Program-made: the position numbers and the translations under genes
Part shown: positions 1-64,000 of the stretch, piece after piece
Layout: every line of letters starts with the position of its first letter
Numbering within the stretch: position 1 is the stretch's first letter
Notes under the pieces: generated by a model
What the model was told of the DNA's origin: nothing
Databases searched by the model: none
What the model saw: the letters and a program-made list of their open reading frames with translations, nothing else
IMG/VR virus record: IMGVR_UViG_3300042397_001844
Coordinates: 1-64,000 of that record
Direction: 5' to 3' (one strand)
Source of the DNA: a virus
DNA: 64,000 nucleotides

Positions 1-76
1 TTCTTTGTGGTGCTAATGATAAATCTTTCGTAGGGTCAAAGTTTGGAAACCCCTTCACTTCTTCTTGTTCTTCCAT
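1..76 (-). CDS. Partial CDS, N-terminus of an unidentified protein
   Basis: An open frame reads from an ATG at 76-74 to the left window edge without a stop. It encodes about 25 residues beginning MEEQEEVKGFPNFDPTKDL. The acidic start is followed by a Gly-Phe-Pro-rich stretch, and I do not recognise the family. It lies 63 nt downstream of the APS-kinase-like gene on the same strand, so it probably continues the same transcript. The fragment is too short for a functional call, but the clean start and the co-directional position support a real gene. Confidence 0.5.
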   Translation of the reverse strand, partial: MEEQEEVKGFPNFDPTKDLSLAPQR

Positions 77-139
77 AACTAAATTTGATACACTTTTTAT
101 GTTTCTATATATAAGTATATCAATTTTCTTTTTTCGTAA

Positions 140-565
140 CTACAATTTATTAATTTCTTTCAAGTGATGAATTAATTTTGTAAAAGATTGTGTTGAATTG
201 TCCGATGTTGTATCTAAATCAAAGAAGTTTTCGGTTGGTGGTTCATAACCATCAACTTTTGGCAAATCTTTACTTTTCTTACGATTACTATGTATATAAA
301 TTTCAAATATATTTTCACCTAAAATAGATTTAAATTCTTCTCTATGTTTTTTTGATATATCTGTCATAGCTACTACAACATCACAATTATTTTTCAATAA
401 AAAAGTTGAAATAATTTGCGCTTCTCCCAATTGAGAATGATGCGGAAAATCTATAAGGAAAACATCCTTACGCCAATTTCGTTTTTCGGTTTGTAAGAAA
501 TCTCTTAGCTTAGTAGCTAATACAGTTTTTCCCGAACCAGTTTGTCCTGTAAACCAATATATCAT
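140..565 (-). CDS. APS-kinase-like P-loop kinase (CysC-like)
   Basis: This 141-residue protein starts with a P-loop, GQTGSGKT at residues 7-14, directly after a hydrophobic strand (MIYWFT). That layout is typical of phage and bacterial adenylylsulfate kinases. Near residue 107 it has YEPP followed by LDT at 117-119, which matches the C-terminal YEPP...LDT signature of CysC. CysC phosphorylates adenylylsulfate to PAPS, the universal sulfuryl donor. The protein is shorter than cellular CysC (about 200 residues), and the usual DGDxxR substrate motif is not obvious, so the substrate could differ. It sits beside glycan genes, so a role in sulfation or sugar phosphorylation is possible but inferred. 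Confidence 0.6.
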   Translation of the reverse strand: MIYWFTGQTGSGKTVLATKLRDFLQTEKRNWRKDVFLIDFPHHSQLGEAQIISTFLLKNNCDVVVAMTDISKKHREEFKSILGENIFEIYIHSNRKKSKDLPKVDGYEPPTENFFDLDTTSDNSTQSFTKLIHHLKEINKL

Positions 566-607
566 AACTTAGTTTTTTATAAGTATCTTTTTTTTAATTA
601 TTTGTAT

Positions 608-2392
608 TTAAGGTATCATTACAATAGATACATTAGCTCCCTTTTCTTTTTCTGGATATGTGGTAGAGAATATATGCTTTACCTTACCACCATTTAATAA
701 TGCTGAACTTTTATTTCCAGTTGTACAATCAGTCCAAAATATATATCCACCATTTGCTGCTCTACAAAAATATTCTACACAATCAGGCGGTGCTGCCGTT
801 GTTGTGGTTGTAGTTGATGTTGATGTAGTTGATGTTGAAGTTGAAGTAGTACTTGTTGATGTTGTTGTGGTAGTGGTTGATACTGCACTATAATTAGAGT
901 ATAGTATTTTTTGTGCACTGCCTAATAAACTTCTAGTGTTAGAATAATCCGTAGTATTTCCAGTTGTATATAAAACACTACCAGCCGTATTTAATAAAGA
1001 TGTTTTTATTTGTGCTGGCGTATATGTTGGATTTAATTGTAATACTAGTGCTGCCACACCTGCTACTTGAGGAGTTGCCATTGATGTACCACTAATATTT
1101 GTTTGTTTATATGATGCGTTTAAATAATAATTTTGAGAACCACCACCCCACTTATTTGTATTGGATGTTGCACTCATTATATCAGTACCAGGTGCCCATA
1201 TACTAACTCCCGGTCCAGTTTCACTATAAGTTGCTCTTTGGTCATTGGTAGCATCATAAGTAGTACTATCCATAGAACCAACCATAAGAGCATTATCACT
1301 ATATGGAGATGAACCTCTATGATAATAAATTGTATCAGTATCAGTAACTACAAAATTGTTATAATCAGTCCCACCGGATACATCTATTTTAGTTCCCCTA
1401 TTTCCAGCTGCTATACAAACAATAACACCTGCCGCAATTAATTCCTCAATATCAGTATCAACCGAACCAATTCTTACATTGGCAAGATATGTAGTTGTAC
1501 TTCCTGCTGATGAATTTAATCCGTAGTTTGTGTATCTATATGATGCGTTTCCTGTTGTTGATACATCCGTATATGATGTACCTCTATATGTTAAAGATGT
1601 TACTGTATTGTATCCTTGTCCATATCCCCAACTCATATTAACTATCGTTGGTCTAGCTCCTGCTTTAGAAGTATGCCATGTTTTAATAGCATCAAATGCG
1701 TAAGTAATACTAATACCAGTACCACTATCACCACTACCTTCTAATCCTGCTAATTTTTGAGAATATACTCTTGCTTCCTTTGCCCAACCATATGTTTTAC
1801 CACAAGCTATACCAGCACAATGTGTACCATGCCCATCGTAATCTCTATAATGATTTGCGTTTTGTGTGAAAGCTCCACCACTATAAGCACCCCAATTCAA
1901 TTGTTGAACTCTTGTATTACCACTACCATCTTGAAATTCTGGATGGTCTATTTGTAAACCACTATCTTGAATTACAACATCAACACCCGTACCATTTAAA
2001 GTATATGTATAATTTAATGCAGTTGTTGTACCAATACCATAAACGTTTGTTGCATTAGATGAACGAATCAATCCCCAGTTAAGGAATGCTCCACTATCAG
2101 AAGTTGTTTTTGTAAAATCCCCTGTTTGTGTTACGGTTGGCATCATTACGATATCCGTTCTAAACTCCGGTGGTATTTCTACACAAAATACTCTATCATC
2201 TTGTCTTAATAATTCAGCTTCTTCATCGGTAAGTAAATACCAACATTGACGTAACGATGCAGGTCTTTCGTTTGTAAATTCTACTGCTCTATTTGGAATA
2301 TAAAGTTTACCACCATCGGTATCACTTTCCATATCATTCCAAAAACCATCGTAGTCTATTCCCTCCTTAAGTGCAACGTTATATTGTTTCAT
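608..2392 (-). CDS. Subtilisin-like serine protease (S8) with Thr/Ser-rich linker and C-terminal module
   Basis: A 594-residue subtilase. The catalytic triad is visible: Asp143 in QDSGLQIDHPEF, His188 in DGHGTHCAG and Ser437 in GTSMATPQVAG, with oxyanion Asn331 in AAGNRG. Residues 1-100 look like a prodomain or virion-attachment region; there is no obvious signal peptide. Residues about 505-534 are an almost pure Thr/Ser tract. A Cys-containing module of about 60 residues follows (CVEYFC...TDC). The same tract type and similar modules occur in the two fibre-like proteins at 6562-9472, which suggests a virion-associated or secreted protease that processes or decorates structural proteins. The protease family is certain; the virion location is inferred. 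Confidence 0.9.
   Translation of the reverse strand: MKQYNVALKEGIDYDGFWNDMESDTDGGKLYIPNRAVEFTNERPASLRQCWYLLTDEEAELLRQDDRVFCVEIPPEFRTDIVMMPTVTQTGDFTKTTSDSGAFLNWGLIRSSNATNVYGIGTTTALNYTYTLNGTGVDVVIQDSGLQIDHPEFQDGSGNTRVQQLNWGAYSGGAFTQNANHYRDYDGHGTHCAGIACGKTYGWAKEARVYSQKLAGLEGSGDSGTGISITYAFDAIKTWHTSKAGARPTIVNMSWGYGQGYNTVTSLTYRGTSYTDVSTTGNASYRYTNYGLNSSAGSTTTYLANVRIGSVDTDIEELIAAGVIVCIAAGNRGTKIDVSGGTDYNNFVVTDTDTIYYHRGSSPYSDNALMVGSMDSTTYDATNDQRATYSETGPGVSIWAPGTDIMSATSNTNKWGGGSQNYYLNASYKQTNISGTSMATPQVAGVAALVLQLNPTYTPAQIKTSLLNTAGSVLYTTGNTTDYSNTRSLLGSAQKILYSNYSAVSTTTTTTSTSTTSTSTSTTSTSTTTTTTAAPPDCVEYFCRAANGGYIFWTDCTTGNKSSALLNGGKVKHIFSTTYPEKEKGANVSIVMIP
791..880 (-). repeat. Low-complexity Thr/Ser linker-coding tract (protease)
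   Basis: Codons for residues about 505-534 of the subtilase are almost only Thr and Ser (TTTTTTSTSTTSTSTS type). On the plus strand this appears as a GTTGTTGTAGTTGATG-type quasi-repeat. It is closely similar to tracts in the genes at 6562-8334 and 8360-9472, so it is dispersed homologous sequence as well as a protein linker. Confidence 0.85.
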
Positions 2393-2435
2393 TTATTTAC
2401 TTATAGTGTATTATTGATAAATATTCTATTTTAAA

Positions 2436-3224
2436 CTATTTGACGTATCTATTATAATATTCAACATTCAAATTGTCTAAATTATTGTTAATCCAAATAT
2501 AGTATTTTTCATATACTTCATGTAATTGTAATTTTGATAATTTTTGTAAAGGTCTCTTTGCGTAATCAGTTGATGCTAATTTATGATTTTCAAAATTATC
2601 AGGCGAACCAATTGCTCCACTTTGTTTATGGCCGGCAACTTCATGTGGGTCACTCCAATTAAAACAATAAGATGGAATATAATTATTATTCCATTCATCT
2701 AATTGCTTTTCATCTCTTAATTTAGTGTACCAACTCAATCCTTCATATCCAGTAATATCTGAACGGAATCCGATTTCTCTAATTCTATTCATCTTTACTA
2801 TTACACTTGCTTCTAATGTATTTTGGCACATCTCTATTTTAGTATGAGTTGCAAATAAACTTGCTCTAGGTTTCCAAGCATCAGTTCCTAATTCTTCAAT
2901 ACCTTCTACTGCCTGTTGTATGTGCCAAGGTAAATAAATGTCATCATCATCTGCTAACATAAAATAATCACCAGTAGCATGAGTAATCGCATCTCTACAT
3001 ATCTGTCCTCTATTCTCATACTCACATGCTGTCTGATAATTTATGTTGTTATTCACAATTATAATGCTATCATCTTCAAATCCCAATTCGTATGGATGTT
3101 CTTCATCGGTATTGAATATAATCAATTCTTTGTTTGGATATGTTTGTGCATGATATTGTGCTACTATCCTTTCAACACAAGTAAATCTACCATAGGTAGT
3201 ACATACGAAACTAACTTTTTTCAT
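2436..3224 (-). CDS. Family 2-like glycosyltransferase (GT-A)
   Basis: 262 residues. The N-terminus KKVSFVCTTYGRF is the first strand and nucleotide-binding loop typical of GT2 enzymes. A DDDD run at residues 92-95 (MLADDDDIYLP) is the metal- and nucleotide-sugar-binding DxD region. GT2 enzymes transfer sugars from UDP- or GDP-sugars to glycans, lipids or proteins in the cytoplasm; donor and acceptor cannot be read here. Its start overlaps the 3' end of the upstream epimerase gene by 14 nt, showing translational coupling within the glycan operon. The Trp-rich C-terminal half probably forms the acceptor site. Confidence 0.8.
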   Translation of the reverse strand: MKKVSFVCTTYGRFTCVERIVAQYHAQTYPNKELIIFNTDEEHPYELGFEDDSIIIVNNNINYQTACEYENRGQICRDAITHATGDYFMLADDDDIYLPWHIQQAVEGIEELGTDAWKPRASLFATHTKIEMCQNTLEASVIVKMNRIREIGFRSDITGYEGLSWYTKLRDEKQLDEWNNNYIPSYCFNWSDPHEVAGHKQSGAIGSPDNFENHKLASTDYAKRPLQKLSKLQLHEVYEKYYIWINNNLDNLNVEYYNRYVK

Positions 3225-3993
3225 TTAAGTATTTTTTATATTCTTTTAATCCTTTTTTCAAATTGAATTTTGGCTTCCAATTTGGCATCCATTTATTTTC
3301 TAAACTTAGTGTTTGAAACTGGTATCCTTTTGGTATTTTTGATTGATTGTGATATGTGTATTGTAATCCTAAATTATCAAATATTGTTTCAAATGTATTA
3401 CTCTCACCACTACCAACTTCGTACCAATTTCCTTTTAGTTTATCATAGTTTTCTAATGCGTATAAATTAGCATTTACAATATCATCAATATAAACAAAAT
3501 CTCTTTTTGGTTTACCTGGAAATAATTTAATTTCATTATTATTTAAATTCTGATAAATCATTGATGCCATTTTTCCTTTATGTTCTTCGCCCGGCCCATA
3601 CACATTAAAATATCTTAATGCAATACCACCTTTAGCAACAACATAATCTTCACCCATTAACTTTGACCAACCATATAAGTTAGAAGGTTTCTTACCATCA
3701 AACCCATATACAGCTGCTGATGATGCATATATTATTTTTTTATTGTTAGTAATACACCAATCAGTAATCCACTTTGTAGATAGATAATTTCTTTCCATAA
3801 CAAATCCAATATCAGTACAAAGAGTATCACTACATGCTCCGATATGAAATACTACATCTGGTTGATGTATATTTAAAAAGTTATTTATATAAGATTCATC
3901 ATATCTTTTATCTATACCAATTACTGATACAAATTCTTTGAATAGATTCTTACCAACAAATCCTTTATGTCCAGTTATTACTATCTTATCCAT
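3211..3993 (-). CDS. Extended SDR sugar epimerase, ADP-heptose-6-epimerase-like (HldD-like)
   Basis: 260 residues with the Rossmann glycine motif GHKGFVG (8-14) and the catalytic pair Y107xxxK111 (YGWSK). The stretch RYFNVYGPGEEHKGKMAS (127-144) closely matches the HldD signature of ADP-L-glycero-D-manno-heptose 6-epimerase. The C-terminal PKGYQFQTL region also resembles HldD. It is shorter than E. coli HldD (310 residues), with the N-terminal half compressed. The substrate is probably a nucleotide heptose or a related NDP-sugar. It overlaps the GT2 gene downstream by 14 nt and the GT25 gene upstream by 13 nt. SDR class is very likely; heptose specificity is an inference from motifs. Confidence 0.72.
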   Translation of the reverse strand: MDKIVITGHKGFVGKNLFKEFVSVIGIDKRYDESYINNFLNIHQPDVVFHIGACSDTLCTDIGFVMERNYLSTKWITDWCITNNKKIIYASSAAVYGFDGKKPSNLYGWSKLMGEDYVVAKGGIALRYFNVYGPGEEHKGKMASMIYQNLNNNEIKLFPGKPKRDFVYIDDIVNANLYALENYDKLKGNWYEVGSGESNTFETIFDNLGLQYTYHNQSKIPKGYQFQTLSLENKWMPNWKPKFNLKKGLKEYKKYLNEKS

Positions 3994-4625
3994 TTTTTAT
4001 ACATATCTCTGTATTGTTTTTCTCTTTTTATTTTACCTCCCCATAAATCACTTTCGAAATCATCATCTTGCCAAGCTAATAATTCCTTAGACATATAATA
4101 ATTGTTATCATACATACCCATATAAATTGTATCAATAATACCCATCGTATATGGTAAATTAATTACCTTATCATAAAACGATTCATTGATTACATATGCA
4201 TGAGTAGCGTACATACCAGCAGTACATTTAGCCAACGTATCACTTACACTATCACACCAACTACCCGGCTCACCCCCCATATAAAATATATCCCATTTTT
4301 TATCTTTCAGTTCCTCTATACATTCTTTAACCTTATCAACAAACCCATCTACAAATACGCAATCATCTTCAAATATTACACAATTTTTCCAACCTCTACG
4401 TTTTGCTTCTTTAATCATTTCAAAGTGAGAGTATGTGCATGATATCTTAATATGCCAATTATTTCCGTTGAATGGATTTGGCACATCTTCTTCTTTAAGT
4501 TGAATAGCTGAGAATCTTTCTATTTCAAATCCAGCTTCTTTACTTCTCTTTTCAAATGCCTCTTTCCTTTCAGTTCGTTTATCTAAGTTAAGATAAAATC
4601 CACCATCAAAATAATCAAATATCAT
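3981..4625 (-). CDS. Glycosyltransferase family 25-like (LPS-type)
   Basis: 214 residues. The opening YLNLDKRTERKEAFEKR matches the GT25 start (YxINLDRRxDR). CVIFEDDCVFVDGF, with EDD at 86-88, is the GT25 acidic motif used in metal and donor binding. GT25 includes LPS beta-galactosyltransferases of Gram-negative bacteria and collagen galactosyltransferases. It abuts the FkbM methyltransferase gene (1-nt gap) and overlaps the HldD-like gene. That order, transferase with epimerase and methyltransferase, is typical of glycan-assembly operons. Donor and acceptor are unknown. Confidence 0.82.
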   Translation of the reverse strand: MIFDYFDGGFYLNLDKRTERKEAFEKRSKEAGFEIERFSAIQLKEEDVPNPFNGNNWHIKISCTYSHFEMIKEAKRRGWKNCVIFEDDCVFVDGFVDKVKECIEELKDKKWDIFYMGGEPGSWCDSVSDTLAKCTAGMYATHAYVINESFYDKVINLPYTMGIIDTIYMGMYDNNYYMSKELLAWQDDDFESDLWGGKIKREKQYRDMYKKWIR

Positions 4626-4626
4626 A

Positions 4627-5334
4627 TTACTTAGGTATTGCTATATAATCAACTAAATGGTCTGCATCAATAACTTTTTTATATGAATATCCCAATGAAT
4701 CTAATCTATTGAACACATCATTTTCATTCCAACCATATATTTGTAATTGTGGAAACTCAACTTCTATAAAGATTATTGGTTTATGTTTTTTAATCGTTTC
4801 TATTGCGCCATCTAATACTTTTGGTTCGTAACCCTGTACATCTATTTTCAATACCGCTACATCTTCAAACTCATAAGAATCCAAAGGTCTAACTTCTACA
4901 TCATTATAACCAGAACCATAGTAAGCATCTAAATGAGCATTACCAATATTGATTGTATCATCTGAATGATATTGTAGATTTTCCATTTTAAGATTTGTAT
5001 GTTCATCACTTAATGCTATATTGTGTGCAGTTATATTATCATATCCATTCAGTATTATATTTCCACATAATTGATAGTAAACTAACTTTTGTGGTTCAAA
5101 TGATATTACTTTACCATCATCAACTAAATCGGCAAATTCTAATGTATGAAATCCAAAGTTAGCACCAGCATCAATTATAGTCTTTCCTTTAATATCTACA
5201 TTATCTTTGATATAATCAAAAATATAGTGTTCATAGATACCACCCTTACGAGTCATATCAGTTACACCACAATCATTTTTAAATAGAATATACTCCTTAC
5301 GAGTCTTTACATATTCGATTGGTAATTTTTTCAT
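4627..5334 (-). CDS. FkbM-family SAM-dependent methyltransferase
   Basis: 235 residues with the class I SAM-binding motif IDAGANFGFHT around residues 54-64, followed by the FkbM hallmark ISFEPQKLVYYQLCGNI. VLKIDVQGYEPKVLDGA is the second conserved FkbM block (DVxGxE). FkbM enzymes mostly O-methylate hydroxyl groups of sugars or polyketides, so this one probably caps or decorates a glycan. It overlaps the upstream GT gene by 4 nt (ATGA-type coupling). A second FkbM paralogue lies at 21551-22252. Confidence 0.85.
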   Translation of the reverse strand: MKKLPIEYVKTRKEYILFKNDCGVTDMTRKGGIYEHYIFDYIKDNVDIKGKTIIDAGANFGFHTLEFADLVDDGKVISFEPQKLVYYQLCGNIILNGYDNITAHNIALSDEHTNLKMENLQYHSDDTINIGNAHLDAYYGSGYNDVEVRPLDSYEFEDVAVLKIDVQGYEPKVLDGAIETIKKHKPIIFIEVEFPQLQIYGWNENDVFNRLDSLGYSYKKVIDADHLVDYIAIPK

Positions 5335-6515
5335 ATTAATACTGATTTTTGTCCTACTTTTCTAACCCATTGATAATAATACCAACTAGCCGTTCCTTCC
5401 GTTATATTCAATATATCTCCATATGGCAATTTATCCATATATTGTGCTTTATAAAATTTACCAGTATCGCTACTTGTGATACCAGCATTGTGAAATATAT
5501 TCATTCTCTTATAATCATCTTCGTTTGATGTTGCCCAACTGAATTCCATATTAGGGTGGCATTCTGTGTGTGCTCTCATTTTCCAAGCGTTCCATAATAC
5601 AGCCCACATATCAGCACACCATATTTGTAATTCGTGATGTGTTGGGTCTAATTCTTTCTTTTGTTTATTTAACTGATTTATATCTTTGAAAAGTAATTCA
5701 GATTCTCTTTCAACTCTATCCCAATAGTAATGAGTTATACCCTTCATTATATATTGTGCACCTATTGCGTTTTTTTCATAAGCCCTAACAACTCCTTTAT
5801 TTATACCAACTATCTCACACATCTTAGTAAGTACATCATCTCCTTTAGATAAAATGTAATCATGTCCAATATACCAACGAGTATCTGAACCATACCACTT
5901 CTCATCATTAATCATTTCATCCGTAATCCATTCATTTATTGGCTTGGTAAATATGATATCACAATCATGATAGAATATCGTTTCATCTTTTAATTCAGGA
6001 TATTTTTCCCAATGCTGTTTTAGTATATTAGGTCTTATAGATGATATGTAATCTTTTGTTACTCTAGTATCATCATAAAAAAAGAAACGAGCAGCGTAAG
6101 CATTAGCTAATTTGGACCAAGCTTCAGGAATTGTACCATCTTCTTTCCAACATACGATATCAACATTATTTAAGTTGATACCCATTTCCATAAAATTGTT
6201 TAACATTACTTCTACCTGCCAAGTGTAATAAGGGATTGCAGGTTGTGCTGATACGAATCTTAGATTTTTCTTACTTTTGTATTTTACTAATTTGTCTTCA
6301 ACATATGCCCATCTGTTATCAGGACATTGTCCCATTTCTTGAGTAAATACTTTTGATTTCAACATACACCCACATAGTGAACATACATTTTTTACACCAT
6401 CAACTTCTTTTTTATTGGGGCACGAATTACAAACTTCAATTCGTTTGGATGCTAATTCATTTCTCTCATCATTTGGGTTGTAATCAATACCCCAAGATTT
6501 AAAAATTTCTTCCAT
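5331..6515 (-). CDS. Putative GT-A glycosyltransferase with N-terminal zinc-ribbon-like cluster
   Basis: 394 residues in two parts. Residues about 25-70 carry six cysteines (C29, C32, C45, C48, C50, C64, ending CPDNRW), a zinc-ribbon-like arrangement. From about residue 80 the protein looks like a GT-A transferase. FYHDCDIIFTKP has a DxD-type motif at 184-186, and the downstream segment contains DTRWYIGHDYI and WCADMWAVLW, typical of large glycosyltransferases that read a glycan or protein acceptor. I do not recognise an exact CAZy family. The fusion of a cysteine cluster to a transferase is unusual and may serve acceptor-protein binding. A 46-nt gap separates it from the Thr-rich protein gene upstream. 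Confidence 0.6.
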   Translation of the reverse strand: MEEIFKSWGIDYNPNDERNELASKRIEVCNSCPNKKEVDGVKNVCSLCGCMLKSKVFTQEMGQCPDNRWAYVEDKLVKYKSKKNLRFVSAQPAIPYYTWQVEVMLNNFMEMGINLNNVDIVCWKEDGTIPEAWSKLANAYAARFFFYDDTRVTKDYISSIRPNILKQHWEKYPELKDETIFYHDCDIIFTKPINEWITDEMINDEKWYGSDTRWYIGHDYILSKGDDVLTKMCEIVGINKGVVRAYEKNAIGAQYIMKGITHYYWDRVERESELLFKDINQLNKQKKELDPTHHELQIWCADMWAVLWNAWKMRAHTECHPNMEFSWATSNEDDYKRMNIFHNAGITSSDTGKFYKAQYMDKLPYGDILNITEGTASWYYYQWVRKVGQKSVLI

Positions 6516-6561
6516 TTTGTGTATAACCTTTATTTAATATAATTATCAAATTTTTAATATT

Positions 6562-8334
6562 TTAACAAGTTCCATCAACACCACTTACATTTAATGCTGG
6601 GCTTGAAGTTCCATCTAAATATTGACCAGTAAATGTTAATGATTGTCCACTACCCACTCCTGCATTTTGACAACTGGTAGTATTGGTACTATCAGTTACC
6701 TCTACTTTCTGTCCACCAGTACTACATCCAAAATAAACAACCACATCGTATGTTCCAACTTTAGCAACAGTTCCATTAACATTTTCATTAACACCAATAA
6801 CAATTGGATATGATGATGAATTTAGTGTTACAGATACACCATCTACTGTTACATCGGTGATTGTTATATCCAATGATGGTTGTACACTTATAAATACTTC
6901 TGAACTTGTTGGTGCTGCCGTTGTTGTTGAAGTACTTGTAGATGTCGTTGAAGTACTGGTTGATGTTGATGACGTAGATGTTGTTGTAGCTGGACAACCA
7001 GTAGTTCCGGCCCCACCCACAGTAACAACATCAATTAAAGGTCCACCAGGATTTGATGTTAATTCAGCCAATACATACCAAAACGCTCCACCAAATGTAA
7101 CTCTTTCATTGATAGCAAATGTACCAATTGCTTTTTGTGTAGAGTTTTGAGTAGTACCATTTGTACAAGAATATAAAGAATACCAAGCGGGTGCTGATGT
7201 TGTAGTTGTAGTTGTTGGCGGCTCCGTTGTAGTTGTAGTTGTTGGCGGCTCCGTTGTTGTTGTAGTTGTAGTTGTTGGAGCTGCTGTTGTTGTGGTAGTT
7301 GTTGATGTAGTTACTCCAGTACAAGCAGTTTCATTTTGTAAATTACCAACACCAGCTGCCGTATTCCAATATTTTACACCATTTGAATAGTAGCCATTTG
7401 CTACTGGTGTGGTTAATGCAGATGTTGTATATAATATAGTGCCCGTTCCCAAAGTTGCACCAGGACCAGCATAATATACATTTCTATTAGTTGGAGTTGC
7501 ATAATCTGTACAAGCAACTTGCCCATCGGAATTACTGTATGTTAAACTGAATGGTGTGTAACTTAATGTAGTTGTGGTTGTTGTTGGTGCTGCCGTTGTA
7601 GTTGTAGTTGGTGCTTCTGTTGTTGTACTTGTACTTGTTGTTGATGTGGATGTTGATGTTGATGTTGAAGTACTTGTTGATGTTGAAGTAGTACTTGTCG
7701 ATGTTGAAGTAGTACTTGTCGATGTTGTTGTAGTTGTTGTTTGTGGACAAGGTGTACCATTTGAAAGAACACCACCACTTGCGGCAACATTAACTTCCCA
7801 ATAATCAACACCATTTGAATAAAATCCATCTGCTACAATATTTGTATATACACCATCTACATATAAAGTATTACCATCAGCAAGTGCACCGCCAGGTTGT
7901 AAATAATATGTTGCTGTGTCTGGAATTGGTGCTGTAAATTTATAACAAGCAGTTGGTCCATCCACATTACTATAAGCTAATGTAACCGGTATAGCTGCCA
8001 ACGTTGTTGTTGAAGTAGATGTTGAAGTTGATGTTGTTGATGTACTTGTAGTTGATGTTGTAGGTGCTGCCGTTGTTGAAGTAGATGTTGAAGTACTTGT
8101 AGTTGATGTTGTAATACCAGCTATGTTTATAACTAGCTGATTAGTACAAGCACCCGTTGATGTAACAAATATATTAGTTGCGCCATCGGGTGAAACAGTT
8201 ATAGATTTTCCAGCTATTAACTCACTTCTAGTTGCAGTATTGGGTGTAACAGTATGCCCACTATTTGAAGTAAGGTTAAAGTTAGGTCCTAAATTAGCTC
8301 CCATTCCAGAATCAAGTGTCAACAATATATCCAT
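6562..8334 (-). CDS. Modular Thr/Ser-rich (mucin-like) fibre or surface protein
   Basis: 590 residues alternating compact modules and long Thr/Ser/Ala/Pro tracts. A 70-residue N-terminal domain is followed by linkers at about 75-112, 199-256, 341-380 and 449-475. Two homologous modules lie at about 116-197 and 260-339; both contain YSNxDG near the start and YSNGVxYW near the end, plus a conserved Cys. A third, different Cys-containing module is at 385-447 and a C-terminal beta-rich domain follows. There is no signal peptide or membrane segment. Its position beside the tail-fibre gene and the linker shared with the subtilase suggest a virion appendage protein. The Thr/Ser tracts are possible O-glycosylation sites, but that is inference. 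Confidence 0.72.
   Translation of the reverse strand: MDILLTLDSGMGANLGPNFNLTSNSGHTVTPNTATRSELIAGKSITVSPDGATNIFVTSTGACTNQLVINIAGITTSTTSTSTSTSTTAAPTTSTTSTSTTSTSTSTSTTTLAAIPVTLAYSNVDGPTACYKFTAPIPDTATYYLQPGGALADGNTLYVDGVYTNIVADGFYSNGVDYWEVNVAASGGVLSNGTPCPQTTTTTTSTSTTSTSTSTTSTSTSTSTSTSTSTSTTSTSTTTEAPTTTTTAAPTTTTTTLSYTPFSLTYSNSDGQVACTDYATPTNRNVYYAGPGATLGTGTILYTTSALTTPVANGYYSNGVKYWNTAAGVGNLQNETACTGVTTSTTTTTTAAPTTTTTTTTEPPTTTTTTEPPTTTTTTSAPAWYSLYSCTNGTTQNSTQKAIGTFAINERVTFGGAFWYVLAELTSNPGGPLIDVVTVGGAGTTGCPATTTSTSSTSTSTSTTSTSTSTTTAAPTSSEVFISVQPSLDITITDVTVDGVSVTLNSSSYPIVIGVNENVNGTVAKVGTYDVVVYFGCSTGGQKVEVTDSTNTTSCQNAGVGSGQSLTFTGQYLDGTSSPALNVSGVDGTC
6910..6990 (-). repeat. Thr/Ser-rich linker tract 4 of the 590-aa protein
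   Basis: Encodes residues about 449-475 (TTTSTSSTSTSTSTTSTST then AAP). It belongs to the same Thr/Ser family as the other tracts in this gene and ends in the common Ala-Ala-Pro. Confidence 0.8.
7195..7314 (-). repeat. Thr/Glu/Pro-rich linker tract 3 with tandem TTTTTTEPP units
   Basis: Encodes residues about 341-380. It contains two consecutive copies of a TTTTTTEPP unit; on the DNA a GGCGGCTCCGTTG block is repeated with a 33-nt period around 7217-7260. This is a clear short tandem duplication. Confidence 0.8.
7567..7740 (-). repeat. Long Thr/Ser-rich linker tract 2 of the 590-aa protein
   Basis: Encodes residues about 199-256, the longest tract, with alternating Ser-Thr followed by TEAPTTTTTAAP. 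The 19-nt unit GATGTTGAAGTAGTACTTG recurs tandemly on the plus strand near 7680-7720. Antisense frames here give Val-rich shadow ORFs. Confidence 0.85.
7999..8112 (-). repeat. Thr/Ser-rich linker tract 1 of the 590-aa protein
   Basis: Encodes residues about 75-112 (Ser-Thr alternation with an internal AAP). It separates the N-terminal domain from the first YSNxDG module. Confidence 0.8.
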
Positions 8335-8359
8335 ACTTTTAAATATTCTTTTTTATTTT

Positions 8360-9472
8360 TTATAAACAACTAAGTGTTCCATATTCTATTACTACCACAT
8401 CAGATGAAGTAAATGTTACGTTACTAAATGTATATGTACCACTTCCACCAACATATAAAGTTTCGATATCTATACTATTGACGGTTAAAGTCATACATTT
8501 AGCTGTGGTTACACCGGACAACTCAACATAAATTGGTCCATTAGTTATAGTAGCACCCCCACCACTTGCGTTTTGACCTATTGTGATTGGAAACGCTCCA
8601 ATATCAAAGAAATAAAAATATGCACCACCAGTAGTATTTACATCTTCTATTTGTCCATCCGATGCCGTATTTGTTACCGTAAAGCTTCCTCCTGGTGCTG
8701 CAGTTGTAGTTGTTGTAGTTGTTGTAGTTGTACTTGTTGTTGGTGGTTGCGTTGTCGATGTTGATGTACTTGTAGTTGATGTTGGTGGTTGCGTTGTCGA
8801 TGTTGATGTACTTGTAGTTGTTGTATATACCATTACCGCAGTACCTCCATTATAATTACAATTAACAGCCGCTGTGGTTGTTGATGTAGTTGATGTTGAT
8901 GTAGATGTAGTCGATGTAGTTGAAGTCGATGTTGTAGTTGTTGTATTTGTACAATTAACCGCAGTACTTTTTGTAGTCGATGCTCCACTACTATCTCTTA
9001 AAATTATAAACCAAGTTCCGTTAAATACACCAGTAAAACTATATGTACTAGCTCCACTCAATGCTATTGGTGTTGCCGATAATGCTGAACCTGCGGAATT
9101 ACCTATTGCTACACTCGTATATGTACCATTACCACCACTAAATCCATTGACAATTATTTTACCAGTACCATTAGTTCCACTACCCTCACAAGAAGGAGTT
9201 AGTGTAAAATCAACAGGAGGTATTGTTGTTGATGTCGTTGTAGTTTCTCCAATCAAATAACATCCAGTACAATCATCATTACAATATCCAATTATAGATA
9301 CCGTTGCTGCTGCGGATGCTGATACAGTATTGTTTTGTGCTTGGAAATCAATAGAAAGTAATCCATTGTGTAGGTATTGCGTAGGACCATAATAACCCTC
9401 ACACTCAATCCAGTCCACTTTTGAAAATGAACCCGCTGGTACTGCAACTCTATAAAGATTTATATTAGCCAT
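8360..9472 (-). CDS. Modular Thr/Ser-rich fibre or surface protein (second copy type)
   Basis: 370 residues. The N-terminal domain (1-72, with CNDDCTGC) is followed by a short Thr tract and a beta-rich module at about 86-175 with GGNGTYTSVAIGNSAG. Thr/Ser tracts lie at about 176-202 and 217-260 (including two STSTSTTQPP repeats), and a C-terminal beta domain at about 261-370. The architecture parallels the 590-residue protein 25 nt downstream and the linker of the subtilase, so the three probably act together. It shows no enzymatic motif, signal peptide or membrane helix. The likely role is a tail-associated adhesin or decoration protein; the Thr/Ser tracts could be glycan acceptors. Confidence 0.7.
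   Translation of the reverse strand: MANINLYRVAVPAGSFSKVDWIECEGYYGPTQYLHNGLLSIDFQAQNNTVSASAAATVSIIGYCNDDCTGCYLIGETTTTSTTIPPVDFTLTPSCEGSGTNGTGKIIVNGFSGGNGTYTSVAIGNSAGSALSATPIALSGASTYSFTGVFNGTWFIILRDSSGASTTKSTAVNCTNTTTTTSTSTTSTTSTSTSTTSTTTAAVNCNYNGGTAVMVYTTTTSTSTSTTQPPTSTTSTSTSTTQPPTTSTTTTTTTTTTAAPGGSFTVTNTASDGQIEDVNTTGGAYFYFFDIGAFPITIGQNASGGGATITNGPIYVELSGVTTAKCMTLTVNSIDIETLYVGGSGTYTFSNVTFTSSDVVVIEYGTLSCL
8693..8824 (-). repeat. Thr/Ser/Gln/Pro linker with tandem TTQPP units
   Basis: Encodes residues about 217-260. A 45-nt unit containing GGTGGTTGCGTTGTCGATG is duplicated in tandem (around 8741-8825), giving two STSTSTTQPPT peptides followed by poly-Thr and AAP. Confidence 0.85.
8867..8947 (-). 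repeat. Thr/Ser-rich linker of the 370-aa protein
   Basis: Encodes residues about 176-202, mostly Thr and Ser ending in AA. It is similar in codon pattern to the tracts in the neighbouring gene and in the subtilase. Confidence 0.8.
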
Positions 9473-9519
9473 TGATTAATTAAATAGTGTCAATTACTAA
9501 TAAGTATCTATCCTTTAAA

Positions 9520-9762
9520 TTATGTGGTTACTAAAGAAGCTTGATATGCTGCTATCACTTCTTCTGTCCAAACTGCATTTGCGATAGCTTGAACTTTTGG
9601 GTCTTCGTTTACAATATTATCACCAGGTGCTAATACATGTCTATGAAATGTTCTTGCAATTTCAGTACCATCTTTTTCAATGATATTTGCAGTACGAACT
9701 TGGATGTGATTTGATTGTACAAGTTCTACTAAGTCTACGATTTGTTTTTCTATTAATGCCAT
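9520..9762 (-). CDS. Small conserved-type phage protein, function unknown
   Basis: 80 residues, soluble, beginning MALIEKQIVDLVELVQSN. It contains an Ile-Glu-Lys-Asp-Gly-Thr-Glu segment then RTFHRHVLAPGD and a C-terminal helix. I do not recognise a named family. It lies between the repeat-rich tail-fibre gene (18 nt away) and the Thr-rich fibre genes, all co-directional, so a structural-accessory or fibre-assembly role is plausible. No catalytic motif is visible. Confidence 0.6.
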   Translation of the reverse strand: MALIEKQIVDLVELVQSNHIQVRTANIIEKDGTEIARTFHRHVLAPGDNIVNEDPKVQAIANAVWTEEVIAAYQASLVTT

Positions 9763-9780
9763 TTTATATTAATTTTATGT

Positions 9781-12700
9781 TTATACGAAATATGTTAGTG
9801 TAGCTCTTATCACATTTCTATTACCCGTTACATCTGCCATATCATCTGTCTTAACCGCAACCGGGTCAGTTCCAGCACCAGTTGCGCCAGAATCTCTATA
9901 AAGAAGAATTTCAGTTACGTTTGGTTGGATAACACCATATTTTGGCGGGTTTGTACTCCACCTAGAAGAATCTCCTATAACTAATGCGTTTGTAGCTTGA
10001 GCTGTAGAATTTGATGTAAATGGAAGTCCGCCTATTTTAAGGTTTTCAGAACCAACTACAGTAATATCTTCCGTCATTAAACAAATTGTAACAGTTACCA
10101 AACGACCAACTTTAGTGTACCACCCAAATTGATTACCATAAGTAACAACAGTTAAATTCGTTCCAGTATATGTTGGTGTAAATGTTCCTTCTTCGTAATC
10201 ATTTAATAATTCGGAACCTGTTGTACCACTACCATTTGATGTTGCCGAGAAGTCTATACCTTTACCAGATGTACCCATTACTAAGTTACCGGCTTTGATA
10301 TTAACATCACCAGCAGCTGTCATAGATACTCTTGTAGTAGTTGATGGCAACGTTGCATTATCAGCTGATACTTGTACGTCCAATGTTCCCCAACCCTCAT
10401 AGTTTGGAATCAATCTCCAGTTTCTAGCACCTCCGTTAGCCTGTGCTAATTGTGTAAAGTTTAGAGTTGGTGAATCACCATTTGAGATGATTGAAATACC
10501 ACTAGCTCCAACAGAATTAACCGCCAAAGAGCCACTTATACTTTGATTACCTTTAAATATAGAATCACCATTAGTTACTAAAGACCTTTGTACAATTAAT
10601 TTACCTATATTAGCATCAGCAATTCCATCAACAAGAGAAACTTCTGAAATAGTTAATGTTATAGTTCCAGTTGTTGGGTATCCGGCAAAACCTATGTGAG
10701 TTGCGGATGCAGATGCTGTGAAGGTTACAGTATTATATACACCATTCGTTACTGATGGTAATGTTAATGTTTGAACTGTATTGGTTGCAAAGTTAGTACC
10801 ATTTGATGTTATTATATTTCCTAATGTACCATTCGTTTCAACTGATTTAAAAAATAATGTATAGGTATTTCCACTTACTATCGTTGCTGGAAAATACCCA
10901 TATCCTTGGTCTACTGCATCCACTCCAGTAAATGAAGTTGTAGTTCCAGTAAAACTACCATCAAATCCTCTATTACCACCACCAGTTCCATTAACAGCCG
11001 TTCCTAATTGTACGGATTTTAAGGTGCTACCAGTATTTGATATTGCTTTAATATCACCACTTATAGTTTGTGTACCATAAAATGTATTTGCCGATGCCGT
11101 TTCAGCGAACTTATAATAGTTTGTTATTTGTTGTGAAGATGATACAATTGCTGCTCCTTTTAAAGATGCCGTATATGCTTCAATACCACCTATCTCAGCT
11201 TTGATTGATGCGGTTTCAGCGTACAATTGATAAAGTTGTGCATCAGTTGCGTATGTTGAATCTAATGCCGCGGTAAACGCCATCAAACCATTTGTTATTC
11301 CAATAAGAGAACCCGTAGTTAATTCAATAGAACGAGTTGCCTGATATAGTTGGAATAATTGTACATCAGTTGCGTATGTCGAATCTAATGCTGCCGTAAA
11401 TGCCATCAATCCGTTTGTGATTCCTATTAGAGAACCAGTAGATGTATATAGATTAGAGTTTAATGCGAATACATCATAATTTTGAACCTGCGTTGATGAT
11501 GATACAATTGCTGCTGCTTTTAAAGATGCAGTATAAGATTCTATTCCAGCTACTTCCGCTTTTATAGAACCTGTACCATTATATAAGTTAGAGTTTAATG
11601 CGAATACATCGTAGTTCTGAATTTGTGTTGATGATGATACAATTGCTTGTCCTTTTAAAGATGCAGTATATGCTTCAATACCATCAACTTCACCTCTTAA
11701 ACCAGTATTCAAAGAAGTATTAGATGCCGTATATGCCATTAAACCATTTGTCACACCTATCATTGAACCACTATGTAATTCTAATGAACGAGTTGATTGA
11801 TATAATTGATAAAGTTGTGCATCAGTTGCGTATGTATTATCTAAAGCCGCAGTGAATGCCATCAAACCATTAGTTATTCCTATTAAAGAACCAGTTACAG
11901 TTGAGAGTGTTAAGTTTCTACTATCTTGCGATGCGGTAAATTGTTGTAAAGATGCGGTAGCTACATGTAATGATTGTGTTGTCTGATGTACTCTAGCTAA
12001 TGTATCTCTTACCGATGATGTATATGTACTAATTCCAACAATATGAGAATCAACCGATGCCGTATAAATTGAGTTACCTAAGTTTACTGCTAATTGAGAT
12101 GAAGTAAATGCACTAATACCAACAATATGTGCATCAGTTGAAGATGTATATTGTGATATTGTAAAGTTTCTACTATCTTGTGATGCGGTAAATGCGTTTA
12201 AAGATGCCGTAGCTACATGTAATGATTGAGTAGTTTGATATACTCTAGCCAACTCACTATTAGTACCAGCTACGAATGCAGTAATTGTTGTTGAATTGGA
12301 ACTACTAAATATAGTATTATAGCTTGAATTAGAACTACTGAATGTTGTATTGTAGCTTGAATTGGAACTACTTAATGCGGTTACATATGTTGCGTTTGAA
12401 CTACTAAATATAGTATTATAGCTTGAATTTGAACTACTTAATGCGGTTACATATGCTGCGTTTGAACTACTGAATGTGGTATTGTAGCTTGAATTGGAAC
12501 TACTAAATGTAGTGTTATATGTGGAATTTGATGAACTAAAGTTTGTAAATACCGTTGAGTTTGATGAACTATATAGTGTATAATCTTGTCCATTTATAAA
12601 TACCGAACCAGTAAAATTAGATGAACCTGTAAATTGTTGTTTGTCTATAAGTTCATTACCAAAAATGTTACCGCCCTCCGAATATATTATACTTGCGGTT

Positions 12701-12969
12701 TCATATGTAGCTACTAACTCATTTACTGTTAATTTTCCAGTAATAGTAACATTGTTATTAATAGTTTGAGGACCTGTAAATACGTTACCAGCAGAACCCG
12801 TATGTGCGTTGTATGCATTTACAAATACGCTAAAATTTTCTACACTAATTTGGTTGGTAGTTCCTTGCAGTCCACCCCCAATAACGATTGGTAATACACT
12901 CCCTCCTGCTACTTGTGAGCCGGATACCCTATTGACTAAAGGTAATTCTGATATCTTTTTGGTTGCCAT
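9781..12969 (-). CDS. Large repeat-rich tail-fibre or tail-spike protein
   Basis: 1062 residues. The N-terminus KKISELPLVNRVSGSQV is a typical phage fibre attachment start. Residues 134-232 are nine 11-residue repeats of SSSNSSYNTTF type. Longer repeats follow: SLIGITNGLMAFTAALD in several copies between about 360 and 575, and AYTASLKGxAIVSSSTQ at about 433, 479 and 599. A beta-sandwich-like region near 690-780 resembles a carbohydrate-binding module. The C-terminal part LLNDYEEGTFTPTYTG...YTKVGRLVTV is widespread at the C-termini of phage tail fibres. The role is probably host receptor binding. A module is shared with the collagen-like fibre at 36387-38468. Confidence 0.85.
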   Translation of the reverse strand: MATKKISELPLVNRVSGSQVAGGSVLPIVIGGGLQGTTNQISVENFSVFVNAYNAHTGSAGNVFTGPQTINNNVTITGKLTVNELVATYETASIIYSEGGNIFGNELIDKQQFTGSSNFTGSVFINGQDYTLYSSSNSTVFTNFSSSNSTYNTTFSSSNSSYNTTFSSSNAAYVTALSSSNSSYNTIFSSSNATYVTALSSSNSSYNTTFSSSNSSYNTIFSSSNSTTITAFVAGTNSELARVYQTTQSLHVATASLNAFTASQDSRNFTISQYTSSTDAHIVGISAFTSSQLAVNLGNSIYTASVDSHIVGISTYTSSVRDTLARVHQTTQSLHVATASLQQFTASQDSRNLTLSTVTGSLIGITNGLMAFTAALDNTYATDAQLYQLYQSTRSLELHSGSMIGVTNGLMAYTASNTSLNTGLRGEVDGIEAYTASLKGQAIVSSSTQIQNYDVFALNSNLYNGTGSIKAEVAGIESYTASLKAAAIVSSSTQVQNYDVFALNSNLYTSTGSLIGITNGLMAFTAALDSTYATDVQLFQLYQATRSIELTTGSLIGITNGLMAFTAALDSTYATDAQLYQLYAETASIKAEIGGIEAYTASLKGAAIVSSSQQITNYYKFAETASANTFYGTQTISGDIKAISNTGSTLKSVQLGTAVNGTGGGNRGFDGSFTGTTTSFTGVDAVDQGYGYFPATIVSGNTYTLFFKSVETNGTLGNIITSNGTNFATNTVQTLTLPSVTNGVYNTVTFTASASATHIGFAGYPTTGTITLTISEVSLVDGIADANIGKLIVQRSLVTNGDSIFKGNQSISGSLAVNSVGASGISIISNGDSPTLNFTQLAQANGGARNWRLIPNYEGWGTLDVQVSADNATLPSTTTRVSMTAAGDVNIKAGNLVMGTSGKGIDFSATSNGSGTTGSELLNDYEEGTFTPTYTGTNLTVVTYGNQFGWYTKVGRLVTVTICLMTEDITVVGSENLKIGGLPFTSNSTAQATNALVIGDSSRWSTNPPKYGVIQPNVTEILLYRDSGATGAGTDPVAVKTDDMADVTGNRNVIRATLTYFV
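12274..12570 (-). repeat. Nine tandem 33-bp repeats in the tail-fibre gene
   Basis: Codons for residues 134-232 form nine consecutive 11-residue units of pattern SSSN(S/A)xYxTxF or SSSNxxYVTAL. The nucleotide repeats are nearly identical in places (GAACTACTAAATATAGTATT on the plus strand). Units of this type are expected to form a trimeric fibre shaft, and the copy number is likely to vary by recombination. Confidence 0.9.
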
Positions 12970-12971
12970 TC

Positions 12972-12992
12972 TTAAATATATTTATACACGTT
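12972..12992 (-). promoter_or_regulatory. Possible late-promoter-like TATAAATA element upstream of tail-fibre gene
   Basis: On the minus strand, TATAAATA ends about 12 nt upstream of the fibre start codon. This is identical to the T4 late promoter core. The region has no TTTG-N20-TAnnTTTG early-type promoter. In an AT-rich genome an exact 8-mer can occur by chance, and other late-type genes lack it, so this is only a candidate. Confidence 0.2.
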
Positions 12993-13044
12993 GGTATTCA
13001 ACTCCTATAAATATTGAAAAAATGAAATAAACTACTACTACAAG

Positions 13045-13575
13045 TTAGAAGTGTTTAACTTGTTGTATTTTTTGCTTAATATTTGGATAATCTTTCAATC
13101 TCTTTCTAACTGCAGCTATATTCTTTTCTGAATCATCTACGAAGAAAACATCATCATACCCCTCTTTTACTCTATCCTCAATCCAATCTGCTTTCTTTTC
13201 AGGATTATTATCACCCAATGCAATTACCTTCACACCACCTATCCCCAAATCCTTAATGAATTGAGATACGGGCCTTTCAGCTGCTCTAGCCGTTAAGATA
13301 TAAACTTCTCTACTTCCACCACTATTAACCATTCTTCTCAATAATTCAACATATCCTTTTATAAGTTCGGGTCTTGTCACTTGCTGAAAATCTTTGAAAT
13401 CGAATTCATCACCATCTCTAGCATCATACTTTGCGTATTGACCAGGCGATAGTTTTGATTTCATTCCGTTTCTATGTGTAACATATATGAATGAGTTTGT
13501 TTTAACTAACGTATCATCAAAATCAAAAATACGCAGTTTTTTACTTTCTACAAACAATGTTCTTGCTATTGGCAT
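13045..13575 (-). CDS. HAD-superfamily phosphatase-like protein
   Basis: 176 residues. RIFDFDDTLVKT carries HAD motif I with Asp18 and Asp20. YILTARAAERP is motif II (Thr). Later Lys and VFFVDDSEKN (motif IV, DD) complete the fold. The small cap and the ILTAR form resemble phage HAD nucleotidases or polynucleotide-kinase 3'-phosphatase domains; the substrate is unknown. It lies 1 nt from the coiled-coil membrane gene upstream and precedes the tail-fibre gene. It could trim 3'-phosphates or act on nucleotides or sugar phosphates. Confidence 0.75.
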   Translation of the reverse strand: MPIARTLFVESKKLRIFDFDDTLVKTNSFIYVTHRNGMKSKLSPGQYAKYDARDGDEFDFKDFQQVTRPELIKGYVELLRRMVNSGGSREVYILTARAAERPVSQFIKDLGIGGVKVIALGDNNPEKKADWIEDRVKEGYDDVFFVDDSEKNIAAVRKRLKDYPNIKQKIQQVKHF

Positions 13576-13576
13576 C

Positions 13577-13891
13577 CTATCCGTTTATTTGTCTCTTAGT
13601 CTTTGGGAGTGCTTTTTCTAACTTATCGTTCTCTTTTGTAAGGAATTCAACTTTAACACCCAATGCTGCCACTTCTTTTGTAAGTTCTAACACCATAGTA
13701 CGAAGTTCATCTTTCTCTTTTGAACTATTTTCTAATAAGGCTTCTAATTTAGAGATACGGTCTTTACAATCGTGTCTGATAAACTCATCATCTCTTTCTT
13801 TATTTAGTGCTCTCTTTTCATAATATCTCCAAGCACCCGTTCCACCCAATACGGTGATAGCTGTGATTAATACTGAATACATATTTTCCAT
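13577..13891 (-). CDS. Membrane-anchored coiled-coil protein (spanin-like or holin-like)
   Basis: 104 residues if translated from the ATG at 13891; a TTG three codons upstream is possible but overlaps the preceding stop codon at 13894. Residues about 5-20 (MYSVLITAITVLGGTGAWRYY) form one N-terminal membrane helix. The rest is a charged coiled coil (LEALLENSSKEKDELRTMVLELTKEVAAL) ending in a basic tail. This topology fits an inner-membrane spanin or a small membrane organiser. No o-spanin-type lipoprotein partner was seen. The stop codon of the upstream membrane protein is 2 nt before this start, so the two are probably co-translated. Confidence 0.6.
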   Translation of the reverse strand: MENMYSVLITAITVLGGTGAWRYYEKRALNKERDDEFIRHDCKDRISKLEALLENSSKEKDELRTMVLELTKEVAALGVKVEFLTKENDKLEKALPKTKRQING

Positions 13892-13893
13892 AC

Positions 13894-14931
13894 TTAACAA
13901 GTTTTACATTCTTTTATTGGTTCTTCTTCCGTTTGAGGTAACGCTGCAGCTACATGCTCCACTCCTTTATCATCAACGTATTCGTTTTTTGGTTTTTGTG
14001 TCATTCTAGCTGCTACCAATGAGATAACTGCAATTGTGAAAAATATAAAGAAAGCATACATTCCTAATTTACCATATATAGAACCTTCAGCTTGCCCAGC
14101 CCTTCCCAAATCTTGCATTACTTTCATTACTTCGGGTTCTGCTAATTTCTGAATTTCGGTGTAATACCATTTTGTGAATGATGAATCTAAATATTGTATC
14201 CAACCACCCATAGATACCAATGCGGTAATAATACTCAACATAGTAGCACCAGTTCCTAATTTAACTGCAATCTTATTAATTGTAGCTTTAAGGTCCTCAT
14301 CTAAATCGTTTTGTTGTAATAGTGCAGCTGTTGCTTTGTTCATAGCATCTTTACCATTGAAATCATCAGATGATGCTATGTTATCGATGTTGAGATGTGA
14401 TTTAGCTCTATCATATTTTATAGATGCCATCTTAATTGCCAAATTTCTAATCTTCTTTATAGAATCACCCAACCCTTCATTTAATGTAGATTCTTTTTTA
14501 ATACTATAATCTTTCTTTATATTAGAAAGTGTTTGTAATGCGTTTTTTAATCTATCTTGAAATAATTTCTTTTGTTCCGATGATTTAGTTGCCGATAGTT
14601 TATCTCTTAATGCTTTAATTCTATTATTAAGGTTTTGTATTCTTTCTCCAGCCGGAACTGCTGCTTCTTTTACTGATTCCAATTTCAACTTAAAATGGTC
14701 CATTACATCCCAAATTTCATTATATCCCATATCACCCAAGTCATCCAATATTTGATTTCTATTTGCATTTGTTTTGCCAGACACAAATATAGATACTGCC
14801 TTTTTAGTGCTATATGTACCTTTATCGTAGAATTTCATTATTTCCTTTACATGAATATCGTTTTTAGACATTTCATTCATAAAGTCTTCTCTTACTACTG
14901 AGCGGATTATTTCTTTAAGTTGCTTTTCCAT
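13894..14931 (-). CDS. Two-helix membrane protein of unknown function
   Basis: 345 residues. The N-terminus EKQLKEIIRSVVREDF is amphipathic. Residues about 95-140 are a coiled coil (LNNRIKALRDKLSATK). Two predicted membrane helices lie at about 226-246 (GTGATMLSIITALVSMGGW) and 290-309 (YAFFIFFTIAVISLVAA). A hydrophilic loop separates them and the cytoplasm-facing tail ends in CKTC. It is not a recognised family. Position before the HAD and fibre genes suggests a late gene, possibly involved in lysis timing or in a virion-membrane interaction. The gene starts with a clear ATG after a 36-nt AT-rich gap. Confidence 0.6.
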   Translation of the reverse strand: MEKQLKEIIRSVVREDFMNEMSKNDIHVKEIMKFYDKGTYSTKKAVSIFVSGKTNANRNQILDDLGDMGYNEIWDVMDHFKLKLESVKEAAVPAGERIQNLNNRIKALRDKLSATKSSEQKKLFQDRLKNALQTLSNIKKDYSIKKESTLNEGLGDSIKKIRNLAIKMASIKYDRAKSHLNIDNIASSDDFNGKDAMNKATAALLQQNDLDEDLKATINKIAVKLGTGATMLSIITALVSMGGWIQYLDSSFTKWYYTEIQKLAEPEVMKVMQDLGRAGQAEGSIYGKLGMYAFFIFFTIAVISLVAARMTQKPKNEYVDDKGVEHVAAALPQTEEEPIKECKTC

Positions 14932-14967
14932 TTATATATGTACCAATTTAGATATAAATATAAAGTT

Positions 14968-15864
14968 TTAAGGATTAGATTGTTTTTTAATCAATTCTTT
15001 GGCAAATTTGGTAACTTCTTCTTGTCCTAATGAATTAGCTTTATCATAAAACTCTTTTTTTCTATCAATCGGTTTAATTTTACCATCAAACGATGGGGTT
15101 CTATTTAAGTAATCTTCGGTAATATACACACCATCCATAACAAATTGCTTAATATCATAACCAATTTTTTTAGCTAATGTGGCTGCTGACATTCCATATG
15201 TATCTTCCGGCCCATATCCTCCAAATGATTCTGGGATTCCTACAAGTTCCCAAAATGATTTAGAATATAATGTATGCATACCACACCCAAATTTAATAGT
15301 ACGAACTTCTCTAGCATTAATTGCACCAATGGTTTGAGTATATGTACCTTCCATAACTTCTTTAGTATCTATTGCATAACCATATGGTTTATCAAAATAA
15401 TCAGAGTGACATAATTCATCCCAACTACTATCCCACCACTTTGCCAAAGATGGAGAAAGTATATAAGTACCATCTAATTGATATGATATATTTAATTGAT
15501 GTTTTAACATATGTTCATGAAACAAAATATCAGTATCACAAAATATGAATTGGTCATAATCCAATTTATAACTTTCTCTCTTTTGTTGAGTAGTTCCCCA
15601 ACAAGATGTATCCAATATTACTTCATTAATATTTTTTACACCATTAAATAATATTGCAAAACGAGATATAAAATGTCCGTTTTTCAATTCACTGTTTTCC
15701 CAATCGGTCAATTCTGGGTTTAGATTTAATGTTACTTTTAAGGTTACATCATCATTATCATCCAAATACATTAATGCTCTTTTCATTTGATGCATTAATC
15801 TTTCAAACATTTCAATCTCCGATGGCATAACGTGTATGCAAATAAGTGTTTTTTTCTTAGCCAT
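14968..15864 (-). CDS. Putative GT-A glycosyltransferase
   Basis: 298 residues. QFIFCDTDILF has a DxD metal-binding motif at 110-112. FGGYGPEDTYGMSA near residue 217 resembles the GYGxEDxD acceptor and base motif of GT7-type and chondroitin-polymerase-like galactosyltransferases. KTLICIHVMPSEIEMFERL at the start is a GT-A strand. Sugar specificity is unknown. The neighbouring GT2 gene overlaps it by 1 nt (TAATG junction), so the two are translated together. It is the last gene of the long glycan run that starts at 36228. Confidence 0.68.
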   Translation of the reverse strand: MAKKKTLICIHVMPSEIEMFERLMHQMKRALMYLDDNDDVTLKVTLNLNPELTDWENSELKNGHFISRFAILFNGVKNINEVILDTSCWGTTQQKRESYKLDYDQFIFCDTDILFHEHMLKHQLNISYQLDGTYILSPSLAKWWDSSWDELCHSDYFDKPYGYAIDTKEVMEGTYTQTIGAINAREVRTIKFGCGMHTLYSKSFWELVGIPESFGGYGPEDTYGMSAATLAKKIGYDIKQFVMDGVYITEDYLNRTPSFDGKIKPIDRKKEFYDKANSLGQEEVTKFAKELIKKQSNP

Positions 15865-17096
15865 TAAAATACATTTTTAAAGAATGGTATAACCATATCT
15901 TTTGTTCTTAAATTAAATATGTGTAGTTGGAATATATCCCATTCAAAGCTACCAACAGAATCGGTTTGCTGAATTATGAATGGTATATTCTTTATGAATG
16001 ATGTAAAGTTTTCGTTTGTCAGCTTAGAACCATCAAACATTATTTGCACATCACCTTTCATCTCATCGCCAATTTCATGTATCTTATCGGATAAATCAAA
16101 CATAGTTTCTTTTTGTTCGTTATCTACATAACTTTGATATTCACAATCAACATACAATCTATCACACCAAGATTCTAATACGCCCAATAGTTGCGGATGG
16201 CAATTATGAACCACAAATGTAGTATCATATCTATTAGGTACAATTGGCATCATTAATTCATCATGCAATACATCAGTATGCCATTTTCTCCACCACTCTT
16301 TAAATTTGTTTTGTCTTAATTCCAAATATTCTTTTGAATCTTTAGGTTTATACCAAATAGTTCCATCCGGTAATGGTATCTCTCTTTCAATTTCAATACC
16401 ATCTTTGAATCTGCTACCTCTACAAGTCATATGATATACAAATGCATCTCTACTTTGAATTAATTTATAATCACATAAATGGAATCTATTGAATATATCA
16501 GAATCTTCCAACTCCATAGGTGCGAACAATTTATCGTGGCCTCCCATAGTTCTGAAATCTTCTTTGTATAACATCCAAGGTGCGAAAATACCATTTGTAT
16601 TAGTATCTTTATTTTCGGCTTGCTTAACTTCTACAAACTTTTCAAACTCATCAAATTGTAATTGGAATTCTTCAGGCTCCATACCAAAGTTCTTTACATA
16701 CTTTTCAGGACCAGGCGGATGTAATGGTGGTTCGATACGAGTAGCACTTACTACCGATAATGGAGTTAAGTTCTTTAACATATTTGAAACGTAATCTTTT
16801 GTAACAACCATATCCGAATGTAGAATTGTTACAATTGGAGTTTCTGCTAAACTAATACCAATATCATATAGTACAGTATGACCTACTCTATCAGGTCCTT
16901 CGTTTCTGTATGTTTTTATATGTGGTTTGTTTAACGAGCTAATCCACTGCCAAGTTCCATCGTTTGAAGCATCATCTAATATTACAATTTGATGATAATT
17001 GCTATAATAGTTTTCGATACTATTAACGGCTTGTTGTAGATATTTTAAATTATTTCTACAAGGTATAATAAAAGTAACCGATTGGTAATGTGCCAT
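15864..17096 (-). CDS. Family 2 glycosyltransferase
   Basis: 410 residues. The N-terminal GT2 domain is clear: SVTFIIPCRNNLKYLQQAV, VILDDASNDGTW (Asp41-Asp42) and LHSDMVV (DxD-like at 92-94). GHDKLFAPMELEDSDIFNR near 190-210 gives the ED catalytic-base motif. The C-terminal 130 residues form a separate domain that may bind the acceptor. It transfers a sugar from an NDP-sugar in the cytoplasm; the donor is unknown. Start and stop overlap both neighbours by 1 nt, showing a tightly coupled operon. Confidence 0.82.
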   Translation of the reverse strand: MAHYQSVTFIIPCRNNLKYLQQAVNSIENYYSNYHQIVILDDASNDGTWQWISSLNKPHIKTYRNEGPDRVGHTVLYDIGISLAETPIVTILHSDMVVTKDYVSNMLKNLTPLSVVSATRIEPPLHPPGPEKYVKNFGMEPEEFQLQFDEFEKFVEVKQAENKDTNTNGIFAPWMLYKEDFRTMGGHDKLFAPMELEDSDIFNRFHLCDYKLIQSRDAFVYHMTCRGSRFKDGIEIEREIPLPDGTIWYKPKDSKEYLELRQNKFKEWWRKWHTDVLHDELMMPIVPNRYDTTFVVHNCHPQLLGVLESWCDRLYVDCEYQSYVDNEQKETMFDLSDKIHEIGDEMKGDVQIMFDGSKLTNENFTSFIKNIPFIIQQTDSVGSFEWDIFQLHIFNLRTKDMVIPFFKNVF

Positions 17097-18460
17097 TATT
17101 TTTTATTTTCTAAGTAATATTTTAAATCCTCGGGTGTACCTAATCCCCACATCTTATCAATATTGAATGTTTTTATTTTCTTACAATCCGCAATTGCTTC
17201 ATTAAAAGTTGGACAAGTATAAAATTCACCATTAGTTCTGATGTTCTTACTAATCATTTGTTCTGCATACTTTACATAATCAGAACCTTTAGCCCAATAG
17301 TAAACACCAACCGTTGCTATGTCTGAAATTGGATTCTTTTCTGCTACTTCTGTCACATACCCATACTCATCCACTTTAGCGAATGACCATTTAGGATGCG
17401 TTGCTGTAAATGTAAGAATACCACCATCCACTTTTTGTTCAATCATCTTATACATAAACTCATTTGAATCCCACTCCACAAATTGGTCAGAGTTTGCCAT
17501 AACCAATGGAGAATCGTTATCAATATATTCTTTTGCTAATAGAGTTGTACACGCAGCTCCTTCAGTCAAACCATCAACTTCCACAATTTTACAATTGGGA
17601 GTTATTAGATTTAATAAAGTATCTAAATTGTACTTCTCTCTATGTTCCTTTTGTACAACATAAATGTATGTAGCTTCTATGTTTAAGTTATCCACTACAA
17701 CCTGAATCATTGGTTTTCCTTCCACATCGATTAGTGGTTTAGGGAATGTATATCCGGCAGCTTGAAATCTACTTCCTGCTCCAGCCATTGGGATAAGTAC
17801 ATTCATCTTACCACCTTGCCACTTTGGTATGCTCATAACTTTTTTAGTTTCCTCTAATTTACGAATAATTTTTGATATTACCAAATCTTTTGGGTTATCT
17901 ACTCTCAAAACATTTGCTCTACTTCTACTTGCTGCCAATAAACCATGCGGAGAATCCTCCACAATAAGAGTTTCTTCCGGCAACACACTCATCATACTCA
18001 TAGCCTTCCAATACATTTCAGGATGCGGTTTAGAGTTCTTTACGTCCTCATTAGAGATGATTAAATCCATATACTCAATTATACCTATCTTAGCTAACAT
18101 AACCAAGACAGACCTTCTAATTGAGTTTGAAGCACATGCTAACTTATATCCTCTATCTCTCAACTCTTTGAATAACTCAATCTTTTGTAAATCAGGTTGT
18201 AATTGTGAAATAGCTTCAATAGTTAGATGTTGCTTTCTATACCAAATATCATCATAGAATTCCGGATGTAATCCTTTGTTTTTACTAAGCATTTCAAGCT
18301 TTTGAGTTGTCTTTAATCCATCATATATAGATAGATGCTCCGATTCGGTAATTACATACTTCTCATCGATTTCTCTTAGAGCTTGATTTAGGGTATCGTA
18401 GTGTATTTGCTTAGCCTCTACCAATACACCATCCAAGTCAAAGATTATTAATTTTGTCAT
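17096..18460 (-). CDS. Bifunctional HAD phosphatase and sugar-phosphate nucleotidylyltransferase fusion
   Basis: 454 residues. Residues 1-205 are a beta-phosphoglucomutase-like HAD: FDLDGVLVEA (Asp8, Asp10), CASNS and IVEDSPHGLLAA. A short linker leads to a nucleotidylyltransferase from Met219: VLIPMAGAGSRFQAAG (227-232) and FPKPLIDVEGKPMIQ, the signature of the glucose-1-phosphate thymidylyl/mannose-1-phosphate guanylyltransferase superfamily. Together they could remove one phosphate and activate a sugar 1-phosphate. The gene overlaps the HldE-like kinase gene by 1 nt, so kinase, phosphatase and nucleotidylyltransferase form a sugar-activation unit similar in logic to bacterial heptose activation. 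Exact substrates are not known. Confidence 0.8.
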   Translation of the reverse strand: MTKLIIFDLDGVLVEAKQIHYDTLNQALREIDEKYVITESEHLSIYDGLKTTQKLEMLSKNKGLHPEFYDDIWYRKQHLTIEAISQLQPDLQKIELFKELRDRGYKLACASNSIRRSVLVMLAKIGIIEYMDLIISNEDVKNSKPHPEMYWKAMSMMSVLPEETLIVEDSPHGLLAASRSRANVLRVDNPKDLVISKIIRKLEETKKVMSIPKWQGGKMNVLIPMAGAGSRFQAAGYTFPKPLIDVEGKPMIQVVVDNLNIEATYIYVVQKEHREKYNLDTLLNLITPNCKIVEVDGLTEGAACTTLLAKEYIDNDSPLVMANSDQFVEWDSNEFMYKMIEQKVDGGILTFTATHPKWSFAKVDEYGYVTEVAEKNPISDIATVGVYYWAKGSDYVKYAEQMISKNIRTNGEFYTCPTFNEAIADCKKIKTFNIDKMWGLGTPEDLKYYLENKK

Positions 18461-19215
18461 TAATAGATTTTAATATGTTTACCAACCTTTGTTACTCCTT
18501 TATGCTGAACTGCTATTGTAGCACATTCGTTAGCATAAATGATAGATTTATCAATATCATTACTTCTACAATATTCTATTGTTAGTGCTGATATGAATGA
18601 ATCACCTGCTCCGCTATTATCTCTAACCTCTACCTCATCAACATTGAACTCCTTCTCCATATACTTACATCCCTTACCACTCATAGTTACAATTAATTTA
18701 TCGTAGAATTCTTTGAAGTATTGTCCAGCTGCTATATTGTTTTCATACTCATGTTCATTTATTTTAATGAACTTAGCACCTAACATTTTTTCATTCACAA
18801 TCTTTTTAGTATCAATGAATACCGTATCATGCTTTGAACAAATGTATTCAATATCATCGTATTCCAAAAAACCTTTGTTGTAATCTGATATAATAACTGC
18901 ACAATAATTTTGATATGGTATATGTTCCAATCCTTGTACTCTTTGTGATTTATTTGCATCAGAATCAACTCTGATAATTTGATGATTTGTTTTTTCTTCA
19001 ACATATCGTGTCTTTGTGATAGGTTCTGAATTTGTTATCAAATCAACTTCAACATTTAATGATTCTATATTCTCATATACATTAGCTGCCATTCCGCCTG
19101 TTTCAGTTTTTCTTTTAGGAATGAATACAGGCACAGGAGCTTCAGGACACAGCCTATTGGCTGTGCCATAAATGAATACATCTTTACAACTATCTCCTAT
19201 AACTAATATTTTCAT
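18460..19215 (-). CDS. PfkB-type sugar kinase, HldE (heptose-7-phosphate kinase)-like
   Basis: 251 residues. LVIGDSCKDVFIYGTANRLCPEAPVPVF matches, in shorter blocks, the start of the HldE/RfaE kinase domain (VGDxMLDxYxxG...PEAPVPV). TGGMAANVYENI is the substrate GGAANVA motif; IISDYNKGFL (110-115) and DNSGAGDSFISAL (GAGD at 202-205, catalytic Asp205) are PfkB signatures. It is about 60 residues shorter than the E. coli kinase domain and lacks the nucleotidyltransferase half. It probably phosphorylates a heptose or similar sugar phosphate at C1. It is coupled by a 1-nt overlap to the HAD-nucleotidylyltransferase. Confidence 0.75.
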   Translation of the reverse strand: MKILVIGDSCKDVFIYGTANRLCPEAPVPVFIPKRKTETGGMAANVYENIESLNVEVDLITNSEPITKTRYVEEKTNHQIIRVDSDANKSQRVQGLEHIPYQNYCAVIISDYNKGFLEYDDIEYICSKHDTVFIDTKKIVNEKMLGAKFIKINEHEYENNIAAGQYFKEFYDKLIVTMSGKGCKYMEKEFNVDEVEVRDNSGAGDSFISALTIEYCRSNDIDKSIIYANECATIAVQHKGVTKVGKHIKIY

Positions 19216-19231
19216 AACTTTTGTTTTAATA

Positions 19232-19636
19232 TTACCAGCTTATCTCCCAATCTTTAAAATCAGCTGCTAAGCAATCAATTTTATAATCCTTTCTACCACC
19301 CATAACTTCTTGAATCTTATTTTTAGCTACGTTACGGATACCATTCAATCCATGTGTTAATTCTAAATTGTTACCATCTTTAATTCCTTTACGATAGTTT
19401 GATTCGTTGTGCCAAATATGTAAGTTCATTTGTGATAACACTACAATTGCTCTGATTGTTTCTGCTGTAATTGGTTCTTTACTCTCATCCAAATATAATT
19501 GAATATCATGCACAATTGCGTTAATTTCTTCCGCATATTCTTCTTTGTGTTCAGCGATAAACACCTCTTTCAATTGTACGATAGATAATCTGTCTACTAA
19601 TTCGCTTAATGTTGGTAAGTACTTTCTGTCTGCCAT
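19232..19636 (-). CDS. Hypothetical protein of the glycan cluster
   Basis: 134 residues, mostly helical, acidic, with no signal or membrane segment. It begins ADRKYLPTLSELVDRLSIVQ, has a central NLHIWHNESNYRKGIKDGNN and ends WEISW. I do not recognise the family with confidence. It lies between an NDP-sugar epimerase gene (2-nt gap) and the HldE-like kinase (16-nt gap), so a role in sugar-nucleotide synthesis or as a partner subunit is likely by context only. Confidence 0.6.
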   Translation of the reverse strand: MADRKYLPTLSELVDRLSIVQLKEVFIAEHKEEYAEEINAIVHDIQLYLDESKEPITAETIRAIVVLSQMNLHIWHNESNYRKGIKDGNNLELTHGLNGIRNVAKNKIQEVMGGRKDYKIDCLAADFKDWEISW

Positions 19637-19638
19637 AA

Positions 19639-20574
19639 TTAAAGGTTTGTAAAATTTTGATTGTTTTTGTTTATTACGATTTTGTATGCTGACATCAATT
19701 GTTTGATTCCGTAATCTAAATCATAAATTGGTTTCCATCCTAATGCTTCTAACTTCTCATTTGATACGATATAATTTCTCTTATCAAAATCTTCTTTGAA
19801 ATCATCTTGCTTAATCACTAATGATGGTATGTGTGATTTTATTTTTTCTGCTAATTCTAATTTGCTTAAGTTAGCAGTTGATAAACCTACATTGAATGCA
19901 TGCCCTTTACACTTATCGTAGTTTTCAATAATAAATTGGAATGTACGAGCTATGTCTTGAACGTGAATGTAGTTTCTCTTAAAGTGCGCTTCAAATAATA
20001 CTAAGTATCCATCTACTACACTCTTATAAACGAAATCGTTTACCAATAAATCAGTTCTCATACGAGGTGATACACCAAATACAGTTGCTAATCTCAATGA
20101 TACACCATTTCCTTTTGCCAACATAGTGTTCTCTGCATCACACTTAGTTTTAGCGTAAAGTGATAACGGATTAAATGGCGATTCTTCGGTGATGATTGAA
20201 TCCGATGAACCATATTGTGAATTGGTATTAGGTAAGATTAATTTTTGGTCATCTCTTAACACTTCAACAATATCAGCTACTTGTTGATAGTTTACAGCTA
20301 CCGTTAATTCCGGATTAGCTTTACATGCAGGCATTCCTACAATTGCCGCCAATGGAATAATTACATCGTGCAATCCTACCAACTCCTGTAAAAGTTTTTT
20401 ATCTCTTACATCTCCTAATTCAAATTGAAATTTAGGATTACCAAATAAATGTAATAAAGTTACTTGGTCATACATTAAATTGTCCAATACCGTAACAGTG
20501 TAACCTGCTTCTAATAAATGTCTGGTTAAATTTGAACCTAAGTAACCAGCTCCTCCTGTAATTAATACTTTCAT
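19639..20574 (-). CDS. NAD-dependent sugar epimerase/dehydratase (extended SDR)
   Basis: 311 residues. Rossmann motif GGAGYLG (7-13) and catalytic Y140xxxK144 (YAKTK), with the upstream Ser/Thr in NTNSQYGSSD. RNYIHVQDIARTF is the conserved NDP-sugar-binding region of NDP-sugar epimerases and dehydratases. The length is typical (300-340 residues). It probably acts on a UDP-, dTDP- or GDP-sugar made in the same cluster; similar proteins are annotated as UDP-glucose 4-epimerase-like. It overlaps the next epimerase by 4 nt. Confidence 0.82.
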   Translation of the reverse strand: MKVLITGGAGYLGSNLTRHLLEAGYTVTVLDNLMYDQVTLLHLFGNPKFQFELGDVRDKKLLQELVGLHDVIIPLAAIVGMPACKANPELTVAVNYQQVADIVEVLRDDQKLILPNTNSQYGSSDSIITEESPFNPLSLYAKTKCDAENTMLAKGNGVSLRLATVFGVSPRMRTDLLVNDFVYKSVVDGYLVLFEAHFKRNYIHVQDIARTFQFIIENYDKCKGHAFNVGLSTANLSKLELAEKIKSHIPSLVIKQDDFKEDFDKRNYIVSNEKLEALGWKPIYDLDYGIKQLMSAYKIVINKNNQNFTNL

Positions 20575-21545
20575 ACTCTTTGTTTTATATCGTTATATAC
20601 TATTGTTAATCCATCTCTTAAAGATGTTTGTGCTTCCCAACCTAATTCTTTTTTTGCTAAACTACAATCACACCATTGTCCCCAAATGACTGTGTTCTTT
20701 GTTGTATCCCATTCAATGTTAATATCCTTACCACTAATTTCTACAACAGTGTTTGCTATATCTTCAATGGTACATCTTTCACCCTTACCAACATTATATG
20801 GTCCAACGATTTGTTTCGTATCCATTGCTTCAATCATTTTATCAATACAATCTAATGCATCTTCAATGAAACAATAAGAACGTGTTTCCTTCCCAGTTCC
20901 CCATACACTAAATGGTACTTCAGGATATTTGATTGCTCTATGTGAAAATACAGGAATAACCGAACCACTCTCTAACTTAAAGTCCTGATTTGGTCCGTAG
21001 ATTCCAATGAATCTTGCTATTGCTACTTTCATCCAATCATTCTCAACTACTGCTGATTCAATAGCTTTCTCACCAATCAACTTTGCCCAACCATATGTTA
21101 GTTCGGGATTAGCTGGGTAAGCATCTGATTCTTTAATCATTGGAGAATCTGCTATTGTTTGTAACTCCTTTGGATAGATGTGTGCTGATGATGCGTAGAA
21201 ATATGTATCTATTTTATTTTCAATAATACCTCTCAATACATTACTATCCATTTTCATATTTGAGTTCATCACATCATATGGTTTGGATAGATATGTTCCA
21301 ATACCACCTACTTTAGATGCCAAATGAATTACCATATCTTTATCTTTGAACAAATGACTTACTTGCTCATAATTGGTTAAATCATAGTAAACTAATTTTA
21401 TGTTTGATTTAACTTCTTCTAAAAATTCAGCCTTACCTCTTTCCAAATTATCGATTACCGTAACTTCATATCCTTGCTTAACTAATCTCTTAACTAAATG
21501 AGAACCTATGAATCCAGCACCGCCTGTAACTAATATTTTTTTCAT
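20571..21545 (-). CDS. GDP-mannose 3,5-epimerase-like extended SDR
   Basis: 324 residues. Glycine motif GGAGFIG (8-14) and catalytic Y151xxxK155. HLASKVGGIGTYLSKPYDVMNSNM, FYASSAHIYP, KESDAYPANPE and VWGTGKETRSYCFIEDALD align well with GDP-mannose 3,5-epimerase (GME), including the SSAxIYP and GxGxxTRSF blocks. GME converts GDP-mannose to GDP-L-galactose or GDP-L-gulose. Other extended SDRs with similar blocks cannot be excluded. With the Fcl-like enzymes downstream it indicates that GDP-mannose is a central precursor. It overlaps the next gene by 4 nt. Confidence 0.7.
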   Translation of the reverse strand: MKKILVTGGAGFIGSHLVKRLVKQGYEVTVIDNLERGKAEFLEEVKSNIKLVYYDLTNYEQVSHLFKDKDMVIHLASKVGGIGTYLSKPYDVMNSNMKMDSNVLRGIIENKIDTYFYASSAHIYPKELQTIADSPMIKESDAYPANPELTYGWAKLIGEKAIESAVVENDWMKVAIARFIGIYGPNQDFKLESGSVIPVFSHRAIKYPEVPFSVWGTGKETRSYCFIEDALDCIDKMIEAMDTKQIVGPYNVGKGERCTIEDIANTVVEISGKDINIEWDTTKNTVIWGQWCDCSLAKKELGWEAQTSLRDGLTIVYNDIKQRV

Positions 21546-21550
21546 ATGTT

Positions 21551-22252
21551 TTATTTTGCGAAAAACATTCCGTAGTTTACACGTCTTTCTGGGTTAATTA
21601 ATTTATCCAATTCCAAATCTTCTAAAGTATAAAAGTTATTAGGATATTGTAAATATGGGTCTCCCTTATCGGAGAAAGTTACCTTTTCAAAAATATTACC
21701 TTCTTCAAAATATCCAATAACACCAAATTGATTGTATCCAATACTTTGTAAGTGTTCTAATATTTTATATAAGTTATCCTTTTCTTCTTCATGCCATTCA
21801 AAACAAATATCATTAGCTTTTTGTGTCAATCCACTTAATACATTATATTCATATCCCTCAACATCAATCTTAATTAAATCAGGCATACCATATCTTTCAA
21901 TCATAGCATCAAGCGTTGTTGATTGAACTTTAATAGGAGCTGCCCATTTAGTTGAATTTTCTTCAATATATTTACTACCTTTAGTAAATCTAGAGTTTTC
22001 CATAAATTGAGTTGATGCGGTAGAAATTCCAGATGCGTTTGGATTTATATAAAAATCCAATTGCTCACCGTCTCTATCCGAAACTAAATTATTAAGTAAG
22101 GAAAAGTTGTAGTTTGTAAAAAAATGTTGAGATACAGAATTAACCAAATTTGGATTTGCTTCCACAGCTATTACATTACAATCTTTGTATTTGTTGAAAC
22201 ATGTTTGTGTAAACTCCCCAACATTAAACCCGATATCAAATATTAAATTCAT
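21551..22252 (-). CDS. FkbM-family methyltransferase
   Basis: 233 residues. IFDIGFNVGEFTQTC (residues 4-18) is the SAM-binding glycine motif, unusually close to the N-terminus. VIAVEANPNLV and LIKIDVEGYEYNVLSGL are the two FkbM blocks. CFEWHEEEKD carries the acidic-His C-terminal motif. It probably O-methylates a sugar hydroxyl. It is a second FkbM paralogue, distant from the one at 4627-5334, so it may have a different acceptor. It lies between the GME-like and the Fcl-like genes. Confidence 0.82.
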   Translation of the reverse strand: MNLIFDIGFNVGEFTQTCFNKYKDCNVIAVEANPNLVNSVSQHFFTNYNFSLLNNLVSDRDGEQLDFYINPNASGISTASTQFMENSRFTKGSKYIEENSTKWAAPIKVQSTTLDAMIERYGMPDLIKIDVEGYEYNVLSGLTQKANDICFEWHEEEKDNLYKILEHLQSIGYNQFGVIGYFEEGNIFEKVTFSDKGDPYLQYPNNFYTLEDLELDKLINPERRVNYGMFFAK

Positions 22253-22263
22253 ATTTTTGTTTT

Positions 22264-23211
22264 TTATTTTCTAAAAGTGTTTTTATTTTGCTTAAACCAA
22301 TCTATTGTTATTTTTAAACCATCTATTAACGTAGTATCGGGAACATATCCATATGTTTCTTTGAACTTAGTCATATCATAGAATCTTCTTGGTTGTCCAT
22401 CGGGTCTATCCGAATTCCAAACTATGTTTCCATTATATTCAGTTAATTGAGCTATTGTTTCAACTAATTCTTTAACAGTCGATTCAACACCAGTTCCCAA
22501 ATTAAAAGGACCTGATTCTTTACAATCAACCGAATCTATAATTGCTTTCACTGCATCATCTACATAAAGAAATTCTCTAGTTGCTTTTCCTGTTCCCCAA
22601 ACTTCAACACTATCAGAATTATTATCTTTAGCTTCTATAAATTTTCTAATTAAAGCAGGTACAACATGAGATGCTTCTAAATTAAAATTATCTTCAGGTC
22701 CATATAAATTTGCTGGAAGTAATATTGTTGAATCAAATCCGTATTGCTCTCTATATGCCCAACTTTGTATGATTAAGTTTTTCTTAGCCAATGAATACCC
22801 ATATGAATTTTCATCAGGCAATCCATTCCAAAAACCTTCTTCGGTAAATGGTACAGGTAAGTTTTTAGGGTAACCGCATCCAGCTGCTAATGATACAAAC
22901 TTCTCAACACCGTTTAGGTATGAATTATGCATCAATAACACGCCCATCATTATATTCTCATAAAAGAATTCAGCCGGTTTAGCTTTATTAATTGCAACTC
23001 CACCAACCTTTCCAGCTAAGTGTAGTACTATTTCTGGTTTGTGTAATTGTAAAAATCCTTTTACATCTCCTTCTTTTGTTAAATTAACTTCCGTTGATGT
23101 TGGTGTTAATAAATTATCAGCTCCCATCTCTTTCAATGTTCTAACTAATGCTTTACCAACAAATCCATTAGCCCCAGTAATTAATATTTTTTTATTTATC
23201 CAATTTTTCAT
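22264..23211 (-). CDS. fcl: GDP-L-fucose synthase (Fcl/WcaG-type)
   Basis: 315 residues. Glycine motif GANGFVG (13-19), HLAGKVGGVAINKAKPAEFFYENIMM in shorter blocks, and GCGYPKNLPVPFTEEGFWNG are diagnostic for GDP-L-fucose synthase (GDP-4-keto-6-deoxymannose 3,5-epimerase-4-reductase). Catalytic Y139xxxK143 is in place. EVWGTGKATREFLYVDD is the conserved C-terminal block. It makes GDP-L-fucose with NADPH. The upstream enzyme, GDP-mannose 4,6-dehydratase, is not in this window and may come from the host or another part of the genome. An alpha-fucosyltransferase-like gene lies at 26488. Confidence 0.88.
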   Translation of the reverse strand: MKNWINKKILITGANGFVGKALVRTLKEMGADNLLTPTSTEVNLTKEGDVKGFLQLHKPEIVLHLAGKVGGVAINKAKPAEFFYENIMMGVLLMHNSYLNGVEKFVSLAAGCGYPKNLPVPFTEEGFWNGLPDENSYGYSLAKKNLIIQSWAYREQYGFDSTILLPANLYGPEDNFNLEASHVVPALIRKFIEAKDNNSDSVEVWGTGKATREFLYVDDAVKAIIDSVDCKESGPFNLGTGVESTVKELVETIAQLTEYNGNIVWNSDRPDGQPRRFYDMTKFKETYGYVPDTTLIDGLKITIDWFKQNKNTFRK

Positions 23212-23216
23212 TTTTG

Positions 23217-23846
23217 TTATTTTATTTTTTTAGATGTGAAATATAAAGAACCACCACATTCTCTTAACTTATTGTTAAAGCAATATGGTTCAAATGTTAA
23301 TCCATTTTCCTTAAATTTATCTTCCCAAAATTCATATGGAAACGCAGATGGGTGATGTTCAGATTGATGTGTAGAAATACTTCCTATAAAAATACCATCA
23401 TCACTTAAATGATTCATTGCATTGGTAAAATAGTTATTAAGATTATTTGGAAATATATGTTCAATATTTTCCCAAGTACTTATACAATCAAATTTAACAA
23501 TGATTTCTTCATCTGAAATGGTGTATGGTTCGCCAGCATCTGCCAAAAAGAAATTCTTATTATAATAAGATTTCCAATTATGATGTCCGGCTGCTGCTTC
23601 GTTAGTTAAAACGTGGTCTACTCCATCTATTCCATAAGCATTATGTCCTTTGGTAAAACAATCAACTATAAATTGTCCACCAGCACATCCTATATCTAAA
23701 ATGTACAATCCGTCTGTTCTATTAAAATATTTTTCAATTTCTTCTATTAAACCAGCGTTTGTATGATTATCAGCTACATTTCCAATTGGATTTGTATAAT
23801 CAAAGCTTTCATATACTATTTGTTTTTTTGTTTTTATTTTTATCAT
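23217..23846 (-). CDS. Class I SAM-dependent methyltransferase
   Basis: 209 residues. LYILDIGCAGGQFIVDC (DIGCAGG at 51-57) is motif I, AYGIDGVDHV motif II, and FDCISTWENIEHI motif post-II, typical of Methyltransf_23-like enzymes that modify small molecules or glycans. EHHPSAFPYEFWEDKF near the C-terminus may bind the acceptor. It is placed between the Fcl gene and another methyltransferase, so a sugar methylation role is likely; the substrate is unknown. Confidence 0.8.
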   Translation of the reverse strand: MIKIKTKKQIVYESFDYTNPIGNVADNHTNAGLIEEIEKYFNRTDGLYILDIGCAGGQFIVDCFTKGHNAYGIDGVDHVLTNEAAAGHHNWKSYYNKNFFLADAGEPYTISDEEIIVKFDCISTWENIEHIFPNNLNNYFTNAMNHLSDDGIFIGSISTHQSEHHPSAFPYEFWEDKFKENGLTFEPYCFNNKLRECGGSLYFTSKKIK

Positions 23847-23851
23847 ATTTT

Positions 23852-24610
23852 TTATTTTTTTGTGAAGTAAAATGAAGGTTTGCCACCATCTTTACAATTT
23901 AAATTTATATCAAATTCATCCAATCCAGTTAAATTTAATTCTAGTTTATTCATAACAATAAATTCATTAACAGAATGATAGACACCTGGCCAATCGTTTA
24001 AATCATAATCATGTCCAGACAATATACCACCTATTTTTAATTTTTTATACCATGCATTTAAATCAGATTTTACAGAATTATAATCATGTGCACCATCAAT
24101 ATAAACAAAATCCAAACTAGCATCTTCAAACATCTCACTAGCGGATGGTGAATATGCCTTTATCATTTCACATCTTTCACCAAATGGTTCTAATATACTT
24201 TTACAAGTTTCGTATATTTCTTTAGCTAGCCAATCGTATTTTTTTAAAAATATATCAACTTTAGTATTATTAATATTTTTATAAATGTAATTATAAATAA
24301 ATGATGTAATTAATGAAGGTTTTGTTTGAATTGATAATACATATTCCATATCACTATCGGATAAGATATTTAAAAATCTTATAAAAAATACATTATTAGT
24401 TAAATTTTTTTCTAGTATTTCATCGATAGTAGCTCCCAATTCAGCGTTACGTTCCCAAGGGTCAATAGCGTATAGTTTTTTAATTGATGTATTATCTAAT
24501 ATAAATTTACTAAAATATCCATCTCTTACACCAACCTCAACGGCTAATTCAGCTTTAGTTTTATTAAGATGTAAAATTAATTCCCTTCTGTTTTTAAATT
24601 GTGCACTCAT
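23852..24610 (-). CDS. Class I SAM methyltransferase (Methyltransf_24-like)
   Basis: 252 residues. ELAVEVGVRDGYFSKFIL (25-31 is motif I, EVGVRDG), YAIDPWE, and SLDFVYIDGAHDYNSVKSDL with a following GGILSGHDY match the Methyltransf_24 family, where the D-x-A-H-x-Y motif and the GGxxxGHDY block bind metal or acceptor. Members methylate macrocin-like sugars or glycan hydroxyls. It abuts the Fcl-like gene upstream (1-nt gap) and is part of the same operon. Confidence 0.78.
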   Translation of the reverse strand: MSAQFKNRRELILHLNKTKAELAVEVGVRDGYFSKFILDNTSIKKLYAIDPWERNAELGATIDEILEKNLTNNVFFIRFLNILSDSDMEYVLSIQTKPSLITSFIYNYIYKNINNTKVDIFLKKYDWLAKEIYETCKSILEPFGERCEMIKAYSPSASEMFEDASLDFVYIDGAHDYNSVKSDLNAWYKKLKIGGILSGHDYDLNDWPGVYHSVNEFIVMNKLELNLTGLDEFDINLNCKDGGKPSFYFTKK

Positions 24611-24611
24611 A

Positions 24612-25562
24612 CTATTTAATTAAATGTTTATTTTCGTTATACCAATCGATTGTTTTTCTAAGATTGTTTTCTAATGTATCAGGCATAATAGTATCCATCC
24701 ACCCAAATTTTTCTTTTGCCAAAGATATGTTTAATACCTTATGCTTAACACCTACAAATCTATTTGTATTATAGAATATATTTCCATCATATCCAACCAA
24801 CACTTTTATAGTTTCTGCTAAATCTCTAATTGTAGTTGTCGAACCAGTTCCTATATTAATCAAATCACCATCGTAATCAATAACTGCCAAAAGTGCTTTA
24901 ATTTGGTCTTCAATGTAAATTAATTCTCTAGTCTGAGTACCGTCTCCCCACACTTCAACTTCAGGTACGTTATTATCTTTAGCTTCAACAAACTTTCTAA
25001 CCAAAGCAGATACAACGTGAGCTTTTTCTCTATCAAATGAATCGTGTGGACCGTATAGTGTTGCAAACACTACCGTTGTTCCTTTCAATCCGTATTGGTC
25101 TTTATATGCACCAATTCCAGTTGTCATCACCTTCTTTGTTAATCCATACACATCAACCGATTCGTGCATAGGTCCGTTCCAATAATCACCTTCATGCAAT
25201 TCTTCAATTGCACCAGGATAAGAACAAGAACTACCAATACCAATAAACTTTGCCTGTGGTTGGTATTTATTCCAACATGCTAATGTATTTGCATGTATTT
25301 TACAATTTGTATCAAATTGTTCAGCTTTGTGCCTTAATGGCCAATCACCAGCACCCTGCAATACAGCTGCGTGTATTATATAATCATATGTTTTATTAAA
25401 ATCGGTGAATGCTCTTTCCGATTCTGATACAATTGATAAATCATATGAAGAACCAAAATAATCTGCTTCTCCACCATTATCAATAACATATTTAACTAAA
25501 TTCTTACCTAAAAATCCAGTTCCACCAGTTACTAAAAACTTTTTTCCTTTTACTATTTCCAT
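24612..25562 (-). CDS. GDP-L-fucose-synthase-like epimerase/reductase (second copy)
   Basis: 316 residues. GGTGFLG (13-19), IIHAAVLQGAGDWPLRHKAEQF and GIGSSCSYPGAIEELHEGDYWNGP parallel the Fcl blocks, as do VSALVRKFVEAKDNNVPEVEVW and GDGTQTRELIYIED. VYGLTKK carries the Tyr and Lys of the active site. It is a diverged paralogue of the fcl gene at 22264-23211: the downstream VVPALIRKFIEAKDNN-type block is nearly the same in both. The product may be GDP-fucose or a related 6-deoxyhexose such as GDP-colitose or GDP-6-deoxytalose. Confidence 0.78.
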   Translation of the reverse strand: MEIVKGKKFLVTGGTGFLGKNLVKYVIDNGGEADYFGSSYDLSIVSESERAFTDFNKTYDYIIHAAVLQGAGDWPLRHKAEQFDTNCKIHANTLACWNKYQPQAKFIGIGSSCSYPGAIEELHEGDYWNGPMHESVDVYGLTKKVMTTGIGAYKDQYGLKGTTVVFATLYGPHDSFDREKAHVVSALVRKFVEAKDNNVPEVEVWGDGTQTRELIYIEDQIKALLAVIDYDGDLINIGTGSTTTIRDLAETIKVLVGYDGNIFYNTNRFVGVKHKVLNISLAKEKFGWMDTIMPDTLENNLRKTIDWYNENKHLIK

Positions 25563-26494
25563 TTTTTATTGTTTTTTATATGTTCGTATAAATTTTTTGA
25601 TTTATAATTTAAACTTTTGTTATAAGCGTTTTCAATCATCTGCTCATAATCTTTGTAGTTATGTAATATATCCCTAATCAAACCTTCTAATTCACTATTA
25701 TCATTGAAGTAAATAAAATCAACATTTGGTTCATAATAGTATTCTATTAAATTCCAATAATCTCTTTTACATAAAATCAAAGTCCTACTAAATGCTGATT
25801 CATGTACTCTTTGTTTAAATTGAGGTGCTCTACCCCAATCATCCATATACGCAAATGCCTCATTTTCCCACCACTTATCATATTGTTTAATACCATGTTG
25901 GTGATGCGGCTGAAAATGTAACATATTGTAACAAACTGATATTTTTGTTTTGGCAACTATATCTAATTTTTCTTTAAATGATACATTAAAATCGGTTGGT
26001 GCAAATGGAGGTGCATAATTTTGTTGTGATATAAATCTATAATTAAATTTACTTATTTGTTGTAAACACTCAGCATGGTCTATACCATGTATTCCACCAA
26101 AGTAAACAACATCATAAATTTTTTCTTGTCTTTCTGGAATTACATCATCACCAAACGGATAAAATATAGCTTCATGCTTTTCGTCACCAAGCATTGTATT
26201 CATCCATTTAGCCGAATATGGACATATTGTATATACTTTAGTAAAATACTTAGTTTGTTGTAATGCATCTTCTCCTATTTCATTTTGAGGAAATACAAAT
26301 TCACAAGGTTGCCATAGATTTAAAAGTTTTCTACTTTCAAAATCTTTGTATTTGTTTTGAATATCAAAATTCCAAGTGCAGTTTATTCCTTGCATCAATA
26401 CATCGTTTGTACTTGGTACTTCATGCTTATCTAAATTTAGATAAAAATTAACACCATCAGGAGTTTCACCTGCCATGTCTTTTACTATTAACAT
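25553..26494 (-). CDS. GT-B-like glycosyltransferase
   Basis: 313 residues. VYTICPYSAKWMNTMLG and IFYPFGDDVIPE are the linker region between the two Rossmann domains. YDVVYFGGIHGIDH is the second-domain start. RVHESAFSRTLILCKRDYWNLIEYYYEPN resembles the donor-binding region of Glyco_trans_1_2-type proteins (E...G...L...). The first domain begins close to the N-terminus. It could transfer a sugar to the growing glycan; the family is not exactly identified. It overlaps the fucosyltransferase-like gene by 7 nt and the epimerase gene by 10 nt. Confidence 0.62.
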   Translation of the reverse strand: MLIVKDMAGETPDGVNFYLNLDKHEVPSTNDVLMQGINCTWNFDIQNKYKDFESRKLLNLWQPCEFVFPQNEIGEDALQQTKYFTKVYTICPYSAKWMNTMLGDEKHEAIFYPFGDDVIPERQEKIYDVVYFGGIHGIDHAECLQQISKFNYRFISQQNYAPPFAPTDFNVSFKEKLDIVAKTKISVCYNMLHFQPHHQHGIKQYDKWWENEAFAYMDDWGRAPQFKQRVHESAFSRTLILCKRDYWNLIEYYYEPNVDFIYFNDNSELEGLIRDILHNYKDYEQMIENAYNKSLNYKSKNLYEHIKNNKKWK

Positions 26495-27345
26495 AATATA
26501 AATTGTTTTGGATAAAATTTTTCTCTTTTTAAAGTTGGAGAATCCGGAGAATAATACTCAGGAGCAACTACTATTTTATTTTGATTTGGATTAACATATG
26601 CAGCCCACCATCCGAAACTACTAGCGTGCGAAAGTATGTTGTGGTCACATAACATAATTCTACAAAAATCATCTATTTGTGGTTGCCCTTCGGAAAACAA
26701 AAACTCATCTCCTTTAAAGAAGTTTTTACACCACTCCACATCAGTCGAGTTATCTTCGTTGAATCTCTGTCCACCAGTGAATACTAAAAACTTTACATTT
26801 TTACCCTCAAATACTTTTTTTGCTTTTGTAAAATATTGCTCATATAAACCACCAGGATTAAATGCTTCTATAAGTTCAGTTTGCCCATTAGTCATATTAT
26901 CACCTCTCCTAACGTGAACACTTACTATTTCACAATTATACTTATCTTTCAAAGATTGGATATATTGCTTACCATTATTTAGATATTCATCTTTAGGAGT
27001 CAGTTCTTTTTTAATTTGAGATTCAATATGTTCAAAATAAAATGTACTTTGAAAGAATCCCTCCAATGTTGTGTTATCTGGAACATTGAAGAAATTATCA
27101 TCATACTTTTGCCACGTTGGTTCTTCGTATAAATTTTGCAAAGTATTCATATCTTCTTGAGTTGCATATTCACATTCTATATTAAATTTATCTAATAATG
27201 AAACTTGCCCATGCCAACTCATTGTTTGTGGATTTGGTATCTTAGCTATGTATCCGTTTTTCAAAGCCAACCCTTTTAAAGCTGCGTATTGAAATAATTG
27301 ATTTCCCAATCTACCTAATTCTCCTAATTTATGAAATGTTATCAT
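26488..27345 (-). CDS. Alpha-1,2-fucosyltransferase-like protein (GT11)
   Basis: 285 residues. GRLGNQLFQYA (11-21) and VHVRRGD (143-149) are the two diagnostic motifs of GT11 alpha-1,2-fucosyltransferases, the second binding GDP-fucose. SHASSFGWWAAYVNPN is the third conserved block. GT11 transfers L-fucose from GDP-Fuc to a galactose or similar residue. With two Fcl-type genes in the same cluster this argues for a fucosylated phage-made glycan. It overlaps the GNAT-GT fusion gene by 4 nt. Confidence 0.9.
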   Translation of the reverse strand: MITFHKLGELGRLGNQLFQYAALKGLALKNGYIAKIPNPQTMSWHGQVSLLDKFNIECEYATQEDMNTLQNLYEEPTWQKYDDNFFNVPDNTTLEGFFQSTFYFEHIESQIKKELTPKDEYLNNGKQYIQSLKDKYNCEIVSVHVRRGDNMTNGQTELIEAFNPGGLYEQYFTKAKKVFEGKNVKFLVFTGGQRFNEDNSTDVEWCKNFFKGDEFLFSEGQPQIDDFCRIMLCDHNILSHASSFGWWAAYVNPNQNKIVVAPEYYSPDSPTLKREKFYPKQFILC

Positions 27346-29177
27346 TTTAAAAGTTTTTTAAAAAATTGATTATATTTAGTTACCACCATTTCTTCTGAAT
27401 TAAATTGCTTAACATACTCCAAATCCATATGATAGTTTTTATTGTAAAGAATATCATATAATTTAGATGCATATTCTTCTGTACCATCTACTATGTATCC
27501 ATTCTTTCCATCGTTTACCAAATCAGCGGCAATGTTAGTTGGAAATGAAACTAATGGTGTATTGTTTTTAATACATTCGGTAGCCATCATCGGCCCAGCA
27601 TCTGCTAAAGTTGTTAGAGCAAATACATCTACATTTTTGTAAACTTTAGATAACTCTTTTCTATTTGGAATTACTCCCAAATATTCAACCTCAAATTTAG
27701 TATCTATATTCGATTTAGGACCAATCGTCTTAATTAAAATATCATTTGGATTATCACACATTTTATAAAGCCAATCTAATATATTTTCAAAATACTCTTT
27801 TCCTTTCCTAGTAGTTTCAGGCTGCGTAGTTCCCCATAATATAGTTTTTCTACTTCCCGTTTGCTTTTCAGTATTATCTACTTCAATCTCATCAAATGGA
27901 AATGGTATAAATTCATATGGTATATTCGATAGCTTACTTTTTAAATGTACATTCAATGAATGAGTAGAACCAACTATAATATAAGATTCAACCGAATTGT
28001 ATAATTCCACACGCTTATCTATAAATACACCATCAAACAAACCATCTAATTCAGGATATTCTGATTTGTTACCATACATCCAATGTGTCATTGTTATGTT
28101 TACCAATTTACTATCATTGGTTTGACATATGTTTTTTATTAAATTTTCGGGTAAATCATTACCAGAAGCGATTAATATTTTATGCTTTGGTATTTCATTC
28201 AATAGATATGGTATATTTTGCTGACATGGTTCTATGTAAGATAGAAAATCAGTTTCATCAACTTTATTTTTACTTTTAGTAAAATCAAAAACAGGCAAAA
28301 CTTTAACTCTTACATTATCAAGCTTTTTTAATATCTTATAAAGAATATAGCTACCACTAACAGAATCTCCATAATCAATATCACCACATACATACAAAAC
28401 ATCACAATATGTTTCTTTTCTTATTTTCCTATATCCAATATACGAATGTAAAAATTTAAAGTCAAAGAAAGAATACAAATTTATTACAGGCAAATTATTT
28501 GAACTTATAAGAGCAGTTGCTGTAATTACATTTTTTTGCTTAAGAAACTGAAATATTCTATACCAAAAACTATATGATAGATGTGCGTATTTAGAATTAA
28601 CTCCTCCCAATTCTAAATTACAAGTGTTAGTAGTATCATCTATTTTGAATGCCATAAATGAGAATACAACACCATCAATTTCTCCAACAAATAAATTTGA
28701 TTTTTTCTTCAAATCATCAATCCAATTTGAGTTTCTTGATTTAGCCAAATCTTTTGATATTTTTGGGTCTTCAAAAAATCTACCATGATTAAAATTATTT
28801 GATGAAATATCCTTAATAGTATCGATATCATTATCAGTAGCCTCTCTTAAAATAAAATTAAACTTTTCAAGTATTTTATTTTCTTTTAAAGTTTTCAAAT
28901 TGTTTGAAACTAATAAACTACTTTCTATGTTTATATAGTTGGATGCTTCTAAAACTTGCTTTATCAAACTATCAGTTGGTTGTATTCTCAATGATGTATA
29001 TACTACATTATTTTCTTTACAATATAAATCAAATTTATCAATTAATTGTATTCCACTTTCTAAAGAATCTACGCATATTTCATAGATTTCATTAGTTTCA
29101 TTATTAAAAACTTTTGAATTCCAATCTGTCTTTTCAAAGAAAAGGTAATTATTATTATCTATCTCTATTTTTTGCAT
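27342..29177 (-). CDS. GNAT acetyltransferase-like and GT-B glycosyltransferase fusion
   Basis: 611 residues. Residues about 105-250 look like a GNAT (FILREATDNDIDTIKDIS, LFVGEIDGVVFSFMAF, SSNNLPVINLYSFFDFKF), similar to WecD-type amino-sugar N-acetyltransferases. Residues about 255-611 are a GT-B transferase: VEYLGVIPNRKELSKVYKN, VFALTTLADAGPMMATECIKN and FPTNIAADLVNDGKNGYIVDG (GT4-type C-terminus). The fusion suggests that an amino sugar is acylated and transferred by one polypeptide. It follows the ACP/AMP-ligase/SDR genes, which could supply the acyl group. The GNAT assignment is moderate and the GT assignment is strong. Confidence 0.68.
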   Translation of the reverse strand: MQKIEIDNNNYLFFEKTDWNSKVFNNETNEIYEICVDSLESGIQLIDKFDLYCKENNVVYTSLRIQPTDSLIKQVLEASNYINIESSLLVSNNLKTLKENKILEKFNFILREATDNDIDTIKDISSNNFNHGRFFEDPKISKDLAKSRNSNWIDDLKKKSNLFVGEIDGVVFSFMAFKIDDTTNTCNLELGGVNSKYAHLSYSFWYRIFQFLKQKNVITATALISSNNLPVINLYSFFDFKFLHSYIGYRKIRKETYCDVLYVCGDIDYGDSVSGSYILYKILKKLDNVRVKVLPVFDFTKSKNKVDETDFLSYIEPCQQNIPYLLNEIPKHKILIASGNDLPENLIKNICQTNDSKLVNITMTHWMYGNKSEYPELDGLFDGVFIDKRVELYNSVESYIIVGSTHSLNVHLKSKLSNIPYEFIPFPFDEIEVDNTEKQTGSRKTILWGTTQPETTRKGKEYFENILDWLYKMCDNPNDILIKTIGPKSNIDTKFEVEYLGVIPNRKELSKVYKNVDVFALTTLADAGPMMATECIKNNTPLVSFPTNIAADLVNDGKNGYIVDGTEEYASKLYDILYNKNYHMDLEYVKQFNSEEMVVTKYNQFFKKLLK

Positions 29178-29183
29178 AATATA

Positions 29184-29900
29184 TTATATTGTACCAGAAT
29201 CTACGTTTATTAATTGACCTGTTATTGAATTAGAATTATCTGATATTAAAAACTCTATTGTGTTTGCTACCGATATCATGTCCGTTGGCTTTTTTAAAGA
29301 AGTTCTATTATAAATTCTATCTTTTTGCTCATTGGTTAATGTACTACTCATATCAGTTTCCATAAAACCGGCTACAATACAATTTGAACGAATTCCCTTT
29401 CTACCCCACTCTCTAGCAGTATTTTTTGAAAATGCTTCTAAAGAACCTTTTGTGGATGCGTACATTGATAATCCATTATATCCAGTGTGAACACTTATGC
29501 TAGATATGTGTACAATAGAACCCATAATTTTATTATATATCATATTTCTAATCACAAACTTTGTTATGATAAATGGAGAAAATACATTCACATCATACAT
29601 TAATTTTAGCTTATCAATATCCATATTAGTTATAATATCATCATATGCAATAGCTGCGTTATTTATGAATCCATGTAAAGGAATAGAGTTACCAATTTCA
29701 CTTTTTAACAAAGCTTCCACATCAGCACAATTTTGTAAATCTAATTCAATATGTTTAAAGTTTGGATAGTTTGCTAATTCAGTATGTGCAGTTCTACCAA
29801 TACCATATACATTATAACCACTATCTAATAAAATTTTAGCAGTTTTAAATCCCAACCCTCTGGATATGCCTGTTATTAATATATTTTTATTTTCTTTCAA
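29184..29900 (-). CDS. Short-chain dehydrogenase/reductase (FabG-like), TTG start
   Basis: 238 residues. GISRGLG (11-17) cofactor motif, INNAAIAYDD (NNAA), Ser in VHISSISVHTG (133-135) and Y147xxxK151 (YASTK) are complete catalytic features of classical SDRs, closest in pattern to 3-oxoacyl-ACP reductases. No ATG lies in frame between the upstream stop and Gly11, so a TTG at 29900 is the likely start. It overlaps the ligase gene by 14 nt. Next to an ACP and an AMP-ligase gene it may reduce an ACP-bound acyl chain (for example to a hydroxyacyl group) before transfer to an amino sugar. Confidence 0.8.
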   Translation of the reverse strand: MKENKNILITGISRGLGFKTAKILLDSGYNVYGIGRTAHTELANYPNFKHIELDLQNCADVEALLKSEIGNSIPLHGFINNAAIAYDDIITNMDIDKLKLMYDVNVFSPFIITKFVIRNMIYNKIMGSIVHISSISVHTGYNGLSMYASTKGSLEAFSKNTAREWGRKGIRSNCIVAGFMETDMSSTLTNEQKDRIYNRTSLKKPTDMISVANTIEFLISDNSNSITGQLINVDSGTI

Positions 29901-30993
29901 TTTTTCCGTTTTCAGTTATTTTAATTTCATCAACTATGTTTATCTTAGTTGGTACTTCGTAATCGTTCAATATTTTTTTAATATCTGATTTAATATCTAC
30001 CACATTTTTAGAATATTGAGATTTTATTACAACATCACATACAATTATAGTTCCAAGTATAGAATTACTTTTTGAATACACATTACATAACTTAATATAT
30101 TCTATACCACCAATTACATTTTCAATATAAATTGGATTTACCTGATAACCACCTATGTTTAATAAACTACCTTCTCTACCAACTATTTTAAATTTATCAT
30201 CGCCAACCATTTCAATTAAATCACCCGTATCATACCAATCCCCATCTATCTTTATATCATTTGATTTACCTACTAAACTTATATTAACTTTTAATTTACC
30301 ATCAGATAAATTTATTAATGATTTATATTTTTCAGGTATTATAAAGCTATCTCCATCAGTTGCAAATAAAGAACTAAGTTCAGTAGATGCATATATGTTT
30401 TTTACTTTAGCATTTGGAAATCTTTTTTTAATTTCAGATTGTAATTCTACAGTAGAACCCTCTCCGCCAAATGATATTTGCTTTACATTTGAATAATCAA
30501 TACCTTCCGATGTAAGTAATTTATAAAATGTAGGAGTTGCTGATATATGGCTGATTTCGTATTTTATAATTCTATCAGATGCTTCCTTAAAGTCACATTT
30601 AAATAAATTTACTAAAGTATTACCATTTAAAAGTGCCTGCAACAATACTTGATAACCTGCCATTTTATTTGGATTATAAGTAAATGCCCATATATCGTTA
30701 AATCTATTTTCTGATATTTTTATGTTTCTTGTTATAGATTCAAATGTATGAGTTATTGTTTTAGGAAAGCCTGTTGTTCCAGAAGTTTCCAATACTATAT
30801 TTTTATTTTTACTTTTTAAAGCGTCAATTAATTCAGAGTAGTTTAATACATTTCCATCTAATAGATTTTTTATCTTATCAACTATTAATGATTGAAATTC
30901 TGACAAATTTACTTCAATAGATTTGTTATTTACTAACAGAATCAAATCATTATAAGTTATAATTTCAGTATCTATCAAAAATGGCTTATGCAT
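29887..30993 (-). CDS. AMP-forming acyl/aryl ligase (ANL superfamily)
   Basis: 368 residues. LETSGTTGFPKTI (SGTTGxPK at 71-78) is the ANL P-loop. IYASTELSSLFAT is the A5 motif, WYDTGDLIEMVGDDKF (A7) and IVGREGSLLNIGGYQVNP (A8) are the hinge, and the C-terminal ENGKIERK ends with the catalytic lysine region. It is short for the family (about 500-550 residues) because the N-terminal domain is reduced. It likely activates a carboxylic acid as an acyl-adenylate and loads it onto the ACP encoded directly upstream (8-nt overlap). Confidence 0.85.
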   Translation of the reverse strand: MHKPFLIDTEIITYNDLILLVNNKSIEVNLSEFQSLIVDKIKNLLDGNVLNYSELIDALKSKNKNIVLETSGTTGFPKTITHTFESITRNIKISENRFNDIWAFTYNPNKMAGYQVLLQALLNGNTLVNLFKCDFKEASDRIIKYEISHISATPTFYKLLTSEGIDYSNVKQISFGGEGSTVELQSEIKKRFPNAKVKNIYASTELSSLFATDGDSFIIPEKYKSLINLSDGKLKVNISLVGKSNDIKIDGDWYDTGDLIEMVGDDKFKIVGREGSLLNIGGYQVNPIYIENVIGGIEYIKLCNVYSKSNSILGTIIVCDVVIKSQYSKNVVDIKSDIKKILNDYEVPTKINIVDEIKITENGKIERK

Positions 30994-31204
30994 TCAATTT
31001 CTTTTTAATATCACCAATTGTAAAAACAAGACTATCTTTAAAAATATCTATATTATACACTTCTTCAATTTCAACAGTCAATTCAGCTAACATAAAACTA
31101 TCATAACCAATATCATTTTTTAAATTCATATCATCAGTTATTTCTAAAACTTTAGAATATCCATTATTCTCTAATACCTTATTTACTATCTCTAACAATT
31201 CCAT
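30986..31204 (-). CDS. Acyl carrier protein
   Basis: 72 residues, the size of a stand-alone ACP. The phosphopantetheine site is GYDSFMLAEL with Ser36, a DSF variant of the usual DSL, in the expected position after helix 1. It is acidic and helical overall. The 3' end overlaps the ligase gene by 8 nt, a pairing typical of dedicated ACP/AMP-ligase sets. It needs a host phosphopantetheinyl transferase. It probably carries the acyl group that decorates an amino sugar. Confidence 0.85.
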   Translation of the reverse strand: MELLEIVNKVLENNGYSKVLEITDDMNLKNDIGYDSFMLAELTVEIEEVYNIDIFKDSLVFTIGDIKKKLNA

Positions 31205-31205
31205 A

Positions 31206-31838
31206 TTATTCTATTACTTTATTATTTTTAAAAACAGTAAATTCAGTTAAATCTCTATAACCATTTAATTCACCTTGGTCTGAATTGTGTATTGCTAAGT
31301 TTTGAAACATTGCCAATCCATGTGCTGCTTGTTGTGGAGTCATATACATATTCCATCCTAAGAATGTAATATCATCATCTTTATAATATTTCTCACTTCT
31401 ACCTTCATAACGAGCTTTTTTAAACCAATCAGCTGCTTCAGCGTTATCAGTTAAAATCATACCACCTTTCCAAATTGGAAGAATCTTTTTAATATGAAAT
31501 GATAATCCCATAAATTGACCTGGCATATACATATCCTTTGTTAATCTCTTAGCCGCATCCCAAATTGGATATGGTTTCAATTGATATGCACCTACCCAAT
31601 GGTTTGTTTCAGGTCTTTTATCAAAGATAACTTCACCACCCGCATGTATAATTGATTGTGGTACTGAAAGGTAAGTTTTAGATGGGATGGTTACCTCTTT
31701 AACTTCATTATATTTACAAATTAAGAATAGTGCATTAGTGCAACTATCAACTGAAATAGCATATGGTGCTCCCGTATAAGCTGCTATTTCTTCTTCGAAC
31801 ATTCGTACTACTTTGTACGGGTTGTGTAACATTGGCAT
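31206..31838 (-). CDS. DegT/DnrJ/EryC1-like PLP aminotransferase, truncated form
   Basis: 210 residues. FEEEIAAYTGAPYAISVDSCTNALFL matches the N-terminal substrate region of the DegT family, VTIPSKTYLSVPQSIIHAGGEVIF the next block, and SFHIKKILPIWKGGMILTDN the PLP-lysine block (Lys of HIKK followed by GG). Full-length members have about 370 residues, so the C-terminal domain is largely missing, yet the active-site core is present. It may be a genuine short phage variant. Products are usually 3- or 4-amino sugars, consistent with the GNAT and acyl-transfer genes downstream. Confidence 0.7.
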   Translation of the reverse strand: MPMLHNPYKVVRMFEEEIAAYTGAPYAISVDSCTNALFLICKYNEVKEVTIPSKTYLSVPQSIIHAGGEVIFDKRPETNHWVGAYQLKPYPIWDAAKRLTKDMYMPGQFMGLSFHIKKILPIWKGGMILTDNAEAADWFKKARYEGRSEKYYKDDDITFLGWNMYMTPQQAAHGLAMFQNLAIHNSDQGELNGYRDLTEFTVFKNNKVIE

Positions 31839-31840
31839 AA

Positions 31841-32071
31841 TTAATCTTTTTTGGTTTCGTCTTGTCCTATTATTTCAATACAAAGTATATTCTTATCATT
31901 AACCATTACCAATCTACCATCGCTTGTTTCAAACTTTGTAAATTGACCTTGCTTAATTGAATATGAATCAACTCCCTCAAAAGTTCGTTTTTCTCCATTA
32001 ATGAAGTGAAGTATTTGAGAAACATATCTTCCTTTTTTTGTTATTGATGATTTTAAATTTGGGTTTGTCAT
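31841..32071 (-). CDS. Small hypothetical protein
   Basis: 76 residues, soluble and beta-rich (ILHFINGEKRTFEGVDSYSI, RLVMVNDKNILCIEII). No family is recognised. It sits 2 nt before the DegT-like gene and 12 nt after the GT-D-like gene, so it is transcribed with the glycan genes. It may be a regulatory or structural accessory; nothing in the sequence shows a function. Confidence 0.6.
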   Translation of the reverse strand: MTNPNLKSSITKKGRYVSQILHFINGEKRTFEGVDSYSIKQGQFTKFETSDGRLVMVNDKNILCIEIIGQDETKKD

Positions 32072-32083
32072 TTTTTTATTTTA

Positions 32084-32863
32084 TTAATTCCATATACATA
32101 TTTTTTGTATATCCTGTCCACCTGTGTAATTCCAAAATGCTTTTAGATAACCTCTTTCAGTTGGCATGTTCATCATCGGAGTAAGGCACGTTCCAATATC
32201 AATATAGGAATTATTGGGAAAATCTCTGAATAATTCATATACTGCCAAATTTGTGAACGTTGAAGCTGAAAATAAGAATACGTGATTTGTGATGTTATTT
32301 TCTTTAATCCACTGTCTAATAATTTCAATTTTATCATAATCATTTATAAATGCGTTATATCCCACTCTAAAATCTTTTTTAATGAATGGTAGTTTAGATG
32401 TATCTGCTTTTTCATGTCCAACGAATACACAATCTTTACTATAAAAAATTGGAAGTGTATTCATTATAAATGCTGGGTAATTTCCATTAACCCATAAGTT
32501 TGCCCATGTTAAACTATCATCATCTCCACCATGCAAATCAATTTGCCAATCGAAGTTTTCTTTACCAACACAACAACTACAACTAATACCTTTGTAATAG
32601 TTTGATTGTCTATGTTTATAAGCCTCCACTAATTTTTTTTGAAATAATTGGTGTTGATTTGGGTCAAAGTGCTTAAAATCTAATGGTTGATAAAATCCAG
32701 ATTGCTTATGTTCTCCAATTTGAATTAAACCTTGGTCTAATTTTGATTCTTTATTTTGAAGAATGTACATTTCACCATCAGAATATCTAGCGAATGCAAA
32801 GTGTACATCGTTACGAATCATATCCGTAAACTTAGCAAAGTGTTCTCTAAAGTTTTTCTGCAT
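32084..32863 (-). CDS. GT-D-fold-like glycosyltransferase (DUF1792-like)
   Basis: 259 residues. HFAFARYSDGEMYIL near residue 22 carries the RYxDGE motif (Asp29-Gly30-Glu31) that binds the nucleotide sugar in GT-D enzymes such as the DUF1792 domain of streptococcal glycosylation systems. VFLFSASTFTNLAVYELFRD and SYIDIGTCLTPMM near the C-terminus correspond to the second nucleotide-binding block. GT-D enzymes add glucose to protein-linked GlcNAc on serine-rich adhesins. That is notable because this phage has Ser/Thr-rich proteins. Sugar specificity is not readable. It overlaps the WecB-like gene by 17 nt. Confidence 0.62.
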   Translation of the reverse strand: MQKNFREHFAKFTDMIRNDVHFAFARYSDGEMYILQNKESKLDQGLIQIGEHKQSGFYQPLDFKHFDPNQHQLFQKKLVEAYKHRQSNYYKGISCSCCVGKENFDWQIDLHGGDDDSLTWANLWVNGNYPAFIMNTLPIFYSKDCVFVGHEKADTSKLPFIKKDFRVGYNAFINDYDKIEIIRQWIKENNITNHVFLFSASTFTNLAVYELFRDFPNNSYIDIGTCLTPMMNMPTERGYLKAFWNYTGGQDIQKICIWN

Positions 32864-33848
32864 CTAATATTTTTTTAATTTGTTTTGCTGCATACCCATC
32901 TCCATACGGACAAGGTTTACAAATATACGAATTTTTTTCCAAAGTAACAAATAAATCTTTTAATTTATCAGTAGTTTTACAAAGATGCAAATGCCCAGTA
33001 TAAATTGCTTCAGGTCTTTCCGTTACTTCTCTACATACAATTACCTTCTTATTAAGAAAAGATGCTTCTTCCTGTATCCCACCACTATCACTTATTACTA
33101 ACTTACATTCCAATAGGATAGCTATTAGTTCATCATGTGAAAGTGGTTCTACTATTTTAACGTTTGTTAGTAAGTTTCTATGAATTTGTACATTTGGATT
33201 TGGATGTATTGGTAATATAAATTCTAACTCTGGGTATTGTATTGCCAAATCATTTACTTCTTTAAACCACTCATGCATTATAGGATGATTCTCTCTACGA
33301 TGTAATGTAACCAATACTTTGTTTCCGTAAGTTGGCGTAGGTAAATCAACTAAGTTATCTAGCACAGTGTTACCAACTAACCAAGTATCACCTAAAGATT
33401 TTTCTTCAAATAGATTAACCATTGCCGTTTGAGTTGGTGCAAAATTTACATCGGAAATACGAGCTATCATTTGTCTGTAACCTTCCTCAGGAAAGGGGTG
33501 TTTTAGACTCTTACTTCGAAGGCCTGCTTCTAAGTAGTATATTCTCATTCCTCTATGATATGCTCCTAAAGCACATGCAAATGCTGATGCCGTATCACCT
33601 TGAACCATAACACCTCTAAACTCACCTTCCGGTAAATCTAAACATCCTTTTACAACTTCATCTAATCTATTAGAACCTTCTTTGATAGTTGCTTTATAAT
33701 CAACATCAACTTCTTTAAGTAAATCTTCATGCTGACCTGTAAAGAATAATTTATACTCACTACGGTCCATTATTTTAATTAAAGGCTTTATCTTTAGCCA
33801 TTCCGGTCTAGTTCCGAAACATATTAATATGGGTAATTTATTTTTCAT
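32847..33848 (-). CDS. wecB: UDP-N-acetylglucosamine 2-epimerase-like (WecB-type)
   Basis: 333 residues. ILICFGTRPEWLKIKPLI, FFTGQHEDLL, VQGDTASAFACALGAYHRG, YLEAGLRS and VISDSGGIQEEASFLNKKV are the conserved blocks of non-hydrolysing UDP-GlcNAc 2-epimerases. Catalytic acidic residues in the GQHxxL and GDTxSAF blocks are present. It interconverts UDP-GlcNAc and UDP-ManNAc in the cytoplasm. It is slightly shorter than WecB (about 375). It supplies a ManNAc donor or the precursor of ManNAcA for the cluster. Confidence 0.87.
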   Translation of the reverse strand: MKNKLPILICFGTRPEWLKIKPLIKIMDRSEYKLFFTGQHEDLLKEVDVDYKATIKEGSNRLDEVVKGCLDLPEGEFRGVMVQGDTASAFACALGAYHRGMRIYYLEAGLRSKSLKHPFPEEGYRQMIARISDVNFAPTQTAMVNLFEEKSLGDTWLVGNTVLDNLVDLPTPTYGNKVLVTLHRRENHPIMHEWFKEVNDLAIQYPELEFILPIHPNPNVQIHRNLLTNVKIVEPLSHDELIAILLECKLVISDSGGIQEEASFLNKKVIVCREVTERPEAIYTGHLHLCKTTDKLKDLFVTLEKNSYICKPCPYGDGYAAKQIKKILDAEKL

Positions 33849-34608
33849 TTACTAATTTCCAACCTTTTTGTCTTTGTTCGTTAAAATATTGATTCATTAA
33901 TTGTTTGAATGGTACACCTTCTACACTTCTTTGATTTGATTCCCACAGTGAATTAGCATCGCCACCATAAGTTGCACCCTTAGTACTTCCCCACATTTCC
34001 ATATCAGAACGAGGATGAGGTGGTACATAAGTTTTAATACCAGCATACTTTTGTAACATATAGGAGAAGTGCATATCTTCACCACAGGTATTATATTTAG
34101 GGTCTGGTAATTCTCTAACCATAATAGGTAACCATTCTTTTTTAAAGAACCAACTATGCCCCACTAAATCAACTTCTACAGTCCTATCATTGTTACCTTG
34201 GTCAGGCCATCCGAATCTTAAGTAGTGTTCGTAGTATGAAGATTGTTGCGGAGGTAATGGATTCAAATACATCAATCCTACCGTTCCCAATAAACCTTCC
34301 TTCTCATTCATTGTGTTCATACAATTCTCTAACCATTTCTTACCAGGAATCGTATCATCATCAAATACACACACATAGGGATTCTTAGCGTTCATAGCAA
34401 AATAGAATCTTGCCCACACTCCGAAGTTGTAATTACAATAGGCAACAGGAACTTCCGTACCAATATCGTAATTAATCAAATCGTTATCGCCGGGGTTATT
34501 GTACCATACTAATATCTCATCCGGCGGTAATGTTTGATTTTTCAGAGCTTCTATTTGTTCATTTAGATTATCTCCTCTTTTGTAACCATTTAATATAACT
34601 GTTATCAT
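33838..34608 (-). CDS. GT2-like glycosyltransferase
   Basis: 256 residues. TVILNGYKRGDNLNEQIEALKNQTLPPDEILVW is the GT2 N-terminal fold in shorter blocks. VCVFDDDTIPGKKWLENCM has DDD at 83-85 as the metal motif. CGEDMHFSYMLQKYAGI carries the ED catalytic base. The C-terminal stretch is rich in Trp and Gly. It overlaps WecB-like by 11 nt and the next GT-B gene by 4 nt, so it belongs to the glycan operon. Acceptor unknown. Confidence 0.8.
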   Translation of the reverse strand: MITVILNGYKRGDNLNEQIEALKNQTLPPDEILVWYNNPGDNDLINYDIGTEVPVAYCNYNFGVWARFYFAMNAKNPYVCVFDDDTIPGKKWLENCMNTMNEKEGLLGTVGLMYLNPLPPQQSSYYEHYLRFGWPDQGNNDRTVEVDLVGHSWFFKKEWLPIMVRELPDPKYNTCGEDMHFSYMLQKYAGIKTYVPPHPRSDMEMWGSTKGATYGGDANSLWESNQRSVEGVPFKQLMNQYFNEQRQKGWKLVNEK

Positions 34609-35609
34609 TGTAAATAATTTTTAATTCGTTCTATCCAAACTTCTTGCGAAAAAAGTTCTTTATAATTTTCTTTTGCTGTCTTAGAGCATTTATCATAAAA
34701 CTCTTTATCTTCTCTTAACATAGTTGCCATCTCTCTTGCACTTTCCAAATCATTAACCATTACTGATGTATATGGGTGACATAACATTTGAGTATCTACA
34801 TCCATATTTCCAATACAAGGAATTCCAAAATATGCACAATTCAACGCAAATGTACCAGCTGCCACCGTTGGCATCATATGAACTGCATATTTGAATGTTG
34901 ATAAATTTTGCATCCATTCACTCCACATCATACGAGGTAAGTGATTTAAATTATCCACACTACCTTCATTCTCTCTCATAGCATGTGATGTTTGTGCCCA
35001 AATAGGAACTTCAAAATTGTTAGCTATAATGTAACTTTCAAATCCACCATACCATCTTGCAAAGTTACCACCTATAATTGCTTTATCTTCTTTTGTAGGT
35101 ACTATATCTTTGATTAGAGTATCAATCATCAATGTACCGATAGGTTGGATTGTTTTGTTAGGAAATAACCCCTTATAATACATTACATCGGAATCATTGT
35201 GAGTAAAGATTGAATCACATGATTGTAAAAAATTGAAGAAGTAAATTTGGTCTGCTATCTCATAATCGTTATACCACCAATGAGGTCCTTCTTGAATATA
35301 GTGAACCGAAGTATTACCTTTTTCTTTTATTCTACCAACAATATCTTGCTGAAGTAATTCTGAAAATGGATTAACTCCGTTTACCAATCTACTTCCTTCC
35401 GAACTTAAGAATGTTTTACCTTTTGGAAATATAACAAAGACATGGTCATAACCTGTCAAATTTTTATCTGCACCAAACAAATGAATATTAAAATGGTCAG
35501 CATCTAAAGCATGCATCCAAGCAAACTCCGTTCTCATATTTGGATGATTGGCTGGAACTTTCCCAACGAATCCCATTTCAGTAAGGAAAGCTATCTTAGA
35601 TTGTATCAT
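34605..35609 (-). CDS. GT-B-like glycosyltransferase
   Basis: 334 residues. IQPIGTLMIDTLI and AIIGGNFARWYGGFESYIIAN form the interdomain and second-domain start. TVAAGTFALNCAYFGIPCIGN resembles the donor-phosphate loop of GT-B enzymes (xxGTFxLEAxxxGxPxI). The C-terminal SAREMATMLREDKEFYDKCSK is a typical GT4 helix. The N-terminal half lacks a recognisable signature, so this is a fold-level call. It overlaps the GT2 gene upstream by 14 nt. Confidence 0.62.
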   Translation of the reverse strand: MIQSKIAFLTEMGFVGKVPANHPNMRTEFAWMHALDADHFNIHLFGADKNLTGYDHVFVIFPKGKTFLSSEGSRLVNGVNPFSELLQQDIVGRIKEKGNTSVHYIQEGPHWWYNDYEIADQIYFFNFLQSCDSIFTHNDSDVMYYKGLFPNKTIQPIGTLMIDTLIKDIVPTKEDKAIIGGNFARWYGGFESYIIANNFEVPIWAQTSHAMRENEGSVDNLNHLPRMMWSEWMQNLSTFKYAVHMMPTVAAGTFALNCAYFGIPCIGNMDVDTQMLCHPYTSVMVNDLESAREMATMLREDKEFYDKCSKTAKENYKELFSQEVWIERIKNYLQ

Positions 35610-36228
35610 AATAAGCGTTTTGTTTTTCTTGCCTATCTATTTGTTTATGATGATATAAACAATATATTTCTTCGTTTGGTAATATTGATAATGTATTATA
35701 TCCAACAATTCTTTCATGCACTTTACCAACCCATTCAATTTCAGATGTTCTACGATATATACGAGTTTGATAATCAGGAAAATTAACCCAACCGTTATCA
35801 TTTACATTCCACTTCCATTTTTTAATATGTGTTTTAGTTAAACCTTCAACGGTGTTAATTCTAGGAACAAAGAATAAATCAACATCTTTATTAAATTCAA
35901 TAAATTCTGATAAGTTTTCTACCAAATATTCTGATGGTATTTCATCTGCATCAATTTGAAAAATGAATATTCCGTTTGCATTATTCTTTATATTATTTTT
36001 AAATGATGCAAAATCATTATTAAGAGGATATCCAATTACTTTGATTGTATTTGTATGTAACTGTGATAAAATGGTTAAATAACTTTTAATAGGGTCTGTA
36101 ACCGATTCTTCATCATATTGAATTAAAATCTCATCATCCTTTTTAATTCTATCCTTTAGGAAGTCTACTAATTTTGTAATTTCTTCCAATTCATTGCAAA
36201 CAGTAATTGCGTAAGTAATATTAATCAT
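35596..36228 (-). CDS. GT2-like glycosyltransferase, first gene of the glycan operon
   Basis: 210 residues from the ATG at 36228. A longer frame from a TTG at 36249 would start inside the promoter -7 element, so I reject it. INITYAITVCNELEEITKLVDFL is the GT2 start and FIFQIDADEIPSEYL has the DxD motif. WVGKVHERIVGY near the C-terminus resembles the WxxxVHE block of LgtF/WaaE-like beta-glucosyltransferases. The leader is only about 14 nt. It is the first cistron after the promoter at 36247-36278. Confidence 0.8.
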   Translation of the reverse strand: MINITYAITVCNELEEITKLVDFLKDRIKKDDEILIQYDEESVTDPIKSYLTILSQLHTNTIKVIGYPLNNDFASFKNNIKNNANGIFIFQIDADEIPSEYLVENLSEFIEFNKDVDLFFVPRINTVEGLTKTHIKKWKWNVNDNGWVNFPDYQTRIYRRTSEIEWVGKVHERIVGYNTLSILPNEEIYCLYHHKQIDRQEKQNAYYDTI

Positions 36229-36246
36229 AGTATTTTTATTTGAATA

Positions 36247-36278
36247 CAAATATACGAAAATTATATGAGATTAACAAA
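36247..36278 (-). promoter_or_regulatory. Bacteroidota-type promoter at head of the glycan operon
   Basis: Minus-strand TTTG (36278-36275), a 20-nt spacer ending in TTTTCG, then TATATTTG (36254-36247). It belongs to a family of seven sites in this window with exactly 20 nt between the boxes. It is placed about 20 nt before the ATG at 36228 and after the terminator at 36332-36368. Confidence 0.75.
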
Positions 36279-36331
36279 TATATCTTTGTATATGTATATA
36301 TAGATATAAATATACAATTTTCAAGTAAAGC

Positions 36332-36368
36332 ACAAAAAAATGGGTAACTTTTTTAAGATTACCCATTT
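36332..36368 (-). terminator. Rho-independent terminator after the collagen-like fibre gene
   Basis: The minus strand reads a 10-bp perfect stem (AAATGGGTAA / TTACCCATTT, 36368-36359 and 36347-36338) with an 11-nt loop followed by a T run. It lies 19 nt after the stop codon of the fibre gene at 36387. It separates the fibre unit from the glycan operon. Confidence 0.88.
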
Positions 36369-36386
36369 ATATTTTATTAAATCCTA

Positions 36387-38468
36387 TTAATACGTTGTAT
36401 TAACAGTTATCCAAGTACTACCATTATGGAACATTAACCAAGATTGTCCAGCTGAGCCAGATGAGTATAACATACCAGCCTGCCCAGTTGGTGCGAATTG
36501 ATTTGGTATTAAATGAATTCCAGAATACAAAGCAATAGAACCACTAACCGTTAATATTTTTTGAGTTGGTTCAAATCTTAAATCAGCTTCAACAGCACCT
36601 GCCGTTGTTACATTATTATATGTTATTATACCATCATTAGTAGTTCCTGTTAAAGTTAAAAATCCACTCACACCACTTGTACCACTTGTACCACTCACAC
36701 CACTTGAACCACCACCACCTGTCAATCCAGCTGAACCATTTGTACCAGAAGTACCGTTTGAACCAGAAGTACCATTTGTACCTTCTACCCCACTTACTCC
36801 AGAAGTTCCCGATGTACCTGAAGTTCCATTAGAACCATTAGAACCAAATCCATTACTTCCACTTATTCCACTTGTACCAGATGTACCATCCGTTCCAATT
36901 CCATCATTTCCAGAAGTTCCCGATGTACCACCTGGCCCTTGCGTTCCACTAGTACCCGATGAACCATTTGAACCAGCAGCGGATGAAATACCCGATGAAC
37001 CATTTGTACCAGAAGTTCCACTACTACCAGGAATACCATTAAATCCACTCACACCAGATGTTCCAGATGTACCACCACCACCGCCGCCTGTTATAGTAAC
37101 TTGTGCTGTTGAATTACCCAAATCAGTAACAGTTGCTCCAGTAAATGTTAATATAGAAACATTAGATACACTATTAGGATTTGAATCCTCAACAGTTAAT
37201 TTTAAAGAAGATGTTGGTGTCTGAGAATTACTTCTTCCACCCACGGCACCTACCCAAACATATCCTTGTCTTAAAGATGCTGTCATAGAACCTAATACAT
37301 CCAAAGAACCTGTTATTTGTATATTATTTGTAGTTGCTACAACAGAACCCGTTGCTCTAAATATACCATCAGTTGTTGCAGTTCCCCCACCACTTCCAAA
37401 TGATGAAGTAGCTACTAAAGATGTTATATTATTAGGTCCACCTACCCAAGCATAACCTTCTCTCAAAGATGCAGTTAATGTTGAACTAATATTTAACGAA
37501 CCAGTTATGCGTTGATTACCATAAAAAGTATTTGCAGATGATGTTTGTGCAAATAAATTATAGTTTTGTATTTGTGTAGATGAACTTACAATTGCTGCCC
37601 CTTTTAAAGATGCAGTATATGCCAATACATTATTTATTAAAGTTGTATCGATGGATGTTCCAGATGAACCACTTATTCCTGATGTACCACTTGTACCGCT
37701 ACTTCCACTTACTCCAGATGTACCACTTGTACCGCTACTTCCACTTACTCCAGAAGTTCCCGAAGTTCCAAAATTTGTACCATCTAATCCGCTTGTACCA
37801 CTTGTACCACTTGTACCAGAAGTTCCGCTTATACCAGATGTACCAGATGTTCCCGAAGTTCCAGAAGAACCAGAAGTTCCTGATGAACCACTTATTCCAC
37901 TTGTACCGCTTGTACCAGAAGTTCCTGATGTACCTGATGTACCACTACTACCAGAAGTACCCGAAGTACCACTACTACCAGATGTACCACTACTACCAGC
38001 TTGTCCCGTAGCACCTGCTGTATTTATAAACCAAGATGTAAATGGTCCTCCACTACCAACAACAGAACCAACATTAACAACAAATTGACCCGTACCACTA
38101 TTATATGATGTAACGGTAGCTGTCATATAATTGCTACCATCTTTAGATATAATTGTTTGTTGACCAGGTGTCCAAGAAAGACCCGTACCTATTGTGAAGG
38201 TTTTAGCTCCAATTGTTATTGATTCCGATGTTGATGAAATTGATGTGAATAAATCACCTTTTACGCCGGATGTTCCAGATGAACCAGACGAACCACCACT
38301 TCCAGCCGTACCATTTGTACCATTAATTCCAGAAGTACCAGCAAGACCTGATGTTCCACTTGTACCATTAGTACCTGCACTTATTATACCTTCTAAGTAT
38401 GTAAGATTATCATCCATCTCCACTGCGGTAAGTGGAGAACCCTTTGATAGACGTTTAGTTAATGCCAT
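36387..38468 (-). CDS. Collagen-like tail-fibre protein
   Basis: 693 residues. An N-terminal attachment segment (TKRLSKGSPLTAVEMDDNLTYLEGI) is followed by Gly-X-Y repeats at about 32-70, 151-272 and 461-602, mainly GTSGTSGSSG. Between them are beta domains at about 71-150 and 280-460; the second contains AYTASLKGAAIVSSSTQIQNY, nearly identical to modules in the 1062-residue fibre. The C-terminal domain (about 603-693) ends AGQSWLMFHNGSTWITVNTTY, a typical fibre tip. Gly-X-Y tracts form collagen-like triple helices, so this is likely a trimeric fibre. Thr and Ser in the Y position could be glycosylated, but this is inference. Confidence 0.85.
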   Translation of the reverse strand: MALTKRLSKGSPLTAVEMDDNLTYLEGIISAGTNGTSGTSGLAGTSGINGTNGTAGSGGSSGSSGTSGVKGDLFTSISSTSESITIGAKTFTIGTGLSWTPGQQTIISKDGSNYMTATVTSYNSGTGQFVVNVGSVVGSGGPFTSWFINTAGATGQAGSSGTSGSSGTSGTSGSSGTSGTSGTSGTSGTSGISGSSGTSGSSGTSGTSGTSGISGTSGTSGTSGTSGLDGTNFGTSGTSGVSGSSGTSGTSGVSGSSGTSGTSGISGSSGTSIDTTLINNVLAYTASLKGAAIVSSSTQIQNYNLFAQTSSANTFYGNQRITGSLNISSTLTASLREGYAWVGGPNNITSLVATSSFGSGGGTATTDGIFRATGSVVATTNNIQITGSLDVLGSMTASLRQGYVWVGAVGGRSNSQTPTSSLKLTVEDSNPNSVSNVSILTFTGATVTDLGNSTAQVTITGGGGGGTSGTSGVSGFNGIPGSSGTSGTNGSSGISSAAGSNGSSGTSGTQGPGGTSGTSGNDGIGTDGTSGTSGISGSNGFGSNGSNGTSGTSGTSGVSGVEGTNGTSGSNGTSGTNGSAGLTGGGGSSGVSGTSGTSGVSGFLTLTGTTNDGIITYNNVTTAGAVEADLRFEPTQKILTVSGSIALYSGIHLIPNQFAPTGQAGMLYSSGSAGQSWLMFHNGSTWITVNTTY
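36663..37088 (-). repeat. Gly-X-Y (collagen-like) repeat tract 2
   Basis: Encodes residues about 461-602. Nine-base units code for Gly-Thr-Ser, Gly-Ser-Ser or Gly-Thr-Asn, with occasional Gly-Ile/Val-Ser. It is interrupted by few non-Gly triplets. Confidence 0.9.
37653..38018 (-). repeat. Gly-X-Y (collagen-like) repeat tract 1
   Basis: Encodes residues about 151-272, an almost uninterrupted run of GTS, GSS, GIS and GVS triplets. A 36-nt block is duplicated around 37686-37757. Antisense frames give Val-Pro-rich shadow ORFs. Confidence 0.9.
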
Positions 38469-38539
38469 GACTTATATTTTCCTATTATAATTGTAATTGT
38501 TATAACAGTAAATATAATTAATTCCCAAAATAGAGAATT

Positions 38540-39007
38540 CTAGTAGTAAGATTTTAGAATATCAGGCTTAATTCTGATTTCTTGTATTTGTTTTATCCCA
38601 GATATGTTGTAAGTTCTATATGCGGATGGGTCTTTTTTATATATTGTATTGGATTTGACAAACTGATTAAATATTTTACTTCCCTGCCTATCGCATAATA
38701 TTAATAATTGTCCAAGCTTTTGTTCAGTAGCGAAATCGGCATCTGTTAAACCTTTTCTAAATATTGGTTTTAACCATTGAAAAAACTTTTCAGGTTTAAT
38801 ATCACTTATTTTTATACAAGTTAATTTTTTATCTGTTGTAATTCCAATAACAAATACAAATGCTGTTTTTGTACCTGATAATGTTTTTGTTGTACCATCT
38901 ACATATTCGTAGGATGTAATTTTATATATGTTACGAGGAAGAATCTGCGATTTACTCACAGATTCCTCACTCAATATTAATGGTTTATATTGTAATGAAA
39001 ATGCCAT
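38540..39007 (-). CDS. Hypothetical protein, conserved-looking phage type
   Basis: 155 residues, basic, alpha/beta, no signal or membrane segment. It begins AFSLQYKPLILSEESVSKSQ and contains KTAFVFVIGITTDKKLTCIKIS, FFQWLKPIFRKG and a C-terminal basic helix. No family is recognised. It overlaps the upstream GT-B gene by 1 nt and precedes the collagen-like fibre gene, so it may assist in fibre assembly or its modification. Confidence 0.6.
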   Translation of the reverse strand: MAFSLQYKPLILSEESVSKSQILPRNIYKITSYEYVDGTTKTLSGTKTAFVFVIGITTDKKLTCIKISDIKPEKFFQWLKPIFRKGLTDADFATEQKLGQLLILCDRQGSKIFNQFVKSNTIYKKDPSAYRTYNISGIKQIQEIRIKPDILKSYY

Positions 39008-40299
39008 TAGTTAATTTTATTCAATTTAGGTATTTGCATTTTCGAGCTATTAACCTTTGGTAAATTAAACGGAACTAATTTTGGTTGTGCTTTTACATAA
39101 CTTTCCATTATTTCAATAAATTTATCATTCATCTTATCTAATGTAAAATTATTTAATGTATTAGTTCTCAACCCTTCAGATTTCTTTAAATAAATATCAT
39201 AGTTTTTATAAACATCATAGATTTTATTTGCGGCTGTAGAGTAATTTACACTAAACCATTGTGCTTCTTTCATAAGAAATTGGTCAGCTGCAGATTCATC
39301 TACCGATGTCAAACTACCTTCCAATAAAACAGAATGTTCTGGTGGTAGGAAATCCAATTGTCCACTCCAACCACTAGCTATAATCGGTTTACCGGTCAAA
39401 GTAAACTCAGCCATAGGTCTACCATATCCCTCACCCTTAGCGAATGAAATCATCGATTTAACTTTAGGATGGTGGTATAAGTTACTCATATCACTTTCTT
39501 CCATATCCCCATGTACTAAATAAATAGATGGGCATTTATCACCAAATGTTTTAACTACACTTTCTATTTTTTCACGAGTTGCTTCTCTATCAATTACAGA
39601 AAAACCTGCTGATGATGTTTTGATAATAAGACCAGGTCTTTTATCTTTAGGAGTATGTTGAAATACTGTGGCAAATGTTTTAATTGCCATACCAATATCT
39701 TTTCTATCTTGTCCTAAATTTCCTTTCAACCAATGCCCTACAATTAAGAAGTTAAAATCTTCTTTTACATTTTTTAATATATCCTTACCACTTCCTTTAG
39801 AAAATATATCAGTATCAACTCCTTCAAAAAGAACTTCAATTGGAGTAATTGTTTTAATCTCTCCAACAATCTGTCCACTATCATTATCTTTTTGCTGATA
39901 TACAGTTCCACCTAAATTTTGTTTTGTAAAATTAGATGGTACAATTATCAAATTCATTTTGTTAGAACCATCGATAAAATCCTTTGGTGCTATTGTAGTT
40001 TCAACACCAGCAGTTATACCAATATTATAGTGTCCTTTTGGTTCAAACTCATTTGCTACCGAAACTTGCATAAACACATCCGGCTTTTCAGTTATTTCAG
40101 TAATAACTCTTTCTAACATCCATCTACCAAATTCGCTCTCACCATCAACTTGGTTTTGTGGAGTATTACCCCATCTTAAAGGTATGATTTTAATATCATA
40201 TTTATCCATCTTGCGTAAAGATTTCATTAAATCTCTACAATGGTCACCGTAACCACTACGAGTGAATATAGGTCCTTGAAATACTAATGTTGGTTTCAT
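39007..40299 (-). CDS. GT-B glycosyltransferase (GT4-like)
   Basis: 430 residues. LVFQGPIFTRSGYGDHCRDL has the N-terminal GSGYG-type acceptor loop. VPSNFTKQNL, FLIVGHWLKGNLGQDRKDIGMAI and ISFAKGEGYGRPMAEFTLTGKPIIASGWSG are GT4 blocks, the last with the EGYGRPxxE donor-phosphate motif. It probably transfers a sugar from an NDP-sugar with retention of configuration. It is 9 nt from the next GT-B gene and upstream of the fibre genes, so it may glycosylate the collagen-like fibre. That link is positional only. Confidence 0.8.
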   Translation of the reverse strand: MKPTLVFQGPIFTRSGYGDHCRDLMKSLRKMDKYDIKIIPLRWGNTPQNQVDGESEFGRWMLERVITEITEKPDVFMQVSVANEFEPKGHYNIGITAGVETTIAPKDFIDGSNKMNLIIVPSNFTKQNLGGTVYQQKDNDSGQIVGEIKTITPIEVLFEGVDTDIFSKGSGKDILKNVKEDFNFLIVGHWLKGNLGQDRKDIGMAIKTFATVFQHTPKDKRPGLIIKTSSAGFSVIDREATREKIESVVKTFGDKCPSIYLVHGDMEESDMSNLYHHPKVKSMISFAKGEGYGRPMAEFTLTGKPIIASGWSGQLDFLPPEHSVLLEGSLTSVDESAADQFLMKEAQWFSVNYSTAANKIYDVYKNYDIYLKKSEGLRTNTLNNFTLDKMNDKFIEIMESYVKAQPKLVPFNLPKVNSSKMQIPKLNKIN

Positions 40300-40308
40300 T
40301 TATATAAC

Positions 40309-41691
40309 TTATTTAATTTTAAATACTTCGAATCTTTCTCTTGGTTTCCAATTTTCAAAAACCGATTCGATTCCGTTTTCTAATTGTTGACACATATTCT
40401 TATGTGTTAAACCCATATCGCCCATAAATGCTTCTCTACCTATCAATCCATTTGCTTTACGAACTTCTTTTGGTGTGTTGTACATTTCCTCAATTGCTTC
40501 AGCAACTTCCTCCACATCAACTCTATCATCCCAAATATAAGGTGTTGGTACTGAACCTGCTAATGCTAATGCTCTACTCCATACAGGTTTAACCCAAGGA
40601 CCAGGTTTAGCTTTTTGTTCCCACTTCCTCCACTCATGTAAAGAACCAATTTTAATGTAATCTTCGTGTGTTAATAATTTACCATCAACTTCAAATCCAC
40701 ATTGGTCTTGCAATCCACCAGTTACGTTTACAATGATGGGAGTTCCCGTCATTACCGATTCTGCAGTTGCCAATCCAAATCCTTCGTTGTTAGCAATATT
40801 GATTGTTACATCTGCTATATTGTAAATAAGATTTAATTCTTCTTGAGGTCTTCTCTTTTCAGAAAATATGATATTACAATTAGGTGCTACTGCATCAATT
40901 ACTGCTGGTAAATCAGTTCCATTCTCATCAACAGGTTGTGTGTGCATTACTAATACACATTTATCTGCTTTCTCCTTACCAATCTTATCACAAAACTTTT
41001 GGAAAGCTACGATAACATCAGCTGGTTGTTTTCTACGGATATTTCTATTACTCCAATATAATACGAAGTCATATTCCTTATCACCTAAAATTTCTTTACG
41101 GAACTCAGCAGGTACTTCAGTTGGTTTGTATAAATTAAAATCAATACCATGTGGTACATAATCAATTTGCCAATCTGCTTTTGGTTTCCACGTTGGTTTA
41201 GTATCTAATGCTGATAATCTTTTAATGATACCATATGTTTGACGAGAGATACAACCAATCCAATCACAACTTTCATAGAAGTTACGATTATATAATGGGT
41301 CTGGTAAATCATCCCAAATTGCGTAGAATAAAAGTGGGACATTTTGTCTGATTTCATGTTCGATATCATACAACCATGTCCAATAACGAGGGTCAGTAAA
41401 ATGTACAATTGCATCCGGCTTCTCTGCATTGATTAATTGTCTAATCAAATCAGCGTTACCATACCCATTCCAAGGTAAAATCTTTACATTAGCATCAGCG
41501 ATACCATATCTTTCTTGGATATCTTGGCTAACATCTAAAACCTTTCCTGCTTCGGGGTGATTAATTGCGGCTCCTACTTGAAACCAATCATATTTGTGTG
41601 CAGTTCCCAATACTAATTCTTTGGAAACGGTGGCAATACCACTTGCCATTCTTAAGTCATCTGATAATAACAGAATTTTCTTTTTTGCCAT
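40309..41691 (-). CDS. GT-B glycosyltransferase (GT4-like)
   Basis: 460 residues. KILLLSDDLRMASGIATVSKELV is the N-terminal GT-B acceptor loop. VPHGIDFNLYKP is the interdomain motif. NIANNEGFGLATAESVMTGTPIIVNVTGG is the GT4 donor motif (EGFGLxxxE). It differs from its neighbour at 39007 and is probably not a recent duplicate. The donor is unknown. It lies 15 nt after the small RHH-like gene. Confidence 0.82.
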   Translation of the reverse strand: MAKKKILLLSDDLRMASGIATVSKELVLGTAHKYDWFQVGAAINHPEAGKVLDVSQDIQERYGIADANVKILPWNGYGNADLIRQLINAEKPDAIVHFTDPRYWTWLYDIEHEIRQNVPLLFYAIWDDLPDPLYNRNFYESCDWIGCISRQTYGIIKRLSALDTKPTWKPKADWQIDYVPHGIDFNLYKPTEVPAEFRKEILGDKEYDFVLYWSNRNIRRKQPADVIVAFQKFCDKIGKEKADKCVLVMHTQPVDENGTDLPAVIDAVAPNCNIIFSEKRRPQEELNLIYNIADVTINIANNEGFGLATAESVMTGTPIIVNVTGGLQDQCGFEVDGKLLTHEDYIKIGSLHEWRKWEQKAKPGPWVKPVWSRALALAGSVPTPYIWDDRVDVEEVAEAIEEMYNTPKEVRKANGLIGREAFMGDMGLTHKNMCQQLENGIESVFENWKPRERFEVFKIK

Positions 41692-41706
41692 AACTTATTT
41701 GTGTTG

Positions 41707-41907
41707 TTAAAATTGTGAACCTGAAATTTGTAATTTTAAGTATTCGTTCATTGATTCCCTAAATTCGATATCTGTTACATATCTCTCCACAGTCCTATTA
41801 ACTAGCTTTTGAAGTGTAACATCCGAAGTAAAGGAAACCTTTTTGAAACTTGAATATACATCTTTAAGTATTTTCACAGTTGTCAATTTTGTGTTTTCTT
41901 GATTCAT
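41707..41907 (-). CDS. Small ribbon-helix-helix-like DNA-binding protein
   Basis: 66 residues. TTVKILKDVYSSFKKVSFTSDVTLQKLVNRTVERYV has the pattern of an Arc/MetJ-type RHH domain: a beta strand with alternating Thr/Val/Ile/Leu, helix A, a turn, and helix B with LxxLVxRxVxxY. Such small phage proteins act as transcription regulators. The downstream GT-B genes could be regulated, but no operator was identified. Family call is moderate because of length and lack of search. Confidence 0.55.
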   Translation of the reverse strand: MNQENTKLTTVKILKDVYSSFKKVSFTSDVTLQKLVNRTVERYVTDIEFRESMNEYLKLQISGSQF

Positions 41908-41959
41908 TGTTTATATATTTATATATATAAGTATAATGATTTAAAAAAAACATAAATTT

Positions 41960-42832
41960 TTATTTTGTAGCTTTTTTATCACATATTCCCCTATTTCCAA
42001 ACTCACAAAACTTACAATTCTTTTTTGCTGCACCAGGTACTTTTGGGAATTCGATATCTTTAAACGTACCACCATCATCAAATACAGTATTGATAAATTC
42101 CATAAATTCATCATATACTTTTTTAACAGATGGAGAACCATGTGCTGGAATATGCTTAGATACATGTGGTACTGGAAATGCCGAATCTTCGGGCAATTTT
42201 CTACGAAGTATCTGATACTCTACTTTAATCTTTTGTAATGGAATATTAAATAACTCTGAATAATACTTTTTGTATAATAGTATTTGTGAGTTCTTCATCT
42301 TATCAGCTTTTTGATACTGATTCCATCCCATAGTGGATGTCTTTAAATCTATAATAATGATTTCGTTTGATGCCAAATCTCTAATAACAATATCGATAAA
42401 TCCAATAAAATGTACACCCTCTTTAATGGTTGCGTTTAATGGAATCTCAATACCCACTAATTCAAATCCACTCTTTGAGTAAAATTTGTGCATATGTTTA
42501 TCCAACCATTGTAGAATACGTCTACCATCACCATAAAATTCTTCTAATTGAATTTGAGTACAAGGAGTTCCTTCGCTCATTTTATCAGCTTCACTTTTAT
42601 AAGCTTCTCTCATTTTTTCCAATAAGAGCTTGTCTTTGTTGATTTCATCTGCTTGCTTTTTAGAAACACCATACATAACCGAAAGGTAATGTTGGATAGT
42701 TTCGTGCATAGCAGTTCCAAAGATTGTATGGATATTAGATGAACTTTCACCTAATTTATCTATGTAGTTTAATTTGTATTGATGTGGACATGAACTCCAC
42801 ATACTATATTGTGAAAATGATACTTTAGCCAT
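41960..42832 (-). CDS. PD-(D/E)XK nuclease with Fe-S-type cysteines (RecB/Cas4-like)
   Basis: 290 residues. FSQYSMWSSCPHQYKL is the RecB-family N-terminal motif with Cys15. IGFIDIVI (Asp147) and IIIIDLKTS (Asp162, Lys164) are the PD-(D/E)XK core. CKFCEFGNRGIC (C273, C276, C284) with Cys15 resembles the 4Fe-4S staple of Cas4 and AddB nucleases. It is probably a DNA-end-processing exonuclease in replication or recombination, or takes part in host-DNA degradation. It has its own promoter at 42850-42881. Confidence 0.85.
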   Translation of the reverse strand: MAKVSFSQYSMWSSCPHQYKLNYIDKLGESSSNIHTIFGTAMHETIQHYLSVMYGVSKKQADEINKDKLLLEKMREAYKSEADKMSEGTPCTQIQLEEFYGDGRRILQWLDKHMHKFYSKSGFELVGIEIPLNATIKEGVHFIGFIDIVIRDLASNEIIIIDLKTSTMGWNQYQKADKMKNSQILLYKKYYSELFNIPLQKIKVEYQILRRKLPEDSAFPVPHVSKHIPAHGSPSVKKVYDEFMEFINTVFDDGGTFKDIEFPKVPGAAKKNCKFCEFGNRGICDKKATK

Positions 42833-42849
42833 TATGTTGTTTTATTGTA

Positions 42850-42881
42850 TAAAGATACGAAAAATACCCGAGTTTACCAAA
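42850..42881 (-). promoter_or_regulatory. Bacteroidota-type promoter upstream of the PD-(D/E)XK gene
   Basis: Minus-strand TTTG (42881-42878), 20-nt spacer ending TTTTTCG, then TATCTTTA (42857-42850). The -33 box immediately follows the stop codon of the gp62-like gene. The start codon of the nuclease is about 18 nt downstream of the -7 box. Confidence 0.7.
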
Positions 42882-43331
42882 TTAAACTTTTAGTTTTAAC
42901 TTAGTTATTTGCTTTGGGTCAGTACCATAATTCTCTGCAATTTCCTTAATATGCATCTTACCGCTGGTGGTTTCGTAAAGGATTTTAAGATAATCCTCTG
43001 CTTCAGTTAAAGATACTTCGTATTGTCTTGCTACCAATTCAATAATCCAATCTTCATATTTTTCAGATGAAGCTGGTTTCATATATTTTAAAAATGCTCT
43101 TGTCTTTGGAATTAATCCTATCAAACATAAATACATCGCTTTAGGAGGTGCCTCCTGTATGTAAGGTTGTATATCTGCAATCAATTCTATCCATTCGGGT
43201 TTCATAGAAAGAAAACGGAGTATCATATAGTTACTCCATGTCTTTTTATCACTTTCATCAAGTGTGTCCCAATACTTTGGGTCTTTCTTATCCGTAATTG
43301 CGTTTAGATGGTCGAATAATGTTTTAGCCAT
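42882..43331 (-). CDS. 62: Clamp-loader small subunit, T4 gp62-like
   Basis: 149 residues. NYMILRFLSMKPEWIELI matches the T4 gp62 YxKFMxxxALSxxPE block, and EDWIIELVARQYEVSLTEAEDYLKIL matches the gp62 WxxxLxxxLxKxYxVxxxxAxxYxxIL block, though in shorter form than T4 gp62 (187 residues). It is encoded near gp44 (43599-44540) with a zinc-ribbon gene between, as expected for the gp44/62 clamp loader. It bridges the gp44 ATPase ring and the clamp. Identification rests on motif pattern and gene order. Confidence 0.75.
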   Translation of the reverse strand: MAKTLFDHLNAITDKKDPKYWDTLDESDKKTWSNYMILRFLSMKPEWIELIADIQPYIQEAPPKAMYLCLIGLIPKTRAFLKYMKPASSEKYEDWIIELVARQYEVSLTEAEDYLKILYETTSGKMHIKEIAENYGTDPKQITKLKLKV

Positions 43332-43332
43332 A

Positions 43333-43599
43333 TTATGCTTCTTCTTCTACTTTTAAACCCGGAGGTAATAATTCATTAAGTACTTCACCACAATCTCCAC
43401 AAAGGAATAGTTCAACCGGCAGTACTTCATCTTTTGGTTTACCAGTTAATAACTTTGAAATTCTACGGAATCCAAAACCTTGTACGAAAATCTCACCACC
43501 ACATTTCTTACATCCGATTGCTTCGGTTTTTTCTAATGAAACTGCTTTTTCTTCTTGTCCTCCGATTGGTTGCCCACCTGCTCCTAAAATGTTTGCCAT
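43333..43599 (-). CDS. Small zinc-ribbon protein between clamp-loader genes
   Basis: 88 residues. CKKCGGEIFVQGFGFRRIS followed by LFLCGDCGEVLNELLP gives two CxxC pairs spaced about 35 residues apart, a zinc ribbon. The remainder is flexible and acidic at the C-terminus. Its start overlaps the gp44 stop by 1 nt, and its stop is 1 nt from the gp62 start. It may regulate replication or late transcription, but no specific family is recognised. Confidence 0.65.
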   Translation of the reverse strand: MANILGAGGQPIGGQEEKAVSLEKTEAIGCKKCGGEIFVQGFGFRRISKLLTGKPKDEVLPVELFLCGDCGEVLNELLPPGLKVEEEA

Positions 43600-44540
43600 T
43601 ATATAATATTTAAAATTTGAATTAATGTAGCTGCTGCTGGAATTTCTTTATCAATTGCTACTGCTGATTTGTTTACTCCATCGCCTAATAGTAAGATTAC
43701 ATTTGCCGTATTTTCTCCTGCATACTCATCTACCTTATCATATAACATTGTATATAAATCGGTAAAGTCAGTAACTTTAGAATCAATAAGAGCCTGTCTT
43801 ACTTTCATATATTTGTTTCTCTTATCATCCGAAGATTTTAAGATATCAATAATTTTATTTCTATAATCATTCTCTAATAGATTTTGTACATCCACTTTCA
43901 ACTTACCTTTGTTGGAGTTCAATTGACAAGTATTAATAATCTTACGAATATCAGGATACGATGCGTCAATGATTGGAACTAAATCCTTAACTTCAAATTC
44001 AATCTCCTCATTCTTTAAGATTTTACTAATTTGCATAGCAACATCTTTTTTAGTTGGAGGTACGATTTGAAATGATTGACATCTACTTTGAATCGGGTCA
44101 ATTACTTTCTCAACATAGTTACAAGTTAATATGAAACGGCAATGTGCTGAAAATGTTTCCATTAAGTTTCTTAAGATAGCTTGTGCGTTGTGAGTCATAT
44201 AATCAAACTCATCCAATATAATAATCTTAAATGGTTTGAATCCCATTGAAGATGCAAAGTTAGTTACTTTGTTTCTTACGGTATCCACATTGTTCTCCGA
44301 AGATGCATTGATAATCATATAATCACATTCAATTGATTTTATAATTAACTTTGCTAATGTAGTTTTACCAGTACCGGCTTTTCCGTACAAAAGTAAATGT
44401 GGAATTTCGCCTGTTTCTAAGTAACCTTCTACTTTTGATTTTAGATGTTCATTACCTACATAATCAACAAGCTTTGTTGGGCGATACTTCTCTACCCACA
44501 AATTATTATTTACTTTTTCTTCCGATTGTTCTATAAACAT
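43599..44540 (-). CDS. 44: Clamp-loader large subunit, T4 gp44-like AAA+ ATPase
   Basis: 313 residues. Walker A LLYGKAGTGKTTLAKL (53-60), Walker B IIILDEFDYMT (Asp110-Glu111), and sensor/arginine region LTCNYVEKVIDPIQSRCQ with SRC are RFC/gp44 hallmarks. WVEKYRPTKLVDYVGNEHL is the RFC-box start. It loads the gp45 sliding clamp with gp62. Length matches T4 gp44 (319). It lies 10 nt downstream of the dUTPase gene. Confidence 0.92.
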   Translation of the reverse strand: MFIEQSEEKVNNNLWVEKYRPTKLVDYVGNEHLKSKVEGYLETGEIPHLLLYGKAGTGKTTLAKLIIKSIECDYMIINASSENNVDTVRNKVTNFASSMGFKPFKIIILDEFDYMTHNAQAILRNLMETFSAHCRFILTCNYVEKVIDPIQSRCQSFQIVPPTKKDVAMQISKILKNEEIEFEVKDLVPIIDASYPDIRKIINTCQLNSNKGKLKVDVQNLLENDYRNKIIDILKSSDDKRNKYMKVRQALIDSKVTDFTDLYTMLYDKVDEYAGENTANVILLLGDGVNKSAVAIDKEIPAAATLIQILNII

Positions 44541-44550
44541 ATTTTATTTT

Positions 44551-44970
44551 TTATTTTCCAGTTGAACCAAATCCACCATCACCCCTTTCAGTATCCGATA
44601 ACTCAGCTACTTCATCAAACTCAATTGGAGGATGTGGAATAATCATAATTTGTGCACCTCTATCACCAACTTCATATTTAGGCCTAAATCCAGTTGTTTT
44701 AAAGGTAGCTTGTAATTCACCTCTATATCCACTATCAATTACACCAACTGAATTTGATAAAATTAAATCAGTTTTTCTAATAGATGAACGAGGGAATACT
44801 AATCCTACAAATCCATAAGGAATTTCAAGTGCAATACCAAATCCATAAGTAATATCTCCCTCACTTCTAGCAATGATAGATGTAATAACTAAATCCATTC
44901 CAGCATCACCATCTTTTGCATATGATGGGATTACTGCATTTTCATTAAGCTTCTTTATTCGTACTTTCAT
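44551..44970 (-). CDS. dut: dUTP diphosphatase (dUTPase)
   Basis: 139 residues. The five motifs are visible: DAGMDL (22-27), PRSSIRK, GVIDSGYRG, RGAQIMI and GDGGFGSTG (130-138). It is a trimeric all-beta dUTPase that hydrolyses dUTP to dUMP and supports dTTP synthesis and genome uracil avoidance. The C-terminal motif 5 is complete. Its start overlaps the upstream small gene by 26 nt. Confidence 0.95.
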   Translation of the reverse strand: MKVRIKKLNENAVIPSYAKDGDAGMDLVITSIIARSEGDITYGFGIALEIPYGFVGLVFPRSSIRKTDLILSNSVGVIDSGYRGELQATFKTTGFRPKYEVGDRGAQIMIIPHPPIEFDEVAELSDTERGDGGFGSTGK

Positions 44971-45301
44971 TTTCTAAATTTTGTTTTACTAATTCAGCTT
45001 GCTTTGTTTGAAACTCTCTCATTTCTTTACCTTCTTTGGAAAGTTCTCTAGCAAATAATTTAAATTTCTTACCAGTTTCTCTGTTTGTAAACGAGATGTA
45101 AGCATCTTTTGTGTTACTAACCGTAAATGTAACTGTTGGGTCTTCATCTGTCATATCTTCACTAGTCCAAGCAAAGATTTGTGGTTCATCTTCATCAAAC
45201 TGAAATACCCATTCACATTGTTCTAACTTTTCAGGTGGTGTCATTTTTATTTCACCAATTGGTTCTAATTTTTCTTCTTTTGTTTTTTTAGCCTTTGCCA
45301 T
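44945..45301 (-). CDS. Hypothetical protein overlapping dut
   Basis: 118 residues, soluble, charged. AKAKKTKEEKLEPIGEIKMTPPEKLE is a basic-acidic N-terminus; a central Trp-rich beta region (CEWVFQFDEDEPQIFAWTSED) is followed by a lysine-rich helix. No family is recognised. It overlaps dut by 26 nt and lies 17 nt after the DruA-like gene, within the replication operon. A regulatory or structural role in the replisome cannot be judged. Confidence 0.6.
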   Translation of the reverse strand: MAKAKKTKEEKLEPIGEIKMTPPEKLEQCEWVFQFDEDEPQIFAWTSEDMTDEDPTVTFTVSNTKDAYISFTNRETGKKFKLFARELSKEGKEMREFQTKQAELVKQNLENESTNKEA

Positions 45302-45318
45302 AATTTTTCTTTTTATTT

Positions 45319-46530
45319 TTATCTCCCTACTTCTGATAGGTATTTAGCTTTCATTTCTTCCCAACTAATTCCAATAGCATCTATATAGAATAAGTGTTCG
45401 GGTTTAATTCTTCCTTCATCGTGTAGTTTTGTATATCTACTGATTGCATGTTTCTTCCACCATTTGTTAATGTATTCAGTACCTTGCTTAAACTTATTTT
45501 TGATGATTAATTTATCTTCGGTAATTTCGTTACGAAGAAATTCATTTCCATTCTCATACATCATAGCTAAGTACACACCTCTTTTAAATCCGTGATGATA
45601 TTCAGTTGCCTTAATACCACACTCTTTGAATATCTTACCTAATATCTTTTGTTTGATACCACTAACAGGTCCGTTTCTTTCATAACCCATATTAGCTCCA
45701 TTACGGGCTCTTTCTTCGGTAATGTTTTCGGAATACCATTCTGCATGATTTTCTTTAATCCATTGATGCCACGGGTCATAGAATTTATCATCCGGCTTCA
45801 AACTAATCTTACCAGCCGATTCACCTAAAGTTTTGAATAAGGGGATACCATTATATTGAGAGTGAATACCATATAAAGATGTTGTACCTACTGCAATCAA
45901 TATATTCTTATACTTCTCTTTCCAATAGTTTCTAACTTCAGGTACAGTAGTCATCATAGCGATTAATTTACCACCTAAAAAGTTATAACCTAATGGTTGA
46001 GTACATACAATAGTAGAAGCAATAGTAGTGTTGTTTAACTTACCATCAACAAACTTATTATCTTTAGTCCAACCAATGAAGTTATCTCTAACTCCCATAG
46101 CGGTTACATCGGATGCTAATGAAATTTGTCCTAATAGTTTTCCACTCACTCTATCCTTTACATTAATCTTTACATTACGGCCAGGGTTTGCTGTAAAATC
46201 CATTGTGTGAATCATACGTCTTACCGCTGCCCATTTAGTAGATTCTTTTGGGTCATCCACAATCTCAACGTAAGGGTCTAACGATTCAATTTCTTTTATC
46301 GTTAGCTCCTTATTGTTGATATCAGTTGGTTTCCATTGAGAATCATAATAAGATGCTATTTGGGCTTTTGCTTGAATCATTGTAGGTTCTTGCAATTCTA
46401 CCCACTTCTTATACAAAGTTTGTTCTTGTACAGACATTGTCATAAGGTAATCCATATTTTCTATTAACTTTGATTTTTCAGATTCAAAGTCAAAGACAGG
46501 TTTTTGTGGTTCAGTATCCCAAAAGCTCAT
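45319..46530 (-). CDS. DruA/DUF4338-like protein
   Basis: 403 residues. KLLGQISLASDVTAMGVRDNFIGWTKDN, followed by LNNTTIASTIVCTQPLGYNFLGGKLIAMM, TTSLYGIHSQYN and a LGESAGKISL segment, follows the block order of DUF4338, the domain of DruA from the Druantia anti-phage system. The RDxxIGW and the C-terminal basic region are preserved. DUF4338 proteins also occur in phages and transposons, and the activity is not well defined. Here it is in a replication operon between a hypothetical gene and the 59-residue ORF near the clamp. The match is by eye, so I rate it moderate. Confidence 0.55.
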   Translation of the reverse strand: MSFWDTEPQKPVFDFESEKSKLIENMDYLMTMSVQEQTLYKKWVELQEPTMIQAKAQIASYYDSQWKPTDINNKELTIKEIESLDPYVEIVDDPKESTKWAAVRRMIHTMDFTANPGRNVKINVKDRVSGKLLGQISLASDVTAMGVRDNFIGWTKDNKFVDGKLNNTTIASTIVCTQPLGYNFLGGKLIAMMTTVPEVRNYWKEKYKNILIAVGTTSLYGIHSQYNGIPLFKTLGESAGKISLKPDDKFYDPWHQWIKENHAEWYSENITEERARNGANMGYERNGPVSGIKQKILGKIFKECGIKATEYHHGFKRGVYLAMMYENGNEFLRNEITEDKLIIKNKFKQGTEYINKWWKKHAISRYTKLHDEGRIKPEHLFYIDAIGISWEEMKAKYLSEVGR

Positions 46531-46536
46531 ATTATA

Positions 46537-46716
46537 TTATTTTACGATTGCTCTAATTTGATTAGTTTCTATTGATGGTACATAAATGTATATCTCCTTA
46601 CCAGCATTTTCAATAAGAAATTTTTCTAAATTCAAATTCCATGTTTCAGTTTGATATAACTTACCATCTATTTCAAATACAGGTTCACTTATTAATTTAT
46701 AATGTTGGTTTGCCAT
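46537..46716 (-). CDS. Small hypothetical protein (59 aa)
   Basis: A previously easily missed frame starts at ATG 46716 and stops at 46537. It encodes 59 residues beginning MANQHYKLISEPVFEIDG and continuing YQTETWNLNLEKFLIENAG to a C-terminal NQIRAIVK. Gaps of 1 nt to the clamp stop and 6 nt to the DruA-like start fit the operon spacing, and no other frame occupies this 187-nt interval. It is soluble with no known motif. Confidence 0.65.
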   Translation of the reverse strand: MANQHYKLISEPVFEIDGKLYQTETWNLNLEKFLIENAGKEIYIYVPSIETNQIRAIVK

Positions 46717-46717
46717 A

Positions 46718-47413
46718 TTACTTAATTTCTACTAAATAGTAATTTGAAGTGTAGTCACCATCAACGAATGCTACGTGCGATAATCCCTTAGATGAGATTT
46801 TCAATGAAGATGATTTAGAACCTTTGTTAGCCATTAAGATAGCTTTCAAATACTTTGCAGAAAATGCAATTGGTTCAATATCTTCTTTAGCAGTTGCTTC
46901 TACTGCAATTGAAATTCGGTTTGAGTTGATTGAAGAATATCCTAAGATAATTTCAGCTTTACCAGCCTTAACCGTAAATGTGAATGTATCTGAATCAGAT
47001 AATACACCTTTTGATTTGATGAACTTATTTACAAAGTCATCATCTAAGCTTACTTCCGTATCAAATGAAGGTAATGCTTTTAAATCAGGTACTGCAGGAA
47101 TCACCGATGGTGCTGCTAACATATATTGTACCTTTGTTTTCTTATCAGAAAACTTCAATGCTCCAGTAACTTCTTCTACTGCAATTGTGTCATCCAATAC
47201 ACTCAATAATCCTTTTAATTGAGATGTAGTGTAAATACCAAACTCACCGCTTGGAAATTCACCACCTACTACTGTAACATCACCTAATAAGGTTTTGTCA
47301 TCTGAAATCATTCTTACCGATAAGTTCTTGTCATCGGATTTTACCATAACGGATTCAATCTCACCACCTAAGTTGTAACGATTTACGAAACCATCAAATT
47401 TGCTTTTGTTCAT
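46718..47413 (-). CDS. 45: Sliding clamp, T4 gp45-like
   Basis: 231 residues from the ATG at 47413. A frame extending to a TTG at 47452 would begin inside the promoter. The protein has the repeated beta-hairpin pattern of gp45 (NLSVRMISDDKTLLGDVTVVG, FGIYTTSQLKGLLSVL, KTKVQYMLAAPSVIPAVPDL), and its length is close to the 228 residues of T4 gp45. Ser/Lys-rich C-terminus KGLSHVAFVDGDYTSNYYLVEI is a typical clamp end. It tethers DNA polymerase and, in T4, activates late transcription. Confidence 0.82.
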   Translation of the reverse strand: MNKSKFDGFVNRYNLGGEIESVMVKSDDKNLSVRMISDDKTLLGDVTVVGGEFPSGEFGIYTTSQLKGLLSVLDDTIAVEEVTGALKFSDKKTKVQYMLAAPSVIPAVPDLKALPSFDTEVSLDDDFVNKFIKSKGVLSDSDTFTFTVKAGKAEIILGYSSINSNRISIAVEATAKEDIEPIAFSAKYLKAILMANKGSKSSSLKISSKGLSHVAFVDGDYTSNYYLVEIK

Positions 47414-47449
47414 AATTGAAATTTTAAATTTATGTTTTAATTTGTTATA

Positions 47450-47481
47450 CAAATATACGAAAAATACCTGAAACTACCAAA
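47450..47481 (-). promoter_or_regulatory. Bacteroidota-type promoter upstream of the sliding clamp
   Basis: Minus-strand TTTG (47481-47478), 20-nt spacer with GTAGTTTC and TTTTTCG, then TATATTTG (47457-47450). It lies between the polymerase stop at 47487 and the clamp start, with a leader of about 32 nt. It is one of the best matches to the family consensus. Confidence 0.8.
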
Positions 47482-47486
47482 TATTC

Positions 47487-50009
47487 TTAAAAAGAAAAGA
47501 ATTGTTCAGCGGTTTTTTGTGAAGAAAGTACTGCACCCCACCCTAAAGCCCCATAGAAGTCCTCTAATTTCTTCAATAATTCCCTTTCGAAGATTTTATC
47601 ATAATCGATATACGTCCTCACCAAGTCCATTATTTCATCAGGGTCATCATGTCCTTTGAATCCAACCGCATCCAATCCATATGGGTTTTGTTTCAAATAT
47701 ACCCACTTAATCTTATCACCATCTCTCATTGGAGCGTGCTTAGCTGCACATTTGAAGTGAACTAATAATTGGTTATGTGCAATTGCTGCTTTAACGTGCG
47801 CCGGAGTTCCACTATTAAATTGGAACATTGCTCTATTATCTTTCTTCTTTGGAATATATTTTGATAATTCTTTTACTGCTGAGTTTTTAGCAATTGAAGT
47901 TACATCCATATTAACCAAGTCCTTTTTGAAATCATATATCCTGTCAGTTAGAACCATTTCAGTTTCACCTTGTAGAATTGAAATAAGGATACCACTCATA
48001 AACTTACGGAATTGTGCGGGGTACGATGAACGAACCACATCCAATCCTTTAACTTGCAACGTATCACAAGGAATACCATTCTCCGCAATAATCCATTGAG
48101 CGTATCTTTTCTTAGCAATCCAAATACCACTTCTACTTACGAATTCTTTTTTGATTTGGAATCTATGTTTTGTTTTATCAACATTAAATACTTTCTCAGC
48201 CAATACATCATAAAACTTATTTAAAAAGTCTTGTGTTTCACCAGCAATAGCATCCACCTTTAATGCAATTTCTGCATCAGTCAAATTTCTCCAATCTTTA
48301 TAACGATGGTCTAAGATAGGTACTGCTGAAAAGAATACGGAATCCGTATCAATGTATATGTTAAAGTCTTGTCCGTTTGTTCCTAATTCTTTATTGTATT
48401 TAATGTTAGCCATATCAGCCGTAGATTTAATTACAGTCTGACCTGTTGTTGTTACAGCCTCAGCGTTGTCCACATCATAGAAACGGAAAGCCGGCAAACC
48501 TAACACACCATACAAAGAGTTCAATAAGATTTTTTGTACCAACTGTCTTTTTTTATAGAAAGCGTATTTCTCTTTGTCACCACTCTCACCATACTTCTTC
48601 TCTAATGCTCTAAACTCCACACGTTGTTTGAACCATAGGTCTAAGATATCAGGAATACAACCTACTTTATCAGTAGTGTAAAGAACTCCGTTAGATGATA
48701 TAGCGTATTTACTTTCATCCAACAATTTTTTAAGATTATCTTTTGTAATACTTTTATCTCCTAAAAAGAAAGTATCAATTTCACCCTTCATAAACTTTTG
48801 TGCATCCCAATTATCAATCTTACCAACTTTAGTTTCTGGTGAAATGTTAGTTGTCATAATGATTGAAGGATATAGTGAAGTTAAATCCAAGTCATATATC
48901 CATTCGTACTTACCAACGATAGGTGCCTTCACATATGCTCCAATGAATTTCTCTTGGTCATTATCTCTAAGTGCTTGCATTCTTTCTTGTCTATCCGCAG
49001 GTTTGTTAGGAGCTACAATGTTTCTTCTCTTAAGGTAACATAACAATGCACCCTCTAAGTATTTCGATGAATAAACAAAGTCCTCATATGGAACGTGTCC
49101 AGCGTGACAGATACCTCTAGCCGTATCAATGAATTGTAACTTCTTATCCATATCAGCTACTAACTGAACATCGACTAAGTTATACTCAATAAACTTTTCA
49201 ATATCATCTTTGAATAAATCATCTAAGTTACCAGAGTACTCAATCTTACCTCTACCCAATTCCTTCATCGCAATACTATCCAAACGATAGTTATCTAATT
49301 CCGAATAGGTGAAGTTTTTATATAAAGCTAGGTAATCTAAATAAGATACGCCGGCCATATAGAATCTCTTACGATATGGAGACCAAAAACATTCACCTAT
49401 TGGGCTTAATCTATTAGCGTGTTTAACACCTAATAGTCTTTTAATACGATTATATAAATAAGGAGTATCGAAGTTATCAATGTTCCAACCAGTTACGATT
49501 GTTGGATTGATGTATTCATACAATTCTAAATATTTCATACACATATCCCTCTCATCTTTGAAAGGAATTACAGTACGATTGCCGGTCTTCTTCTCACTCA
49601 TTTTACCAGCTTTGTCCATAATCAAAACCCAATAATGATTAGTAGCAGAATCATGCAAACCAATTGCCGTTAATTCATTTTCTGATTTTTCTACATCAGG
49701 CAAACCACTATCCATTTCACACTCAATATCATATGTAAGCGTAACGTGTCCTTCTGATGGTATATCTGAATCAGTATATGTATCAACCAAAACTCTAGTG
49801 GTTTCGGCTACATCGGATTCAAATAAATTCGGGTCATCTTTTGTGAATTTAAAAATCTTATCTAACTTATCTCCATACAAAGATGTGTATTGTCCTCTTT
49901 GTGCTTTTTCATAAGCATACCTAACATACGGAAAGGTTCTATATCCTAACTTATCATCCCAAATGTGTACTAAATTTCTTTCTCTCTGATAATAAATATT
50001 TTGATACAT
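47487..50009 (-). CDS. 43: Family B DNA polymerase, T4 gp43-like
   Basis: 840 residues. Exonuclease motifs: YDIECEMD (DIE at 94-96), TGWNIDNFDTPYLYNR (Exo II) and YNLVDVQLVADMDKK (Exo III). Polymerase motifs: DLTSLYPSIIMT (A), KKRQLVQKILLNSLYGVLG (B) and YIDTDSVFF (C, DTD). It is the replicative polymerase with 3'-5' proofreading. Length is a little below T4 gp43 (898). It is followed by the clamp promoter and preceded directly by the GT-B gene (no gap). Confidence 0.96.
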   Translation of the reverse strand: MYQNIYYQRERNLVHIWDDKLGYRTFPYVRYAYEKAQRGQYTSLYGDKLDKIFKFTKDDPNLFESDVAETTRVLVDTYTDSDIPSEGHVTLTYDIECEMDSGLPDVEKSENELTAIGLHDSATNHYWVLIMDKAGKMSEKKTGNRTVIPFKDERDMCMKYLELYEYINPTIVTGWNIDNFDTPYLYNRIKRLLGVKHANRLSPIGECFWSPYRKRFYMAGVSYLDYLALYKNFTYSELDNYRLDSIAMKELGRGKIEYSGNLDDLFKDDIEKFIEYNLVDVQLVADMDKKLQFIDTARGICHAGHVPYEDFVYSSKYLEGALLCYLKRRNIVAPNKPADRQERMQALRDNDQEKFIGAYVKAPIVGKYEWIYDLDLTSLYPSIIMTTNISPETKVGKIDNWDAQKFMKGEIDTFFLGDKSITKDNLKKLLDESKYAISSNGVLYTTDKVGCIPDILDLWFKQRVEFRALEKKYGESGDKEKYAFYKKRQLVQKILLNSLYGVLGLPAFRFYDVDNAEAVTTTGQTVIKSTADMANIKYNKELGTNGQDFNIYIDTDSVFFSAVPILDHRYKDWRNLTDAEIALKVDAIAGETQDFLNKFYDVLAEKVFNVDKTKHRFQIKKEFVSRSGIWIAKKRYAQWIIAENGIPCDTLQVKGLDVVRSSYPAQFRKFMSGILISILQGETEMVLTDRIYDFKKDLVNMDVTSIAKNSAVKELSKYIPKKKDNRAMFQFNSGTPAHVKAAIAHNQLLVHFKCAAKHAPMRDGDKIKWVYLKQNPYGLDAVGFKGHDDPDEIMDLVRTYIDYDKIFERELLKKLEDFYGALGWGAVLSSQKTAEQFFSF

Positions 50010-51125
50010 CTATGCTTTTAATTTTATATTTAATTGTTGTAACATTCTACCTTCGTTTTCTGAAAGTTCTAATGCTCTTTCTATACTTTTAATCTCTCTA
50101 TCCTTTCTATAATTATCGTCATCCAATATTTTATCTAGCATTTCAAACAGGTCTTTTTTAAATTTAAAAAACAATCCGTTTGGTTCTATTTCCTGATAAC
50201 ATAAAGATTCTTGATATATCATTGGAGTACCATTCATCAAACAATCCGTTGCTGATACACTCCAACCATAATTCGTTTGCCTCATTTGAATACCGACTTT
50301 ACATTGTTGTAATCTACCATAGTATTCATGCTTTGGAAGTTTAGTTGAATCAATCCAGCTATGTTCCGGCGTTCCTTTTAATTGAGGCACCCATACACTA
50401 AAATCTTGTCTACGTTCTCTATATTCCTCCATCAATTTAATGAAAGTAGGGTATCCTTTATAAGCTGCTGCTCTATGATTGAATACTATAATATTTCGTT
50501 TTTCTTCTGATGCTGATTCAATTACATTTTGTTTTGGTAGTCCCAAATTCCATACCACCAAAATATCATCTAACTTTTTAACAAACTCATCATTGAACCA
50601 AATCTTAGCTTCTTCCAATACTCTATTCTTTTGGTCTTGTGTATTAAGGTAACAAGTTTCCATTTGAGATATACCTAATAGTTCAATAGGCATCCATCTC
50701 CATTTATTCTTTCTATCTTCCGCATTGCAGGTTTTCATTTCCCACCAATGGCAATATCCAATAATTTTTGTGTTGAAATCGTTTTTGTATCTACCAACTT
50801 GAGGCCAATCAGGCAAATGTGAGTAGATAACATCATACTCTAATGTTTCTAATAATCGATTGAAGTCGGGCGGATAGGTACGCATTTTAATCATATCGCC
50901 AGAGAAGGGTAAGATATGCTGCTTTACATTTAGTAAATTCAGTTTCCTAACCGGCTCTGGTAATATAATATTCCAAAAGTATTCACCGTGTTGCTCTAAA
51001 CCTTTTATGTGGTTGTAGATAACATCAACGAATGAATCCTTTTCTATATTAGCGGAATTGGTGATATTAGGTATCACCAAAACACGCCTTGCTTCTTTAC
51101 TTAATTGTCCTTCCCAAAATGTCAT
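50010..51125 (-). CDS. GT-B-like glycosyltransferase in the replication region
   Basis: 371 residues. EARRVLVIPNITNSANIEKDSF starts an N-terminal Rossmann domain. IIVFNHRAAAYKGYPTFIKLMEEY is the second domain start, followed by GIQMRQTNYGWSVSATDCLMNGTPMIYQESL, a GT4-like donor block. It ends directly before the DNA polymerase gene (adjacent codons). Because it is not in the glycan operon and lies among DNA-metabolism genes, it may modify DNA, like T4 glucosyltransferases. This is positional inference only; a protein or glycan acceptor is equally possible. Confidence 0.62.
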   Translation of the reverse strand: MTFWEGQLSKEARRVLVIPNITNSANIEKDSFVDVIYNHIKGLEQHGEYFWNIILPEPVRKLNLLNVKQHILPFSGDMIKMRTYPPDFNRLLETLEYDVIYSHLPDWPQVGRYKNDFNTKIIGYCHWWEMKTCNAEDRKNKWRWMPIELLGISQMETCYLNTQDQKNRVLEEAKIWFNDEFVKKLDDILVVWNLGLPKQNVIESASEEKRNIIVFNHRAAAYKGYPTFIKLMEEYRERRQDFSVWVPQLKGTPEHSWIDSTKLPKHEYYGRLQQCKVGIQMRQTNYGWSVSATDCLMNGTPMIYQESLCYQEIEPNGLFFKFKKDLFEMLDKILDDDNYRKDREIKSIERALELSENEGRMLQQLNIKLKA

Positions 51126-51135
51126 TAATTATTAT

Positions 51136-52611
51136 TTAATTTAAAAGTGATTTGTACTCATCACCACTCATATTCAACTTTTTAAGATTATGAGATTTGC
51201 TAGTTACTACAAGATTATCATATTCAGTAACACCACCTTTTTTCTTTCCCCAACTTCTAGGAATATAATGGTCACCAACCAACTTCTTATTATCCAAAGG
51301 TTGTCCATCGTAGAAATCAATTCTACCTTGCTCTTCCCATTTTCTGATAATTTGGTCTCTAGTAAAATCACGATTATCAATTTCAATTACCCCAAAAGAA
51401 TCCATATTTTCTTTTAATTCCTTATCCAATATATAAGTGATTGTACCAATTGCTTTTGGATTTTTACCACCAAATAGTTTATTGAATGGCTCCATTTGCT
51501 CATCATCAGTACCAAACATTAATTCATCAGCATACAACTTACCACCAGTCTTTTTATCGGTATTACTCCATTTATCATATACTTCAAAAAACTTATTTAC
51601 ATAGGTTTCTATAATAAGCTTTCCGTATTTGTTTTTTAACTCATAACCATATAAAATTAACATTTGAGAAAACATTGGTACAAGTTTATATTTTCTATCA
51701 GATGCAACAGATGTAATGATATCATAAGAAAATTGAATTAGTGGTTCTAAAACCGATTCTTTATAATCTTCAAATTGTTCTTCGGTAGATAAGATACCAT
51801 TGGTGGCCTGAGCCTTTGTAATCCAATCGGTGTGTTTTCCTTGTGTAAGTCCATTACGATAACCATTATGTTGTAACATAATCATTTCGGAAACAAACTC
51901 ATCTACTTCCATACGGCCGTTGATTACGAACCCTTCGGAGAAATTAGATAATTTCCATTTTTTCTTCTTTCCACTATCAATTAATGTTCTATCAAATAGT
52001 TTATGCTTATTTTCAAATCTTGATATATTACGAATATATTCAGATAATCTACCACGAATAGCGTTTCTCTTTTCTTGTGGTTTCATTTCATTTGAATTAT
52101 TCAAAACATTAATGAATAAATCAGCCGTTTGAGAATCTGATAAGTTTTCGTACCACTTACAGCTAATTCTATAAGAAAGTATTGTTTGATATAAATTTGG
52201 TTCGTTTTGTCTAATCCAATCTATATTCTTTTCGCGCAAATCAATACCATTGATTATAAAAGAGTCATGTTTTGGTAAACAAAACTCACCATTTATAAAA
52301 TCCAAAATAGATGTTATTCTTTGCTGCCCGTCAATAAGTTCAAAGATAAAAGATTTTCCTTTCTTAACAACTCTAATATGAATTTCAGGAATCTTTTTAT
52401 ACGAATTGAGAATAACAGTTAGCATTATACCTTGTTTAAAGGTAAGAGATGCTACTTTTTCTCTTTGATACTCCCTAGCCCCAGTTTCAATTTTTGGAGT
52501 TTTAGAGTCTGTTAAATACGAAATACTAACATCTCCATCGTAAGATGTTGGTTTGTTTGTTTGGCCAAAGCTTTCTTCGGCGATTTCACAATAAATGAAA
52601 TTTTCAGTCAT
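51136..52611 (-). CDS. DUF262 (GmrS-like) and HNH nuclease domain protein
   Basis: 491 residues. FELIDGQQRITSILDFI (DGQQRIT at 94-100) is the hallmark of DUF262, a ParB-like NTP-hydrolysing domain. The C-terminus carries an HNH-type motif: VGDHYIPRSWG (Asp447-His448) followed by YDNLVVTSKSHNLKK (Asn466, His474). This is the architecture of GmrSD-type type IV restriction enzymes that cut modified (glucosylated) DNA. In a phage it could act against competing modified phages or host DNA or be a homing-like nuclease. It has its own promoter. Confidence 0.82.
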   Translation of the reverse strand: MTENFIYCEIAEESFGQTNKPTSYDGDVSISYLTDSKTPKIETGAREYQREKVASLTFKQGIMLTVILNSYKKIPEIHIRVVKKGKSFIFELIDGQQRITSILDFINGEFCLPKHDSFIINGIDLREKNIDWIRQNEPNLYQTILSYRISCKWYENLSDSQTADLFINVLNNSNEMKPQEKRNAIRGRLSEYIRNISRFENKHKLFDRTLIDSGKKKKWKLSNFSEGFVINGRMEVDEFVSEMIMLQHNGYRNGLTQGKHTDWITKAQATNGILSTEEQFEDYKESVLEPLIQFSYDIITSVASDRKYKLVPMFSQMLILYGYELKNKYGKLIIETYVNKFFEVYDKWSNTDKKTGGKLYADELMFGTDDEQMEPFNKLFGGKNPKAIGTITYILDKELKENMDSFGVIEIDNRDFTRDQIIRKWEEQGRIDFYDGQPLDNKKLVGDHYIPRSWGKKKGGVTEYDNLVVTSKSHNLKKLNMSGDEYKSLLN

Positions 52612-52700
52612 AGTTTAAAATTTGCGATAATATCTTAACCTCTAATTTATAATTTTTTTGGGTTTTTAGATATCATCAGTTTTATAAATTGTTTACTATG

Positions 52701-52732
52701 TAAAGGTACGAATAATTTGTGAATTCGCCAAA
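52701..52732 (-). promoter_or_regulatory. Bacteroidota-type promoter upstream of the DUF262-HNH gene
   Basis: Minus-strand TTTG (52732-52729), 20-nt spacer ending ATTATTCG, then TACCTTTA (52708-52701). The leader is about 85 nt, the longest in the family, and contains no ORF. Confidence 0.65.
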
Positions 52733-52750
52733 TCTTTTTTACTATTTATT

Positions 52751-52777
52751 ATAACTGATTGATTATCAATGAGTTAT
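52751..52777 (-). terminator. Candidate hairpin/terminator after Mom-like gene 2
   Basis: The minus strand has inverted arms ATAACT-C-ATTGA and TCAAT-C-AGTTAT around a 3-nt loop, with one C-C mismatch. It begins 3 nt after the stop codon at 52781. No clear T run follows, so this may be an mRNA-stabilising hairpin. The promoter at 52701 begins just after it. Confidence 0.45.
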
Positions 52778-52780
52778 ATA

Positions 52781-53581
52781 TTACCAAAAATTTTCAGTAC
52801 CTTCCGGTACTTCGTATGTAGTTAGATGATGTACCACTTCTGTGTTGTATGAAGCGGTATCTTTTGGATACGGCCTGATTTCGTGCTTTAATCGTTTCAT
52901 CAAATCCTTCTTTTCTTTTTTATCTTGCGCAAGTATTTGAACATATCTATGTTTTGGTGGTTCTTCCCTTCTCCAAAACTCTTTATATCCTTGCTTACCA
53001 ATTTCCATTTGTAAGTGTGCTAAGTTACCACTACCCCACATTGAAAATACAGTTCTACTATGAATCCATTGATACGGGTCTTTGTGTAATGATATACCCC
53101 AATTTGGCATCAATGCAATATCCGTAGATAATCCTTGATAAATCCAATTGGTAGCTTGGTATATTCCTCCCAAGTGAGCTTGTCCGTTATCAGCGTATGA
53201 AAGTAATACCTTAATATTCTTATCATGCTCTTTTAACCATTTGAAAGATTGTCCTAATGCAAATGATTCAATATTAGAACCATAACCATCATCACAATAT
53301 AAACGTGTCAATTCTAAAATGTTATCTTTGGTCAATCCTTCACAAATAGAAGTGGATGCTTTTGCTCCAACAGGAAACCCATAGATTAAACAACCTATAA
53401 GTTTATCACCATCAAAGGTATTAGCATCTTCTGATTTGTAATATATTCCAATTGCATATCTACAAGCTGTCCAAGCGTGAGTATAGTGCTTCTTAACAAT
53501 AATATCTTTAGCGATACTCTTTGCTATTGGAGCTACATATACTTTGGATGTATCACAATAATTTTTACCTTCTACCTTCAT
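52781..53581 (-). CDS. Mom-like GNAT-fold DNA adenine modification protein (copy 2)
   Basis: 266 residues. The block AKDIIVKKHYTHAW is the N-terminal KxHYxxxW of the Mom family. LIGCLIYGFPVG, LELTRLYCDDGYGSNIESFAL and VLLSYADNGQAHLGGIYQATN (128-144, followed by WIYQG) match the family signature SYADxxxGHxGxIYQATNWxYxG. Mom of phage Mu converts adenine to N6-methylcarbamoyl-adenine, which blocks many restriction enzymes. It is a paralogue of the gene at 53840, with the same opening KVEGKxYCD. Whether adenine is modified here is inferred from family membership. Confidence 0.85.
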   Translation of the reverse strand: MKVEGKNYCDTSKVYVAPIAKSIAKDIIVKKHYTHAWTACRYAIGIYYKSEDANTFDGDKLIGCLIYGFPVGAKASTSICEGLTKDNILELTRLYCDDGYGSNIESFALGQSFKWLKEHDKNIKVLLSYADNGQAHLGGIYQATNWIYQGLSTDIALMPNWGISLHKDPYQWIHSRTVFSMWGSGNLAHLQMEIGKQGYKEFWRREEPPKHRYVQILAQDKKEKKDLMKRLKHEIRPYPKDTASYNTEVVHHLTTYEVPEGTENFW

Positions 53582-53819
53582 TCTTTTTTGCTTGTTTTGC
53601 TTTTTCTAAAATAGATAAACTTCTCTCAGCCTTTGCTAATTTTTGTCTTTGTTTCAAATCTTTTACATAACCAGCAGGATATTTGTTCTCTACTGATATA
53701 GGTCCATTTGGGAATTTATCCAAATCGTATTTCCAAATTGATTCACATCCATCATCATCTTTGTAGATATGTTCAAATTTACGTGGTTTATCCTTAGCGC
53801 TGGGTTCTACTCTTGCCAT
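53565..53819 (-). CDS. Small hypothetical protein between the two Mom-like genes
   Basis: 84 residues, basic, highly charged. It starts ARVEPSAKDKPRKFEHIYKDDDG and ends in a lysine-rich coiled segment (LKQRQKLAKAERSLSILEK). It overlaps copy 2 by 17 nt. The promoter at 53827-53858 leaves a leader of only a few nucleotides, so translation is nearly leaderless. It may be a DNA-binding or partner protein of Mom, judged by its position only. Confidence 0.6.
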   Translation of the reverse strand: MARVEPSAKDKPRKFEHIYKDDDGCESIWKYDLDKFPNGPISVENKYPAGYVKDLKQRQKLAKAERSLSILEKAKQAKKNEGRR

Positions 53820-53826
53820 AACATTA

Positions 53827-53858
53827 CAAATATACGAAATTAATCTGAAACTACCAAA
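53827..53858 (-). promoter_or_regulatory. Bacteroidota-type promoter within the end of Mom-like gene 1
   Basis: Minus-strand TTTG (53858-53855), 20-nt spacer with GTAGTTTC and ATTTCG, then TATATTTG (53834-53827). The -33 box lies inside the last codons of Mom-like gene 1, whose stop is at 53840. It drives the 84-residue gene and Mom-like gene 2 with an extremely short leader. Confidence 0.75.
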
Positions 53859-54613
53859 TCTATCGGCTCCATTTTATGAACTTCATCGATAATATCCAAC
53901 TCTACCTTTGGATATGGGAATACCTCATGTTTAAGCGATTTTAAGAGGGCTTTACGTTCCTTTTTATCTTTGGTTAGAATATACACATAGCGATGCTTAC
54001 GGGGTTCTCTTTTAATCCAGAATGGGCTTGTAACCATTGTCTGAATTATCTTTGGGTCATTCGTTCCGTACTTCACATAGGATGTCCGAGAATGATGCCA
54101 TTCATCATCTTCACTCCATTTGAAACTCCAACTATCTGACCATCTGATTTTGTTACCTTGATATATCCAATTAGTAGCTTGATATACCGTTCCTAAGTGC
54201 CCAGCGTTTGGGTCTGAATAAGATATTAGGGCTTTGATACGAGGTACATTAGTTCTTAACCATTCAAAAGATTGTCCAACGAACCAACTCTCAATGTTAC
54301 TACCATATCCATCGAATACGAATAGTCGTGTTAATTCTAATACACCATCTCTAGGAAGTAATTCGGAAATTGATGCGCCGGCATTTCTACCAACCGGGTC
54401 ACCATAACAGGCAACTCCAACTAATTGTTCATTCACTCCACTAAAGAATGAATGTTCATCATCGGATATATAAAATAATCCAATGGCATAGGATACCTTT
54501 GTCCATATTCCACTATAATGGTTATTGACAATGATATCCTTTGCTATGTTCTTATTAATCTCTCTAATTGAAAATTTAGAGATATCGCAATATTGTTTAC
54601 CTTCTACTTTCAT
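53840..54613 (-). CDS. Mom-like GNAT-fold DNA adenine modification protein (copy 1)
   Basis: 257 residues. It shows the same Mom signature: NNHYSGIW, LVGVACYGDPVG, LELTRLFVFDGYGSNIESWF, and ALISYSDPNAGHLGTVYQATN (131-148) then WIYQG. YADxxxGH appears as YSDxxxGH, a conservative change. Copies 1 and 2 differ clearly in sequence, so each may have its own specificity or they may form a heteromer. The start overlaps the stop of the HTH-like gene by 4 nt. Catalytic details of Mom are still limited, so the role is known by family only. Confidence 0.85.
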   Translation of the reverse strand: MKVEGKQYCDISKFSIREINKNIAKDIIVNNHYSGIWTKVSYAIGLFYISDDEHSFFSGVNEQLVGVACYGDPVGRNAGASISELLPRDGVLELTRLFVFDGYGSNIESWFVGQSFEWLRTNVPRIKALISYSDPNAGHLGTVYQATNWIYQGNKIRWSDSWSFKWSEDDEWHHSRTSYVKYGTNDPKIIQTMVTSPFWIKREPRKHRYVYILTKDKKERKALLKSLKHEVFPYPKVELDIIDEVHKMEPIDLVVSD

Positions 54614-54813
54614 AAGCTACCACTCCAAAAATGATTTAAATGAGTCCAAGTTTTACGTTGAATTATCTTCAATACATTTGATGGTGATACCTTATTGTTT
54701 TGGGCAATAACTTTAATATTACGATGACCCATTCTCCATAGGTCTCTAATGATTAAAACTTGTTCCTCTGTCAGTTTTGCTGACGGGTGTTGCTGCCCTC
54801 TTAAAATTGCCAT
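54610..54813 (-). CDS. Small helix-turn-helix protein of homing-endonuclease-associated type
   Basis: 67 residues. HPSAKLTEEQVLIIRDLWRMG followed by IKVIAQNNKVSPSNVLKIIQ and a W motif is the HTH pattern often found at the C-terminal or N-terminal end of HNH/GIY homing endonucleases (AKLTEEQVxxIRxL...IAxxxxVSxxxVxxIxxxxxW). Here it stands alone and has no nuclease domain. It overlaps Mom-like gene 1 by 4 nt and may regulate the modification module. Confidence 0.65.
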   Translation of the reverse strand: MAILRGQQHPSAKLTEEQVLIIRDLWRMGHRNIKVIAQNNKVSPSNVLKIIQRKTWTHLNHFWSGSL

Positions 54814-54836
54814 AAATGTAACCTTTATTTTTTGTT

Positions 54837-55100
54837 CTACTTCAATCCTTCGTTGATAGCGTTTACATACGCCATCTTAGAAGACATTCCAGTAAATCTA
54901 TTTATTTCTACTCCATCTTTTACTATCACTACAGTTGGTACTGAACGTACTCCGTATTCAGTTGCTGCTTCATATGCCGTATCTACATCATAATCAGTAA
55001 ACTTAACATTTGTAAATTGTCCCTTAACTTCATTCATAATAGGAGCTAATGCTCTGCATGGGCCACACCACACTGCTGAAAATTTCTTTACTTCTAACAT
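54837..55100 (-). CDS. trxA: Thioredoxin
   Basis: 87 residues. FSAVWCGPCRALAPIMNEV has the WCGPC active site near residues 11-15, and VRSVPTVVIVKDG has the cis-Pro loop. It is shorter than cellular thioredoxin (about 105) by lack of the N-terminal strand and helix. The gene lies directly after nrdA (22-nt gap), so it is probably the electron donor for the ribonucleotide reductase, comparable to the T4 NrdC. Confidence 0.9.
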   Translation of the reverse strand: MLEVKKFSAVWCGPCRALAPIMNEVKGQFTNVKFTDYDVDTAYEAATEYGVRSVPTVVIVKDGVEINRFTGMSSKMAYVNAINEGLK

Positions 55101-55122
55101 CTTCTTTTTTTATTTTAATTGT

Positions 55123-56901
55123 TTATGCTTCACAACTTACACAGTCAGGGTTCATAGCTTGTTGAGCTATATCTCCTCTCAATACTGATTCAGTTCTCAT
55201 ATAATATAATGTTTTAACTCCTTGCTTCCAAGCTTCCAAATGTACCTGATTAATCCATTTAGGGTCAGCTATTGCTGGAAATGCTAAATTCAATGAAACC
55301 GCCTGGTCTATATATTGTTGTCTAACACCTGCTTGTCTTACCAAATCCAATTGATTAATTTCTTTGAATGTTTTGAATACATCTTTAACTGATGTACATT
55401 TATGTTTTGCTTCACCCTCTACTTCTTTACACTCCACAATCTTTCCATCTACATAACACCACTCATCTAAAAAATCCAATCCCATTACAGAACCACCATC
55501 TGCTAAAATCTTATCCCAAGTTTCTTTTGTATCAAATCCTATTTTCTTTAACACCTTTTTTAATTCAGGATTCTTTCTGATGAAAGTTCCTTTTGATGTT
55601 TGTTCGGTAAATACATTAGCTGCCCAAGGTTCAATACCACTACTTACGTTACCACTCAACTTAGAGTTTGATACCGTAGGTGCTACTGCTCTTAAATGTG
55701 TATTTCTCATACCACTTTCTTTACACCATAGTGGTTCACCATATTCAGTTGCTAACCATCTACTTGCTCTTTCAGATTCAATCTTTAATTGAGAGAAAAT
55801 CTTACGGGTTTCAAATTGAGCTTGTAAACCTTCAAATGGCAATCCTTTTTGTTGTAAATAAGTGTGCCATCCCAATACACCTAAACCCAATGCTCTACCT
55901 CTTTCTGCTGAACGTACTGAATTTTCAAATCCTTTTAAGTTTTTAGCTCTTTGGATAAATTCTTCCAATACACCATCTAAAAAGATAGTAGCTGTATAAA
56001 CTAAATCCGTATCTTTCCACTCATCGTACTTTGCTAAGTTTAGAGAACTTAAGCAACAAACAAATGAATGTTGTTCATCAGTATGTAATACGATTTCAGA
56101 ACATATATTAGTCATATGAACTTTCAAACCATTCTTTTTATACATTTCAGGATTTGCTTTGTTTACATTTCCTTTATACATAATGTATGGTTCACCAGTT
56201 GCTTTTCTTTTTTGTAATAATTTACCCCACTTTCTACGAGCATCAGGCTCACCTTCTTCTAACTTCTTCATAAATCTATCACTAATTACAACACATTGAT
56301 GTAAGTTAAGTGATTGACGATTTACATCTCCCTTTGGTTCTCTAATCTCTAAGAAATCTTCAAAATCTTTGTGTTCAATTTTAATGTTTACCGATGCTGC
56401 TCCTCTACGAACTGAACCCTGATTTGTAGCTAGAATAGTTGAATCATAGATTTTACAAAATGGAACTACACCATCTGATGTACCATTTCCAGTAATTTTA
56501 GTACCAGCCGGTCTAATCATATTAATACCAATACCAACACCACCGCCATGCTTTGCTAACAACATCAATTCTAAATTCTTAGAACCAATCTCATAGATAC
56601 TATCACCCACATCAATACCGAAGCATGAAATAGGTAATCCTCTATCAGTACCAGTATTTGCTAATACAGGTGTTGCTAAACATAACCAACCCTTCCACAT
56701 ATAATCAAAAAACTTTGTTGCTAATTGTGGTTTATCCAATCTCTTAGCAACTGCCGTAGCAACTCTCCAATATGCATCTTTAGGCTTTTCGCCTGATTGT
56801 AAATAAGTCTTTGATATAGTTTTTATATATATCTCATTGTTTCCCCAAGAAGGAAAATCAACATCTATTTCCCATCCATTTTCTTCTCCGTAATTTTTCA
56901 T
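55123..56901 (-). CDS. nrdA: Class I ribonucleotide reductase alpha subunit
   Basis: 592 residues. Active-site Cys93 in LPISCFGID, the Asn265-Cys267-Glu269 triad in MTNICSEIVL, a Cys pair at 282-283, radical-transfer Tyr566-Tyr567 in TLYYMRTESVL, and the C-terminal C587xxC590 tail (CVSCEA) are all present. It reduces ribonucleotides to deoxyribonucleotides with NrdB. The N-terminal ATP-cone of the T4/E. coli protein (about 100 residues) is missing, so dATP overall-activity inhibition is probably absent. It is 9 nt downstream of nrdB. Confidence 0.93.
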   Translation of the reverse strand: MKNYGEENGWEIDVDFPSWGNNEIYIKTISKTYLQSGEKPKDAYWRVATAVAKRLDKPQLATKFFDYMWKGWLCLATPVLANTGTDRGLPISCFGIDVGDSIYEIGSKNLELMLLAKHGGGVGIGINMIRPAGTKITGNGTSDGVVPFCKIYDSTILATNQGSVRRGAASVNIKIEHKDFEDFLEIREPKGDVNRQSLNLHQCVVISDRFMKKLEEGEPDARRKWGKLLQKRKATGEPYIMYKGNVNKANPEMYKKNGLKVHMTNICSEIVLHTDEQHSFVCCLSSLNLAKYDEWKDTDLVYTATIFLDGVLEEFIQRAKNLKGFENSVRSAERGRALGLGVLGWHTYLQQKGLPFEGLQAQFETRKIFSQLKIESERASRWLATEYGEPLWCKESGMRNTHLRAVAPTVSNSKLSGNVSSGIEPWAANVFTEQTSKGTFIRKNPELKKVLKKIGFDTKETWDKILADGGSVMGLDFLDEWCYVDGKIVECKEVEGEAKHKCTSVKDVFKTFKEINQLDLVRQAGVRQQYIDQAVSLNLAFPAIADPKWINQVHLEAWKQGVKTLYYMRTESVLRGDIAQQAMNPDCVSCEA

Positions 56902-56910
56902 AAACTTTTT

Positions 56911-57924
56911 TTAAAATATATCATCCCAATTTTCACCTTCACCAGCCTTACTATAATCAGTAGGTCTCATAGCGAAGAAATCCGTATGGGTTACTCCACC
57001 TGTAAGATGGTAGAACCAATCTAATTCAGATGCTTTCTTTTCGTTAAACTCAAAGTAGTCATCTCCACCTTTAATTGGGTTGTATCCTAATTCTCCTAAT
57101 TTCTCATTAACTCTTTTTGTAATGAATTCTTTTAAGTTATCTTTTTTAAGATTATCCAAATCACCCATTTCAAAAATTTTATCAATAAATTTATGTTCTA
57201 AATCTCTAATAATTAGTGCTGCCTCATAAATATCTTTTTTAGCTTCCTCTAATAATTCAGGAAACTCCTCACACATGTGTCTGAATAATTGACAACCCAT
57301 CTTTGAATGTAGGGATTCATCTCTTACACTCCACTTCATTTGTTGTCCGATTCCTTTTAATAGATTTCTCATTTGAAAAGAATACAATACAGCGAATGAT
57401 GAGTATAATGCTACACCTTCAGCAAATGCCGAAAAGATAGCAAGTGAACGAGCAACTTCAACTCTAGCCTGATGATTTGTTTGTAAATCTTTAGGAGTCC
57501 AATCTGCAGTTGTGTTTGTTAATAACTCAAATCTTTCCTTCATTGTTTCATCATGTAGGAAACCTGCGAAATCATCTAATCCCAATGTTTCATTAAGATA
57601 TGAATATGCAACTGAATGGATTGTTTCTTGCGAACCAAATGCCATCGCCATCTGTCTAATCTCATGCTTTGGAAACCATTTGGTAACCATACCTGTCCAA
57701 TAATCTGATACTGCACATTCCGTTTGAGCAAACCCCAAAAGAATATTTCCAACTAAATGTTTTTCTTCTTTTGTTAAATTCTCATTCCAATCCTTCACAT
57801 CTCCCTGCATTGGGATTTCAGTATGTAACCAAAATGCTTGCATTTGTTTCAACCAACCTTCATTGTAGTAGTCTGGGAATTCAAATGGTTTGTAGGGAAT
57901 CCTATCCGTAAATAATTTGCTCAT
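56911..57924 (-). CDS. nrdB: Class I ribonucleotide reductase beta subunit
   Basis: 337 residues from the ATG at 57924; a TTG at 57972 would extend it by 16 residues. Metal-site residues Glu69, Glu100, His103 and the radical Tyr107 are in place (QETIHSVAYSYL), with later ligands in FAEGVALYSSF and RDESLHSKMG. The C-terminal NWDDIF tail binds NrdA. It forms the dimanganese or diiron radical-generating subunit. It is followed at once by nrdA and then thioredoxin. Confidence 0.93.
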   Translation of the reverse strand: MSKLFTDRIPYKPFEFPDYYNEGWLKQMQAFWLHTEIPMQGDVKDWNENLTKEEKHLVGNILLGFAQTECAVSDYWTGMVTKWFPKHEIRQMAMAFGSQETIHSVAYSYLNETLGLDDFAGFLHDETMKERFELLTNTTADWTPKDLQTNHQARVEVARSLAIFSAFAEGVALYSSFAVLYSFQMRNLLKGIGQQMKWSVRDESLHSKMGCQLFRHMCEEFPELLEEAKKDIYEAALIIRDLEHKFIDKIFEMGDLDNLKKDNLKEFITKRVNEKLGELGYNPIKGGDDYFEFNEKKASELDWFYHLTGGVTHTDFFAMRPTDYSKAGEGENWDDIF

Positions 57925-57969
57925 AGTGTAATCTAATTTTGTAAGTTCTTTGAGGGGTGAATATAAATA

Positions 57970-58004
57970 CAATATATACTCATAAACCTTTCAGAATTCA
58001 CAAC
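57970..58004 (-). promoter_or_regulatory. Weak promoter-like site upstream of nrdB
   Basis: The minus strand has TTG (58003-58001), then about 22 nt, then TATATATTG (57978-57970). It differs from the family in spacing and lacks the TTTCG extension. It may be a degenerate promoter for nrdB after the terminator at 58057-58078. Confidence 0.3.
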
Positions 58005-58056
58005 TATTTTTTAATATTTTTGTCTGTTCTTATTAATGTCTATTATAACATATAGT

Positions 58057-58078
58057 TAGGGGAGTGTTACCTCCCCTA
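58057..58078 (-). terminator. Strong hairpin after the H1-like gene
   Basis: The minus strand has a perfect 8-bp stem TAGGGGAG / CTCCCCTA with a 6-nt loop, starting 5 nt after the stop of the 56-residue gene. The downstream sequence is AT-rich but lacks a T run. It separates gp41/H1-like from nrdB. Confidence 0.65.
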
Positions 58079-58083
58079 TCATA

Positions 58084-58254
58084 TTATGCTTTTTGCTCTG
58101 CGGTAGATGCTTGTCTATACGCAGTAATCAATTTCTTCAAATCACCGATAGCTTTTCTAGCTCTTGATTTGTTTACTTTTTTAGTTCCGTTGTGCTCTGT
58201 TTCAAATTGTGTAAACAAAGTCTTCATTTGTTCGAATAGTTCTTGACTGTTCAT
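58084..58254 (-). CDS. Small histone H1-like (Hc1-type) nucleoid protein
   Basis: 56 residues, starting at ATG 58254. The sequence MNSQELFEQMKTLFTQFETE is followed by KKVNKSRARKAIGDLKKLITA and a short C-terminal tail. This resembles the histone H1-like proteins of Bacteroidota (about 58 residues), which share NKxxxxRARKxxxxLxKLxxxxR. Those bind DNA non-specifically. In a phage it might compact or protect replicating DNA or displace host nucleoid proteins. It is 24 nt after gp41 and followed by a strong hairpin. Family call rests on the conserved basic core. Confidence 0.68.
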   Translation of the reverse strand: MNSQELFEQMKTLFTQFETEHNGTKKVNKSRARKAIGDLKKLITAYRQASTAEQKA

Positions 58255-58278
58255 AGTTTTTGTTTTTAATTGTTATTA

Positions 58279-59673
58279 TTAACCCAATCCAGATACCAGT
58301 GCCGGCTTTGCACCAGGCATTGTATCTAAATATTTTTTGTGTAACATTTGTTTTTCCATTTCAGCACCACTAGCACTTTCTTTTGATGCTATGATACCAT
58401 CGGATGAAGATGCTGCATATACTTCTATCGTTCCAGTATTAGTATCCATTTTAGAAGGGAAGGTCAAACCATCCGAACCAAAACGATTCTTCATAATGTG
58501 TACTCTAGCCGTATTGTTTATCTTATCTTTTGCCTTTCTACTTAAACTCATAATAAAGTCAGCGTTCATTACTTTAGCGTAACTATCTGCTATCTTATCT
58601 GCTTCAATAACCTCACTATCTATTGCTGAACGATTTGTTTGTGATGCTGTCCAAATTGGTATTTGTAACTCACCACTCATTCCTCTCAAATCGATATATA
58701 CACCACCTTGCTCAGCGTATGTACTATCAGTTTTATTTGAGTGTGATAATAACAAGTCGGCGTAATCCACAATAATTAAATCGGGCTTATTACCAGCTGC
58801 TATCATCTTCTCAATGTGAAGTTGAATTGTTTTTGATGATGCTCCTTTAGGTGGATAGTATTTAACTTTAAGTTTACCTGGCAATCTTTTAAGTTTACCA
58901 TATACTTCATCTTTCTTTTCTTTTAAATCAACAGATGGAATATGAGTAAACACAGTATCGTATCTTAATCCTACATAATGTTGTGAAAGTTCTAATGTAT
59001 AATGTACTACGGTCTTACCAGCTCTTACAGCTGCTGCTCCTAAACACGCCAACATCCAACTCTTACCAACACCAGAAGGTGCTACTACTACTCCCAATTC
59101 ACCCGGTCCTAAACCACCACCCATTAAATCATCAACACAATCCCATCCCGTTGCCACAGTCAACCTTCCAGTCTCACTAAATCTTTCCTCAAAATCTAAA
59201 AGGTAATCCATACCTAAATCTGATTCAACTCCAACCTTCATTGCCTTATCAACTAAGTCTTTGATTCTATCGTAGTTGCCTGATTTAAGTAAATCTACTG
59301 ATTGTAGAATTACGTTCTTCATATTCTGATTGATACAAAATGATGTGAATTCGTTTTTCACATATTCAAAATCATCTTGTCCAATTTGTGTGTAGACCGT
59401 TTTAAGTTGTTCTACTACTGATTTCTTTAGCGATGGATTATCTAGCTTTGATACTTGCCCTTTGAATACATCCAATGTAGGTTCTTTCTTATACTCATCG
59501 TAATAATCTTTAATCTCTTGTACTATCCATTTGTTAGCATCGGATTCGAAAAACTTCTTATCAATGATTTCGCACAATGTGTCCATCATTCTAACATCGG
59601 TAAGTAAAGCAGATATTACTTTAGCTTGAAACGATTGCCCATATTTAGAGAGTGTATCTACTTGCTCTGCCAT
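58279..59673 (-). CDS. 41: Replicative helicase, DnaB-like (T4 gp41-type)
   Basis: 464 residues. The N-terminal domain (about 1-150) is helical. APSGVGKSWML (Walker A, 198-205) and LIIVDYADLL (Walker B) with Gln/Thr in WTASQTNRSA (switch motif) and NRFG in MKNRFGSDGL are DnaB/gp41 features. It unwinds DNA 5'-3' ahead of the polymerase. Its length equals T4 gp41 (475) within a few residues. It abuts the RNase H gene directly. Confidence 0.93.
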   Translation of the reverse strand: MAEQVDTLSKYGQSFQAKVISALLTDVRMMDTLCEIIDKKFFESDANKWIVQEIKDYYDEYKKEPTLDVFKGQVSKLDNPSLKKSVVEQLKTVYTQIGQDDFEYVKNEFTSFCINQNMKNVILQSVDLLKSGNYDRIKDLVDKAMKVGVESDLGMDYLLDFEERFSETGRLTVATGWDCVDDLMGGGLGPGELGVVVAPSGVGKSWMLACLGAAAVRAGKTVVHYTLELSQHYVGLRYDTVFTHIPSVDLKEKKDEVYGKLKRLPGKLKVKYYPPKGASSKTIQLHIEKMIAAGNKPDLIIVDYADLLLSHSNKTDSTYAEQGGVYIDLRGMSGELQIPIWTASQTNRSAIDSEVIEADKIADSYAKVMNADFIMSLSRKAKDKINNTARVHIMKNRFGSDGLTFPSKMDTNTGTIEVYAASSSDGIIASKESASGAEMEKQMLHKKYLDTMPGAKPALVSGLG

Positions 59674-60717
59674 CTATTTTACTATTATATTTGTATAAGT
59701 TGATTTCAACCAATCGTTTATATCTTTCCAGTTTTGTAGTATCTTATACTTCATTGCTGCCTTAATAAAATCAAACTTATCAAACTTTTTATTAGGTTCG
59801 TTAAAACGGTCTAATATTTTAAGAGTTTGGTTTGTATTGATATGTGCTTCTTCTAATTGCATCAGATGCCTATTTCTCAATACCTCATTTCTTTGAGAAA
59901 GGATATCAGCGTATATTTTAGCATCATCTTTTTTAGATTCACATATACCAAAGAATTCATCAAAGGTAATTAATCTATCTTCCTCTAATTCAGGAAATCT
60001 TTTCAGTACAGTCTTTAAACCACATCCTTTAACGCCAGGAATATTATCTGAATTATCACCATCCAATGTTCTGAATAGTAAAAGGTTTTGTGGGTACATT
60101 CCCCATTCTGCTTTTACCATCTCTCTATCATAAAGTTTCTTTTTAGTTGGTGAATAAACTTTCGTCTTATCATCTACTAATTGTAAGAAATCTTTATCAG
60201 TTGATACAATAATACATTCTTCATCTTCACCTAATATTTGTCTAGCTATGTTAGCTATTACATCATCAGCTTCGATTCCATCATATATCATTGTTGTAAT
60301 TGGAAGTGAATCTAACAAATCAACTAACCAAACGAATTGGCGTTTCATTGAAAGTTGTTCTTCTTCCTGTGACATCATTTCAGGATATTGTCTATTAACT
60401 CTAAAACGATTTTTACCTCTATCAGCTTTGTATCCTTCAAACACTTCCTTTCTACCTTTAGAACCACCCTTACCATCAAAGATAAGAACTACTCTAGTCG
60501 GATTGAATTGGCGTATTTGAGAACCAATTGAATTTAATGAACCAATAACTCCACCCGTATGGTCACCATCCTCATTCATTGTAGGGTTGGTAGTCCAACT
60601 ACGGATGAAGGTATTAAGTCCATCAATGACAAGAACTCTACTATTACGCACTCTTAAGTGTGATGTCTCATGTTCTGATTCTACTTCGTTAAGAAGCTTT
60701 TTGTATAAGTCTTTCAT
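59674..60717 (-). CDS. rnh: 5'-3' exonuclease, T4 RNase H/FEN-like
   Basis: 347 residues. VLVIDGLNTFIRS (Asp32), VVLIFDGKGGSKGRKEVFEGYK, EADDVIANIA, STDKDFLQLV and DGDNSDNIPGVKGCGLKTV contain the metal ligands and helix-3-turn-helix of FEN nucleases. It removes RNA primers from lagging-strand fragments as T4 RNase H (305 residues) does. It lies 20 nt after uvsX and abuts gp41. Confidence 0.92.
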   Translation of the reverse strand: MKDLYKKLLNEVESEHETSHLRVRNSRVLVIDGLNTFIRSWTTNPTMNEDGDHTGGVIGSLNSIGSQIRQFNPTRVVLIFDGKGGSKGRKEVFEGYKADRGKNRFRVNRQYPEMMSQEEEQLSMKRQFVWLVDLLDSLPITTMIYDGIEADDVIANIARQILGEDEECIIVSTDKDFLQLVDDKTKVYSPTKKKLYDREMVKAEWGMYPQNLLLFRTLDGDNSDNIPGVKGCGLKTVLKRFPELEEDRLITFDEFFGICESKKDDAKIYADILSQRNEVLRNRHLMQLEEAHINTNQTLKILDRFNEPNKKFDKFDFIKAAMKYKILQNWKDINDWLKSTYTNIIVK

Positions 60718-60737
60718 TTGTTTTGTAACCTTTTATT

Positions 60738-61859
60738 TTAATCCCCAATTACTTCTGAATCTACAACTAAGTTATCAGAGTCTAGTGAATCTTTTTTGTA
60801 TTGTAAAATTGTAGATTCGCAAATTCTTTTATAAATCTGCTCTTTAACTTCCGTATTGTTTTCCAATGTAGAAGGAAAATCTTTCGCCTGAAACTTAATG
60901 ATTTCACCAGTATCAATATCAGTATATTCATACCATGCACCACTTTGTTTTACGATTCCATTTTCTTTCATCATTCCCAACCATGCTCCGTAGTTATCAA
61001 TACCTCTATCAAAGAAGATATCGAAATCTGCTGAACGTAATGGTGGTCCCATACGATTCTTTACAACCTGGCATCTTACTTTGATACCAACAATTCTATC
61101 GTTACCATTTTCTTTTGCCTTAATCGTTCCCATACTCTTTAATCTTAAACGAACCGATGCATGGAAAGCAATTGCTTTACCACCAGAAGTTGTCCAAGGG
61201 TCAGAGAATGGCATTGCGTTCATCTTCTGTCTTAATTGGTTTGTGAAAACTAGAGTGATTTTCTGTCTACCAATAAGATTTGTGATTTTACGCATTGCTT
61301 TGGAAATGATAATTGCTTTATCCGTAGCGTAACCATCCTTACCATAATCAGCTTCCATCTCCTTTTCAGTTGATGCTGCTGCTACTGAATCCACAACGAT
61401 TGTTACATACTTATCTTTCGATGAAACTCTCACCTTTTCGATAATTGTTTCCGTATATTCAAAACATTGTTCAACAGTCTCAGCTGCTACATAAAGTAAT
61501 TTGGTTGTATCTACTCCAATGGCTTCTAAGAATTCTCTACTTACGGCGTTCTCCGTGTCAATCAATACAGCGATACCACCTAACTTTTGTGTTTCGGCAA
61601 GTAAGTGAGCTGATACTAATGATTTACCACTTTGTTCTAATCCCGTAATTTCGGTAATTCTACCAACAGGCAAACCTCCATAAGGTCTATTAGAGATTGC
61701 CACATCCAACATTGATGCTCCGGTTGATACCCAACCTTCTACGTTTGTAGGGGAGTCATTGTTGTCCAAAAAGAATGCTACCTTTTGGTCTTTTGCTTGT
61801 TTGTTTAGGGAGTCCGCTAGCACTTCTGCTAAGTCTACCTCTTTCGTTGCTTTCGCCAT
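60738..61859 (-). CDS. uvsX: Recombinase UvsX/RecA-like
   Basis: 373 residues. Walker A GLEQSGKS (73-80), Walker B VTIVVDSVAAAS, and LVFTNQLRQKMNAMPFSDPWTTSGGKAIAFHA contain the RecA L1/L2 region and the NQxR motif. It forms filaments on ssDNA for strand exchange and recombination-dependent replication. Length is intermediate between RecA (352) and UvsX (391). It is 15 nt downstream of the gp32-like gene, matching the UvsX/gp32 functional pairing. Confidence 0.93.
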   Translation of the reverse strand: MAKATKEVDLAEVLADSLNKQAKDQKVAFFLDNNDSPTNVEGWVSTGASMLDVAISNRPYGGLPVGRITEITGLEQSGKSLVSAHLLAETQKLGGIAVLIDTENAVSREFLEAIGVDTTKLLYVAAETVEQCFEYTETIIEKVRVSSKDKYVTIVVDSVAAASTEKEMEADYGKDGYATDKAIIISKAMRKITNLIGRQKITLVFTNQLRQKMNAMPFSDPWTTSGGKAIAFHASVRLRLKSMGTIKAKENGNDRIVGIKVRCQVVKNRMGPPLRSADFDIFFDRGIDNYGAWLGMMKENGIVKQSGAWYEYTDIDTGEIIKFQAKDFPSTLENNTEVKEQIYKRICESTILQYKKDSLDSDNLVVDSEVIGD

Positions 61860-61874
61860 GTTGTTACTTATTTA

Positions 61875-62696
61875 CTATGAATTGAAAAGGTCATCAAATG
61901 CTGATGCTACATCATCGATTTTCTTCGGTGATTCTTTTGGTGCTGATTTTGCGTCATCAACATCAAATGGTGCTTCATCATTTTTTGCGGTAGATGCTAA
62001 CGTCTCTGCTGCTGCAGTAGATGTATCTTCATCACCATTAGCGGATGGGTTTAACCAACCTTCTAATACATTTTTCAATTCCGAATAAGTCAACTCTTGG
62101 TAAAGGTCTGTGATTTCGGTTTGTCCATTGATAAACTTATCAGTTTCTTCTTTAGTTGCTGCTAAAGGAGTTTCCTTTGGTTTAACACGGATTGTTGTTA
62201 CAGGGTAAGAAGTACCACTGTCTTCAGCTGATACTACTTCAACAGTAATATCTCTACCTTCATTTGGGTCAGTAATATCACCATAATCAGGATCTGCGAT
62301 GTAACCAAGAATTTCTTGATATACAGTTTTTCCAAAGCCCCAGAATCTTACACCTTCACCTTCTTCACCTCTTACCAATACTGGTACGAATGTTCTAAGT
62401 TTCGGCTCCATTTTCTTGGCAGCTTTCCAATCTTCTTTATCACCCATTCTTTTCAACTTATCAGCGAACTCAACGATAGGGTCAGGTCTGCCAAAAGAAG
62501 ATGGAGATAGATAAGATTTGTTGTTAATGTTGTAGTGAAAGAATAATTCAATAAAAGGATTCTCTTTGTTGAATTTGTAAGGGACTAAACGAATAGTGTG
62601 TTTGCCCGGAGCTGGTTTCCAAAGTTCTACTTTCTTTGAAGTTGTGCTTTGTAGTTTGTTCAGTCTACCTCTGATTGCGTCTAAGTTAATAGCCAT
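61875..62696 (-). CDS. 32: ssDNA-binding protein, T4 gp32-like
   Basis: 273 residues from the ATG at 62696; a GTG at 62753 would add 19 unusual residues and I reject it. AINLDAIRGRLNKLQ at the start corresponds to the cooperativity (LAST-like) region; the OB-fold core has WKPAPGKHTIRLVPY and VRFWGFGKTVYQEIL. The C-terminus is acidic and ends in FDDLFNS. No zinc-binding Cys are present, unlike T4. It protects ssDNA and coordinates the replisome. It has two promoters upstream (62783 and 62873). Confidence 0.85.
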   Translation of the reverse strand: MAINLDAIRGRLNKLQSTTSKKVELWKPAPGKHTIRLVPYKFNKENPFIELFFHYNINNKSYLSPSSFGRPDPIVEFADKLKRMGDKEDWKAAKKMEPKLRTFVPVLVRGEEGEGVRFWGFGKTVYQEILGYIADPDYGDITDPNEGRDITVEVVSAEDSGTSYPVTTIRVKPKETPLAATKEETDKFINGQTEITDLYQELTYSELKNVLEGWLNPSANGDEDTSTAAAETLASTAKNDEAPFDVDDAKSAPKESPKKIDDVASAFDDLFNS

Positions 62697-62782
62697 TTTT
62701 TTACGTTTTAAGAGTTTATGTTTTATGGTTTTATTTAGGTGAGTGTCCTTCACCCTCTATGTATATAAATATTAAGAGATTA

Positions 62783-62814
62783 CAAATATACGACAAATTA
62801 TCGGACTTTCCAAA
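62783..62814 (-). promoter_or_regulatory. Bacteroidota-type promoter, proximal of two, for gp32-like gene
   Basis: Minus-strand TTTG (62814-62811), 20-nt spacer ending TTTGTCG, then TATATTTG (62790-62783). The leader to the ATG at 62696 is about 80 nt with an A-rich end. Confidence 0.78.
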
Positions 62815-62872
62815 TCTTTTTTGAAGTATATTTTTAACCCATTTAAGCATGTATATATGTTTGAGATTTACT

Positions 62873-62904
62873 CAAAGATACGAAAAATATACGAAACTAC
62901 CAAA
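62873..62904 (-). promoter_or_regulatory. Bacteroidota-type promoter, distal of two, for gp32-like gene
   Basis: Minus-strand TTTG (62904-62901), 20-nt spacer with GTAGTTTC and TTTTTCG, then TATCTTTG (62880-62873). It starts right after the terminator of the ADP-ribosyltransferase-like gene. With the proximal site it makes a tandem promoter 90 nt apart. Confidence 0.78.
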
Positions 62905-62930
62905 TAAAAAAGGGGATTAATTTTCCCCTT
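62905..62930 (-). terminator. Rho-independent terminator of the ADP-ribosyltransferase-like gene
   Basis: The minus strand has a 7-bp stem AAGGGGA / TCCCCTT with a 7-nt loop, followed by TTTTT. The stop codon of the gene (62917-62919) lies in the loop. A promoter follows directly. Confidence 0.88.
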
Positions 62931-64000
62931 CTTTTGTATATAATAATGATGTTCTGTTTGGATATTGTAGATGTTTCTTTAAAATGTCCTTTTCGTTATC
63001 ATCTATAAACTCTCTTAACTTAATTTCGTTTTTAGTTCCCGCTTGTTCTAATGTTATAATAGTAAAATTACGGCCTTTTTCCATTTTTGTAGATTCGGTT
63101 TTCACAACTTTATATTTATTGTTTGATGGTAAAAGTACTTCATGTTGGCCAGACCAATCACCAAAATCATTACCAAACATTTTATCTTTATTTTTAGCAG
63201 ATACATTACCTACATTTGCATTCATACAAAATCCATTGAATGTATTTTTTGAATTTACTACTTTGATTATTATGGATTGATTATTTGATTCATTTACCAA
63301 TGAATTTGCGTTACCAACATTATTAGCAAATTCAGTAGCTGTTGTTGCATCAAATGAAAATGAAGATATTGGTAAATCAATATTACCACCTTCCTTAAAA
63401 GATTTCATAAATTTAGAATAATCAAAAGAATTCATAGCCATACCCCTATACAAAGCGTTTGTTTGTACTGGAGGTGGTGGTTCTGATTTCAACATCTCAT
63501 CAATTCTATTTAATGCATCTTTGTTAATCATTGATTGATATGAAATCATATCATTTATATAATTTGGATTCTTTTTAGCTTGCTGCTTAACCCATTTAGA
63601 TTGATTTTTATCATTAGCTTCCGAAATACCTACAAAAGAATTATCCTTATCATCTCCCCTTTCCTTTTTAATAAAGTTACGAAGTCCACCATCCACAGTT
63701 GTTGGGTTCTCTAACTCATTCTGCATTGTCTTATTCCACTCATCATCTGAAAGTGTTTTATATTTTAGTGGATATGCTAATTGTAAATTTGATAAATCAT
63801 CCATAGCATCAGTCTCATTATCTTTTCCAAAATAAATGGTATTCCCCATTTTAACTAAAGCATACTCTGATAAACTTTTATAACCCCAAGCTTTTAAATC
63901 TTCTTTATTTGGAGTAAATCCGGATATATCAAAATACATTTCAGGATGTTGTAATATTCTATTTACATCTATTTTATATTTGTTAGCCACTTTAGCAACA
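62917..64000 (-). CDS. Putative mono-ADP-ribosyltransferase, 5' part beyond window
   Basis: The frame is open to the right edge; the first possible start inside is a GTG at 63990, so the real start is probably outside. About 360 residues are visible. The C-terminal half has the RSE features of the ADP-ribosyltransferase fold: Arg in ALYRGMAM, a Ser-x-Ser-like strand LPISSFSFDATTATEFA, and GQHEVLLPSNNKYKVV, which resembles the ExxVLLPxxxxF end motif with Gln-x-Glu. T4 Alt, ModA and ModB modify host RNA polymerase and other proteins. The target here is unknown. The N-terminal half has no recognised domain. Confidence 0.7.
   Translation of the reverse strand, partial: VAKVANKYKIDVNRILQHPEMYFDISGFTPNKEDLKAWGYKSLSEYALVKMGNTIYFGKDNETDAMDDLSNLQLAYPLKYKTLSDDEWNKTMQNELENPTTVDGGLRNFIKKERGDDKDNSFVGISEANDKNQSKWVKQQAKKNPNYINDMISYQSMINKDALNRIDEMLKSEPPPPVQTNALYRGMAMNSFDYSKFMKSFKEGGNIDLPISSFSFDATTATEFANNVGNANSLVNESNNQSIIIKVVNSKNTFNGFCMNANVGNVSAKNKDKMFGNDFGDWSGQHEVLLPSNNKYKVVKTESTKMEKGRNFTIITLEQAGTKNEIKLREFIDDNEKDILKKHLQYPNRTSLLYTKEGEN

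Follow-up and report, generated by a model that had tools for sequence, protein, structure and literature searches.

The DNA analysed here, referred to as the window, comprises bases 1-64000 of a 72,886-base IMG/VR virus record, which is itself a fragment. Its minus strand carries a run of five genes, beginning with a predicted PLP-dependent sugar aminotransferase of the DegT family and of miniature size (mini-DegT, 210 aa, 31206..31838). This is followed by a dedicated acyl carrier protein (ACP, 72 aa, 30986..31204), a compact ANL (AMP-forming) acid-ACP ligase (368 aa, 29887..30993), and a FabG-like SDR (238 aa, TTG start, 29184..29900), predicted to be a 3-oxoacyl-ACP reductase. The last gene encodes a fusion of an N-terminal WecD-like GNAT domain, a predicted N-acyltransferase (aa 1-258, 28404..29177), with a C-terminal GT-B (GT4-like) glycosyltransferase (GT) domain (aa 259-611, 27342..28403). 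All five were recovered as open reading frames, head to tail, exactly as the original prediction had placed them. A gap of 1 nt separates mini-DegT from the ACP gene, which overlaps the ligase gene by 8 nt; the ligase gene overlaps that of the SDR by 14 nt, and 6 nt lie between the SDR and the fusion. A 4 nt overlap then leads into a GT11 glycosyltransferase gene (26488..27345, minus strand, Pfam Glyco_transf_11 86.1 bits). Every Pfam match in the cassette scores above the gathering threshold, namely DegT_DnrJ_EryC1 with 77.7 bits (cut-off 19.8), PP-binding with 30.5 (cut-off 20.8), AMP-binding with 63.7, AMP-binding_C with 34.2, adh_short_C2 with 142.8, and Glycos_transf_1 with 40.7. PHROGs and NCBIfam assign the cassette genes to the same kinds. 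The GT11 gene is found directly 3' of DegT in relatives free of the cassette, e.g., L008 and L009, and is a member of the surrounding glycan cluster, outside the cassette.

This cluster extends over ~13-42 kb and includes many GTs, epimerases, methyltransferases, and heptose-type genes, as well as a collagen-like tail-fibre gene (693 aa, 36387-38468) that sits between GT genes mid-cluster. No RNA family was detected in the cluster at gathering score. At 17096-19215, a HAD phosphatase fused to a sugar nucleotidyltransferase adjoins a heptose-7-phosphate-kinase-like protein, which suggests an NDP-heptose route in the phage. The DNA polymerase, clamp loader, helicase, and ribonucleotide reductase of the window match T4-type phage families, which makes the source virus a T4 relative. 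Its DNA polymerase has its nearest counterpart, out of 50,697 phage records, in Microcystis phage Mel-JY01 (52%), and a protease-like gene has kin in cyanophages (30-37%). Several glycan genes are common to the Flavobacterium phage immuto (40-48%), one open reading frame outside the window carries a Bacteroidota-style signal peptide as judged by eye, and a Bacteroidota genome holds the nearest copy of the cassette found in cells. The pointers to the host are split between cyanophage kin and Bacteroidota signs. Elsewhere in the window, a Mom-like DNA modification protein is encoded at 53840-54613 (phrog_1384, E 2e-47).

Mini-DegT matches only positions 22-90 and 164-241 of the Pfam model; what it lacks is an internal segment together with the C-terminal portion. 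It falls short of the full-length DegT fold of about 360-390 residues by more than a third, and its activity could differ from that of a normal DegT enzyme. The short form is nevertheless constant, with a length of ~190-229 aa in 103 of the 104 open reading frames from the loci examined. The PLP-binding Asp94 and the Schiff-base Lys118, which aligns to the Lys of GDP-perosamine synthase, are invariant in all 80 distinct aligned sequences. A degraded or locally truncated DegT is ruled out by this conservation of length and active site across viruses. An AlphaFold model computed from 38 sequences reached a pLDDT of 92.5. Its best VIA match is the sugar transaminase 7b0d (Z 20.2, rmsd 2.9, 203 residues aligned to a 368-residue chain), with GDP-perosamine synthase close behind.

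The mini-DegT family of ~210 residues (31206-31838; L004-L083, L248) is widespread in phages, with relatives in at least 181 places in viral contigs. At E 1e-25, only one of 385 Bacteroidota genomes gives a match, so the family is mainly viral. The acyl cassette is absent from most of the 80 mini-DegT loci examined; mini-DegT is a phage-typical form that is far commoner than the cassette. In many relatives without acyl genes it ends a conserved glycan block, which in the window precedes it on the same strand (31841..36249, by Pfam) and is composed of a 76-aa gene, a 259-aa gene, a WecB-like epimerase, and three GTs. A role of DegT as a private part of the module was consequently rejected for this lineage, as the block exists without the cassette. 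It was likewise rejected that mini-DegT always stands beside an acyltransferase, the downstream gene being highly variable. The conserved 259-aa gene (32084-32863) has no Pfam match and contains a FARYSDGE stretch, which we take to recall DUF1792 / GT-D glycosyltransferases. A DUF849-like gene, presumably of the beta-keto acid cleavage enzyme family, lies directly 3' of mini-DegT in L053, L054, L059, and L061. Another (L249:5715-6563) lies a few genes before mini-DegT in the single Bacteroidota genome that has one. In Synechococcus phage S-SCSM2R (L090:10001-10585), mini-DegT is accompanied by a radical-SAM gene, GTs, 2OG-Fe(II) oxygenases, and an inosamine amidinotransferase.

The four genes that follow mini-DegT differ from it in composition. 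The ACP, ligase, SDR, and fusion genes have a GC content of 0.22-0.29, compared with 0.329 for DegT and 0.31 for the following GT11 gene. The slot after DegT holds other genes in relatives whose DegT is 96-99% identical. In L007, L012, and L013, for example, a single hexapeptide acyltransferase takes the place of ACP, ligase, SDR, and GNAT, and is followed by the same GT; this acyltransferase shows 52% identity to one beside a WecE transaminase in the Bacteroidota genome G1035. The ACP, ligase, SDR, and fusion genes therefore look like a low-GC insert behind the mini-DegT of an older, widespread phage block.

The ACP carries its phosphopantetheine serine, Ser36, within a GYDSF motif, and D35-S36 is invariant in five viral ACPs. 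The ligase has a length of 368 residues in the window and 317 in relatives. Its motifs TSGTT, TE (E205), TGD, and GR as well as K364 are invariant in five viral ligases. Since DltA and NRPS adenylation models are among its matches, the ligase and ACP might be thought to load an amino acid in the manner of DltA and DltC, so that an aminoacyl rather than a hydroxyacyl group would be added. This is improbable. In one alignment, Ala112 of the ligase stands opposite the Asp of surfactin synthetase that we take to hold the alpha-amino group; this alanine is invariant in the five viral ligases, and amino-acid loading would leave no role for a FabG-like reductase. The catalytic Ser134, Tyr147, and Lys151 of the SDR are invariant among the viral copies, and its best equivalog is the 3-oxoacyl-ACP reductase model TIGR01830, with 153.9 bits under a cut-off of 297.75. 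Because this FabG-like reductase adjoins the ACP, a step from 3-oxoacyl to 3-hydroxyacyl is suggested. The option of a hydroxylated chain, raised in the original prediction alongside reduction, finds no support, as the enzyme present is a ketoreductase. Comparison of the window with L016, at a dS of 0.6-1.0, gave dN/dS values of 0.11 for the ACP, 0.30 for the ligase, 0.22 for the SDR, 0.33 for the GNAT, and 0.11 for DegT, which shows purifying selection on the cassette genes.

No Pfam model matches the N-terminal half of the fusion, and the model of the GNAT part (residues 1-258) is of low confidence, with a pLDDT of 53. Residues 103-258 of this model nonetheless match GNAT structures throughout, with Z up to 12.1, rmsd 2.8, and 130 aligned residues. 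In hhalign comparisons, the GNAT profile aligned with E. coli WecD at E 1.5e-5, from residue 13 and thus with the N-terminal part included, and with WecD plus one relative at E 2e-10. Of seven other GNATs used as controls, among them three PseH-like ones, none scored better than E 0.067. The kinship is clear with a profile of six GNAT homologues, but not with two sequences. The NCBIfam WecD model TIGR02382 matches neither the fusion at a threshold of E 0.01 nor the homologue in the Bacteroidota genome G810 at one of 1e-6, and a PDB sequence search with the GNAT part gave only a chance match to repeats. WecD is absent among the VIA matches of the GNAT model, which says nothing against the kinship. 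By its profile, the GNAT domain is a distant WecD relative that falls below the curated WecD model. The predicted GNAT-GT-B fusion is thus borne out, on its GT side by Pfam and on its GNAT side by the fold of a low-confidence model and the WecD profile. In L016 the GNAT is a stand-alone 257-aa gene, and the same GT occurs as its own gene directly 3' of the GNAT (L016, L017) or of the hexapeptide acyltransferase (L007, L013). Wherever the gene order was read completely, the GT is fused to an acyltransferase or directly follows one.

An ACP-ligase-SDR run in the same order was found in ten other viral contigs (L016, L017, L086, L087, L088, L175, L176, L177, L179, and L180). Since L016/L017 and L179/L180 look near-identical, these represent about eight independent cases. 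L016 and L017 share the order DegT-ACP-ligase-SDR-GNAT-GT, with GNAT and GT as two genes. In the contigs from L086 to L180, a hexapeptide acyltransferase 5' of the ACP replaces the GNAT 3' of the SDR. Mini-DegT is nearby in nine of the ten, one gene off in L087 and L176 and ~3.5 kb off in L086; the L179 sequence examined is truncated on its upstream side. Detection depended on the query, as a single ligase or fusion sequence gave no match in viral contigs and an alignment query found the relatives. In the 50,697 phage records, the ACP and the fusion have no relative and the ligase and SDR just remote ones; the ligases and SDRs of the ten contigs have no close relative in the phage records searched. 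This rarity among sequenced phages would suit non-functional passenger genes or an assembly artefact. Such an explanation is scarcely credible, given that the frames are intact, the active sites conserved, and dN/dS low, and that independent contigs of other metagenomes show this gene arrangement unbroken. A further viral ANL ligase set occurs at L187:7743-14190, and also in L186, L188-L191, and L194, on contigs of up to 342 kb. In L187 the ligase has for neighbours a putative ketosynthase, a pair of putative fatty-acid desaturases, and an enzyme that resembles flavin-dependent tryptophan halogenases, all named from sequence reading.

Cellular counterparts of the cassette were also found. The Bacteroidota genome G810 contains ACP, ligase, SDR, and GNAT exactly in the phage order, in an operon that is not within a sugar cluster. 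Compared with the window, its SDR reaches 60% and its ligase 40% identity, and the two fall inside the phage clade, with support of 100/100 and 99/98, respectively. G1035, also of the Bacteroidota, combines WecE (558 bits, over cut-off), preceded by a hexapeptide transferase, with a downstream set of GNAT, ACP, ligase, and SDR, and in G1055 a GNAT relative lies three genes from WecE (633 bits, over cut-off). Paraglaciecola sp. MB-3u-78 has a pseudaminic-acid operon with PseH (134 bits, over cut-off), followed by ACP, ligase, and SDR; a PseC-like DegT and PseF-, PseI-, and PseG-like genes of this operon were named from sequence reading. G764 pairs the ACP-ligase-SDR run with a NeuD-like transferase and DegT, and G303, G575, and others contain looser versions, some with a ketosynthase-III-like gene. 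Such ligases are rare, occurring at E 1e-28 in 1 of 397 genomes of the Aquimarina family and 6 of 369 of the Paraglaciecola class. The loci of G810, G1035, G764, and MB-3u-78, which come from Bacteroidota and Gammaproteobacteria, resemble the phage locus in that an acyltransferase, either a GNAT or NeuD-like, accompanies their ACP-ligase-SDR run. They differ from it in their longer ligases of 411-464 aa and in a full-size DegT where one is present, and none is a virus record.

The phage GNAT shares with E. coli WecD an alignment that covers the N-terminal part, and its bacterial relatives lie near WecE-family transaminases. It differs in being fused to a GT and in scoring under the curated WecD model. 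WecD uses acetyl-CoA as acyl donor. The WecD kinship and the WecE neighbours in bacteria together point to a dTDP-4-amino-6-deoxy sugar, acylated on its amino group, as the probable acceptor, which we infer from these relationships.

The place of mini-DegT in the module is less straightforward. Possibly it stands outside the pathway, with a host aminotransferase supplying the amino sugar and the ACP-ligase-SDR-GNAT-GT set merely inserted behind an unrelated gene. The conserved block without the cassette, a DegT GC content like that of the flanks, and the bacterial operon L240, which has no DegT, would all fit this explanation. It is nevertheless unlikely, since in the other phage lineage mini-DegT stands directly before a contiguous run of hexapeptide acyltransferase, ACP, ligase, and SDR (L088, L175, L177, and L180), a full-size DegT accompanies the cassette in bacterial loci, and the catalytic Asp and Lys are invariant.

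The closest described system is the viosamine island of P. syringae pv. tabaci 6605, which comprises vioA, vioB, acp, vioR, vioS, vioT, and vioM and yields a 4-amino sugar N-acylated with 3-hydroxybutyryl on the bacterial flagellin glycan (PMC3927599). Mutants in vioA, vioB, vioR, and vioT lose 3-hydroxybutyryl-viosamine; VioR is inferred to reduce 3-oxoacyl to 3-hydroxyacyl, and its loss removes the modified viosamine, while vioS encodes a ketosynthase III thought to build the chain (PMC3927599). The island and the phage locus both unite DegT, an acyltransferase, ACP, a ketoreductase, and a GT. The phage has an ANL ligase where the island has ketosynthase III, of which no match (PF08541) was found in the 72.9-kb record, a fragment, and its DegT is miniature, whereas that of the island is presumably full-size. 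In Flavobacterium psychrophilum, wfpC-G include an ACP and a 3-ketoacyl-ACP reductase, together with a PglD-like acyltransferase; their predicted role is to place a hydroxyacyl group onto UDP-Qui2NAc4N (PMC6519341). The O-antigen precedent drawn from Flavobacterium relatives is therefore real as to the measured glycan structure, but the enzyme roles there are predictions (PMC6519341). This locus also has two ketosynthases instead of a ligase. The phage cassette is best read, from its gene content, as a viosamine-type acyl-amino-sugar module in which a ligase stands in for the ketosynthase, the DegT is of miniature size, and a WecD-like GNAT is fused to the GT. Modules of this kind are known from bacterial surface sugars; the phage setting and the gene combination are new. 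In line with the original prediction, no report of such a cassette in a phage was found in the limited literature collection searched.

The genes are likely to form a mobile cassette whose products prepare a donor of an N-acylated amino sugar and then attach this sugar to a glycan. Mini-DegT would transaminate a keto sugar nucleotide supplied by the host, probably an NDP-4-keto-6-deoxyhexose. The ACP would be activated by a host phosphopantetheinyl transferase, and the compact ligase would adenylate a short acid without an alpha-amino group and load it onto the ACP. By analogy, this could be a 3-oxo acid such as acetoacetate, although the identity of the acyl group is a guess. The FabG-like SDR would then reduce the loaded chain to a 3-hydroxyacyl-ACP, and the GNAT domain, going by its WecD kinship, would pass this acyl chain on to the sugar at its amino group. 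Neither a 4,6-dehydratase over cut-off nor a phosphopantetheinyl transferase of PF01648 was found in the 72.9-kb record. With ketosynthase III missing as well, the host probably supplies those steps, unless the genes lie outside the fragment. Three lines of evidence support the predicted path of amine installation, acid activation on ACP, reduction, transfer, and sugar attachment: the linkage of the genes, conserved in bacteria as well as phages; the kinship of the GNAT to WecD, with WecE neighbours beside its bacterial relatives; and the viosamine island of P. syringae, which has been tested genetically (PMC3927599).

In the final step, the fused GT would add the acylated sugar to a glycan. 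This is most likely a host surface polysaccharide, so that the receptor surface would be altered. In T4-like cyanophages, large clusters of the LPS type are usually interpreted as host-surface genes, which argues against the virion itself, e.g., its collagen-like tail fibre, as the target. The virion is a less favoured but appreciable possibility, as the 693-aa tail-fibre gene is situated among the GT genes of the same cluster and giant viruses put such sugars on their own fibrils. An example is Mimivirus L142, a fusion of a viosamine N-acetyltransferase with a GT that exists as two genes in some strains (PMC10117803). Compared by domain make-up, L142 resembles the phage protein as a viral amino-sugar acyltransferase-GT fusion. 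It differs in coming from a eukaryotic virus and in transferring an acetyl group, and no ACP or ligase is mentioned in the part of the source consulted (PMC10117803).

Taken as a whole, the locus may be a self-contained, swappable phage cassette for hydroxyacyl amino sugars that rewrites a surface glycan, be it of the host or the virion, with an acyl group of the cassette's own choosing. Its aminotransferase would be a miniature one of virus type and its ACP a private one, while a compact acid-ACP ligase would do duty for the ketosynthase. The chances for and against this joint reading are evenly balanced. If it is true, phages borrow, beyond glycosyltransferases and sugar-nucleotide enzymes, a private acyl-activation line for the N-acylation of amino sugars and exchange it through one slot. 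The cassette also offers small testable enzymes, namely a 210-residue aminotransferase and an acid-ACP ligase of 368 residues (317 in relatives), and it could provide a concrete route for phage-driven change of surface antigens.
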